From Saccoglossus kowalevskii (taxonomy: Eukaryota > Hemichordata > Enteropneusta > Harrimaniidae), in assembly GCF_000003605.2 (NCBI RefSeq), contig NW_003109083.1:311067-375066 (forward strand): DNA of 64,000 nt, given 5' to 3'. The notes under the pieces were generated by a model that saw only the letters and a list, made by a program, of their open reading frames with translations, had not been told where the DNA came from and ran no database searches. Each line of letters starts with the position of its first letter. Position 1 is the stretch's first letter. The translations under genes and the position numbers were made by a program. Positions 1 through 64,000 of this stretch are shown in pieces.

Positions 1-37
1 TTTTCAGTATACGAGCGAGAGAAAAAAAACGGTAAAA

Positions 38-209
38 ATGTGGTCGTTTTCCGGTCGGAAAATACAGTGCAGTCGGAAATTAAGCGATCGTTTAAAAAGT
101 GGGAAGTTGGGCAAACTGAGTACTGTGGTTCAAGTGATATTAGCATCATTCTCATTTAGTTTTAACTCGTACAATATTTATTCACTCACTGTATTGTCTT
201 CACTTTCAG
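38..209 (+). CDS. Cadherin exon 1: N-terminus with possible signal sequence
   Basis: An ATG at 38 opens 57 codons that end in a phase-1 donor (TCAG|GTTAGT). The next cadherin exon needs exactly phase 1. The peptide has a basic N-terminal stretch (MWSFSGRKIQCSRKL) followed by a hydrophobic run near residues 28-42 (STVVQVILASFSFSF), which would suit a signal peptide with a long n-region. The frame stays open upstream to the window edge and TTTTCAG sits at 1-7, so the true start could lie outside the window. Alternatively this is 5' UTR or chance and the real first exon is further upstream. Confidence 0.45.
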
Positions 210-3200
210 GTTAGTTCTTCCGCCGATTTCTCGCAACCAACAACGTGATTTTTTATTTGGGATTTCGAGAAACATAACATGAATCGTTACGGCATTCATA
301 ACACAACACCTTGTCATGTTTCAACGTTTAAGTAGTCAGTTAACAAGGTCTTTCATAGTAGCATTTCTATGGGATTGACGTACTAGCATGAATGGGTTCA
401 ATTATCAGTGTTCACTGATGACGTCATTTGACTGTCCCTCTAGAGGCGAAATGACGCCAGGAAAAGCGGAAGTTTGTCGTCTGCTTCACAGCCCGTTTTA
501 TACCCGATATTTAGGGCATTTCGCAGCACATATAAGTTATTTTTATCGACAGAATTCATTCATAGATCTCAGATTTCATGTACAGAGTGTCAAAAGCCAC
601 ACCTCTGCTCCCCTTTAACACTTCAATTTGAAAATGTTACCTTTAACACTGCCCTTTAATCGGTTTAATTATGCTTAATCTGGTTAATTAAGGCTAATCT
701 GGTTAACCACGTTGTTTCAATCTACTTAGCTGTATACGAAGATGCCAACCCCGGGTTCTGCATCGGGGATGTACATGCTGTGGATAATGACATAGACGCC
801 GCTCACACAATACAGTACACTTGGTTATCGGGAAACGAAGACGATTTGTTCTTAATAGGCCACGACGGTAAGCGCACATGGCACCAGACGGAGCACGTAT
901 ACCACTGGAATATTGTGTGTTCAGATATTTACTAGTAAATAACAACATTCCGTTAAATATGTCATTCCAACGAACTCGAATAATAATTATAATTTGGTAT
1001 GTCAAACATTTTATATCATTTATAGGAATGCTGTATGTCATAAAACAACTCGATCGGGAGGCAATGCCTGCAGAAATTCAACTGAGGTTCCAGGCTCATG
1101 ACAATTCCCTATACCCACCAGTTATCGGTAATATTATGATAGAAATAATAGATGTCAATGACAACGCTCCATTTTTTAATCAGGTGATGAAATTGTAATT
1201 TCTTAGCACGCGATCACCATTGGCACACTGAGAACAGCCTGAGTTGAATTTATAATAAATACACATCGATATATTTGTCTAACTCTTCATATGAGAATAT
1301 TGATGGTGAATGTCATTTATTTTGGTCATAACAGTGTAAGTATTTTGTGGAATTGAATCTCTCTTCTCAAATAAAATGTAGTGTATTCAGTGTAAGTGTA
1401 GTGTATTCATTCAAATCAAAAGATAGTTGTATGCATGTTTATTAAGGTTTTGTTCATACATGAGTTGTTGAACACACTATATAGTTTATAATTTCATTCA
1501 ACTTTTTTTTCAGCCAAAATTGGAGAAAAATAAAATGTCAAAAAATTATATTATTATTATATGTAATGTTCTTGTGCAATCGATAATTATGAAAATTATT
1601 TATGGGTCCATGGGAAATTTCGTTATGAATTATTCCTAATTGAAATTTCTGAATTATCTTGTCGAAAAACGAAAAAAATTCACAATGTCGAAAACGGAAA
1701 GTCTTCATCGTAGTGTTAAAATTGCAATTTGTATCTTTCACTCACATCATGAAATAAAATCCGTCGATACATTATATGTGTCAGGAATTTACACTAGGCT
1801 GTGGACATTAATATCAACATTATTATATAAATTCTACATCCCCAGACTGCCATATTTGTCAACTTGAAGGAAAATGTGACAGTGGAAGTTGAAGTTGCGA
1901 TATTAATCGCAACTGACCTTGACGTAACGTCACCAAACTCTGACGTAAATTACAATATCACAGGTAAAGTACTTTACGTATGAATTTGCTATGCATTTTA
2001 ATTTAAACTCGATCCTTGGTGGATACTTATAACAACCCTGTTTATTTATATATCCATAGACGGGAACGAGGACAAAACTTTCCACATAGACGCCGCGAGT
2101 GGCAATCTCACCAGCGTTCGTTCGTCAGATTACGAAACTATGAAATCACGCATTTTGCGCGTGATAGCTGAAGACATGGGTGTTCCACCACTGACGTCAT
2201 CAATTACCGTGTATGTGGATATCATACCTGTGAACGAGTTCCCACCAGTTATCACTAGTGGTTACGCTTATGACGTGTCCAGAGATGCAAATATAGGTGA
2301 GAGGACGTTTAACTGTCATTCGAAGTTATTGGGAAGCACCTCTTAAAGACATCTCCATAATTGTTGTCGAGAATACCACGGCCTGTCATCAATAGGCACG
2401 TAGTTTGTTATTGTTAAAACTCAATCAAACGAGGTACGTCTTACTTTATTCCAATTTAGGGCACATTTTAGGCAAAGTACTCTCAAAAGACGAAGACTCT
2501 GGGAGAGATGGCGAAGTCAGATTTCATATCCAATCAGCGATTACTTTGCCCATTATTGTTGATCACGTGACCGGAGAACTAATCTTAATATCAACTTTAG
2601 ATCGAGAAATAAATACCTCATTTGAGTTCGTCGTTATAGTTACGGATAACCCAGAAAACCCAAATGATATCTTGTCAGCGACCCAAACCATTGTGGTGAA
2701 CATCAACGACGCCAATCAACATGCCCCTGAATTTAATCATGTACGTATTATAAGTAATATCTGATAAGAAAATATTTTATCTTAGCAACAAACTCTTCCG
2801 GTTTCTGCTCTTATATGTATACATTCGTATGACTATAGATCTGCACGATTGACAGGTAGAAATTCTCACTAGTTCATACAAATATGACCAAGCAAGTATA
2901 AAAAATCCCCTAATAACTGTTTTCAAAATTGACGCGAATGAATAACGTCCAGTAAATTCAAATATTTAAGCGCACGATTACTGTAAATTTGTTTTCACAT
3001 AACCTTGTAGGGATTTGTTGCTCTAGGAATGAGGCATACATTCGCATACACAGTATACTATATTCGATTAATGTCCTTTTCTTCTGCAATTACAGAGTAC
3101 CATGGTTGTACATGTAAAAGAAAATATCACAATAGGAGAACACGTCATAACTTTGGAAGCAACTGATCTTGACATGACGTCACCGAATAACAACATTCAT

Positions 3201-6200
3201 TATAACATTACAGGTTTGTTTTTATTTACTGAGTTGCTGCGGTTTTTATAGACGGCTACAGTTCATGAATCATTCTCAACGGCATATTCTTTTTTATCTA
3301 CAGCTGGGAACGAGGATGGTGTTTTTATCATTGATGGTACGACTGGTGATGTGACTGTCGCGATGAGTTTGAATAGCATGGGGTACATATTACCTGTTAT
3401 TGCTTTGGATGGTGGCATTCCTTCACTGACGTCATCAATTACCATATATGTAGATATCATACCTGTGAACCAGTTTAAACCAGTTATCACCAGTGACGTT
3501 CATTATAACGTGTCCAGAGACGCAAATATTGGTGAGAACACATTGATATTTGGTATTTGAGATAAATGTTTCTAATGTTTTGAAATAATCTCATTATTGA
3601 GTCACCATGACATATTAACATGACCTATATGATGAAATATTGTAATAAGTTAAAAGAAAATTCAATTGCTCACAGGGCACATTTTAGGTCAAGTATTCTC
3701 TAAAGACGAAGACAATGGGAGAGATGGTGAAGCCAGGTTCCGTATCGTTTCGGAAAGATCTCTGCCGATTATCATTGATCACGTGACAGGAGAACTGATT
3801 TTAATATCTGAATTAGACCGAGAAATGAATGCATCATTTGAGTTCGTCGTCATAGTAACAGACAACCCAGAAAACCCAAATGACATCTTATCAGCGACGC
3901 AAACCATTGTGGTGAATATCAACGACGCCAATCAACATGCACCACATTTTCCATCGGTGAGATCCTAAATTTAACTAAATTTATGATGTTATACACTGTT
4001 TCAGTGTTACTTCACTTTTCGCTTTTTTAAGATTCAATCAGTAATCTATTGCCTAGCCTGACAAGGTCGCGTGAGTTGCGCCCTCCGCGGTGCTCCAAAC
4101 CCAATACAGTTAGTGGGGTTTGATGCCGCTCGGCCGGCGAAGGCGCCATTCTTTTAGTTGTGTTGACCATTTACGCAAACATATCTATATGTATTTATTG
4201 GTGCTGAAACGAATTGATATCCTGAGCACAATAGAAAGAATAATTACAGCAACTACTGCTATAAAATAATTGTAATCCCAGCAATACATGGGAATTTTAA
4301 TCACACGGGGTACATTTGTTTATGGAATCAGTTAGGTTAGTTGAAATGGCATAAATGTAGCATTTACAATATGTGTTTTAATACACCCTATGTACACGAC
4401 ATCCCATATCATACGATTAATGTTGTATCATTTCAGAGTACAATGATTGTACACGTAAAAGAAAATATCACAGTAGGGGAAAACCTCATAACATTAAAAG
4501 CAACTGATCTCGACATGACGTCACCGAACAAAGACATTTACTATAACATCACAGGTTTGTTTTTATTTACATATTTTGATTCTATTTGATAGCCGACGTT
4601 TTAAAAATGGGTTATTTTTAGTAAATTTCATGCGATTATTCTCAATGTTTTTGACAGCTGGGAACGAGGATGGCCGATTTATCATTGATGACACGAGCGG
4701 AGATGTGACTGTTGCGACGACTTTAGATTCCACAAAGTCGTATATATTACGTGTTAGTGCTGTAGATGGAGGCATTCCTTCACTGACGTCATCGATTACC
4801 ATATATGTAGATATCATATCTGTGAATCAGTTTAAACCAGTGATCACCAGTGGTTTTATTTATAACGTGTCTAGAGATGCAGATATTGGTAAGTAAAATA
4901 TATATTATATTATATATTATATATTATATATTATATATATATATATTATCCTAATAAATTTTAAAGACTATTCGATTGCAACGATTGGTCATCGTTTTAG
5001 CAAAATCGCATGTTTTTTCATTAGATTCCATAGAATATGAACTATTTAGTTATAATCAATTCATCCAATAACCATAACACTGGCCTGTTTATATATTTTA
5101 GGATATATTTTAGGAAAGGTACTGTCAACCGATGAAGATGATGGTAGAGATGGTGAAGTTGGATTTAATATAGATCCAGAGAGAGCTTTACCATTTGTTA
5201 TTGATCACGTGACCGGGGAAATAATGTTGATATCGAAATTAGAACGCGAAGCGAATGCATCATTTGAGTTCGTCGTTATAGTGACAGATAACCCAGATGA
5301 TTCAAATGATATTTTGTCAGCGACGCAAACCATTGTAGTGAATATCAATGACGTCAATCAACATACACCATATTTTTCATCAGTGAGTCAAATTCCATAT
5401 TCTTCTTTACCAACTAACACTCAAAAGATTGGATGAACTGATTTTTTAGTGTAGCTAATCACATTAATGTCTTTATGATGGGAATATTTGAACTTTTCAT
5501 TTTTAGTTCCACACACCACATCAAATTTAGTAGGTTTCTCGGCCATTAGAAATAGAACAATTATGGTCAGTGTAATTATTCAAATTAGCAGATGATATGT
5601 GTTTATTTTGTAGGCATTAAATCCTACTATTTTGATGGTTTAGCAATTTCATCGAGTTTCAAGTTCACAACTCTTTGGCTGTTACATACATATATATAGA
5701 CATCGGTCCATTGACTAAAATGGTAAATTTAAAACGAACACGAGAATAGTCAATTTTATATATTGTTCTGTATCTCATGATGGACAAAAAATCTAAAGGT
5801 TCTGCTACGATGTGTTGAAGCAGCACTTATTCAATGAATCATTACTAGGCCATGATAAAATTGGTAAATATGCTGTGTATACACTGTATATGACAAGTCG
5901 TTAATGTTCTATATTACAGAGTACCATGGTTGTGCATGTAAAAGAAAATATCACAATAGGAGAACACGTCATAACATTGGAAGCAACTGATCTTGACATG
6001 ACGTCACCCAATAATGACATTCATTATAACATTACAGGTAAACCCGTTTCAGAAATAATTCGGTTCCACGACATCGTTTTTTCACCACAGGGTGATTATC
6101 TATTATATTTTATCAACAGCTGGGAACGAGGATGGCCGATTTATCATTGATGACACGAGCGGAGATGTGACTGTTGCGGCAACTTTAGATGCAACAAAGT

Positions 6201-9200
6201 CGTACGCATTACGTATTAATGCTGTAGATGGAGGCATTCCTCCACTGACGTCATCGATTACCATATATGTAGATATTAAACCTGTGAACCAGTTTAAACC
6301 AGTGATCACCAGTGGTTTTATTTATAACGTGTCTAGAGATGCACCAGTAGGTAAGGAACCCCGATGATATCATTTCGTGATGTTATATATTTGGGGATGA
6401 GATGTATTATTTTTTGTGGTAACGTGTAATGGATACATACGACGCATTCAATTATCGGAATTTATTTGTAACTTTCTTCTTATTTTTTGAATAGGGATAA
6501 GAAACATGCAAATATGTGCAAATATCTTGAGAGCCACATTCATATTAATATTTGATATTGTTTTATTATTATTGATCATGTATACAGAAACCAAGGAATT
6601 ATGCGCAATATGAAAAATACAAAAAAAAGTCAATAAAAAACAAGACCAGTTTAGTTACTTTGTATAATAAAGAATTGTTTCCAATCTACAGAAACGCTTA
6701 ACAGTTGAAAACAAACTATAATAAAGAATAAAATCTATTTTAACATTATAAGTGGTTTTAAAAGTGTACAATAATCCATAAACCAAGGCGTGGAAGATAA
6801 CTGTTCCTTTTTGTTACTATTCACCCAAAAAGTCCATGATATGTATAAACAAACTTGGTTTACAGATCTCAACAACTATTCTAAACTCGATAAATACAAA
6901 GATTTTAAGATCGATTTTGAATGTAAAAATATTTGCCTCTGATTAAATATAACAAGTTACGTTCTGCGCTATGTCAGCTTAGAACATCTTCCAACAACCT
7001 TCGGGTTGAATCTGATCGTAAATTAAACATACCAAGGAATAAGAGAATCTGTAAATTATGTAATTTACGGTTGGTTGAGGGTGAATATCATTTTTGCCTT
7101 GTATGCCCACGTTAGGAAAATCTTAGAAAAAAATATTTATCTATATAAATCAGTCAAATCAGACTTCAAATTTCTTCGTTTAATGCAGTTTGACAACTTA
7201 TTTGTATTTCAAATTTTTAAATTTGTATTCTACGCTTCTAAACACAGAGAAAATCTACTTAACCAGTTGTGACTTGAAGATTCAATGATTATTTAAAGAA
7301 ATCCGTCTTCATGTATTGTTTTTTTTCTATTTTTGGTTTATTGTGCCATAGTCCTGAGGCCATTGTACTGAATAAAATTTATATTCATTCATATTCATAA
7401 TTCATAAACAAGAATCGTTTTAATGTGCAGGTTTTGGTTAGAAATCCCTTAATTTGTATGCGAATGTTCGAGTTACACCAATAAGGTCAGATCCCAAGTG
7501 CACACCACGTTGACCATATATCGTAATAAAATGAATAAATTTGTTTCATTCAAATTGGTATGTCGTCTTTATGTAAATTACATAATAAAACAAAATCATT
7601 ACCATATTTATTAAGTACAGACTTCCATTTAGTTGGTTATCGTTACAATGTTACAGTAACCTATTCACACAAAAAAACCTTACACACGGTGATAGCGTGT
7701 GGAGCAAGAAACCCTCCATATTTGTGTTCATTTTTCGAGTTGTCCTTTTTGATCAGTTTTGTAGTTCCGAATTAAACTGAAAAAAACACATAATGTTAAT
7801 ATGAGTAGAATTTGGGAGAACGGACGATAAATATGTCAATTTTGATGATGGCAAACGTTTCAACACAGTAATTTTTATCAACAGCTGACAGGTGCTTTGA
7901 TGACCAAGACTTAAGTATGTTTTTTAATTTAATTTACTTTGGGACTGAAATTCAATTATGTTCAACGGAATCCGAATGTTAATAATATCAAGGGGAAATC
8001 TTCTCTTCTCTCGGGGTCTCCACACTTGCCAGGGGAGAATCTCGTCTCGTCTCTCTATCGCGTCCCCTTGAGGTACGGGATCGGGAAAGTCACTTTAACT
8101 TTACAGTCAAATAAGGCACACACAACGAAATACGTTTCAGCTCTCGTCTTAGTCGATCTTTTGGAGCACTCTATAAGACACAGCGCCCTGGGGAAAAGTC
8201 CCCAAGACTCTCACAAGGCTGAACCAAGACTCGCCCAAGACTGGACTCTCTCAAGGCTCGCCCCTGGACTCTCTCGGACTGCGTCTGTCGTGGAGTATTC
8301 GCCAAGACCAACTCAAACTCTCTTTATTCATTTTCAAAACTCTAACCAATTACAAAGCAGTAAAAAGACTCTAGGGCGTAACCTTCAATCATAAAGCCAA
8401 TCACACTAAGTACTGAGTACGTCATATCTTTTGATTAATCGTTCACTACATTAATAACTACGGATGTCAGAATAGCGACGGTATCTTGTAATTAGTTCCA
8501 AACCACTGAGCCAAGTTCCGTCCAAAACTTCAAATAGGCCTACACGATGACAGACATAACACAGCAATTCAGCTAATAATCAGCTAATTAAGTCGGTCAA
8601 CAGATACGCGAAAACAAATTCATGACAATAACGTCAATTGACCACCGTGACGTGACCATAAAACGTCATACTGAAGATTAAACTCCAATATTGTTTTCCA
8701 ATCTTAAAAGCTTACGATTTTTCAAAATTTTCCTTTAAACCACTGCACTGCTGTAAGTCCGAACGTACAGTCGCAGCTATAGACATTAATAATTCGGAGC
8801 CATCGAGAAACAAGGTTGTATCATTGACATATTGTGGTATCACATATTCCACGTCAATGATTTTAATATCAGATACATATTATGGGAAATGTATATTTCT
8901 CGTTCTAGTATCAGAATTGTTTGCCAACAGTTCATAGTTTTCAGAGTAGCAATACTCTACATGCAATCTTAAAGTCTGGTGGTCGTCGCGCAGCGCGTGT
9001 TCGAATTTCATGTTAACAAACGAGAGGCTGAATTGTTCGAAATACGGACATCGAGTTACAAAATGACCACGCCCATATTTCAGAAACTACTTTTGCGAAA
9101 CCACTCTCAAATTGTAACTCGAACTTTTAATAACACTTAATCGAACTTCTAGTTACGGGAAACACATATTTTTTTATTTTTAGTAATCGTGTGTAGACAT

Positions 9201-12200
9201 TCTCACGTTTGCAATCGCAGACTCACTTGTTGTTAATTAAGGTCCAAGCACCAATCAAACATTATTGCACGTAACATTGGCAAACAATTGAGCAATACGT
9301 TTGAGTAGCGTCAGTTGTGTGACGTTCGACACTCGTTTGTGTCTGCTTTTACAAAGTTCTTTCTCTCAAATATCCCACTACCCTAACGTGAGACCGGTTA
9401 CATAATATGGAAATAACAGTCGTAACAAATATTATGTATTAAACATGCAATATTTTATTGTGATTTTTTAAAATGTTACCACTGAGGACATTGCTTTTTC
9501 ATTCACAGGGCAAACTGTTGGTAAGATTCTCTCACAAGACGGGGATGATGGAAGATATGGCGAAGTCAGGTTCAGTATATATTCAGAGAAAACTCTGCCG
9601 ATTGTTATTGATCACGTGACCGGAGAACTTATCTTAGTATCAACTTTAGACCGAGAAGTGGACATGTTATTTGAGTTTGTCGTGACAGTGACAGATAACC
9701 CAGACGATCCAAATGATATCTTGTCATCGACACAAACTATTGTGGTGTACATCAACGACGCCAATCAACATGCGCCTGAATTGCCATATGTAATTACAAA
9801 TCTATGTTATAATCATCGTAAATAATAATTAGTATGCTTTACAAACAAACTATGTCAAATTATGATAAACACCGTCGTCATATAAAATCAAAACCACGAA
9901 TTTTAAGTGGTTTATTTCTAGATTGAATTAATTTCCGATATTTGTTTTCCAAAAATTGACTTCAAGCAACCTATTCTGATTGAGAGGTGCGTTTGTATAA
10001 TTCTATTACATTGTTTGTGACGACGGTTTCATTTATATTTTATAATAAATACAACTGACAATGACACAACGTCGTCGAACAGAGGTGAAGCGCTTGCTGG
10101 GATTGGGAGATTGAACCCCGTGTTTATTTTTGTATTGTATATTCTTTTGCAAGTAATTACGTTACTGCGTGAATACAATTCTTTTTTTTTTATACAATCA
10201 TATGCCAGATTTCAGCGTGTCACTATCCTAGGTATAAACACCGTATACAATAAATCACACGTATATCTATGTTGTATCATTTCAGAGTACAATTGTTGTA
10301 CATGTATATGAGAATGCCACAGTAGGCGAACACATCGTATCACTAAATGCAACTGACCTTGACATTACGTCATCGAACAATGACATTTACTTTACCATCA
10401 CGGGTTTGTAACAGCTATTGTACTCGTATTTTCTGAATGTTTTAGCACAAATTCTAATGATACTACTATTAGCGTGACTTTCCATGATATTTATCTTGTA
10501 TGTTCTTTGACAGACGGTGACGAATATGGCCAGTTTACTGTTGATCCCGCGTCTGGGGTACTGAGTGTCGCGGGATTTCTAGATTGTGAGACAATGACGC
10601 CAATGACGTCATACATATTAACTGTAGGTGTTGAAGACGGTGGTACACCTTCACTGACGTCATTCGTTACCATATATGTGGATATCATACCTATGAACGA
10701 GTTTCCGCCAGTTATTACCAGTGGTGTTCATTATAACGTGTCTAGAGATGCAGATATAGGTAAGAATCATGATGTCTATGATTGGTACTTATGACGTAGT
10801 AACGACTTTCATATGGACACTTGTGAATGGTCAGTTGCTCAGAATATGCTTCACCACACACCTTGTGGAGGTAGGGTTCAAATTAGTGCGATAATAATGA
10901 AAGGTGTCGTCTCAGACTAACTAAGAGACGACTGAGAGAACGTACTTGTATTCACGAGACAACAGTATAAACGATGCTATTTTTGCGTTCGCACATGAAT
11001 CACAGAAATGGTTTCAACTGTACGAAATAAAAGATTGGTTCTCAAAGCTTACTGATACTTTTACACGAAAATACTGGATTTACTCTAACCCACTATTAAC
11101 TGTCGTGCCGACAAAGAAGACCAATCTATAGTGAACTTAATTATTTTTTTGTAAATATTATATTCTGTCAATAATATAAAAAAATTCTATGTCATTTACA
11201 GGATATATACTAGGCACCGTTTTTTCAAACGACCAAGACTTTGGCAGGGATGGCGTCGTAAGATTCAGCATCAAATCAGAGGAAACTTCACCTATCGTGG
11301 TTGATCACGCGACGGGAGAGCTTATTCTGATATCCACGTTAGACCAATATTTGAATGAATCACTTGAGTTAATCGTCACTGTAACAGATAATCCGGAAAA
11401 CCCAACGAATATGTTGTCAGCAACACAAACGATTGTGGTGACAATTAAAGATATCAATCAGTATGCACCTGAATTTGAAACTGTGAGTAAGGACATTAAT
11501 ACTAATATTTCAATTTGCACTTGGACTAAACGTTTACTGTATTAGTTGCTATACACAATTTGTTCTTCATTACAGAGTACAGTTATTGTGCACGTGCAAG
11601 AAAACATCACTGCAGGAGAGCCTATCATAACACTTATTGCAACAGACTATGACGTGACGTCACCAAACAATGACATTCGTTATAAGATCACAGGTTTGTT
11701 AATAGTGTACTTCATTGATTCTGATTTCTTCAACATAAGCAATTTGCACAATTTGATTTAATTCTAATTGAACTAACTCGTTCCACAGCCGGAGAAGGCA
11801 GCGATAGATTTAATATAAACGCAGCGACAGGTGAAATCACCCTCATAGGATCATTGGATTACGAGCTCCCATCGTTCATGACGCCATATACAATACTCGT
11901 AACTGCCGAAGACGGTGGCACACCTTCACTGACGTCATCTATCGGTGTATACGTGAAAGTTATCCATGTGAATGAGTTCACACCAGTTATTACCAGCGGT
12001 TCGTCTTATAATGTATCAGAACACGCACTTATAGGTAAATATACGGGTTTACTGTCATCCTGTGATATCCACTTACGTTATTGGCTGGTAGTTATTTGCC
12101 GCAATGGACACAGTCGTACAATGTCACAGACTTTCCCGAAATCATTATAAACCACATTTTCTATGAATATAATTTGTTTTCGGTGTTGTAATTCTACACA

Positions 12201-15200
12201 GGTCATGTATTCGGCAAAGTCCTGTCGACGGACCAAGACGCTGGAAGGGATGGTGAAGTCAACTTTAATATTCAATCGGAACACGCTCTACCCATCGCCA
12301 TTGATTACGCATCGGGGAACCTCTTTTTAATATCTACGCTAGACCGAGAAATTAATTCATCTTATGAGTTTGTGATTATTGTAGCAGATAATGCAGAGAA
12401 CCCAGGGGATGTGTTGTCAACGTCACACACAATAACGGTCAGCATACTGGACGTCAACGACAATGTCCCCGTGTTTGACCAGGTATGGCAATTTGCAAAA
12501 AAAAAAAATACTCTAACTTATCCACATTGATTGTTTAAGATACGTCCATATGACGTATGCAATGTATATAATGCATATATTTGTGATTGTGTTAATTGTG
12601 ATGTCCTCATTACATTGTTCCATAATTATGAATCGTTCCAGCTATACCCTCTGTCTGTATCCTTAAATGAGTTGACGACCCCGGATGAAATACCTTTCCA
12701 TGTTTTCTCGGCTAGTGACCCGGATGAGGGCGTGAATTCCCTACTAACGTATGCAATAGAGTGTAAGTAACTCGAGTATGTGAATGGTTACCGTACTTTG
12801 TAATTGGAACAAAGTCAATATCGTTTTTCACAATATTGAGGCGTTACCTTCCATCATAGTACCTGCTACGGTCTTTTCTTCCATTTGCTTTTAGCTGGAA
12901 ATGAAAATGGTGTGTTTAGTATAAACACCGTGACTGGTGAACTAACTCTGGTTGGAGTGTTAGATTACGAAACAACTCCAAAATACGAGCTATGGATTAT
13001 AGTGCACGACAACGGAAACCCGTCACTGACGTCATCGACCACAATTCACGTAAATGTAGCTCCGGCGAATGAACACGCGCCAGTTCTTACTAGCCCAAGC
13101 ACGTACTGGTTATCGGAAGACGCCGTCATAGGTAAACATGCACATTTCACAATAACTATTATATTTATATTTGTAATACTTTCAGTGTGTATTTGCTGAT
13201 GGTTAGATATTATACGATTTCACAGGTACAATTTTCGGTCAGCTACTTGCAACTGATGAAGATGTCGGAGAGGATGGTAATATCAAATTCAGCATTGAGT
13301 CTGACGACAACTTACCCATATCAGTCAATCAGGTGACTGGTGAACTGTTTTTGACTGGGATACTGGACAGAGAAGGCAATGCATCATATGAAGTCGTTGC
13401 AGTGGCAACAGATACACCTCAGGATTCTTCGAAGGCACTGTCAGGTTCACAAATACTCCGAGTCAATATTGATGACGTCAATGACAACCATCCATTATTT
13501 GACGAGGTGATGACTGTTAATACATTTATGTACTTCAATAATATGACAGTAGTAATGATATTTGCTGACTATGATACTGACTATTCTTTCAATTTCTGAC
13601 TTTATAGGCCTCGTTTGTAGCATCGTTGAGTGAGACAACTACGACCGGATTGCCAGTTTTGAATCTGCTGGCCACCGACCCAGATGATGGAAGCAATGCC
13701 GAACTGTTGTTCGCTATAACAGGTGATATATGTAACTACTAAATACCAACTACCTTTCATTTAGTGTTCTGTTACAATCAGTGTCTGATTTACATAATTG
13801 TTTGTATTTGTGTGCAGCTGGAAATGATGACAGTGTGTTTGAAATTGACCGTATATCGGGAGAGATATCTTTGATACTAGCTATGGACTATGAATCTGTT
13901 AAGTCCTACACATTAAACGTGACTATTTCCGATCAAGGGACTCCTGCTCTGACGTCATCGTCCAAAGTATCAATTGAAGTCACGCCTGAAAATGAATTTG
14001 CCCCGATCATCACCAGTGATGTGTTTTATGAGATACGAGAGGATGCAGCTATAGGTAAGACTGATGAACGTAATAGTTAAACTATTCTTCTTCTGAGCAA
14101 ACCTCACAATAAATGTGTGTTTTAATTTTAATGAAAAGTTCAAGCTTTTGTTGCAATCTGTTATATGTATTTGTAGGTCACTTTATCGGCCACGTTCTGG
14201 CAGTCGACGACGACCATGGTCAGGACGGGCACTTCCTTTTCAACATTGAATCTGCAACAGTAACTGCCCCAATAGCCATAGATCACAAGACAGGCGAGCT
14301 CTTCTTAGTGTCTAAGCTGGACCGAGAAACAACTTCCTCGTACGAGTTGATTGTCGTGGTAACCGATACTCCGAGAAATCCCGAAGATGCCCGATCGACC
14401 TCCGTTACAATAACCATTACTGTTAATGATGCTAATGATAATACACCTAAGTTTGACGTGGTAATGGAACATTGTCTATTTTATTGTCATTCTTTATCTT
14501 TGTTTTGCGAATTTAAACAAACTTGTTATTGGCAAACGCACACTTATTGGTGGTTAAATGTATTGCTTACTGTATTTCAGGTTGCCATCGTTGTATCATT
14601 ACCGGAAATGACGTTGCCTGGTTTAGTTTTGACAACGTTGATGGCATCTGACCCGGATGAAGGAAAGAACGCAGAAATGACCTTCAATATAACAGGTTAG
14701 AGCATGTATTTGAATACTGGGGTGGGGTAAAGTGGAGGTGAGGATTTGTCGTGTGGCTTGCGATTTTTTGAAACCAACATTTTGTTCGTGAACAAAATAT
14801 AGATGTGGTAGTGTGAAAGAATTCAGATCAAAAATAATTTTGATCTAATAATTACATTAGTCACCAATCGTTATAACTGATAATCAACAAATATCACTAC
14901 ACTTTACTGTACAATCTTAACTTTCAAGCTGGGAACGAGGATGGTGTATTTGACCTGGACAGTACAACAGGCCACCTTACCTTACAAGGCCAAGTAAACT
15001 ACGAATCGAACATCAAATCTTATATTTTGAGTGTGGACGTCACTGATCAGGGCATTCCATCTTTGAAGTCAGTTGGTGTAGTTTACGTCGAAGTTGTCCC
15101 ACAAAATGAACATGCACCGGTTATCGTCAGTAGATCTCATTATAACATTCCTGAAGATGCACCAAAAGGCAAGTTACTATACACAACATAATACAACACA

Positions 15201-18200
15201 TTCGTCTCCTCATTGCCAGCTTTGTTTTTTTAACGCCATTTAGGGTAGACTGCAGGCTGGCGTCGTTTATTCGCGTAGTACGTATATACAATAATAATGT
15301 ACATTTCCGATATATATTTCCGACTCTGTAGGTTCGGTTATATGCCAAATTGTCGCCACTGATGACGATGACGGAATGGATGGTGACGTCAGGTTCATTA
15401 TACAGTCTCCGTCATATATACCGTTCTCAATTGATCACGTGACCGGGGAAGTATTCTTAGTGTCTGATATTGACAGGGAAACGCTTGATTATTATGAATT
15501 TGTCGTCATGGTAACTGACCGTTCGGGTAATCCTGTCGATATTTTGTCCGTTTCCCAAACGATTACAGTGGCAGTGGACGATGTAAACGACAATCAGCCT
15601 CGTTTTGATTTGGTAAGTGGCAATGTCATAATAGTCAAACGGCGCAACACGCCACCAATTTTCAAATTCAGCTGCAGGAGTGACAATATTTCACGACAAT
15701 AAGGAATTTATTCTTTACAAACACGGAAATTCCTATGTCTGTTTATCAAAAGTGTTTCGATTACACGACTGCGAGCTTTGTAATCAGGTGTTGATTGCTG
15801 CTGATTTCCAATGTTGCCTTATACATGTAGTATTGTAATATAGTATGTTCATCGGCACGTGAAACACAGCTGGTCTGTGATGTGTATGGTACATAAGCTT
15901 TTGACAATTTAAGTTGAAACCTGTAGTCAAGTTGTCGTAGAAAAAATCTCAGTACTAAATATTGGGCTAACTGTCACTTTCATGTCACCTTTCTTGTGAT
16001 TCGCGTACCCTAGCGACGAAGCGCTTCTAGGAAAGATCTATTGGGAATGCACATTTGGTTTGCCCGTTTTACGACCCATTTATAAACGTGTTTATTCATT
16101 ACAACTACTATAACCCCACATGTCTTGGCACATTTTGAGGATTAGTGTCAATTTTCAAATACATTGTAGTTTTTTGTAATCTCTAAAATTTGAATATGAA
16201 AATTCGTTTCAAATGTGAATATGTATGTTTTAGCAAATATTTGTCGTGTATTCTGCGAATCTTATCATGTTTGTCACGTTGTATACATCAATACGGCAGC
16301 GTGTGTTCGACTATTTCGTGTAAGCAAACAATGTATTTTTCAATTTATCTGTTACGTGACGACGGGAATAGTTACAGTACTTGCATGTCAACACTAAATT
16401 TATTTATTTGCAGACCAAAATGAGAGTATCAGTGAGTGAAAATGCCTTTATTGGAGAAAATCTGGAAATATTTTCCATCTACGCTTCAGATCAAGACATA
16501 GGTAGTAATGCAGAGTTTACATTCCATATAACAGGTATCTAAATACTATAATACCAAACATCCTATCTATTGTAACTAAAATCGGTTTGCAATGTTTTGT
16601 GATTTTTTAGCTTTAGTTTAGTTAAAAACATCAACAAGAAAACAAAACACAGATAGAAACACAAAAATTAGCTCAACAAGATTTCCACATCAAAGTTCAT
16701 ACCTAATATAGCCTACAAAGTCACAACAGCGATTTATTTCTAGCAAAGTCCTAACGCGACACCTGCAATAAACAACAAAATACACATTAATACAAGAATA
16801 TAATGTAAATCTAAGACATAATATAAAAACGATCAATTAAATCAAATTGTTATGTATACATATACTACATAATATATATAAAATTTCACACATATCAAAT
16901 ATACACTACCTTGCCAAATTTGCCAGGTCTTCATTGTCTGTTTAAAATGCAATTTGTCACTAACATATACTAACTATTCCCGGTAATTTATTTCGTTCTT
17001 TAATATCTGTAAGAAAACAATGACTAATATATAATGTACAATTCGAATAAACTTTAATTCTACAGGTGGGAATGATGAGGCGATTTTTGGAATGAATACA
17101 ACCACCGGAGACGTAAGTCTCGTGAGAGCACTGGATTATGAAACAACGAAGTTACACTTGCTGGAATTAACAGTGCGAGATTCTGGTCTCCTGTCGTCCA
17201 CTGCTACGTTGCAGGTGTTGGTGGGCCATGAAAACGAACACGCTCCAACGATTACTGGGGCCATGCCTTACTTAGATGTCAGTATGCCAGAAGACACAGA
17301 GCCTGGTAAGCAGACAGACCTGACTATTGTTGATTTCCAATGATATATCAATTCTGATGATGCAATTATACACTTCAAACTACGTCACATGCAACAAATG
17401 AAAGCGATTTCAAGAATATATCACCTGTGCTTCGTAGGTATCTGAGAACGTTCTTGTAAAATGTGTCTAACATAAACATCGATAGTATCAACATTTGCAT
17501 TTATTCACATGAGCACGTCTGTAACGTCCATCGATGAAAGTACGAATATATGGAGGGTTTCATCTATATTGTCCGCAATGATTCTAACCGACAGAATTGT
17601 ATTCTACACATGGACTGTTACAGGCCATGTGACGGTATAGCCAAGAACTGATTCAGTGGGTTAAACTGTCAATTATGCTAGTAATTTTCTATTTTGTCAC
17701 GTGATAGTACAACTAACATTTAGATTATCGTATAAACAAGAACAATTAACGCATTTATTGTTTTTATTTCATAGGAAATGTTGTTTTGACTGTCGAAGGC
17801 GACGATCAAGACGATTCAATTGATGGAAAATTTGTATTCAGTCTTGATCCAGGGACACCTTTTATAATTGATCGGTTATCTGGGGAAGTTATTTTGGTGA
17901 AAGAACTCGACAGAGAAGCTATCACCTCGCATGAACTAAAAATTACCATTACTGACCTGTCAACAAGTAATGTACTATCTTCGTCCGCGACCTCGACTAT
18001 AACAGTAGTTGACGTAAATGACAATCCACCGAACTGCACAGTCGATATATCGATGCAGCCCGTGTACGAGAATTTAAACGTAGGTGGCGTAGTTGCGAAA
18101 CTGTCCTGCAATGATGGAGATACCGGTGTCGGTGGTATTGAGTATAAACTCGTGGCTGGTGAAGGCAGCAATCACTTCAGTATTGACCCACAATCGGGTG

Positions 18201-21200
18201 CAATCAAAGTGGCAGTCGCTTTAGATTATGAAGTGGAGACTTACTATTCTCTGTACATAGAAGCTGCAGACCATGACATTGTTAGCTTTACCACTTCGTT
18301 GAACATCCCAGTGACAGTGATTGACGTGAACGACAATTGGCCGTTGTTTATATTAGACACCAATACGTTAAGTGTCATGGAGAACGTCGTTCCTGGTACA
18401 AAAATAGCGAAAGTAGCAGCGTACGACGTCGATAGTGCCCCAAACGCTGATATCTACTATAATATTTTTTCCGGGGACGATGAAGGGCAATTTGAAATTG
18501 ATTCGTTATCGGGGATTGTGTCTGTTACAGCAACGCTGGATAGAGAAACTATCGAACAGTATGTATTCGTTATACACGCAGCTGACAGCGGTTTCCCCGA
18601 ACTCACAGGAAGTAGCACAATCACTCTGAATGTATTAGATATAAATGATGAACCACCGTTATACACGGAGAATGTATACAATAACAATGTTGATTCTGAC
18701 GTCGATATAGGTACTACAATCATGACTGTTACAGCCAATGATCCAGATCTTGGCCCAGGTGGAGAGATTTTGTACAACATTACATACGGCGATGACTTCA
18801 ACCTCTATGACATTGATCCCGTGACTGGAGACGTGTTAACCACGCATTCGCTTATTGACGCTGCCGGTGTGTACGCTCTCGTTGTAACAGCCTCCGACAA
18901 GGGTGACCCTAGTATTGAAACTGATGTTACTGTTGTCATTGAGGTGATGGAAACTATAGCTCCTTTAACAATCCACGATTTCATCTTTGCAATTGCCGAA
19001 GACGCCGCGATTGGAAGCGAAGTTGGTACGGTGGTCGGAAACCGCGAAAACCTTTATGTTATTCTTGCGTCCAACGTTGATGGGTATTTCAACATAGATG
19101 AGACGACCGGTGTGATCCGCACATCTGACATGCTTGACCGAGAAACTATCGCTGATTACACGTTAGTTGTGCACGCCGAGAGCGAGGACGGGATGTACTT
19201 CTCTACGGCCGACGTTAGAATTGTTGTTTTAGATACAAATGACAATACACCGGTATTCGCCAACACGTCGTATTCCGTAGATATCATTGAGAACCTGGCA
19301 TGTGGTACGTCGGTATTACAGGTGACTGCCTCGGATAAAGATTCGTTACTAAATAGAGCTATTATATATTCGATCGACCAAGCACATACAACTGCCAATG
19401 AACATTTTAACATTGACAGCAGGGCTGGTATCATCACCGTCAAAGTTCCACCCGATTATGAACTAACCAACGAAATATCTTTTAATGTCATAGCCACCGA
19501 TTCTGGATTGGAGCCACGGAGTTCTTCCGTATCCGTTGCCATAGTGATTCTAGATGAGGACTTTGACGGGCTATGCTACGACCCACCAATATACAGCATA
19601 GATCTCCGACACGATCGCATTGGTGGGCTAGTGGAGGTTTTGAACAATTCGGACTTTGGATTTGCAGGTTCCAGAAACTACACATATGCACCAGTGGAAG
19701 ACACCAATGTGTTCACGGTGCATCCGTTTGGGGAGATAACATTGAATGCACCATCGTCGAATGCATTAGTTTCTGGATCCAAAACTGTATTCCGTGTCGT
19801 TGCTAGAGTACTGCAAGTAAACGGACGAATATTGACGTCACCTCTAGCGACTGTCCGAGTTGATGTTTATCAAGCAGAGGACCACCTTGTTGATTTCGAA
19901 CTTGATTTAACTGATGCCGAGTTTCAGCACTATAGGTATGCATACCAACATTTACCGAAATGCTACTACTATATTACAATATATTGTTGATTAATCAAAA
20001 TAGTATTCATAGATAATTTACAGGTGTATTGTCCAAATAACATGTCATATAACATCTGGTAATTGAATATATTTTGCTCTCTACTCTCAGCAAGGACTTC
20101 GTTTCTCAGTTGTCGACGATATTCCCTGAGTGCAGAGTCACAATACATTCAACACAAGAAAACTCACCGACACTCCCTGGCACATTGAGAAGACTACTGC
20201 AGTATCGTGCGGAGTAAGTTCCCTTTACACCTACATTTGTAATGTTCATGTCACAGAGACACACCTACACTAACATACGTTTACCAACACTCGGTCGAAT
20301 GTACGTCATAATCCAGGAACTGATTAATATATCAAAACAACTTCACCTGCACAGATTTGGATTAATGATTATTATTTTGGCTATAGTTAATTTATATTTG
20401 ATGTGCGGTCATCGCACTTCAAGTGTGTTTATTATAATTGTAAAATGTAACTGGTATTCAAATGAACGTAATGGCTAATTGTAACAACCATAAGCACGTT
20501 ACCATAACAAAACTACTATGTGTCTCAATTTATTTTTATTTCCCTAGAACTACTATCGTTACTGTTTATGTGGTGACCAATCCTATAAGTGACTTTCTAG
20601 ACGGGATTGAATTTGACAAGAGATTCATGGACATTGATGAGCTACTTACTACGTTGCAGAAACAGGTGAATGGAACGCCAGCGGACATTTTGATGACAGA
20701 CAATTTTGCACATTTCCATATACTTAGCGTGACACGTTCTCTGGTGAAGACACCTTGGATTCGGACGATGTTAGGCATTCTGTTTACGACACTGAGTTCA
20801 TTTGGTGCACTGTGTTTACTGGTTTTAACGCTGTTGCTTTGTTGTTGTAGAAAGAACATGGAGAATGAGTGAGTGTTGAGTTATCTATACGTGTTTTCCA
20901 TTTCCATTAGGCATTGCAGTATAGATTACCGAGAATGTACTTATGCGGTAATTAATTTGGCAACTGTGACGTTTTCATAATATCAAAATTCTGCTTTATT
21001 CATTTTATAGTAAGGTCGCTTCTTCACCACCAGTTAGCAGACAAGTGACACCTAGAGGAGGTTCCCGTGCATCGTCACCTGTGCGTTTTGTTTATACTTT
21101 GAGAGATCCATGGAGGACACCAGACGGTAGAGAAGATAGAAGAATAGCTTCTCTGACACACAAGGTACATATACTTAGTATATGATATTGTTATTATCAT

Positions 21201-24124
21201 CAATGAATGTCTTTGAATTTCTCCAACAACAGGTTTCAAAGATCGAAACATTGTTCAACTTCGCTGAAATCACTTGAATGCAATAACAATCACGCCAGAA
21301 ATGCAAATGTTCCCTAGCTCAAATTCTTACAAAATGTAAACACAACACAGATATTGTAAGCCTTTCTACCTTTAGGTTCCTTGTATTTCTGTAGTATCTT
21401 ATCAGCAGTTACCCAGATCCACAGGTCATCTGTACTGTGAATACACCTTCACGTACTAGTCTAGTCTGGCGTAATTGAAATGTGCTCTCATATATCGCGC
21501 TTCACATAAGCGCGGAAAAATAAAAATACACCGGTTAACACGAACCATATGATTTAAGCTTTCGGCGCTAGGGTCAAAGTTCAAACCGTAATGCCAAATA
21601 TACACAGTAGGCTAAATATAGTGATGTATATCTATCAAGTCACATAAAATATAATTTACATACATATATATATATCATTTACAATATATTTACTGAACGC
21701 AAATCGTTATACCCTGACATGGACATTTTCCAGATTATCAGAATCAAGTGTGTACCATTCCACATTCACTGCGTAGATTTTCTATTACCACAAACATTTA
21801 TATCCAGCTTCTGTGTATTGACCGGTGTTTGCTACAGGTTTGTAAATTGGTAAATTATAAAGTAAATTATACTCCATCAGTATTTGTAAACAACTATGCA
21901 TCAAGATAATCGTATGCTACATTAACAGAGTCTCCTGGAAGACGATGACACCGAATCACCAGAGACTTATCGACGAAAAAGGGGAACACTGTTTGAAACT
22001 GCCTGGCGATATGGATTTCGTATCAGACGTCACGGAGAAGTGGCCAAACGCTCAGTGGGTGGTGCGAGCAGCGAGGAGAAAGCAGAAATACATGGCAAAG
22101 AAAAGAAAATGAATTTCAATGACGAAATTAGTTTGAATTCAGATCCTGTTAACTTTGTCAGATTTGCAGAGCCATTGAATATAAACAACCAGATGTATGA
22201 CGGTATTGGCCAAGAACAAGGTATGGGTATAACATTATCGTTTAGAAAATGATCAAAAATTATTAAAAAAATGCTTGATAGTAGTATTTCATATTATGAT
22301 ATTGTGTTTTACCAAATGATCATTTGATTTTAAGTATGATTTTTTAAACTTGTTTTACATTCAATGGCCTTGGTATGAAAATTGACAGTGAATGTCCAGT
22401 TGCTCAACATTCAGCCAAACGCTACATCAATCCTACATTTCATATTCCAACTAGTACAATGTTTCCATATTTATTCTCTTCAACTTAGGTAGCTACCGAT
22501 TCTTCTCATATAACAGTACAACTGGTTCCAAATTAATGTTGACTGACTTGACTTTCAATGAGAGAGAAAGACTTCTGCGATTGTTCACGCAAACAGTAGT
22601 TTATGATGGAAAGAATGGCTCAGAGTCTGATAGTGAGACAATTATCAGTCAAGTAGAAGAAAGACAGACATCAATGGAAGAATTTCAGGAATTAAACATG
22701 AGTACAACGAGACGAGCGGTTTTGACTTACTCGTCCAAAAGAAAAGTGGCTAACAATGAAAATAATTCAACCGCCGAGAACCAGAGTGACGGTCTTGCGC
22801 GTGACGTCGGAAATACGCAAGGTACGTTTAGGATGATAGAAACCGAAGTACAGAGTGATATTATTGTGGAAAGAGATGATGCTGAAGCCCGTCTGGCCGA
22901 TATAAATATGCCCCATCAGTGTGATAACTCAGTATTTTCGCGTATACCCGAAACATCCCCTAATTCAAAGGACAAATATGATGGTTTTCAATCAATTGTT
23001 GTAGACAAATCATTCGACAAGGGCAAGGTGAAACGTGCAACCTTATTAAAATCCACGAAGAGAAAACACGGTAACAGGGTATGTAGATGCAATCCATTGG
23101 ACCAAACTAATATGTTTGAACATAGCAGTGAATCATTAAGCAAGAAAGGAAAATGCATCTCGCAAGAACTTCCACGCATAGTTGTTTCTGGTCCTGAGGC
23201 CTCCAGAGGACATCAAAAGAGTAGCGAAGTCGATGTATGTTCGAATGCATCCACAGAAACAGAGAGCCGCACTCGAAGCACAACATCACTTGGGGATCAG
23301 TTATTAGATTCGTTGGAGAGCAACTTATCCGCCACTGTGCCTCGTCGAATCACTGCAACAAATGATATACCCTGCATCGATGATACAGAGAAAGAAAAAT
23401 GGCTGGTGGAAAACAGCTTACCGCCTATATTTGCCCGCGATCGTTCAACAGATACGCTACACCAAATTGACCATACACCTGTAGATAATACCTTCAAAGG
23501 CCATGAAACTCGACACATGCAATGGGAACGATCTACTCTTGTTGAGCCATTTGACACCACTTTACCACCTGTGAAAAACGCTTGTAACTTGGATGGCGTA
23601 CAAATGAGACCGGCTAACATCCCACCTAGTGGGTCAGTCTATTGGGCGATGCCAAGGTAATAGCCGGTACTGCCAAAGAGGTAGATTCAGCGCTTGGCGA
23701 TGTTACTGATCACGACGTGTCAAACCCGCGGCCTGTGTTACCCTTTGTGTCACAGGGGGCCAAAGTAGTTTGTAAAAAAGAAACAGCGCTAAGTCCGCCC
23801 TCAAAATGGCATTACCCAATCTCAAACCAGGCATCGCTAGTAAGCTCAACAAAGAGAAAATGTTGTATAGGCAAGGATGTTTTGAAAGATGAAACCAAAA
23901 GTGGATTATATTCAGGCTCATTGCCTTCTCTCACGTATTCTCAACGGCTAGTTGTATACAATGGTTCGGGGAGTGTAACAGAGAGATCCATGATGTATTC
24001 AACGGCGCTGGGAGATATCAAGCCACGCAGGAATCTTGATGACGTGGACTGGAAAAACCTTTCCGATAAAGGGAAGCAAATGGCGGCTGTTTATACATCG
24101 CATGTTCCTGCTACAAAACATTAA
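38..24124 (+). CDS. Giant multi-repeat transmembrane cadherin gene, 38 coding exons
   Basis: Cell-surface calcium-dependent adhesion protein. Exons seen: 38-209, 730-867, 1026-1183, then triplets at 1846-1963/2060-2296/2460-2740, 3096-3213/3304-3531/3676-3956, 4437-4554/4658-4888/5102-5382, 5920-6037/6120-6350/9509-9789, 10286-10403/10514-10759/11202-11482, 11576-11693/11789-12034/12202-12482, 12642-12762/12895-13131/13226-13506, 13608-13722/13818-14054/14177-14460, 14581-14695/14929-15168/15332-15612, 16414-16534/17066-17305, then 17775-19935, 20091-20213, 20548-20868, 21011-21164, 21929-22220, 22489-23660. These sum to 10,776 nt, exactly 3,592 codons with the stop, so all phases agree. Repeats carry cadherin hallmarks (LDRE, AxDxD, DxNDNxP). 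There are no EGF, laminin-G or GPS domains, which argues against Fat, CELSR and calsyntenin. The EC count and the membrane-proximal domain recall cadherin-23 and Dachsous, but orthology cannot be settled by eye. The tail continues in another frame to 24124. Introns over 300 nt hold nothing else I recognise except where listed. Confidence 0.93.
730..1183 (+). CDS. Cadherin exons 2-3: first EC repeat
   Basis: Exons 730-867 and 1026-1183 join in phase 1 and encode one complete EC repeat at about residues 58-156. It begins VYEDANPG, includes AVDNDID and KQLDRE, and ends with the canonical calcium-binding linker IIDVNDNAPFF. It is split once, in its middle, unlike the triplet-encoded repeats that follow. 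It stands outside the duplicated ladder and shows the canonical linker that most ladder repeats have lost. Confidence 0.88.
1846..2740 (+). CDS. Cadherin triplet module 1 (EC2-EC3)
   Basis: Exons 1846-1963 (A), 2060-2296 (C) and 2460-2740 (B), about residues 157-368. Exon A opens LKENVTVEVEVAILIATD and C completes the repeat. The end of C (DVSRDANIG) and all of B form the second repeat. The C linker reads PVNEFPPV and the B linker NDANQHAPEF, both degenerate versions of DxNDNxPxF. Phases are 0-1-1-0, which is the phase pattern of every later module. Confidence 0.9.
3096..3956 (+). CDS. Cadherin triplet module 2 (EC4-EC5)
   Basis: Exons 3096-3213, 3304-3531 and 3676-3956, about residues 369-577. 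This is the shortest module (627 nt) because C is 228 nt. Exon A differs from the module 4 A exon at only about 6 of 118 positions. The C repeat has lost the usual LDRE or LDYE motif (SLNSMGY instead), while B keeps LDREMNASFEF and DHVTGELILI. Confidence 0.92.
4437..5382 (+). CDS. Cadherin triplet module 3 (EC6-EC7)
   Basis: Exons 4437-4554, 4658-4888 and 5102-5382, about residues 578-787. The intron after A begins with the same 16 bases (GTTTGTTTTTATTTAC) as the matching module 2 intron. Similarity therefore extends past the coding sequence. An AT microsatellite lies in the intron just after C. Confidence 0.92.
4898..4948. repeat. AT-rich microsatellite in cadherin intron
   Basis: Imperfect TATAT/TATTA repeats immediately after the module 3 C exon donor. 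Confidence 0.8.
5920..9789 (+). CDS. Cadherin triplet module 4 (EC8-EC9), with one expanded intron
   Basis: Exons 5920-6037, 6120-6350 and 9509-9789, about residues 788-997. C is about 92% identical to the module 3 C exon. The C-B intron is 3.16 kb where other modules have about 95-450 nt. It holds a 5'-truncated LINE and a possible solo LTR, but frame and exon order are unaffected. Confidence 0.92.
6775..7410 (+). mobile_element. 5'-truncated LINE, C-terminal end of the reverse-transcriptase ORF and 3' tail
   Basis: The translation matches the C-terminal part of non-LTR retrotransposon proteins common in marine invertebrates. NQGVEDNCSFLLLF and MYKQTWFTDLNNYSKL occur in one frame. PRNKRICKLCNLRLVEGEYH, with the CxxC...H...C zinc-knuckle-like end, is in another, so there is at least one frameshift near 6935. 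A stop codon closes the ORF near 7270. The 3' end has AATAAA and a short ATTCAT-rich tail (about 7380-7410). It lies in the expanded intron of cadherin module 4, sense to the gene, and is inactive. Confidence 0.75.
7977..9402 (-). mobile_element. Possible solo LTR of an LTR retrotransposon (fossil)
   Basis: Read on the minus strand the segment starts TGTAACCGGTCTCACG and ends TTAACA, giving TG...CA termini. It has an internal AATAAA about three quarters of the way along, followed by a GC-richer part, which is the layout of an LTR. No internal coding region or second LTR is present. No clean 5-bp target-site duplication is seen, though ATAATAT recurs near both ends. Family unknown (a Gypsy-type start is only a resemblance). 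Age cannot be judged. Confidence 0.25.
10286..11482 (+). CDS. Cadherin triplet module 5 (EC10-EC11)
   Basis: Exons 10286-10403, 10514-10759 and 11202-11482, about residues 998-1212. C is 246 nt, five codons longer than in module 3, with the extra residues around LDCETMTPMTSYI. B has LDQYLNESLEL where other modules have LDRE, so one calcium-binding glutamate position is changed in this repeat. Confidence 0.9.
11576..12482 (+). CDS. Cadherin triplet module 6 (EC12-EC13)
   Basis: Exons 11576-11693, 11789-12034 and 12202-12482, about residues 1213-1427. It shares the 246-nt C exon with module 5, which suggests the two are sister copies. Its B exon ends with a canonical linker (ILDVNDNVPVF), unlike modules 1-5, marking the switch from the homogenised half of the ladder to the older half. 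Confidence 0.91.
12642..13506 (+). CDS. Cadherin triplet module 7 (EC14-EC15)
   Basis: Exons 12642-12762, 12895-13131 and 13226-13506, about residues 1428-1640. A is 121 nt and reads SASDPDEGVNSLLTYAI, well diverged from modules 2-4. C keeps LDYE and a degenerate PANEHAPV linker. B ends with the canonical DDVNDNHPLF linker. Confidence 0.9.
13608..14460 (+). CDS. Cadherin triplet module 8 (EC16-EC17)
   Basis: Exons 13608-13722, 13818-14054 and 14177-14460, about residues 1641-1852. A is 115 nt and B is 284 nt, one codon longer than the usual 281. B ends NDANDNTPKF, close to canonical. C has MDYE and the degenerate linker PENEFAPI. Confidence 0.9.
14581..15612 (+). CDS. Cadherin triplet module 9 (EC18-EC19)
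   Basis: Exons 14581-14695, 14929-15168 and 15332-15612, about residues 1853-2064. The donor after C is GC (AAAG|GCAAGT), and the phase only fits if this GC-AG intron is used. The acceptor before C is CAAG, with a weak pyrimidine tract. B ends with the canonical DDVNDNQPRF linker. Confidence 0.9.
16414..17305 (+). CDS. Cadherin partial triplet module 10 (EC20 and start of EC21)
   Basis: Exons 16414-16534 (A) and 17066-17305 (C), about residues 2065-2185. The partner B sequence is not a separate exon but the 5' end of the 2,161-nt exon at 17775. C ends with the phase-1 glycine boundary (EDTEPG) used in all modules. Confidence 0.9.
17775..19935 (+). CDS. Cadherin large exon: EC21 to EC27, no introns
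   Basis: One 2,161-nt exon, about residues 2185-2905. It starts with a B-type half (DRLSGEVILVKELDRE) ending DVNDNPPN. Full repeats follow that end in DVNDNWPLF, DINDEPPLY, an irregular METIAPLT linker, DTNDNTPVF and DEDFDGLC. A last degenerate repeat (DRIGGLVEVLNN onward) lacks calcium motifs. Linkers here are mostly canonical, in contrast to the duplicated ladder. It leaves in phase 2 at TATAG|GTATGC. Confidence 0.93.
20091..20213 (+). CDS. Cadherin exon 34: membrane-proximal domain, first part
   Basis: 41 residues (about 2905-2946): SKDFVSQLSTIFPECRV and onward. Phase 2 in and phase 2 out. Together with the start of the next exon it makes a roughly 115-residue domain of alternating hydrophobic strands and predicted helices, without cadherin motifs. 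By position this resembles the SEA- or ferredoxin-like membrane-adjacent domains of CDH23 and PCDH15. That is inference from position and pattern, not a recognised motif. Confidence 0.8.
20548..20868 (+). CDS. Cadherin exon 35: rest of membrane-proximal domain and transmembrane helix
   Basis: 107 residues (about 2946-3053). It opens TTIVTVYVVTNPISDFLDGI and includes IDELLTTLQKQV. A single hydrophobic segment follows at residues 3020-3046 (DNA 20768-20848), from MLGILFTTL through LLVLTLLL to three cysteines. A basic stop-transfer RKN comes next. The CCC cluster at the cytosolic face is a plausible palmitoylation site. Confidence 0.9.
21011..21164 (+). CDS. Cadherin exon 36: juxtamembrane cytoplasmic tail
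   Basis: 51 residues rich in Ser, Pro and Arg (SSPPVSRQVTPRGGSRASSP), a likely disordered, phosphorylatable segment. Phase 1 entry matches exon 35, and it leaves in phase 0 at CACAAG|GTACAT. No known catenin-binding motif is seen, as expected outside the classical cadherins. Confidence 0.82.
21929..22220 (+). CDS. Cadherin exon 37: cytoplasmic tail
   Basis: 97 codons beginning SLLEDDDTESPETYRRKRG. Strongly charged, with an aromatic-basic stretch (FETAWRYGFRIRRHG). It enters in phase 0 and leaves in phase 1 at CAAG|GTATGG. No domain recognised. Confidence 0.82.
22489..23660 (+). CDS. Cadherin exon 38: C-terminal cytoplasmic tail to first stop
   Basis: 390 codons including the TAA stop at 23658-23660. 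It starts GSYRFFSYNSTTG and is low in hydrophobic residues. A ten-residue motif AxLxxSxKRK occurs twice (AVLTYSSKRK, ATLLKSTKRK) and a third time in the shifted frame just downstream. That makes the stop at 23660 suspect as the natural end. No catalytic or adaptor-binding domain recognised. Confidence 0.82.
23630..24124 (+). CDS. Probable continuation of the cadherin tail in another frame
   Basis: A frame free of stops runs from 23630 to a TAA at 24122-24124, about 164 codons. It overlaps the previous frame by about 28 nt. It contains ASLVSSTKRK, a third copy of the tail motif, and SQRLVVYNGSGSVTERS, which parallels TQTVVYDGKNGSESDSE in exon 38. Both matches indicate coding sequence from the same protein. 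The two frames differ by one base step. No canonical slippery heptamer lies in the overlap, and no intron with good splice sites reconciles the phases. A single-base assembly error, a real frame-disrupting allele, or unrecognised splicing remain possible. Confidence 0.6.
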   Translation, partial: WVSLLGDAKVIAGTAKEVDSALGDVTDHDVSNPRPVLPFVSQGAKVVCKKETALSPPSKWHYPISNQASLVSSTKRKCCIGKDVLKDETKSGLYSGSLPSLTYSQRLVVYNGSGSVTERSMMYSTALGDIKPRRNLDDVDWKNLSDKGKQMAAVYTSHVPATKH

Positions 24125-26650
24125 ATTAGTTTTTTTTTTATTTCAAGCCAATGCATGGGAAAAGTTTGAGTTGTAATCAATTGCGTAAACGTAATTTCTC
24201 CGGACAAGCTACGCAAACCATATATGATATTGTTTCAGCTACAAACAACAGATGATGGATAGACACCGACTGTACATCTCAAAATGGCTCGTGGCAGTCT
24301 ATGGCACTACATGATTTAACGATTGCACGTGGAGAGTATCCCACTCATACTGTTTTATAGACACTCAATATAATTTTGTTTAACCATGTACAATTATGAC
24401 AAAACATTTATTATAGTATGTAAAAGGATTTACAGTTACTTGTACCAATCTTACACATAACAACTTATATAATGACAGAAACCCATCTTTGTATTTATTA
24501 TACACGGTTTTGAATTCTTAGATGAATTAGCGCGCGAGGACAATGTCAGAGTGCATATTGCCATTGAGGGCGTCTTTCCACCTTTATATGATGCATTTGT
24601 TTATACAATAAATAACGTATTAGTCAGTATCCTGTTCAATTTGACTGATAAATACAGCTGGCACTGAGAGAGTGAATGGCCGCGTCAATATTGCAAAATA
24701 CAAAACAATTGCGATGGTATCCTTGAATTATACAATACTGTTTTTTCTGTCATAGGCTGAATTATTTTCAGACTAATACTAAATGCTGAAATGACACAAA
24801 ACCCTGCACAGCATTATGAGCAATATTCAATTATTGATTTAAATTATACTAGTATAACATACACAATTCTATATGAGGATTAACCTCATCAAAACAACTT
24901 GACTGTAATTATATATTTTGAACATTCGCCAATGATATAATGAAATCGCTTTACACTAATTAAGTTAATTAATCTGTTATCCAGATTGACTCAATACATA
25001 GTAGATTCAGTATACATACATCTACTCACTGACTCAGTCATTAGCCTTAAAACATTTCTTACAGTTTGAAATGACTTTCCTATATATTATAATTTTTCAT
25101 AAGTGACATGTGTCTGCCATATTGGACATTCCTCAGCTTACCCATAGAACATCATTGTCACGTGACAGGGTAAGACAACGCAAAAGAAACCAGTAACCTG
25201 ACCAACTCGATGTCATATTCACTTCCGATTCCATATTGAAACAAAAACGCGTCGGCATATGTGAACGCGAGAATTGGGACGCGAGTAACGCCAAATAATG
25301 ACGAACAGGACGAATGAAGAATGACGAATATAACAATGAACGACGAATAAGAGCGAATCAAATTCCATCTATTGAAATACATGTCGAAAATTGTTAACAC
25401 ATGTACAGTAGACTCTAATTTACACATTTTTTTTTAGAAATGTACAAAGTATTATTGCTCTGATGGCAGCGATGGACAATATTTTACACAAACTATTAAA
25501 TACAATAAAACATTATAATACATATAAAGTGTTTTGAAATTGTTAAATGAACTCTTGGCTGTATACAGTGTTAAACACGCACTGTCATTCGTCTCTGAAA
25601 CTCAGATTTCGAGCAACCTCGAGTGTACTTCCGCTTTGCTAGCATACACTTCTACTAAAACCATGCACATTACAATGGCTGTGTAAAGAAACCCTATATC
25701 TGACGTGAGACCTACAATTACATTGCAGTTTCATAATATTGCTTGTAATACACACAGTAGAACGCAGGCGAGGAAATATATTCCGTGCCAATTTGGAGGG
25801 GGGCGTTTCAGAGAAGAAATTACCTCAGAACCTCCCCAATACATATAACATATCTGTGACCATACTAATAGTCACATTAATTGAAAAATCATAAGACATA
25901 ATAATGAAAAAGGCGAGACACTTAAAACACATGCTTTGCATTAGGATTATCAAATAAGATGTGAAACACTGGTTCCTTGATAACTCGATTTATACACGGA
26001 ACGAAAATCTAATCAGTATTTATACGTATATTTAGTGAGTACAGTGATATATTTACTAGATCACCGGCGTATATGATGCAATGCATAACAAATTAAATAG
26101 TTATGTCGACAAATAAATATGCTACAATTTGTGTATCAACATGTAAATCTGGTCTAAGCATTTTATGAAACTAAAGCTTGGTGGTATGCATATATGTGTA
26201 CTAAGCTTTAGGATCATATTGTAACGATGACGACGACCACCACTGTGACAACAATAAAAACAAAAAAACAAATACTTTGCGTGTACTATTAATTCCAAGC
26301 ACTGCTTCAGTTTGTCACGGATAAAACTCGATAATTCTCACTATCGTACCTCTGGACGTACCTCAACCAATACTAATAACATTATTTGCGACCCCTTATG
26401 TTACCTCGATTTAAGTAAACTCAGATAGTGAATGGACTACTTAGTAGCCAGAAAATTAAGGGCGGCGTGACTCATTTCGTCGGATGCGTCGACCTACTTA
26501 TTTAAAGACGTGTTTTAATGGCCACACATGCTTAGGATTCTTAGGAATCGTCAATTGTATGACGTCACAACATGGACTATGTCTACATTGGAGTATTTGT
26601 TGTCCATGATGGAGCTCTCCAATGCATTCATCAATGTCACAGATGGTGTT
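24125..26650. other. Intergenic or 3' UTR sequence between the convergent genes
   Basis: Apart from the polyadenylation hexamer noted separately, I see no coding exon, RNA gene or recognised repeat here. It presumably holds the 3' UTRs of both genes. Confidence 0.5.
24607..24612 (+). terminator. Candidate polyadenylation signal of the cadherin gene
   Basis: AATAAA about 480 nt after the downstream stop, in AT-rich sequence. It is chosen only for its position, and other A-rich hexamers are near. Confidence 0.3.
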
Positions 26651-26652
26651 CA

Positions 26653-26658
26653 TTTATT
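26653..26658 (-). terminator. Candidate polyadenylation signal of the SLC6 gene
   Basis: AATAAA on the minus strand, about 390 nt beyond the stop codon. Chosen by position only. Confidence 0.3.
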
Positions 26659-27046
26659 GCACTAGAAAATGCAAAGACATTATTTGAGGTAATTTTGAAT
26701 TTCTAAATGTAAAAGTAGGGCAACATAATGAATGAATTAATGATTAACGGCAAGGTACTAGCATTTAAAATAAACGTGTGAGCCGGTGTATCATTGTTGA
26801 CGTTGAGGGCACTATACACATCTTGCTACGTGGTTACCGAGATCAATATAGCGTTGCATAATACAGCGACGTCACAAGTCCCGTACACACAGCATATCCG
26901 TGTCTCGAATGGTAGCAAAATTTCTAATATGTTTCCCAATCATCATGGAGTCCCATCTCCGATTTCACTTTCCTATACATTCACGTACAAGTCAGTCATC
27001 GAGGTATTTTTGTAAAACTACCTGAAACAAAACCCCCTGGGTTTGT

Positions 27047-27160
27047 CTAGAGCCTGTAAACCTCAACCCCGGGCTCTGTACACGCTGCATTGCCATTTCT
27101 TTCTGCGTATTTCTGTAAATCTTCTTCCGACCATTGCGGTTGCATGCATTTCCGTATACG
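27047..27160 (-). CDS. SLC6 exon 13: short cytosolic C-terminus and stop
   Basis: Residues 573-609: [20 protein letters not shown] and onward, ending GVEVYRL then TAG. The tail is shorter than that of vertebrate GAT-1, and its last four residues VYRL could form a class II PDZ ligand (inference). Acceptor TTTCTCCAG. Confidence 0.92.
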   Translation of the reverse strand, partial: RIRKCMQPQWSEEDLQKYAERNGNAACTEPGVEVYRL

Positions 27161-30100
27161 CTGGAGAAAAAAGAAGAAGTAAGTAGTGTTTGTGCACAGT
27201 ACTGAATTTAGGGGGTGGGGTGGGGTGGATGGGGAGCTCTCCAGATACTGGCTGGCCCGAGAACATGGCCAACATGCGTGGAGATATGTTGAACATTATT
27301 ATAACATCCGTGGGATTAAACTTACTTGATCCAAGGCAAATAGATTGATTGAAGTAACTCTGTATTTGCATAACAGTTCCATAAACAATTTGTGAATGGG
27401 TAATTATGCAATACTGTGTCAATCACAATAGTCAACTCGCACAACGAGCCACACGAAGACCCTACACATCCCTGAATTGATTTATACAACACAGAATACA
27501 GTCACTTGTTCTATAAATCGCGCCCTCTAGCGGACAAGTGCATCTGTGGTATAGAAATGACGTCTGCATGTGGTTTTGCGCAGTGGCGGTGGCACCGGGG
27601 GTGGGAGTGGCAGAGGGGGCGGTCGCCCACCTGAAAAAATGAAACCCTTTGTGTCAGCAAAATTTGCCTCTCAAAATACAGGAAATAGCGATTCAGAGGG
27701 TCTAGATTTCAGATTTCGCCCCTCATGCAAAATTTCGTGTCGCCGCCTTTGGTGCGCAGTGTCGTCAACAACTTTTGATTGTTGTGTACATATAAAAACA
27801 ATAGCGACGATGACAATAACAGTTATAGAAGTGCTTCGCTCACTGGACGCGTAGTTAATGGAAAGCTGTATTGATTCGTTAGTTCTTATTTTTCTCCTTT
27901 ATGTGCAGGCGCCATCTTGTGGTTAAGTGCGTAATTTTCATCGTACTATATGTTCCCTTACCTCCATTAATGTTCCCTCTGTCCTTATTAGTATGTACAC
28001 CATATATCCGGGCACAAAAAGCATTGAACTTAATGCCATCATCCAGCCAATACCCTCTCCCCATGATGGGTATGTGTAGTCTAGGTAACTCAACCTGCGA
28101 TATTGAATTAGCGCATAGAGAAACACACCCTACAAGACAGAACAGTTTAAAATGTAATCATGTTTTAATTACATGAACCCCAAATCACATAGACATGGTT
28201 GTTCGTTGTCACCATAACAATGTAATATACATGTTTTAAAAACAATGTTTTAATATATAATGACGTCATTGGTAAAAAGTATGTATCGTATCGCGTGAGT
28301 TGAATAGCGGTCATCTTTTCCCTGGCGGCCATGTGCAAACTTGGCCGTAATTCAGTCAGATTACTGTGGATAATTCATGCCATTGGCAAATATTCTTATC
28401 TTTCATACGGCATCCTTGAATATACTGACACTCAGGGTGGTCTATTTGAAATTGGGGAAGGGCTGCTAAACTGACTTACGTGAAACATAAAGTCTAGCCA
28501 TCTTAGGCTTGCATATGTACCAGCAAAGTATTAAGCATATTTCACCCACAATTCATCTTCCATGCAACGGACACAGTATCTCACGCATTCCCGGCAATGT
28601 ATCATACAACACACACGCCCCATGTGGGAATTTCACTCCGCACATTGTACATACTCCGCTAGACTAAATGACATAACACAAACACTGGCACTTACAGCGC
28701 TGATTGCGGGTGCAAAGAACTTCCAACAAAGTTTCCACCATATAAAAGGTCGGAATCCTATCATGTCCTTGATATTGTCATAGAAGCGATCGGCACCTGT
28801 GATAAACGCGATTTGTACATTATTATCAATAGTGAAGGCAGATTATCAACGCAATAGTCACATGGTTCGTCGAATACATATCATTCCACATGAAGCGAAG
28901 GAATCGTGAGTAATTAGACGTAAAAAGTGAAAAGTACTGATCACAGACTCACCGTATCCCCATCCCACCGCTACACATTCCCAGAAGGCCAACCAGAGGA
29001 GACACATACCACTGGCGGAATACGTATCGAATAGTTGAAACACGTACATTCCACCCTAGAATAGGGGTAAATTAAAAAATAATTAGTATAACAGATACAG
29101 ATATTTAATTTTGGACATGTTGCCACACATGTTGATATCGACATCGACTAGTTACACGTTACACTAGCACGTTGAGCTAATTAAGGATTTGACACGCAAA
29201 ACATGGCATGGTTTTATGTCATTGGTGTTTATAGTCGCCTACTGCTACGTGTTTACGGTATGTTATGATTATTACGAGTCATGTTTTCTCAGTAGGACCA
29301 ATTGTTGACCACTGTCCTCATGAGACACAAGGTCACAGTCAATTGACATTTATGCACGAAACTCAATATTTAAAGATTTGAGTTGCACAAGGTATTACTA
29401 TTTGTTAGCTGAAGAAACGTTTACAGATTAAGGAAGCTGTATATATCTAGAGATATGTTGTATGATTTCACGTAACATCGCCCATGCATAGAAAGGAGTA
29501 GATATGTCTGCTCTCAAGGGCCCAATACAAAACATACAGAACATTAACCTCACATTTTGTTACAAAACTGGCGGTTGTAAATTGCCCGAGTAACACAGTA
29601 GGTCATTTGGTGAGAAGATGACATATGCCAAATTATAGACTTTGTGTATGTCTCTCACTGGATTCACCCGTGTAGTATAGATTAGTATCTATAATTGTTG
29701 GTCCCATTCCTTTCTATTATCCTGCTCAATTATATACAGAATGAGAACGGGGCAGAGGTTAATGCACGTATCTATTACGCCAATACCCAGTTCTCACGCT
29801 CACCGTACGGGGAATGTACTACCCTTGCCTTGCAGGGTTTATTGATGGCCACATATGCTCAGCATTTGTTTTGCTCATTGTTTTTTTCCCGCAGTGAATG
29901 ACAATTGCGTAACCTTAGTAGGTCAAGTTGTGGACTCGCCGTTTTAGGTTACACTGCGTAGAATTAAAACATTCCTTCAGACAATACTCCGCGGGGACCC
30001 TTGGCAGGGGTAAACTAGAACAGATGCGTACACGATCAGGATTAGTTAACTGTGAGATGATTGAAGTAACCGGTGGTGAATGATGCAAGTGTAGCTCGAT

Positions 30101-33100
30101 TTAAGGGCTGAGTATGCATGGTAATACGCAGCAACTAATTTACTAGTAGTGTGATTGTCGCTATAGGAATTCTTATTTGTGGCGGTGTTTGTCGCATAAA
30201 AACTTGGGGTATCCAATAATAATTTTATCTCATTGACTGTAATAGAAACCTAATATTATCTTTGTAAGCAACTAGATGCTGTATTATAAACAACTTTCAC
30301 ATAGGACCTTGTGTTTCCTATTTCCTTGTACATGTTCAGGCATGATTTAGTCATTTACCGACCTTCCATTTTACTCCTAAACGTGCAAATCATGAAACGT
30401 CCATTGAAAAATAACATTTACCCCTATTTTGTTTTCGGTTTTATGATAAGGCAGCGTTCTTACATCCTGCGCTATTTAATAAGAAACGTTGAAACCAACT
30501 TATGCTAAAGTACTTTGTAATGCTGATATATCTTAGCCCTTCACCCCGAGAACTATGATTGTTTGTTCCGCGTATTCAGAAATCAACTTGTAGTACCATT
30601 CACAGGATTATTGTCTGTAGCACTGTAGAATAATACCTGATATTTATATACACTGGTTTCAGGTTATGTATTTTATTGAACAGGCGCCAACACGGTGGCC
30701 ATGACATTTAAGCAGCTCAGTGTAAAATGGCGGATATTTCGAAAAAAAAGAACAAGACTAAAAATAATTGTCTCATTCGATTGGTCAAAACAGTAGAATA
30801 CGTATAAGATATACATTGAGAGAAACCGAGTCAGCAACAACGGATCGAAGAGACAGGGTTACACAGTGTACCACACAACTTACAATAGTCTACAGAAACA
30901 ATATGCACAAAGAACAATAGTCACAAACAATAGTTAGGGGGTACACAGAACGTGGGAGGAATACTTAAGAGAAACACTTTGTAAACAGCGTTTAATGTAA
31001 CGTGTGCGCGCCCTTCATACATACGGTCACATTTACTTCTAACGGAAGTCGAATGCTACTTCATTCATGTTTGAACTAATCTATAATCCCGCGAGACGAG
31101 CGTTACATAATTGCAATGTACTTTTGTCCAATTTGTGTTGTACTTATAGGAATTGTGAGACCAGTGTAACTGTACTAGTATAACGTGCAGTGACAAGTGT
31201 GACAGAGCGAACTTACAATGCATACGATAGCCTGGGGTAGTACAGTTTATCTCAGTCTAAGTATTTGGTGCTTACTAAATGAATTCATATTCAGATTAGC
31301 CCGTAATTAGATATGTGCATAACTAATGAGTTGACTTTATTTCATAAGTTAGGTATACAAGAAAGTAACGTCGAATCAGTGAAATAATCAGCAACAAGTT
31401 TATAATTGACTTCCTTCAAATTGCCACAAATCTGCTTTGATTATTATAAGTATGTCAAACTCGAGTGATTTGATTTTGTATTCGCATGCCTATTAGAGAC
31501 GCGCGCGGCCGTCATAGCGCCTGACGTACAATTTGGAAGGATTCTCAGCAATCATTCAGAACAGTTAAGGTAGAGTCAATTAAGTGGCCTTGGTAGCAAC
31601 ATTTTATTTAATGCTTCTTGTATACTATTATCTTATCTCAGACAAAAAGTATAGCTGCACACCCCACTGTCTCACCTGTGTAATGGTTGAAAGTCCAATT
31701 AAATAGGAAACGGCACATACAACGGCTATAAAGAGTTCTTTATTTTTGCGTAGATATCTGGGCCATTCATCGACACAGGCTGTAATGAAGCCTTCTAAAG
31801 TGCAGAACTGTATTGAAACAAAAAAATACATTTAGCAAAACTACGATAAAATAGCCAGTATCGATAGACAGGGATTAGTAAATACAATGAACGAGAATGT
31901 TAAAGTTGTGGGATGTTCACCCTCAGTTTGCAGACTCACCCCCGTAAATTCTATTACGTGCAATACAAGAAGCCGATCCCATTTACATATACTGCTTGCA
32001 CCATTGTGTACGTGTATTGATATGCATTTTACTATTTTTTTGATATTGTCACGTCATCACTGAGATCACGCATTGTATGAAGTATAATACACTAATATGA
32101 TCAATACGACTAAATGCGTCTATCCGTGATTATCAACAAAATGCATAATAACATCAATGGTTTTGGAACTGAATAATGCAGTCTCTTGCGAGTGATACAT
32201 ATTCTGTCCGTACCTGGCTATCCAGTCCCAACATAAACAACATAGAGAAGAACAGAAACGACCATAGAGGAGATATAGGTAACTGTGCGATGGCAGACGG
32301 ATACGCTAGAAAGGCTAGTCCGGGACCTGGAATATATGAACAAAATATAGAAATAAATAAATTAAAGCTTATCGTAATATAGTTTATTTGGATGTTTACA
32401 AGCAAACATCAACATTGGCAACTCATTTCTTGTGAGTGATTTACATCACAGAGTTTCAGTTGTTTCTTTGATAAAGGAAGGTGTCGGCCAGGTAAGGCGT
32501 AGAAAAGTTCATAGTGTACTGTACATCTAGTGTACCCCGAATAATTTGCATACTGAGTATATATGTACCATGGCAACGTAGCAAATATTAATCACACTCT
32601 TCCAACCACTGCAGAAATTCCACATGAACATTTGAATCAATAGATATAAGCTCCACGACGCATGACTAATTAGTGCAATCAGCATCTTGTTGCCATGGTA
32701 GTATAATTCGATATCAACGACAAAAAATAACATAATTGCAAGAAAGCTGTATCGCGTATCAATTAAACCTCAAAGTTATATTGGAATAAAGTCAGAATGC
32801 ATTCAAGTGACAGTGATAATTAAATATTCTGTTGGTGTCTGCCGAACCCTGTCAAACATCATGCTGTGGCGTCACGACGGATTTCAATGCCCAGTAACCG
32901 TAATATGTATATCCGGTAGATAGTCTGGTTTTGCTTAATGAAAATATGCTAAGCCTTGTTTGTCTACAACCCTGTGTACGTGATTATCTTTCCGATGGAG
33001 TATGCGCCTCAGCAGATAAATGTTTTCAGAACCGGTCTTAAACTTGATAACCAGAATCGTTACGTGTTGAAATGATGTGTCGAACGCAGATGACCTGTGA

Positions 33101-36100
33101 CCCGTTACGATACAAGATTTTATGCTATAGCGATTTGCGTACAAACATAAATACAGCAGTTTGGGATTAATATTTAGAGAGTATGTTTATTGAGGTCAAT
33201 AAATGTATACGCATAACAAAACCACGTGTTTCTCATTTAGAGGCGAGGAAATGCGGTGCCCTGGCACGCATAAAATTACGTCTCTGTATGCTTATCTAGG
33301 ATACAGGTCACTGGTTCGGAATGCGCTCCAAGTTACGATATAGTTAAACCCAAAGAATGGGAAACTGCTAACGATATCCCTCGAAGCTCAGCACATAGTT
33401 CAAACAATACACGGATCGTAAAGATTAGTATGTCATCTATGTGATCTGTTCAAACAACATGTTGTTCAGTGCGAAGCTAGTGTTAATATGAGACACGGGA
33501 AACTAACGTTAAGGACGGTTGAAGTAGTGAGTGTTTTCAAGAACATATCTTACCAGATACGGCTACTTCACTGACCGGCTCACCCTGTACATGTGCCATA
33601 AAACCAATCGTCGAAAACACAACAAATCCAGCAAAGAAACTTGTTCCACTATTAACGCATGAAACAATGATGGCATCTCTGAAATGCGAGTTACAGAAAA
33701 CGCACCATTAGAAGAATATAAAAAAACGCACATTTAAAATAAAAAAGGAGCTATATCTGTTCATATGCTCCCGAGACTGGGTGGCAAAGGGTTAATTGGC
33801 GTATGTTTATCAAATTCACAAACCGCAAAAACATGATAAACATCAGACGGCGTAACAGACGTTTTAGCGAGAAAAGCTCCAGGAAGTCTGATGTTCATGG
33901 TTCATGTACAAATTCGAAATCAATATTCGTAGCAGATAAGCGATACGATAAGAGCTGTGAGCGTGCCTGAGATCAAGAAGGTCAGGCTGTGTAGGAATTG
34001 AGCGAGCTATTCATGGAGCTACCACAACCAACGCTTATACATATCGTATATCAATAAGTATACTAAGAGTTCTTTCTCCCCGTTCCAATCACATTCAGTT
34101 TTCAGTAATCTTTACCCACGGTTACTTTAACGCAGTCCGAGATTGTTTGTGTTCTCAAATGACTATAGTTGAACCCTTAGGTGGATGGACTATGTTCGCG
34201 AGTTCGTAAACATATGTTGTATATGCATGGATGGGTACTTCTCCGACCGCCGTGTACTTATATAAATAAATACCGCCAAGAACCCAACACATGTAGGATA
34301 TACAATCTTTTAAGTGAGTTGAACTAAACCACTCATACGTTTGCCGTATCCATCAATTTGATAATATCATCTGACCACTTTCATATACACATATATTCAG
34401 TTGAAAACAAACAATTAATCTATGCACGTGTATTGCGCTGTTGAGTACATTGCAGGTCGATGAGGAATATATTAAACTTACTTATATACGTTGTTATGGT
34501 AGTCATTGTAACTACCGAGGGCTACCAATGAACCGAGTGTTATTCCATAGGAAAAAAAGATCTGCGTTGCAGCGTCAATCCATACCTACAAGGTAGAATA
34601 CGTAACACGTATAGTCAGACCTTCACGTTAGTTCCAGTCAAATGTCTACTGTCGTATACTGCGTTAATGTTGTACGTACACTTAATTTTCTGAGGTAGGG
34701 GGATAATACAATATGTACATACAAATGCGCGTACAGTCGGCGTTACAAGGAAGCAAAACGTATAGCATTTTTGATTAAATTAGTCCGTAGTGTCCACGTA
34801 ATCATTGGCGACTGATAACATTGCTCGTTAGACTATCCGTGTGATTATACCAATCGCTCAATTTAATTGTGATCACACCCTAGAGTGCTACAGTGGGTAT
34901 TGACCATCTTGTCATTGTGAATAGAGCATACCAAATGGCAATGTAGAGACTTTATCGGTAGATACCAAACTTCGTAGTCAAAGGCCGTGGAAATTTCATT
35001 CAACAAGAACACAATACTAGCCAATACTTATAAACTAACAGTAAGATTTATATGTGCAAAACGATTATGTATTTAAATCACGCACTAAATGTAATTCCAC
35101 ACGAAAAAAACCCACATATTATAATGGTACAAAATAGAAATAGACTGTTACCTCAGAATCTGCAAGCCTGCTAAAGTCGGGATTCAGATAAAAGATGATG
35201 CCGTTCCGCGCCCCAGGCAGTGTGACCCCTCTTATTAGTAGAATAATCATCATTACATAGGGATATAGGGCGGTAAAGTAAACGACCTGTATTACAAAAT
35301 AAACAACAAGTGTACAGTTACAGATGATTGGTCTGGGATATATGCTTTCGTGAAAAACATTCTCGCTTAGTTAAGCCTGGCCCACGGGGGTTTTACACTG
35401 CGCTGAGTGTTGAGTGACGACAGTGCGCTGTTTACAAACCACAGCTGTAAGGATTGGGGAGGGATTGTGTGCTGTCAAACTAATCACTGATACTTGGCAT
35501 TTGTTTCCCCCATCGGTTAGAATAATTTCCTGACACTGAGGTTAGTCGAGATTCATTTATATTACCCTGGGTTACAACTGAGTTCCCTTCTTCTTTAATT
35601 CTGCAGTTACAGTTTCTGTGCATCGTATCGCGCCATGCGCTATACATCAAATGTCGAGAATACCAGTGGGAAATCAAGTTATTATCAAAGACTAATGCTT
35701 GGATTTAAATTTAATTCACATGAAATACACCGCAAGTTTCCGTCATCGTATGCGTAATATTATAATAATGTTAGTGAACACATCTGAATATATATTTATT
35801 TTAGGTAATTTTTATTCTATGACTAAATTGACCATTCTTATTACACGAGGTGGTACCTCTTATGCACCTACTATAACATGTCTTATTATTTATTAAAGCA
35901 GTTGTGGTTTAGAAGAATTGTGTTATGTATGCGCAACTTCACTGATTTACGTTACCGCGCATGCTCGGCAAACCGAAATTCCTTAGCATTCATCTCGTTC
36001 AATGCAATAATCGAATGGCTGAAACGTCGAGGTAAATTCTTATCGCTGCTCGTTCAGACATAGCCATTAAAGTATGTTCGATCGTAAACTGAATCCCTTG

Positions 36101-39100
36101 TTAGTGAAACTTTCCCTCTGTGAGGTATTGGAGTATAAAGATGATACGAAGAGACAAGACTACCAGATAATCTTTATAAATAAATCCTTACTGAAACCCC
36201 GCCCAATTATTGGTTCTTACCTTGCCAGTCCACTTGACGCCTTTCCAAATGCAGAAATAAACAACAATCCATACTAATAGGAGCGTCAGTGCCAATTGCC
36301 AGCGTATAGTCCCAGGCTGGTGTAAGCCATCCGTTATTTCCAACACATATTTCCTATTGTATGCATAACGCTAATAGTTATTGAAAAATGTTGAGCGGAT
36401 GTCACGCCAGAATTATCATTTTCAGTATCCTTTAGTTAAGAAGTTAAGGGGAGGTTTCCAGACCTGTTCTACCAAACTAACGAACATTTTTACAAACTAA
36501 TCAACTTGTGCCCAATTTTGGAAAATTCGGCTCATAAATCTTTTTTTTCGTAGAAGTGTGTTGCATTCGTGTTAATTTTCACACAAAAAAACGATGTGTA
36601 GTTTTGGCTGGTTTAAAAATCTATTTAACACTTTCATAACAGTCTCAAATATAAAAATGATTCAACCAGCTGATTAAAAAAAATCTAGGACGCGGTTATT
36701 GTGGTATCACATTCAATAAAACAAACCATCCCAAGGTTGTTTTCAGAATATGGGGGGGGGGATTATATTTATGGGTCTTTATGTAAACCTGTGTTTTGAA
36801 TATAATTGTAGTGAGAATATTATATTGTTTACTGGAATGTGAATTAAGATGTTTAGTTACTCATTACAAGTTTGGGTAATTGTCACATTATGTGTCACGC
36901 ATGCGTTATGTCTTCATCATTTCTAGGTCGTTTTCTTATGCAGTGGATTGTGTAACACACCACAAGCAGACAGCTATAAACGCATATTTATACTTGGCAT
37001 TTGAGATTTTGTGGGTGGCCTCAATCGTTATGATTCACAGTCGTGTGCAGCTGGTATTTCTAATGAGTTGCTCATTCACACGTTTCATCTAATCTGTATT
37101 GTACTGTGCCGTTCCAGATAATAGGATAATTCAATATTTTGAACGCAGTAGAGAGGCAATATTCTTATCCCAACAAAATGTGGCTTGAATTTATTATTTT
37201 ATTTTATTTCCCTTCTCAGTGGATACGTTGTATTTGTACTGTATTTATTTTATGCATTCAACGTTTTGTAGTTATATATTTATTTTTACTCAGTCAAGCA
37301 AGGCTGTTAAAAACTTCAGATAAATATACAATGTACGTACACACATAATGTCTGTTTAGTTTAGTTTACTGCGTTCATAAAATTAATCGATGTAAAGCAT
37401 TCTGGTACCTAAACGAGCCAATTTTTTTGCCCTCTCCGTCTCTCGTAAAAGAGAGAAATTTAAGTCATTTTACAGATTTTTGAACAGGATAACAAGCCAA
37501 TTGAAAACCATTAGCCCATAATGTCGTCATAGGGTAAACTGCAGGTAAAAGGAACGAACCGAACACAAAGAAACATCAACGCTCATGAAATTGGGTAAGT
37601 GCTTGGATATTTCGCAAGCATAAATAAATAAAAGAAGTGTCTACAATAAATAGACATGGTGTTGTGTTCAAATTCTCTCATTTATGCGGCCCGATTGGTG
37701 TTCGGCCCATTACGAAAACCAATTTATTTGCATTAACTCTTACCAGCCTTTGTATATACCTATCGCATAAATAAGACGGACATGACAGTTTCACTGGGAC
37801 TTTTAAAATATTGAAGACGAAACACATATGTGACGCGTATACTTACTCCCAGAATTCCTTAGTCGGGTAGGTCATAACGGAGAAGTTTGCCGACGTGTTT
37901 GTAGAGCACAATTCCGTGTTCCAATCATGGTTACATAGTTCCCATGGTAATACTTGTGTGAAAGAACTGAATAGATACAGTAACGCCCAGGCAATAATCA
38001 CTATATAATATATATTAAGCCAGAAAGAAACCATGGCAGCTGCATAACCGATACCTGGGAAGGAAAGTAAATTGCAACACTGTCAGTATAGTGATAATTA
38101 GCTGGGCTATGTTCATGCAGTGTTTTCTGCAATGTGTAATGCCACTATTTTCAGTGGTGTTCCACAGTCTTAGCAAAACACTGTCTGTTCAGCACATAAC
38201 ACACCATTTGTGTGCGCAGATGACGCTAACGAATATAATATGAATGTACGACGAGGTGATAGACATTTATTTATCAAGTTGCATTAGTTACATTAAAAAG
38301 TGTTCTCAATGGATATGTGCGCATATGTGGACGATGTACTGGAGATGCCTTCTACAAATGATATGCTATTATGAGCTGTCACAATAGAAAGCGTGCTTAG
38401 TTGAAAGTATCCACCGTCGAAACGACGGTGCGGTGCATTCAAAACATACACAAGTCAATCCCCTTTGTTAACTGTGCATTCATGCGCGGTTATTTTATTT
38501 GGCGATTGCATTGCTCAATCTAAATCCCAACTCCAATGGAAAGTTAATAATGATATTTGTATTCTGTTATAAATCTTACGAGTTAATATAATCCAGTACT
38601 GTCAGCTAAGAAACTGTAACGATTAACGTGAAGTCACGTCGAAGGTCAGTGTGAAACCCCGCCCGGGTGTCATTATTATCTATTAATTGAATCGTGTTTG
38701 TGTGATAATTAGCGCTTTGGGTTTTGTGGTATCATCACATTATAAATACCATATAATGGACGCACCAGGCCGTCAGACTGCAAATGTGTATCACAGTGAT
38801 AGTGAACTTTATTCCATAGTTATCTTCCCTGGGTATATTGACGTTGCGCAGGCATTGATGTTTATTTTTAGAAGGTGCACTCTGCGAACGCGGACATTTT
38901 CTTCAAATCAATGTTCACGCTTCATTGGGCTAATGGCAGGAAATGTGCGTTTAATGTGTCATTTGTTCCAGGGGTTAGGCTGCAATATTTAGGGGGTGTC
39001 CATAATACTTCATTTTGGGTGTGTGAATCTGCACGATACTCAGCTTAGTATTTAAGCATCATATGCACAAGAGCTGCTGCTACAGAATTAATGTAACAGC

Positions 39101-42100
39101 GATGGAGACGGTATGACCAACCACACATAGCAACTCACACTGAAAATAGCATATAAAACATAAAACTACACAATTTTCGCATAATAGTATTTCGTGGTTA
39201 TTCTGTATCTGTCACGCAATTTATGTATATATATGCATACCAGGTTATCCGGGAAATTTCAAATATATCAAACGTTTTGTTCATGATGTGATTTGCAGTT
39301 GCAGTACCTCGGTATAGAAAAAGGATATTAAATTTTTATGTTAAACTAAGTTTTGTTTACCGTCGCATCAAATGATGATTTTCTACATTGGCAGTATATC
39401 GGACCAGCATCGAGATGGAATCAACGAGGATAAAACACATTTGCATTACTACTAAAGGGCGTCAAAGGGATAGTTCAGCTCCTTCTACACACTTGAAACC
39501 AATATTTTTCTCTTCTGTCTTGGTTTAGGTTACTCGGAACGCTGCAGGATACTCTGTGTGTTGCAGGTTTAACGCAAGTATAATTAAACGCGGAGTTCCA
39601 GGGCATACAAATGCACGACACAGTATGGAAAACCGGGCAGAGGTTAATATTGTGTTTTTCTTTGCGAGCAGCTTCCTGAGTATGCGCTTCGCAACTCTTT
39701 CAAGGACAATCCAGCCAGCGGCCATTTTATCTATCTAGTGCCTACATAAAGTGGACCCAGCCAATTTATCTCGCAAAGAAATGTTTTCGTTCTAATAGAT
39801 TTAACGTAAATTTATACAACAAAAGTGCAAGGTTGCGCAAAAAAAAACAACAAAAAAAAAACGACAAACTCTCAGCTAACGATTTTTGTTTACAATAAAA
39901 TAAATTGAATATAAAGCGTCGGCCTCTCAATAGAAATATGGAGCCTTAGCTTTACATCAATATTTCCGCAAAGCATTTTATAAACATACCCGGATGCATT
40001 GAAGTTGGATCGAATTGCTGTCCTTGAGGGATTTGATCAGTGTTGGAATTCGACTGAATGCAGTACGTAGTATGTAATTCTAGGTCACTATGGCAACTAG
40101 TCGCTGCATTACATCACATGCTTAACCCATGCGTTATTAAATTAGTAGTGGGATTATTTGTGTATCATTATTGCTGTAAGGTATGCCTGATTTATGTAAG
40201 GCTTTCATTAGAAATGTAGTGTAGGACAGCCGCTTGCTGGCGCCCACGACACACAATTTAACCGCATTTAACCTTTAAATTACGTAATAATTCCTACTGA
40301 TGACGTAAAATACAACTTACCCTTGAAAAGTGGACAGACCTTCCATACACCAAGACCGCCTACGCTGAGATATTGTCCAAGTGCTGTTTCCAAGAAGAAT
40401 ATCGGAATACCGGCGAATATCAGCGTCAACAAGTATGGAATTAGGAAGGCACCTGAAAAGATTAAGGGTGAAGATTAAAGATCAAATTTGGATGGTTATA
40501 AAAGCAAAGGTTTAAATTGAGTACATGTTATTTGTATTTTGTGGCCAGTAAAGTTGTCACCAATTATGTCTTCATTGCTTATCTTCTAAACTAATGCTAC
40601 ATATACTAGTAAACTACACGTGATCAGTGTACATTACAAAAAGTAATTACACACAAACAAACAAACAAACAAACAAAAACAAACTAACCAACAAACAAAC
40701 AAACAAACAAAGAAACAGAACTTGATTGCATCACCCGTTCTCTGTCGTGCTCTATATACCACTATATAGCAACAATAACAATAAAGTCTGTGATATCTTT
40801 ATACCCTATTTTTTTATTTATGAAATCTATTAATCATTTATACTTATTGTCTCGACTCAACCTTGCAGCGTGTTCAAATTTGTGTAAAGAAACAAATAAT
40901 GTATTTTATACGCGTTGTATACGTAGCATGGGACCCATATTGACTATGGCGCATTATTTAAAGTTTGTTTGGTGACGCATTGAAATCTTGTAATGGGAAG
41001 GGATACAATTGTTGTCGTCAAACTGCAATGTACCAGTATGTTGGTTTGATGTATAGTATTCTGGTCTTATAAAATCATCGAATGTCGGTGGCCCGCGTCA
41101 GCTGTACAGTATGGAATATAATACACGCATTATAATAATTCTGAAATCTCGTTCTTAACTTTGATAACATGAAACACATATGCACCCAATTGATTTAGAC
41201 TTTCCTTTATCACGTGTTGTTGCCAAATAAATAAACCTGTTAAAGGTGTGGGTTTGGAATACATGTGGAAGGCAGAAGTCTCGAAATTGACAGACATGTG
41301 AAAGGAAAGTGATACACGTCTTTGGTTTGAGTCACACAATTGGCAGATTTATTGATTTGTCTCTGCCGTACCTCTGTACAAATAAATATGGTGTGACATC
41401 ATAAATGTCGTTTATATGATCTGATTTTAACATCAGTGATATGTGTTTTCTAATTCAAGTGTAATTTTAATTAAGATAATGTGTAAAACATAGTTATACA
41501 CATATTCCACTAACAAGACGAATTCAGACCAATATGATTAGTTCTGATCTTCGAATTATATTGCTATTATCTTTACTAATCTAAAGCAGGTTTCTCGACA
41601 TTGCAGCCGAACAGACTTGATTTGAAACAAGGATAATGCGATGGAGATTTTTCCATGATGGATCACGTGACACCGAAAGATGATATCTCAAACCCGCGGG
41701 AGAAATTACCTCCTTTATGAATTCGACATGACGTGCAATATAAATAGCGACCCCAGGGATATCGATGAGTAACCTGGGAGCAGTTTACAGCCTTTATCAA
41801 TACAACCATCGTACTGTGTGATTTAGACGAAATAGAAAATATAACCGATACATTATTCGACATGAAGTGATGCATTATTGAATTCACGCAGATTGAAATG
41901 AACATATACAGACAACCCTGGATGAGAGAGGGAATACATTTCATATCACTACTTATACCATTATTAGATTCCGTCGTGGTTAGGACACGTTGTCTCGATA
42001 TTGCTTACACCACTATAATATCACTTGCATATACAGGGAGTTGGAGCTGTGAATAGTCGTACTGCGTAAACTTGAATCACGATCACGGTATTGATTTCTC

Positions 42101-45100
42101 GACACTATAATATAATTAGAAGCAAGGATTTCGAAATTCCATTTTGTCAAAGATTGAGAAGATATATCTAATTTTCAAAACAACACAGTCTATAGTATTA
42201 CTGCAATCCAGAAAAGCCTTATAATGGACGCCGAACCAATTTTAGTTGTAACCCTAGTTTTGAACAACATGACCCCCGCTGATTAATACTCACAGTTGGT
42301 GTGTTAGTTAATCATTAAAACCGGTCGGTATGTAGAAATACTTTGACGTATTATACTTGCATCACGTTTAATACAATTTTGAAATATTAAAAATGCGCTT
42401 ACATGGTAATGTTTACAAATAAATGAAATCACATTCGTTGGAGTCACTGTGACCTTGCGTCATGATATGTTTTGCGTTAAAACTTAACGCGCATTGTTTG
42501 ACGCCAAGAGGGATAGCATACGCTATCCAGGGAATCCACTCTGCCATCCCGGCTTGATAACTACGATAGTACCAATATAATTGTGTCGAGTGGAATGCGT
42601 GAAACAACAATAACTTAAGTAGTTGGATCCACGAAGCAACGCCGTGTCCATTTGAAGACATGTTCCTTTGCCTACAGCGTCTTTCTTTCCTCCACCAAAA
42701 CAGAATGAATTGAAAATAATTTAAGTATTGTATTGTGAGATTTACACACTGAGTGTGGCAATTATTAATCTGAAAATATGCAGGGCGTGGGAAATTTAAA
42801 CCAGGTAGTCATATGATAAGTCTATCCCCGTTATTACAGTCAGCGTCTTCTTTTGCTGTGTGGTATGATATGTTTGTTACCAGGTAGGACAGAGCATGAC
42901 ATTGCGACTATTGGAATGTCTTACCCAGACATATTGAAACAAGTCCTAAAGCTCTTTATCTGATTGAAATTATCGTTATCGACTCGTGCATTCACAGCGG
43001 CAACCCGCAACATTATCCGTAGATCCAGTGGGTCGACGGAGAATGCGTGAATCGGTTTAACACATATTTAAATAGCACACTGTGGGTACCCATTTACGTG
43101 TCTGTGCTGTTATTCTCAAACAGACTTATATTCTTAATAAGCGCATATAATATATCATTGTGCAGAATTATTATCACGTAGTAAGCTTTGTCGAGGTTAT
43201 TTGCTTCAACTCAGGGGCGTGCATTTGTTTTGCTTTCTTAAACCCTTTGAACCCTCTCCGCACCACGGTTTTAAAATCAATGTGCATCGTTCTAGTTATA
43301 TCGCAATATATGGCTAATGTTAAAATGATCGTATGTATGAGGATATTTATTCTTCATTTCGTTTCGTTCAAAAGCGCATTCATCTACTTTAAAGACAAAT
43401 ATTTCATTAAAATGCTTCTCGATCTCAATTATATTGTAAATGTTATTCATAAACTCAATATAAATGAAAAAAAGTTGAATCAATACAATATTGGATTGAG
43501 AAAATCATTTTTTTTTTATTTCAGCTTTCCATTGATACACTCGGATTTTATTTTAGTTGACGTCTGGTATGTTACGATGTAATATAATTTACGAGCGGGT
43601 TCAGATTCTCATAACAAGGGTAAAAATGATCCGACGATAATGAGCATAGTTGAAAAAACCTTCCAGGGATTCACTATGCGGGCCTCGTTAATAAGGCAGT
43701 TGAGTAGCAAAGCATTCGAACTGAAAATGACAGAGCTGAGCACTGTCTTTCTGTGAATACACGAATTCCTATAGTGAAAGAAAAGAACGTTTGGCCGTTC
43801 CCTGTAATGGTCTCGTTATCTCAGTCTGGCTGGCTAGTATAAAGAAGATGCACTTAGAACGTGGCTGCAACAAAGCATTTTTAGCCATACATTCTTAATA
43901 AATCTAACTTATTGTGGTTACAACTGTCACACGCGATCCGAGTAAATCATCGAGGACGCTTGGAACAGAGTCAACACGAAGGACAGCTGATTCAGCAGCA
44001 ACGCGCTCTACCAATTAAAAATCCTATTTAAAATGTTTCGAATTTCGCGTGGAACAAACACAGTTCTGTCATTTTAACGGAATCCCGGGAAGTTTTCAGT
44101 GGCGTCCAAACACTAGAGAAGAGCGATTTGCATGATTTCAGACTCGATTAGTAGCATTATTGTATTTGCTTAATTATGATGACTAAACATTCAGCTCCCA
44201 TGCGTTGATGTAGATTTATCTAAGAGAGGTCTGACTGGTCACTTAATGCGCTTATTAGAGTAAGTATATCAAAGATGCTAGCATGCATAATATATTCCAA
44301 TGGCGCCATGCAGTCAATTCAACGCCAAAAAGTATAGCTTACTTTTCAATGTTATAGGCCATGATTGAAAAAGAGGTGAATGCATCTCAATAATGAACTT
44401 TGTCGTGGATAGAATCACTCACACTTGATCAATAAGAAAGCAAATTGTGTTTCTTTGCATGCACTTCATAGTCCTTGACCCTTTGTCTTCGTAACTTTGT
44501 CAGCATAGCAGTAAAAATTCCGCGATGACCAACAAACTACAGTTTTTATTTTGTACTGTCTGATTTCTGGTAACAGCCGTATAAACATCCGACCGGGGCC
44601 CTTGATAAGTTCTTCACCAAACGTCTTCATCAGAAGTTAAAGTGTGAAAGGGGTTTGGCAGGCAAAAGATTACAGAAAGAGTCGTGCTCAATTGCTTCTT
44701 TTTCGAAAAAGCAACTCAGTTTGATTGCTATTCAAAGCGGATTAGGAGATCAAACGGACCGTTTAAATGCAACCTGGGAGGAAGGATATAAAAAACTAGC
44801 AGCGAAGCCAATTAAAATGCAGTTCAGTAGAAACCAGCGTTCATCATTATGTGAATTTTAGAGCAACTACTTCGGCGTGTTCACGTTGCTAACAATGAGC
44901 CCCACATTTCACTTATTCGACGTATTCAAAAAGTTCGATCGCCTACTATATATTGACATAGATACCACAAGCATTAAGTGAAGGAAGCTAGTTACACTAG
45001 CAACGTTTGATGAATAATAAAACGTTGATGAAAACGAGCAAATATTGGTAGTCCATGCACCTAAAATCATTATATTTGAGCGACCCAAATCCATTAGAAA

Positions 45101-47945
45101 CAGCATCAAGGTGTTTACTTCCATACTATTTGTCCTTAGGCCATATCAAGCGGTCATGAACGTATGCCATTGATTGCTCTATTTACACGGCTACTGGTCT
45201 ACAGAATCCAGGGTTGTCACTCTGTGATACTGTCACCCATGCAAGCACTGAGAAACACATACACCCAACGCAATAACACTAAGGGTTCTCCTTGTCAAGT
45301 CCCAACTCAAACTTATATGATTGATTTCTGGTTGAATGCCCTTCACAATATAATATACACGAACTACGGAACACGATTTAAAGGAAATGCTCTACATGTG
45401 CTAAGTGATTTAAAATTGCCACGAAAGTAATTTCCAACGCAACTATCTAATGCTGCCGGGATTGTTTGTGAAGTGTCGTGATATGATTGTGACAGGAAGC
45501 AATCAATAAATTCAATCACCCATCGACAACGTGTCATTTATGTTGTGCAGTACAATTTAATGGCCGCCGATATTACTCTGAAATGCACATCACATTGTGT
45601 TCATTCATATGTTTAAGCAATCACGGTTCTGCTTTACTAAGTTGGTATTTTTTTTAAGTTTTCAAATAAAATATATGGGTATGGCGTGATGTAATAGTTA
45701 TCACGTGATTTGGGAAGCTGCAGTCGCATTTATCCAATCATCGTGGGAAGTGTGCCCATTCCACGCAATTTAGACAAAGGTGGAAAACAAACACTAGTGA
45801 TTGACATTGACATATTGTTGAATGTCAGGCGTACTGTAGAGATAGGATGGAAGATATATATAAAGAGTAGTAAGAAATACGGAGAAAAGTGAGCGGATAA
45901 AACTTTCTCATTTTAACAGTCCTAGGTTCCGAGTATAGTGATTCGTATCGCACAAGACGTTGGTCATTCTAGACAAACATTAACGCACATTTGAGCGTTA
46001 TATCCATGGAATATGTGAACGTTACGACCAACGTGTGGCGGCAAATGCCAGCAACAAGCTTGATTACACATCATTACAAGTGACGAGTATGTAAGCTTTT
46101 CGGGCAAACCTCTAACATCTCAATTCGAACTCAAAGCCTGGCCATCATCACTCCTTTCTCAAGTTCTTTTCCACATGCTGGCGATGAAAACAGATACCGC
46201 AATGAACGGAATGCAAACAGATTCTTAATCAGTGGTGCCGACTCTGGTGCTGATTCGCAACCAATTCTGTAGATTGGATTTGCAGCTATTCTGATTGGTG
46301 GCTGATGTTCAGATGTGACATATGCATTACTCAACGTCCTCTCCAATGCATACACACGTGACAAAATAGGACCAGTCCAGAGCACCCAAACAACTGTTGT
46401 CAGCAGCCGCGTGAAACTAAATACTCGAACTCCCGGATAATGCCGTTTCAACTATACTAAGACTGGTACCACAACATTAGAAGACAACTGATATATATAT
46501 ATATATACCTATGTCGAAATTTAAATTGTGTTTTTCGACTTATTATTTCCCCTTATTTAGAACACTCTCTGATCGTCCTCGCATATACTGAGTACTCCGC
46601 CTCCAGAGTTTACCATTCTTTACTTTAGCTTTGCATTACACACATAACTACAATAACAACTGCTTGAAAGGCCAACACATCGTATACAGTGATTTATAGA
46701 CGAGAGTATTGTTAAAGTTGTCTTAGTCATTGTGTCATATATATTTCACTATCCATTAGAATCTATATCATACAAGAATGTTTGACATGAAGCAACATTT
46801 TTCTATAATTTTCCGAGATCAAATACAATGTAATTAAGATCAATATCAAGCTGGGGTATAGAGACACGAAGGATTTGTGAACAGTGTCTGGAAATCATTA
46901 TTTCCGTGGGTTCCGTTTTCGCCATGATGCGCGGTACAGTCGTGATGTAACTGTCTTCAACTTGGTTGTTTATGCTATTTTAGTTTCAATTAAAGCAAAC
47001 ACGTGATAATGCTATCACGGACAATAATCGAGTATATATTCGCCGTGATCTCACCGACACGCTGTATTGGAATCACCTGCGGGGAATTATCTATCTTGCA
47101 GAATGCTAGGTTTGCGAGGGCATATGCAAATGATGGAGGTGAATTGACGGTAGTGCGCATTTAGCGCAATCCTTCAACATTTACCAGGCGGCCTTTGCTC
47201 TAACTCTGTCTTTTGTCACACCGGATGTACAGCGGGAAATTGTTGTCCATCAGCACGCAATGTCACGCACTTTAGAAACAACTGTGACCTACAGCTGCGA
47301 TAAAAATGAATCAATCGCCGAGTTAAGCTCTGTATGAAAGTAGTTGGGAGCTAGCGAGTGTGAAAGGAAGAAATTTACATCAGTATCGGCGAGGCTAGAG
47401 GTCCCCGTTGTCCTAAATATAGCCTTTTCATTGAAGTTGACAAGCAGGCCAAGCTAGCTATGTTGAAGGAAAGTAATTCCAACAGAAAATCATATTGAAT
47501 GAAACGTGGTACATTAAAGGTCGGCGATGCACAAACAGTGTACTGCCCGCACTTCTCACGATTGTGTATGTTTTTTTAATCATAATATAATCTCGCAGTG
47601 GGTGAATATCTACAATGTAATCCACCAACATAGAAGACACTTTGAAAATATATTGAATTATAGATATGACGTCACTTTCTTACCTCCTCCGTTTTTGTAG
47701 CATAAGTAGGGGAATCGCCATACGTTACCGAGACCAATGGCGAATCCGACACAGGAGAGCAAGAAATCGAATCTTCCAGTCCATTGACCACGGTCCGGAA
47801 GGTCAGGCTCGGTCTGTTCTGTCTTTTCATCCAGAGTGCATGTTACTTTGGTGTCATTGGTGTCCATTTGCACGACCGAGTTTTGCATTTCGAAACTTTG
47901 ATCGTCTTTCCCATTGCCATCCTTCTCCCGATGCGTCAAAGTCAT
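27047..47945 (-). CDS. SLC6-family Na+/Cl- dependent transporter, GABA transporter 1-like, 13 coding exons
   Basis: Plasma-membrane symporter that moves an amino-acid transmitter, probably GABA, into cells with Na+ and Cl-. Exons, in order: 47684-47945, 40321-40452, 37847-38054, 36221-36353, 35152-35286, 34482-34585, 33554-33678, 32214-32326, 31676-31807, 28953-29055, 28696-28796, 27962-28129, 27047-27160. These total 1,830 nt, 609 residues plus stop, the usual family length, with all phases agreeing and twelve transmembrane helices. By recall the sequence fits GAT-1 best. Trp76, Tyr148, Leu305 and Thr407 match GAT-1 Trp68, Tyr140, Leu300-region and Thr400. Na+ and Cl- site residues Asp402, Gln298, Ser302, Asn334 and Ser338 are present. 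An invertebrate amino-acid carrier with another substrate is possible. An in-frame TGA six codons upstream supports the start. Confidence 0.96.
27581..27760 (+). mobile_element. Possible hAT-like DNA transposon or MITE fragment
   Basis: It begins CAGTGGCGG followed by a G-rich run, a C-rich reversal and CTGAAAAAATGAAACCC, then an AAAATTTGCCTCTCAAAATA stretch. I recall this start from widespread hAT-type repeats in marine animals. No matching terminal inverted repeat is visible at the other end. It lies in the last SLC6 intron. Confidence 0.4.
27962..28129 (-). CDS. SLC6 exon 12: TM11 end and TM12
   Basis: Residues 517-572. [20 protein letters not shown], the conserved [17 protein letters not shown], and TM12 ending [13 protein letters not shown]. 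Exact 168 nt, phase 0 at both ends. Confidence 0.95.
28696..28796 (-). CDS. SLC6 exon 11: loop and start of TM11
   Basis: Residues 483-516. [20 protein letters not shown] then [13 protein letters not shown]. The [11 protein letters not shown] block is close to SRPCIWWKLCW of GAT-1. Phase 0 at the donor GTAAGT. Confidence 0.94.
28953..29055 (-). CDS. SLC6 exon 10: TM10
   Basis: Residues 449-482. [20 protein letters not shown], then TM10 continuing [15 protein letters not shown]. The acceptor is TTCTAG and the donor is in phase 1. Confidence 0.95.
29056..31675 (-). other. SLC6 intron 9 (2.6 kb)
   Basis: Bounded by the donor after exon 9 and the acceptor before exon 10. No additional exon, RNA gene or repeat recognised. 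Confidence 0.7.
31676..31807 (-). CDS. SLC6 exon 9: end of TM8 and TM9
   Basis: Residues 405-448. [19 protein letters not shown] contains Thr407 (GAT-1 Thr400, a substrate-pocket residue). [20 protein letters not shown] is TM9. Phase 0 at both ends. Confidence 0.95.
32214..32326 (-). CDS. SLC6 exon 8: loop 4 and first part of TM8
   Basis: Residues 367-404. [20 protein letters not shown] is the conserved loop 4, followed by TM8 up to LGLDSQ. Asp402 and Ser403 match the Na2-site residues 395-396 of GAT-1. Phase 0 at the donor. Confidence 0.95.
33554..33678 (-). CDS. SLC6 exon 7: TM7
   Basis: Residues 325-366. [19 protein letters not shown] includes Asn334 and Ser338, which correspond to GAT-1 Asn327 and Ser331 (ion sites). 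[20 protein letters not shown] leads into extracellular loop 4. Confidence 0.95.
34482..34585 (-). CDS. SLC6 exon 6: TM6
   Basis: Residues 291-324. [20 protein letters not shown] holds Gln298 and Ser302, equivalent to the chloride-site Gln291 and Ser295 of GAT-1. The unwound SYG segment lines the substrate pocket. It then reads [14 protein letters not shown]. Phase 2 at the donor. Confidence 0.95.
35152..35286 (-). CDS. SLC6 exon 5: TM5
   Basis: Residues 246-290. [20 protein letters not shown] is TM5, followed by [18 protein letters not shown] of extracellular loop 3. Phase 0 at both ends, 135 nt. Confidence 0.95.
36221..36353 (-). CDS. SLC6 exon 4: end of loop 2 and TM4
   Basis: Residues 201-245. 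[20 protein letters not shown] then TM4 ([16 protein letters not shown]), ending KWTGK in phase 0. This is a strongly conserved SLC6 block. Confidence 0.95.
37847..38054 (-). CDS. SLC6 exon 3: TM3 and extracellular loop 2
   Basis: Residues 132-200. TM3 carries [13 protein letters not shown], with Tyr148 at the GAT-1 Tyr140 position. The large extracellular loop has the conserved cysteine pair ([11 protein letters not shown], Cys172 and Cys181) and N-glycosylation sequons at Asn184 and Asn188. It ends in phase 2 in FWE. Confidence 0.95.
40321..40452 (-). CDS. SLC6 exon 2: TM2
   Basis: Residues 88-131. [20 protein letters not shown] is TM2, then [19 protein letters not shown] forms the conserved loop into TM3. 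Acceptor CTTTTCAG, donor GTAAGT, phase 1 to 1. Confidence 0.95.
40651..40715. repeat. (CAAA)n microsatellite
   Basis: Two runs of CAAA units separated by a short interruption (ACAAACTAACC), within SLC6 intron 1. Confidence 0.9.
46491..46507. repeat. (AT)n microsatellite
   Basis: Eight AT units in SLC6 intron 1. Confidence 0.85.
47684..47945 (-). CDS. SLC6 exon 1: N-terminal tail and TM1
   Basis: Residues 1-87. A hydrophilic cytosolic tail ([15 protein letters not shown]...) leads to [17 protein letters not shown] and the SLC6 signature [18 protein letters not shown] of TM1. Phe68 sits where vertebrate GAT-1 has Tyr60. The start ATG is at 47943-47945, with an in-frame stop TGA at 47964-47966 before it. 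The exon ends in phase 1 before GTAAGA. Confidence 0.95.
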
Positions 47946-48180
47946 GCCGAAGGTTTGTCCGGTTCAGCTAAGCAACAACTTGCAGCAAAGTGCGTCACAA
48001 TAACAAACAACAGACAGCTAACAAACGCCCACAGTTTCAAAGGTACGTATGGCAAGCCAAGCGCTGCACTGGACTGGTATCTCCGCTTTGCACGGTAACG
48101 TGGTACGGATTGTTTACTCAATGCACTGGCGCTTTCTTCAAAACCGAACAGTTTCTTGTTGAGGCAGTGACGTGATTACG
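47946..48180 (-). promoter_or_regulatory. 5' leader and putative promoter side of the SLC6 gene
   Basis: Sequence just upstream of the start codon, less AT-rich than its surroundings and with several CpG. It includes the in-frame stop that fixes the start. No TATA box or initiator is clear, and a further non-coding exon could lie upstream. Confidence 0.3.
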
Positions 48181-51100
48181 AGCCACCAAGCAGAAGCAAT
48201 TGGGTGGTAGCTTCAACGCAGGCGTCTTGGCTCGACCAATGATGTTGCAGACACACATACCATTCTCTGATGTAACACAATACATCACGTTCTATAGGGG
48301 ACTGGAGACTTCGTGTTGCCGACACTGTCACAATCAAATATATCGACCAGACTTTAAGGACCTCATAATCTGGGCGAGCTGTCGGCTTAATACTATCTTA
48401 AAATTGAGACACGGCTTTAAACGACGACCATGACTCGACGCATGTTAAAAATCTGTTATTTGTGAATAAAAACGAAAGATATACGTAAAATATATATTAC
48501 ATGCACAAATTATATTTTATTTAATTTCATTCATGTGAGAGTGTGTAAGTGGCTATTGAAATAGGGGGCTGGAGAATGGATAAGTGGACAATAATAGAGT
48601 GCTGAAAATACCGAAGAACACGGACCACACCCTTGACACGAGAAAGGAAGAGCACACTCGACAGTGTCATCGTGCCTTCCTTCAAATGCATTGAATAGGC
48701 GTGATTGCCACGTAAATAGGCAGACATTAGGTGGATATTGTGCGTCATTTCATTTCATTTTACTGGTATGATTTATTTAACTTCAATAAACTCTATTTAA
48801 CTGATAGAAGATGAATTATTTGACAGTAATCACAAGTTGAGCGCAAAGATCTTGGACTTGGCGAAGCCACCGTGACATACCCGGTAAAACAAACAGCCTG
48901 AACGAATTAAAAGTAAATAACCAACATCAGCTGAACACTTTTTGGAGATATCGATTGTGTTGTCAGTTGCAAGTATATAATTAACTCGAAATATAGGTAC
49001 CGTACCCAATAACTTCTACTTCAAGTTCAATAAATCTGCTATAATGGCACTGTGGAAGATTGTTTCCATGCCTTCATGGACTAGCAGAGTCTGTGTGTGT
49101 AATGGACTCGGCGTGAGGTATCAATTAAAATAAATATAATTGGTTCGCTAGCATTCCAATAAACGAGCTAAACGACGTAAAGATAACGTGGGCTTTATGA
49201 CACTACTGGCGTTATATTTCTATTAGCTTGATGGAGTGTGGTCCTAAACATCCCTGACCGACAATCAATACGGCTACAGTCACGGTGACTCCATGGCTCT
49301 GTGAGTTTCTCGGCCACGATATAACATCTGACAATGCATCATGTAAACGTAAATATGGATAGACGTTAACCCCCCCCACACCCCTTCGCTGTCGCTCGTC
49401 ATAGATTCACTTTAGCATGCTGTCAAGTCCTGTAGCAAATGTTTAATCATCGAACAGCTTCGCAATTTAGTGATACTAATCACGGGAGATTGATTTAGCG
49501 AGAAAGCTGAGATTAACTATAATGCGCGGCCGCTAAAGATTTTGTCTTCACCTTTTTATGCGTCATCAAAGTATTACATCGAAAGGCAATTTTGCTAGGT
49601 CAAAGGTCAGCGGCTTTGTTCTCGATATACAACAAGGAGACTTTGTAGAGCGGATTTCATCGCAGACAACCAATCGCGATTTTTTTTACCGGAATGTGTC
49701 TACATTTCCATGTAAAAAGCTTAAAAATTACTTGAATGACGTTTGAGCTGATCTACTCAGTATGCCCAACGAAGAGTTCAAGCGACTACTAAAAGTAGGC
49801 CACATGCTATGTCAACAAGTATAACATTAAACGGACTTGCTTTCTACAGGAGGAAGGACTAGTAAACTAGTTTAAGAGAGGATTTTGTTTATTTACAGCA
49901 ATTATATGATATAGTGTTCTCTATTAAAATGCCACCATGACGGTCGTGTTTCGACCTTCTAGAATGAAATCACTACAGCAGATAAGCACACTAGTCCGCG
50001 ACAAACGCCTTATCTGGTCTAACGTTTCAGCTTTCGATTAGGCCTCGATAACCATCTTCACCACATTCTGACCATTTCCTACATCCGGAAACAAACTGTT
50101 TTTACAGACGATCTATGCTACACCTCTTTGGAGAACTGGGGAGAGTTACCCTTGTGATGCTGTAGTCGTGCATTTGTTTTCTCACTTCACCCTTTCTTCT
50201 AACATATTACACATAACAGTCGTACATATGACCACGGTTTTTAGTCTTCTAGTAACCGCGATATGACGTAACGCTGATTGAGACACTGCGGCAAACATCA
50301 GTCAGCATTTTGCTATGAGCTACGATTGATTGTTCACTTTTGACATTATGGCATATCAAAATAGAAACAAGATAATTAGAATGTCGAATATTATGTGTGA
50401 TGTTGATTATATTCAATTTGGTTCCAGGCGAGAACATAATATGAATTATTCCACGAATGTCTCATGGTTTGTTGTGCATCGTGTCACATACACGGCGGAG
50501 TAGATAATATAATATATATGTTGCTATAGTTACAACAAACTAAGATAACAATTGGGATAAAGATTAACGGTCGTGGTCGTTTAAAACCATAGAATTATTC
50601 TCTTCAAATATTTTCATTCAAGAACAAAACTAACGCCGCTTCGAATCGTCATTGTCGTATAAAACGCAATTGCCCGTTACAGCATCACAAATAGTAGTCA
50701 ATCTAATACAGGGATTGATTACAGTCGTGTCGAAAACAATGTCATTGTGGGAAGCAGCTAAACGAAGCTAATTTAGCAACACCCTTCTTTATTGAGTGTT
50801 AGCACCACTATAGTTAAGCACGCCCAATGCTTTCGTTTGTAATACGAAACGGAAATGAGGGCGCTTGTTTCAGATAGTATCTTCCACCAGGGAAAACATC
50901 ATGATTGAAAGACTAATTAAGCGATAAATTCAATTTTCCGACTGGCAGGAACGCAGTAATAAATATGGCCACAGACACAAGCCTGAAACTCAAAGACACC
51001 AACCACGTGATTCGTTCAACTCTTGTTATTTTATTTTACACTCAATTTCATAATGCTTTTGATACAACTACGGATCCATTACATGTTGTACGGTTGTCGC

Positions 51101-54100
51101 GGATACAGCAATTACGGGAATGTTTTTTTTCTCATTTATAACACAAAGGGATATTGGTGGATTCTCATCAAACCATCAGTAAGGCGACATGAACACAGGA
51201 AGTAATCGATAAGATGTGGATACAAATTTGGGAATTATTTCTTGTACTTATAACTCAAAAACTTATGAATGAATTCACATACAATTCACAGGTCGCTCTT
51301 AGCTTAATACGGACCAATAAGTTTGAAGTAGAGATATGGTTGTGGATACCGTGTAGGTTTATTACAATATGTCGGGGGTATGCGCTACTTGGTGTAGGTC
51401 TGCGCTCTCCGAGTTATCTGTGCATTTGCACCGCTCGTCGGGGTTGCACATTTGTCGCAATCACGTCGCCTTCATTCGGATCGCGGGTTTATTGCTTTTC
51501 TGTTACGCTTGGATCGGATATTTGCATCGGAGACTTTAGCCATCGCAGTAGCAATCTAAACTTACCCTGGTCAAACACAAATACAGCCACCTAACTTATA
51601 TAATAGCGCTTGTTTGTCAGACCATTTCTCCAATGAAAAGATTTGATACATATTAAATATGATAATATTAAATTACTAAGGTTGGGATAGTCTATTCGTT
51701 ACATTATAGAGTGCAATATAAATGGGCGACGCAAACTAGATAAATGCGAGAGGTTGGAAGAGGTTCCAACGCAAAGTACCATCATATATTATGAGTTGAT
51801 TTTTTTATTATGGAATGCCGTGACTGCTTTATGTACTACTCCACTTTATATTGTACAGTCGTCCAGAGTTTCATTCTGCAACTGCTATGTTGGTTGATAC
51901 GTAATGGTAGATACGTGTCTTATAATGAGATGTGAATTAATCATGTGTTGTTAATTTGTAAAGACAAATGTAAACTATGACGAACGTACAACATTATACA
52001 GTATGTGTACAGTACAGCAAGTGTACAACAGAATATGTTAAATGTACACACAACCACATACACTGTTTACGCACCATCCAACATGACGTTTGCAAAAATA
52101 AAGCATAATAAAACTGTACATTACAAGAATGCGCATAAGTAAGTGACGTATTGAACTGCCCCAGACTATTATTCAAATATGACTTAAAAAATAACAGTCT
52201 GGTGAATTATGTCGAGCCGACGTAACACTTATCGCTCGGGTGTACTCGCTGTGTTTCCAAGAGCCAGGTCAAACTGGCACTATACAAAAGCAGAAAGCGA
52301 CTATCCCAGGGTAGAATATGAAAAAAAAAAAAAAACCACGAGTTTCAGTCTGTACAAAAAATGTGCATCACATACGGTCAATTTGTGTTAAACGGATTTC
52401 TTTCGTTTCTGACGTCAACCTATTAGTGACGAAGTACTTTTTTGGAGTTACATGAGACGAATGGAATTGTCACATCATAACATAAGAAAGTCGTGATCTT
52501 TTTTTTATTTTATGTTGAATTCCTTGAATGGTCATGATTACGTGTGTAACGAATATATCGATAAGGACTATCACAAAGCACAACGCCACTCGAGAGTCAA
52601 ACAGACACACATAATCCGATCCCCAAAACGCCATCTACGGTTAGTTTGATAGTCGGCAAATGTAACACAGAGAGAAATGATAACAGACAAAAAATACTGA
52701 AAAACCTCGCTTCGTTTAAATTAATTAACCACTCAGATATACTTAGTACTACGGCGCTGGTGCGTATTTTGTTGGTGGTTTATACGACGTCTCACCCAAC
52801 CACTATTTGTCATGGAATTGTGGACACGTGGATATGACAGCCGTATTATATTACGGTAACCGCATATGATAAACAGATTGTACCGAGTTATTTGTTCATT
52901 TATAAGACAGAAACCTATTTTGCCACGTACCTACAGTGCATACAATTCGCATACATAATCAGCATGCAATAATTATCGGACAGATTCGTCAAATTGAACA
53001 GTCGTTTCAATGCTAGAAGGTTTTAAGCCATATATCCTATATTCCTGATCGAGGTTTAACATATACTTAGCGTGTTCACACGTGTGTTTCCTTACGCCGG
53101 CGTAAAATGTGGGCCATAAATATAGTGGAGTTTACCTTAATTGTACCAGTCATATAGAGTTTGGTTCATAAGAATTTTATACGATTTTAGTTAAACCCCG
53201 ATGGATCTGTTGCTTGTTTGAACTAATCGTATTCTGTTATCATGAATTTTAACATTGACCACTATTGATGCTTGATTGCTGAAAGGAAATAAATAAATGA
53301 TAAAGTACTGTAAAATGACTAATTTTCACTATTACGGGCATATTCAGTGGGTTTTATCACTTAGATAATGTGTTCTATGCTAAATTTTACATATGCACTG
53401 GCTTTTAATTTAGCGCATTTTCCAGTGAATAATTAATCATTTTACAGTACACAAAACATTACTCATAATTGTGCGCATTATCCAGTGGTATATTGCGCCC
53501 TTGAGTGAAATTCGGCGCAACTTCCACCGACGTAAATTGATTTATACAACTCTTTGTCTCATGTCCATTGTTCCAACCAAGTACTACGATTAATGTCAGT
53601 TTACTAGGAAAGGATTGTCAGAACGAGTTCGTTCTCATTACACTGGTGGTTGCTTACCAAACTTTGCATATATTTCGAAAATCCCAGCCTGGGCTCCGTT
53701 ACAAAAAACATGTGACAGTAATCGAACACACATTCACACTTTTATGACTCGGGCAACATTGTTGACAGTCACTGAATAATCTCTCTCAATCATTCACACG
53801 GAATCACTGAGGACAAAGAAATTATCATCTTTTTTGAGATGTGAGCAACTGAATAGCTCGATTTAAAATCGCCCATAGTCTTAACGTTAGGGTGCAGTTT
53901 ATTCTGAGGTTGGAGAGGATGTCTAGTCACGCAAATATTCTGACACCTTCTTTTTGTCATCGCATTTGACACAGTGTTGAACAAACGATTTTTATTTTTT
54001 TTTCAAGAAAGGAGAAAGGCGTTTACCTTCTAATATACTAGCTCAAAATAATTACATTTTATGTTATGAAACAGTAGAATTAAATACTACTTAACATAAT

Positions 54101-56630
54101 GTTAATGGTTGTAAAAGAGGGCGCCATCGTTTTAGAGCGTAATGAAAAATATGCAAATTAACACCGGAATACGTCATTATCATCGTGCGCCCTCGAGTGT
54201 CAGAGGCCATCACTTGGACGATGACATGTTGGTGACTGCACGGCTTCCCTGAAAGTGCCTAGCTGTTTATCAGTTTTAGCCAGTATTTGACTTGCAAGAT
54301 TTACAGTAGCCAAGAAGTCATGGCGCAAATGTGATTGACACCGTTTAAAATGTCTCAGTGTGACGTTCAGGTGGATATTTTTTGTTTTTTACTGGTCCAG
54401 GATTCGAATATATGGTTGTCGTTTGTTTTGGTGTCGTCTGCGTGCCTATATTGTCTACTGTACACAATCTCGTACACCTTATAACGCTTGTTGACATTCC
54501 GGGGTGAATTCTCGTCCACAAAAGTTTTCCATTCTTTCTTTTTCTTACCTTACATTTTCTTACCATAACGTGTACTTGCGTTCATTGAATACTAGTGCAA
54601 GGGTTCGTCGAGGTTTTGCTAAAAACTTTACACCTATCCAAAAACAAATATTGGTGGTTATTTTCTATTTCTGTCTTTAAGTCATTCATATAATTGGTTG
54701 TGATGTGGCTGTGAAACATGTCACAGTGACGTCGTCTCCTAATTTTACGCATAATATTTTACCGCCAAAACACAAATGGCGACGAAATTCTAGGTCACTC
54801 GCATCACAAATTCCAGAGACGCTGAAGTCACCAAACTGGCAATAAAGCATCCAATAAACATGGTTTGTTATTGACGTTCAACAGATATTTCAAATTATGC
54901 AATTATTTCCAACATAGCCTAAATGAGCTCGATTCGAGTTTTACATGCAAACTCGTATAACATGTACTGGTCGAGCATAATTGCAAAATGTACCACAGCT
55001 GAATAGATCCCACCGGAAAGCAATATTTTAATGTCCTATTCCAGCCTTAACAATATGGGATCTTTTTCTCAGTGGTCATCCATCTTGTTTAGGGATTTCT
55101 TGGAATATTCATATTTCTATTTACACAAAAGACATAAAGCAACGCATGCTCCACACATACAATTACGCTACATACGACAATAATGCAAACAACTATCAAA
55201 CAATATCAGACGTTTCATATTACTAATATCTCTGGACATTCAAATGATCAATATCAGAGAACATGATAACCGGCTAATAATAATATTAAAAATACCGCCT
55301 GGAGGTCTGACAATCAGGGAATTAAGAATATCACCGACTCTAGCCTATTGCTCATATTAATGATAGAGCCACATGCATGTAGTAAATTACATGTAAAATA
55401 AATGTCTCTCGTAAAACGTCGGATTATCTAACAAACAAATAAGCAAACAAACATGCATTGTAAATATTACCAGTTTTGAGGAATAGTCGATGAATCTACA
55501 TATTATTTATTATGTGTTGCTTCCGGCAATAATTCGACATATGCATATTCAAAACTGCTACCTTCAAAGTCATAAAATTTGGAGTTATGTTAAAACCCAA
55601 AATTCTGAATTCTTTCTAATTAATACTGGGTATAGTCTTACAGACAAGTTGACTAACCTTGATTTGGAATCTATACAACATGTTTTGATGGCGTTGGTCC
55701 CTGAGACCATTCATTGATAAATCTGTATGATGATATAATGTCATTATTGGGCATTTTTTTCTAATTTGCATAAATCCAAAATGGCAGCAATATTACCAAT
55801 AATATCATCAAACCTTTCCCACAAGACTTGTTCAAAAGTTAGAATGGTATTTTTTCAGAATTCTGTCATTTGTATATTCAATTCCTGCATGACTTAGTAT
55901 TCATATGAATCACTGTTGTTGTGTTCCTTCACTGATCATCAGAAAATACATACACTGTTTGTACATTTGTAATCTTCAAAAATAGTTAAAAACCTATTTA
56001 ATTTTGAAATACAATGTATATTGGTTCTAATAAAGGAAATGTTATGTTATTGTATTGGTGAACATATCACCTTTCATGGTTCAACATCTATTTCTAAACA
56101 ATATATCTCATATTGGCTGTCATCCCATTGTTGCAGCGGCTTTGTGTGACGTCCACAGAATATATACATGCTTGTTGTGTACTTGCACATGCTTTGTTGA
56201 TACATGATACACTACATAAACAGTGAATCAGCGTCCAACCATCATTTAGTAGCAACACAGACATGGTAATATATCCACACAGCTAAACGTAACGTGTTGG
56301 TGTATAATATTTAAGTACATGTTTCCATACATGATCTTGCAAATGTGCACAATCTCAACAAACGCTTTTAGTGGTGGTAATGACTCAAGCTTTGGCATTT
56401 GTCCATTTGTCAACTTTGTTCACCCATGATTTCCGTTTTGCTTCCGACTCGTTGTTACATATAAGCTTTTGTAGTCTGTGTTGTTATGTCAGGTAGGAAT
56501 ACATGGAACACCATGTAATGACATTGAAGAACGTCTCACGCAAATGTGTCAGATATCGGGGAACAACTAGGTATGTTGTGGGCTACAGTTCTTACATGAT
56601 TATGCGTGCTTCAAATAGTGAAGTATTAGG
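48181..56630. other. Intergenic stretch without recognised genes
   Basis: Open frames are short, lack splice-site-consistent partners and match no family I know. Small A- and T-runs occur (for example a poly-A run at 52321-52335). I see no RNA gene. Confidence 0.5.
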
Positions 56631-56680
56631 TGGTGGAAATCACAGTCACTTTTCAGCCCCCAAGTGACTGTGGTGGAAAT
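56631..56680. repeat. Perfect hairpin bracketed by 10-bp direct repeats
   Basis: TGGTGGAAAT occurs at 56631-56640 and 56671-56680. Between and slightly overlapping them is an 11-bp perfect inverted repeat, CACAGTCACTT (56641-56651) and AAGTGACTGTG (56662-56672), with a 10-nt loop. Confidence 0.85.
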
Positions 56681-56890
56681 GCATAAGAGTCATCTGCCAT
56701 TATCTTATACATCTATTTCGCTTTCCGTTCATCACTGTGTAATCAATTGTATGTATGCAGACATGGAATGTTTAAATGATCACGCGATTGGTTCAATAGA
56801 CATTCTTGTACCTTTAAAAAAAATGGAGATGGAGATATCAGTTTTTAGCTTTGCTGTCGACTTTGTCGAGCGGAGCTTGTCATACGAGTG

Positions 56891-56932
56891 ATTGTCCGTC
56901 GTCGTTGTCCGTCGTCGTCCGTTGTCCGTGTC
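56891..56932. repeat. CGTCGTCCGT-type simple repeat
   Basis: Tandem GTCCGTCGTC variants directly upstream of the 157-bp array. Such runs often accompany dispersed repeats in marine invertebrates (recall). Confidence 0.7.
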
Positions 56933-56945
56933 AATGTTTAACTTT

Positions 56946-57553
56946 TTCGACTTCTTCTTAAAAACTACAAGCCTGAATGCTTTGATACTTGGTGTTATTA
57001 TACCTGGGGTAGACCTCTCTTAGATTTGTTCATTTCATGATGATATCTTCAATTCTTTAATTTTGGTGAATATTTTTGTAATTTTTGGTAAAAAGTGATA
57101 TTTTCGACTTCTTGTTAAAAACCGCAAGTTTGATTGCTTTGATATTACATGTATGGATACTACATGTGGATCTCTCTCAGATTTGTTTATTTCGTGATGA
57201 TATCTTCTATTCTCTAATTATGGGGAATATTTTTGTAATTTTTGGTAAAAAGTGACATTTTCGACTTCTTGTTAAAAACCGCAAGTCCAATTGCTTTGAT
57301 ATGACATATATGGGTACTACATGTGGATCTCTCTCAGATTTGTTCATTTTGTAATAATATCTTTAATTATTCTCTAATTGTGGTGATTATTGTTGTAATT
57401 TTTGGTAAAAAGTGATATTTTCGACTTTTTCTTAAAAACCGCAAGTCCAATTGCTTTGATATTACCTCAGTCAGATTTGTTCATTTTGTAGTGATATCTT
57501 TAATTCTATCATTGATGAATATTTTTGTCATTTTTTGGTGAAAAGTGATATTT
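56946..57553. repeat. Four-copy tandem array of a ~157-bp unit
   Basis: Units start with TTCGACTT at 56946, 57103, 57260 and 57420, giving periods of 157, 157 and 160 bp and a last copy of about 134 bp. Shared blocks are TTAAAAACYRCAAG, ATTGCTTTGATA, CAGATTTGTT and TTTTTGGTAAAAAGTGA. Units 2 and 3 are the most alike, and the fourth has an internal deletion. It is probably part of a larger dispersed element together with the flanking simple repeat. Confidence 0.85.
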
Positions 57554-58135
57554 TTGAATTCTGGAAATAAAATGTGCCATGCTAACAGCGGAGCTATCTC
57601 AGCCGACAGGCTGCTTGTTTGTATTATGGCGGCCATTTTGGATTATCGCATATTAGAACAATTACCAAAACTCCTTTCAAGTTTATCGTCCCAGATATCA
57701 AAACCAAACACAACATTTTATATAGACTCCAAATCCATCTCAAAAATCAAATGAATAATTACATTCAATGTCTAAAATGGGATGAATAACGCTGTTTTTG
57801 ATGCCGCTGCGATTTGATTGCCAACATTTGCACAATGGGGAAATTTGGTTGCTAACCTTGTTTGTTTTTCAAAAGCTGTTCATTTTTGTACATTATTAAC
57901 AAATAAAAAAATGATTGATCAGTAACGCTCGAGAAGACAATTGCTACCAATGATTTTCCTTTTAGTGTAGATCATAAATATTTATGCGGTAAGGTCGTAA
58001 AATGATGAAAAGATTTGCACATATTAAACACTGGAATATACATTTTCAAACTTTCAAATCATGTTATAACACATTAAAAAATAAAGCACGTGTACTTGGC
58101 CGGTACAAAATGTTACCAATGACATTGTTGTTACG

Positions 58136-58149
58136 ACACACACACACAC
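58136..58149. repeat. (CA)n microsatellite
   Basis: Seven CA units in otherwise unremarkable intergenic DNA. Confidence 0.8.
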
Positions 58150-59136
58150 GATGTCAAAGTTAATGATGTGTTTGCATAGTTCACATGCAATACACAATTA
58201 ACTTATCTGTTTTACTGATGCCAGGTGTTCTCGTGCACACTATTTTCACAATATCGATGTTTGACGTATAATATAGTGAAAAGGGAACATTTCTAAAGAT
58301 TCCTCATTTCCCAGTGCATTGGGAATTTAAATACTGTATGACTGTCTGGTATAATTTACAAGATCTGCATTTCCATATGCAATATGTATTTAATCGTCAC
58401 AATATTAAGCGCACACACAAGGATGGAACCACTCAAAGCTACTATTAACACACATTTAAGCATAATGCTCTGTTGTAACTGTAACTTCCCCCAGGACGCA
58501 CAAGCAATAATTTTTAGCTCCCTGCACTCATCTTTTATTCTCACATCTTTCCACGAATGTGAAATACTATACAGAATGCATGAAATTCAATGTCGCAATA
58601 CACTTGGTCCAGTTCTGTCAAGATATTTGTTTAATTTGAGTAGACAGACAGGTTGATCCTCACATATCGGGTATATTATTCAGACATATGGATTTGCACT
58701 AGTGCTTAAGAACATCATTTGTGATATCATTCAATCGTCACGACGCAGTATGATCATTGCAAGATTTATAAGCCCTTCGATCTCTGTAAATAATATATTT
58801 GTGGGATCTAATTTCAAACTAATTCCCAGTTTCAATATGCTTGATCCAAACATAGTTAGTGTTCCTCGTTCCACTACACTACACTTCTTAATGGGAAGCG
58901 CTACCTTTTTTTCCAATGATAAATGGATGATTTATTGTTGACCACTAAAATACCAGTTAACAATTAAAAAAAACGATTTCCGGCTGTAACTATAATAAAC
59001 CAAATATATTTGCTTTCATTTCATTCCATCCCTTTCAAAACTGACGCATTTGTCCAATCCGCATTACGCTGTTTTCCTGGTATTGTGTGTATGATATAAT
59101 ATAGTGATGTTAGCCACCTATAACCCATTGTCCTAC

Positions 59137-59298
59137 CTCATAGATCACGGGTCTTTGTCCAATTGAAGTTATTGTGGTAACATTTCGCCATGCGCCATAT
59201 ATTGTAGCAGGGTTTGTATCAGGATAGATATTTCTACTCAAGATAGAAGTCAACACGTAAGTATATTGCCAGTGTCTTCTCTTATGAGAGTCTTCCAT
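59137..59298 (-). CDS. Orphan exon candidate of unknown product
   Basis: A minus-strand open stretch from ATG (59298) through KRRHWQYTYVLTSILSRNIY to GQRPVIYE ends at a good donor (GAG|GTAGGA). Composition (Trp, Tyr, an NVT sequon) looks protein-like. A possible acceptor (GAAATGTAG) lies about 30 nt upstream, so the ATG need not be a start. I recognise no family and find no neighbouring partner exon, so it may be chance. Confidence 0.18.
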
Positions 59299-62200
59299 TG
59301 AACAGAAACGAAAATTATGAGGAATGCTACATTTCAGTGATGTTCGATATCGGATCAGTGTAACGCAAAAAACAAACAAACACATCGTACGTTGTCCTTC
59401 GCCACACACTTTAGTAGCAGTTTTAATGTTCCTCAGCTTTTCATTGGTTCAGTTTGTTTCCCTCAACAACTTTACTTACAGTTACAGTGCTCATAGAACA
59501 TTGTATTGAAAGTATTGGGAATAGGTAACTCGTCATGATGGCCCATTTAATTTCCGTGTGTCACAAGTAAACGCCACAATCTTACTGCCGACTGCACACT
59601 TCACGCTGAAAGTCCAAAATTCCTAGAGACAATACATCTTTGCCTTCAGCGACGAATGTTCATATTGTTAGATTTTAATCTATGGTCACATGTATGTGTA
59701 TTTTAAATTACTTACACGCACCTATGTCAATGTGACGTCAGACATGCGCTACGTCACTGGGTGGCGCTACTAGGTATTGCATTTGAATCACGAGTAAACA
59801 TGCTTGATATCACTATAATCAATGATGACACATTATTACACATGTTCCATCGATTTAGCTATACTATCAGGCAAATCCATTAAAAGTCGCAGCACATTTC
59901 GTCGTTTTCTAAGCGACCTAGAAAGGTGGCGATTCCATCGCACTTTCCATCTATTTTAAATTACAGTACAAGATCCTTCTTTGCCCACACTTGCAGATCA
60001 ACCATTCCTATATCACGCAGGCAGTAATTGAATTTTGTAAATGTAACTAGACAGTGTTGTCAGTCTCTTTACTTGTCTCCTTCATGATTTCCCCGTAGTG
60101 ATTAATAAGTGCAAGTGGTGCTCTATGTCGATGTTAGTAATGGTCACATGTCCAGTAAAGGGGTATGTACATGGCGAGCAAAACTAGGATAAGTAGATAC
60201 ATTTCAACACATCTATACGTGGTGTGTGTAATCAGCTGCTATTTGATAGTTATATTTAAATGTCGATGAGTTCTTCAAAACGTGGCATGGAAATACATTT
60301 TACGTGTACGTGAAAAGATTACCCTCCGATAAACATTTCCAAATTTTGCTTACATCTTATTAAACCTACCTAAATAGCCGACATCGACTCACCGTGCCGG
60401 TAACAGTATTATAACATATAAGTAATCAAATTAAGGTTGATATATTTTACTTGATACCACACGCTCAATTACCAGCGAAACAATGGCTTAAACATAATCC
60501 TGTATTTGAGCGAGTGATTCGCTTTTTGAGATTATCTCAGAAATATCATTTCATTGCGACATTGTTGATGCCCGTTATATGAACACAGTAATGTACTTCT
60601 TCAGCTTGTAATAATCATGTTAATATGCCCCATTTAAAGAGTCATTTCAATTACATCACAGTTTCACTGCATACAAACTCTAAATAATTAACAGGTTTTC
60701 CATTTTACTAATGAGATGTTCAATTTAATATCGAAGTGCCGTTTATCAAATGTTGATGTATCTTTTTAATATTTTTGTATGTGGTACCGAATCAAACTAA
60801 ATTTTGAGATATGCATGCAGATATATAGATTCAGGCAACGAAAATCATCCACGAAGGATTGCTGTAAAAACTTCATCATACGTATAATACTATTTCTTCA
60901 TTGTTAAACCACAGTGACTGTCATTTTGTGTATAGTATCCAAGTGCAATTCACAGTACATTTGCAGGTATAATTATTACTATAAAGCTCGTTAACACCGC
61001 AGGTTGATTTTTTTGATCATGGTGCCCGCCGCGCACACACACACACACATTATGTTAGGACTCTATGTACATTTAATTCTGTTGATTTAAGGTTTCGAAC
61101 AAAATAATTTCCTGTTGCATTGACCATACTTTGTTCGTGTTTGTCATACGTGACTGCAGGTCCCATGTATTGTATTGTATTGACTTTGCTGTAGGATCTT
61201 AGTAAAATTTCCCAAAAGAAAATCTGATATTTACAATAAATTCCCACTATAAATATAAAAATTAATGCCGCTTAAAAATAATATATGATAATTATAGCTT
61301 TTATCCTTTATACAGAATGCGTGATTTATTAGGATCATCATTATACATTAACACAGACACACACATTTATTAATTTACACATTTATTAATTAATGAGCAT
61401 AACATTAACATTCTTTTTTAACCTTCTACTATCTTTAAATGCAATTAGGAAATTTCACAAAATTGTCGTTGGCAGACAGATCTTGGTCCATATAATAATC
61501 ACAAGGAGCTAAAGATAATATTCAATCTTTATGATAGTCATCTGGAAGTTTTTCAAAGATGGAAGACAACTGTGAGGCCATAACTTTATAAGAACGTAAA
61601 CAGGATTTCAACAATCATGTTTCCACGCTGCAAATATTGGTTAGTGTCACTGATAACTGTTCTAATGTGCCCTATTGTATATGCGTTACACAAATACACA
61701 GACAACACATAACAAAATAATAAAGTGTCCAGACATTGCCAAAATGTTCGCAACAGATACGCAGCTATTGAGAACCAATGTAGATTGAGATAGAAATTAG
61801 TCAATGCTATTCACACAGAAGTAAGATGATAATTTAACTTCTTTATAATCGCCGATGATATGACGAAATTTTCTGTGTATATATGAAAAATAACAATTAA
61901 TTTCATGGGTGGAATTAATGTTTTCTTTTGTTATTGCAGTACTAGTTAAGTTGCTGATATTCACTGTTTAGAATATGAATGTAATTGATCTTCATACTTT
62001 CTAACTCTCCATCAACATGACTTTCTCCATTTAGTATACATTAAACGTTGTTTTAGTTTGTTTATAACGTGTATTACACATTCTCTGCGTATAAGCAGGT
62101 AATATTCAACAATTGTGCGACTCGCATATGTGAGATAGTATATTGTAGCCTATTTAAAATGCATAACTTTTCTTTTGGCTTTCCTATTTGTTAGTTGTAC

Positions 62201-64000
62201 AAATAAGTGCATGGTAAGCGTTATCATTTCAATATCCACGACCCCCAAAATTGGCATACATAATGGTGTTTTATAGATGTAAAATTTACTTTTTTCCTCC
62301 AGTAAAAGTACAAGCAGTTGTCATTGAGGTTCAATCACGGATTGCCACGGTGTATACTATCAGTCATTATAACAGTTATCACTCACATCATACACAATAT
62401 GTTTGCTAAAGACGCGATTTAAATTGATGTGTGGTGACATGTTTTCCGGTTTTGTTTATCATGGTTAATTCAGACGTTAATTAAAAGTTCACTCAGCAGT
62501 TCCATTGGTAACAGTTAGATACATTAAATTGCAGGACCAATCGATTAGATATTGGTAAACATGCAGAAATATGTTTTCCATTTATAAGTCAAACAATTAG
62601 GGAGTAATGTTCATGAATTTTTAGGAGGGATTGAAATTGAAACAAGAATGAATAGATGGGTTGGTTGGGTTGGGAGAGATGTGCATATGGTTGTCAATGA
62701 CACGGCAATTTCTAGAATGCCTTTTTCATTGATAAGAAAACAAATTAAGGATGAATTGTCATAATGTTTTGAAAAGATTGCTCTTAGAACAAGATCTCGT
62801 TGCCATGGTAACAAGAATTTTGTTCAACTCAAAACATTAATTACGATTTTAGAAGGGGTTGTCTTTTAGATAAAGAAAAGTTGAATACATTTCGGGAAAG
62901 ATCTGGATCTGGTTGTCATGGTGAGAGCCATTTTTTGAAGTATTCTTCACTATTGTGAAATAGGGTCATCGTATCGTTTAATGAAAAAAATCTATCTAAA
63001 AGATCTTCTTTCCAAACAAAAGCTTATGTCATGTCAGTGTGTTTTTCAAATCAAATTACTACAATAAGGTAGGATAAGCAGCTTTAGCGAAGGTTTGCAC
63101 TGTAGAAGAACCCTGTAGTTGTGAGGTGTATACACTATTGTTAGCGTGTGAGAATACATTGCCGTAAACAAGTTGACTATTGAATTTGAAACAAGAAGAT
63201 TAAGAAGTTGAGTCATGATGTAAGCAGACTTCATAGTAACTAGTAGTAACTAATGGCAACAGTATTTAAGCAAAAAGGGTTTGTGACGTTGTATGTTCCT
63301 AAAATACTTTATTGATCATGATAATGGTGTTGACTGTTTTTTAAATAGTTGTATACCATCCACTCAAGATGACAGTATTTTTTATTTTTAGAACCATCAA
63401 TTAATCATCGTCAATTTTAGAATATTCCTAAAAGGAATACACATCTAGTTGATTTTCTTTTATTACACGTACCTTGTACATCTCACAGTAGCAAATAAAG
63501 CTATTCAAGTTCAGAGTCAATACAAAGTGTTCATACAAATGATCTTCCTCTCCTGTCCACGTGACTGAACCCAAACTGTGATCTTAGCAAGGGGTCAAAA
63601 CCTTCTTATTTGTATTCCCATCCATTTTACCGTTGTGAATATCAATCGTGTGATGTTACATGCGGAGTAGGAAGCTCATTTGTTTTTTTATGGGACACGC
63701 TGTGATCATAAACTTATGGTAGAACGCAACGCTAACGTCAAACGTTAGACATTTTCTTTATTTTTACACATTTATGTATCATGTTACAATTAGGGCAACA
63801 AAATGAATTAAAAATGTGAGTCACCATACTCAGTTCAAAGAAAATCGATCAAGCTAATATTGATAACAATTGTAGCGGATTATTAACGATGAAATGTGTT
63901 CTTATGATTGACGTGATTGACAGTGAAGCGTAAATTTCCATGTGCTGTTCACTAAAACGATTGACTATAGACAGATTTTGACACGAAATATTGTTATTGC
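59299..64000. other. Intergenic stretch without recognised genes
   Basis: AT-rich, with a (CA)n run at 61033-61049 and otherwise only short open frames. No family, RNA gene or clear transposon end recognised. Confidence 0.5.

Follow-up and report, generated by a model that had tools for sequence, protein, structure and literature searches.

The window analyzed here, a 64,000-nucleotide stretch of the Saccoglossus kowalevskii genome, carries on its forward strand a ladder of cadherin exons that consists of nine complete A-C-B triplets and a tenth A-C pair (Table 1). The ladder starts with exon A1 at position 1846, and its last exon, C10, ends at 17305. In the nine full triplets, A exons measure 115–121 nt, C exons 228–246 nt, and B exons 281–284 nt; the length of a full module is always a multiple of three (627–645 nt, 209–215 aa), and all nine have the phases 0-1-1-0. 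When B10 is counted in, each of the 30 ladder exons is preceded by an AG acceptor, and 28 of the 29 donors are GT, the sole exception being the GC-AG intron of C9 (GCAAGT). At 3158 nt, the intron between C and B of module 4 stands out from the 28 other ladder introns, which measure 82–801 nt. This exon model was derived from reading frame, homology, and splice sites. The ladder exons were recovered by iterated profiles, each seeded with a single A, C, or B exon, at E values that ranged between about 2e-11 for the weakest A exon and 1e-34 for the best B exon. The 75 reported matches were all found on the plus strand, inside the first 20 kb of the window. The triplet count, exon lengths, phases, and span proposed in the first-pass annotation were thus borne out to the base. 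The same annotation regarded the tenth module as partial, which is correct for the ladder exons, since only A and C exist as such; the module is nevertheless whole at the protein level, because its B half forms the start of a 2161-nt exon, and the protein therefore comprises ten two-repeat modules (20 cadherin repeats).

Table 1. Features of the cadherin gene, and of one interspersed repeat, by position in the window.
Feature	Position	Strand	Details	Basis
Upstream exon, first half of a non-ladder-type cadherin repeat	730..867	+	phase 1 to 1	frame with AG/GT edges, by eye
Upstream exon, second half of that repeat	1026..1183	+	phase 1 to 0; end DVNDNAPFFNQ	profile matches 1025-1180
Module 1	1846..2740	+	A 1846-1963, C 2060-2296, B 2460-2740	profiles, splice edges
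Module 2	3096..3956	+	A 3096-3213, C 3304-3531, B 3676-3956	profiles, splice edges
Module 3	4437..5382	+	A 4437-4554, C 4658-4888, B 5102-5382	profiles, splice edges
Module 4	5920..9789	+	A 5920-6037, C 6120-6350, B 9509-9789	profiles, splice edges
Interspersed high-copy repeat in module 4 C-B intron	7983..8630	+	~640 nt	genome search
Module 5	10286..11482	+	A 10286-10403, C 10514-10759, B 11202-11482	profiles, splice edges
Module 6	11576..12482	+	A 11576-11693, C 11789-12034, B 12202-12482	profiles, splice edges
Module 7	12642..13506	+	A 12642-12762, C 12895-13131, B 13226-13506	profiles, splice edges
Module 8	13608..14460	+	A 13608-13722, C 13818-14054, B 14177-14460	profiles, splice edges
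Module 9	14581..15612	+	A 14581-14695, C 14929-15168 (GC donor), B 15332-15612	profiles, splice edges
Module 10, ladder part	16414..17305	+	A 16414-16534, C 17066-17305	profiles, splice edges
Large exon	17775..19935	+	2161 nt; opens with B half of module 10, and about six intron-less repeats follow	profiles, splice edges, PF00028
Exon, membrane-proximal non-cadherin region	20091..20213	+		in-frame splice edges
Exon, end of membrane-proximal region and hydrophobic stretch	20548..20869	+	hydrophobic stretch ~20768-20848; 3′ end approximate	by eye
Open frames, candidate cytoplasmic tail	20970..24121	+	exon structure provisional	frame scan

Altogether, 27 cadherin repeats were counted, one upstream of the ladder, 20 within it, and six downstream. 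Pfam detected PF00028 in modules 1–2 (E = 2.2e-52) and in module 10 with the large exon (E = 8.5e-109; seven stretches across A10-C10 and the large exon), while modules 3–9 were typed by exon profiles only. The DXD and XDX motifs are present in all 20 ladder repeats. The hydrophobic stretch that follows the repeats, judged by eye, is apparently a single transmembrane helix. For the 121-residue membrane-proximal region, which occupies the position of a membrane-adjacent domain, no PDB relative was found at E ≤ 1, and the candidate tail frames scanned against Pfam gave no match above the cut-off. As for other elements, the interspersed repeat within module 4 has 39 other copies at 92–96% identity among the 40 scored of 1891 candidates. 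Elsewhere in that intron, at 6927-7112, visual inspection had suggested a piece of a retroelement, but this received no support from Pfam. Rfam returned no family at gathering scores, and no relatives were found in viral contigs.

Giant non-classical cadherins have many more than seven repeats, cross the membrane with a single helix, and do not carry a catenin-binding tail; Cadherin-23 is recognized by 27 repeats, tip-link N-terminal repeats, and a membrane-adjacent domain after the last repeat. The tandem PF00028 repeats and calcium-binding motifs place the gene in the cadherin superfamily, and with 27 repeats it goes far beyond seven, so that the ladder probably represents the ectodomain part of one giant non-classical cadherin gene. 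Pfam detected neither EGF nor LamG domains in modules 1–2, in module 10 with the large exon, or in another three open frames, and the parts scanned therefore do not fit a type III classical cadherin or CELSR. Queries with module 10 plus the large exon and with modules 4–5 gave CELSR1 and protocadherin gamma B4 as top PDB matches, a ranking that has to be read knowing that such scores favor long multi-repeat chains; CDH23, PCDH15, and FAT4 chains were also among the relatives. In these searches CDH23 is not the closest solved relative, and because the strongest scores belong to CELSR1 and a protocadherin, no orthologue was assigned. With CDH23 and the Fat/Dachsous group, the gene has in common tens of serial cadherin repeats and an apparently single transmembrane stretch (by eye), here without EGF or LamG in the parts scanned.

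In a tree of the 27 repeats, the odd repeats were monophyletic (UFBoot 90) and so were the even ones (UFBoot 94), which rules out a single-domain repeat unit. Distances between modules were concordant between exon types (Mantel r of 0.83 for A-C, 0.74 for A-B, and 0.83 for C-B, p ≤ 0.0042), and they rose with separation in the array (Mantel 0.41–0.47, p ≤ 0.013). Given the split of the tree into an odd and an even clade and the broad agreement of the A, C, and B exons, the duplicated unit is, as judged from these sequence comparisons, the two-repeat, three-exon module, as the first-pass annotation had proposed. Such a cadherin module was not found in the titles and abstracts of the open-licence papers retrieved on cadherin exons and duplication. 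Titin and nebulin contain super-repeats in which a higher-order multi-domain unit is duplicated in series; these are other protein families, and in the present gene three exons encoding two cadherin repeats make up the unit.

The annotation further proposed that the modules are frame-neutral, that the array can therefore gain or lose them, and that the protein may vary in length between alleles or species. Frame neutrality was confirmed, since removal of any one of the nine full modules introduced no stop codon and left the frame open, as did removal of any C-B-A or B-A-C block. An array that is currently growing or shrinking finds no backing in the introns, as only 2 of 100 intron pairs tested exceeded z = 3 (z 4.0 and 3.1) and neither came from modules 2–4, among which alignments gave z values of −0.4 to 2.3 (seven possible tests). 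For calibration, one intron with a simulated divergence of 13% gave z ≥ 10. Identical intron edges of 16–17 nt were seen in modules 2 and 3 after exon A, and also before A3 and A5; in lenient blastn searches, some module pairs aligned across the short A-C introns, with the neighbouring exons carrying the alignment. Since intron matches are limited to short edges even between the modules that resemble each other most, no whole module appears to have been gained recently, and the youngest whole-module duplication looks old. No degenerate extra modules were found in the exon-masked window by DNA profiles or tblastn, the best matches (B profile, E = 0.0011; tblastn, E = 0.006) falling on the known upstream exon and the rest having E ≥ 0.28. 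Searching one B exon against the animal's own 572-Mb genome yielded 16 matches at E ≤ 1e-5, ten at this locus and six elsewhere at 30–39% identity; no second copy of the locus was found with this query in the assembly, which is partly N. An array in which unequal crossing-over still adds and removes modules, so that repeat number varies among alleles and species, would agree with the frame neutrality of modules and shifted blocks and with the greater likeness of adjacent modules, and losses would leave no trace here. However, recent copies should share more than intron edges, and a second copy was not recovered with the B exon; we consider this explanation unlikely and a present-day length variation of the array hypothetical.

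Single exons in the distal part of the ladder show a different pattern. Codons for shared residues are identical in 63 of 66 cases between C3 and C4 as against 38 of 60 between B3 and B4 (Fisher p = 8.4e-6; Bonferroni 0.0011 over 135 contrasts). C3 and C4 differ at 19 positions in 231 nt and are the sole pair in which all fourfold sites (32/32) are identical, while past the first 10 bases their flanks match at 16/50 positions upstream and 14/50 downstream, which is near chance. A2 and A4 differ at only 5 of 118 nt; by itself this pair gave p = 0.016 for A versus B, lost after correction, and 14 of 30 flanking bases still match at 31–60 nt upstream. At silent sites A4 is nearest to A2 and B4 to B1. 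In AU tests the A tree was rejected by exons C (p = 0.005) and B (p = 0.023), the remaining four of six cross-tests lying above 0.05 (p 0.067–0.20). In a silent-site run test, one module set out of four reached a global p of 0.021, the best values of the others being 0.098, 0.22, and 0.62. The recent change thus looks exon-sized, and we read it as exon-limited gene conversion, with strong support from only one exon pair, C3-C4.

Two other explanations could account for this pattern. If selection on coding and splicing signals had kept C3 and C4 alike while introns turned over fast, no conversion would be needed, and silent codons are indeed somewhat better kept in C than in B for M2-M3 (p = 0.048), M2-M5 (p = 0.028), and M3-M5 (p = 0.016), all uncorrected. 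Such selection should affect all C exons, yet complete fourfold identity is confined to C3-C4, which makes this a doubtful account. Somewhat less probable still is that a recent duplication of a whole module produced modules 3 and 4, with other modules subsequently overwriting A4 and B4 and insertions taking the place of the introns. The two modules are sisters in concatenated trees (support 74 and 63), an interspersed repeat does lie inside the module 4 C-B intron, and the silent-site affinities of A4 and B4 would fit overwriting, but the short A-C introns (103 and 82 nt) are dissimilar (z 0.3) although they adjoin near-identical C exons.

The two-repeat period is also visible in the calcium linkers. 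The first Asp of DXNDN is absent from the odd-to-even linkers of all ten modules and present in 10/10 even-to-odd linkers; in modules 1–5, the latter are also without the XEX Glu, and Gln stands where DXNDN has its second Asp. Since both kinds of linker retain the N of DXNDN, DXD, and XDX in 10/10 modules, each joint likely binds at least one calcium. From the motifs, we predict incomplete calcium binding at every joint in modules 1–5 and at every second joint in modules 6–10, and a long ectodomain in which flexible hinges occur at regular intervals. A parallel is provided by the calcium-free linkers of Protocadherin-15 and Drosophila N-cadherin, where some linkers have lost residues of DXNDN, XEX, or DYE and the rod is bent or flexible (PMC5120219, PMC8325961). 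The losses in the present gene differ in that they recur at the module period and are partial rather than complete.

Conversion and hinges together could suggest that modules 2–5 are a recombining recognition surface of a self/non-self or cell-identity cadherin, in which conversion reassorts exons into allelic mosaics, perhaps with differing module numbers, and hinges allow in-register pairing between cells; we regard this as a distant prospect. Least probable of all are Dscam-like alternative cassettes of which splicing picks some. Modules and exon C alone could be skipped in frame, but each exon encodes only part of a repeat, a single A or B cannot be skipped in frame, and dN < dS in 25/25 listed exon pairs (>68% identical, all in modules 1–6) indicates constraint, though it does not prove joint inclusion. 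A study of Dscam describes short tandem duplicated exons (160 and 130 bp) with introns of ~200 and 100 bp, and reports that gene conversion between exons was not found in Daphnia arrays 4 and 6 (PMC3236188). Both are short tandemly duplicated exons of a cell-adhesion gene; Dscam exons are mutually exclusive, whereas ladder exons appear serially joined and include one pair with exon-limited homogenization.

The explanation that we favor, with a probability of roughly two in three, is that of old tandem modules with later exon-limited conversion and calcium-poor hinges in an adhesive tether. An ancestral two-repeat unit, already split by introns into A-C-B with outer phase 0, would have been duplicated head to tail into a row of ten modules, the membrane-adjoining ones probably branching first and the membrane-distant ones last. 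Introns would have diverged after module duplication, and for this reason the ladder appears old as a module set. Gene conversion would later have homogenized single distal exons, with C3 and C4 as the clear case and A2 and A4 as a possible one, and would have been largely confined to exons because only these retained enough homology. The resulting long, hinged ectodomain may act as an adhesive tether.

The locus thus offers a clean case of a giant cadherin growing by a two-repeat, three-exon unit, in which two easily confused processes, old whole-module duplication and later homogenization of single exons, can be told apart. It also ties a period in the gene to a period of calcium-poor joints in the protein, a link that is testable on recombinant two-repeat fragments.

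Iterated profile searches across all six reading frames of the 64-kb window, with a single exon of each type (A, C and B) as seeds, returned 75 reported matches, all on the + strand and within its first 20 kb. With exon edges set by in-frame splice sites, they delineate nine full exon triplets and a tenth pair spanning 1846 to 17305 on the + strand of the window, each module (M1–M10, numbered 5' to 3') comprising exons A, C and B and two cadherin repeats, odd and even. In agreement with the first-pass annotation, exon lengths are 115–121 nt for A, 228–246 nt for C and 281–284 nt for B, and phases are 0-1-1-0 in all nine full modules, which measure 627–645 nt (209–215 residues). Acceptors are AG in 30 of 30 cases and donors GT in 28 of 29, the exception being a GC donor at C9. 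The tenth module, previously described as partial, is so as an A-C exon pair, but its B half is present and opens the large exon.

Features of the cadherin gene (positions in the window)
Feature	Position	Strand	Remarks
Upstream cadherin repeat	exons 730–867 and 1026–1183		intron positions unlike the ladder's
Interspersed repeat, ~640 nt	~7983–8630		inside the C-B intron of module 4
C9 donor GCAAGT	15169–15174	+	GC-AG; sole non-GT donor of the ladder
Large exon	17775–19935	+	2161 nt; B half of module 10, then ~6 more intronless repeats
Hydrophobic stretch	~20768–20848		located by eye

Two exons, the hydrophobic stretch and candidate exons of a possible tail follow the large exon. Elsewhere in the same genome, contig C347 (~302–337 kb) carries further cadherin genes whose frames are long and poor in introns (1754 and 1634 aa), so many-repeat cadherins are also encoded in long exons there. 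The window further contains an SLC6 (sodium:neurotransmitter symporter) exon at 47661–47963 on the − strand (PF00209, E=6.5e-19) and a tandem repeat at 56944–57465 (unit 157 nt, 3.3 copies).

In the parts scanned with Pfam, PF00028 cadherin domains were found in modules 1–2 and in module 10 plus the large exon. In a tree of 27 single domains (20 from the ladder, seven from elsewhere in the gene), the ten odd ladder repeats group in one clade (UFBoot 90), the ten even ones in a second (UFBoot 94). Distances between modules are concordant among A, C and B exons (Mantel r 0.83, 0.74 and 0.83; p≤0.0042) and rise with separation along the array (r 0.41–0.47, p≤0.013). The clades and the concordance of the exons therefore uphold the earlier proposal of a two-repeat, three-exon unit of duplication. 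Even repeats branch in the order 10, 8, 9, 7, 6, then 1–5 (supports 63–100), and in the odd-repeat tree modules 7–10 split from 1–6. From the branching order of a single tree, we infer that the array may have grown away from the membrane.

In a comparison of 131 exon pairs, each with 10 or more codons for shared residues, C3-C4 ranks first for the proportion of these codons that are identical (63/66; median 0.44), followed by A2-A4 (32/36). Between M3 and M4, identical codons amount to 38/60 in B exons and 21/30 in A exons; the C versus B contrast is significant (p=8.4e-6; Bonferroni 0.0011 over 135 contrasts), and that of A versus C (p=0.0012) loses significance on correction. C3 and C4 agree at 32 of 32 fourfold sites and differ at 19 of 231 nucleotides (A2-A4, 5 of 118). 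Their flanks match at 7/10 positions nearest the exon on each side, then at 16/50 upstream and 14/50 downstream. For A2-A4, identity moving outward is 7/10, 7/20 and 14/30 upstream, the last slightly above chance, and 3/10, 4/20 and 7/30 downstream. Exon trees are in partial conflict, the A tree being rejected by C and B data (AU p=0.005 and 0.023); the four remaining cross-tests gave p values of 0.067–0.20. A silent-site run test gave a global p=0.021 for M3-M4 within the set M1–M4, and the best global p values of the three other module sets were 0.098, 0.22 and 0.62. Exon-limited gene conversion appears to be the best account of the C3-C4 likeness; for A2-A4 these comparisons are only suggestive of it.

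The array had also been proposed to vary in length. The frame stays open after in silico removal of any one of the nine modules, bearing out the claim of frame-neutrality, as it does after removal of any C-B-A block, B-A-C block or single C exon; removal of a single A or B exon does not keep it open. A recent module gain should leave matching introns. Of 100 intron pairs compared, leaving out those with the 3158-nt C-B intron of module 4, two reached z>3 (4.0 and 3.1), and seven tests among modules 2–4 gave z of −0.4 to 2.3. Copies of one intron simulated at set divergence (30 replicates each) gave minimum z values of 10.4 at 13%, 4.8 at 20%, 3.4 at 30% and 0.1 at 40%. In the M3-M4 pair involving the 3158-nt intron, identity 3' of the C exon is 7/10, 7/20 and 7/30 moving outward. 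Against fully diverged introns count 16 identical nt directly 3' of A2 and A3. In addition, 17 nt 5' of A3 and A5, reaching into the intron, are identical (4420–4436 and 10269–10285; A exons dS 0.33), and in lenient blastn some exon matches extended across short A-C introns. No remains of a module turned up in the C-B intron of module 4; the interspersed repeat there has 39 other scored copies at 92–96% identity (40 scored of 1891 candidates). A B-exon search of the 572-Mb genome (E≤1e-5) gave 16 matches, ten at the ladder locus and six elsewhere at 30–39% identity, and revealed no second allele or close paralogue. Length change is thus possible in principle, with no sign of it ongoing in this sequence; present-day variation is unproven, and the introns argue against recent gain.

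Both joints retain DXD, XDX and the linker Asn in 10/10 modules. None of the ten odd-to-even linkers has the first Asp of DXNDN, whereas every one of the ten even-to-odd linkers does. In odd-to-even linkers the second Asp of this motif is replaced by Glu in seven and by Gln in three (modules 2–4), and odd repeats of modules 2–4 also lack the DYE Glu. Modules 1–5 carry Arg at the XEX Glu position of the even repeat and Gln at the second DXNDN Asp of the even-to-odd linker, where modules 6–10 have Glu and Asp; these losses lie in separate exons (C and B, respectively) of the same five modules. The DRE Glu of even repeats is lost only in module 5. Because module copies are related, the ten linkers do not represent ten independent events. 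Motif names follow PMC5120219. That paper and PMC8325961 associate bending or flexibility of linkers elsewhere among cadherins with the loss of some or all of these residues, and by analogy we predict hinges at regular spacing along the ladder.

The gene is a cadherin superfamily member and appears to be of the giant non-classical type. An echinoderm survey lists CDH23 among that group's cadherins, and its main text does not contain the word "exon" (PMC10734073). We did not file the gene as CDH23, because its start is unread, no PDB relative of the membrane-proximal region was found and the highest-scoring PDB entries are those of CELSR1 and a protocadherin. The open-licence papers searched yielded no two-repeat exon module in a cadherin. 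According to PMC3236188, no conversion was detected in Daphnia Dscam exon arrays 4 and 6, in contrast to the ladder, where we propose it for C3-C4. Of more interest are the proposed exon-sized exchange in an old ladder and the periodic calcium-poor joints.
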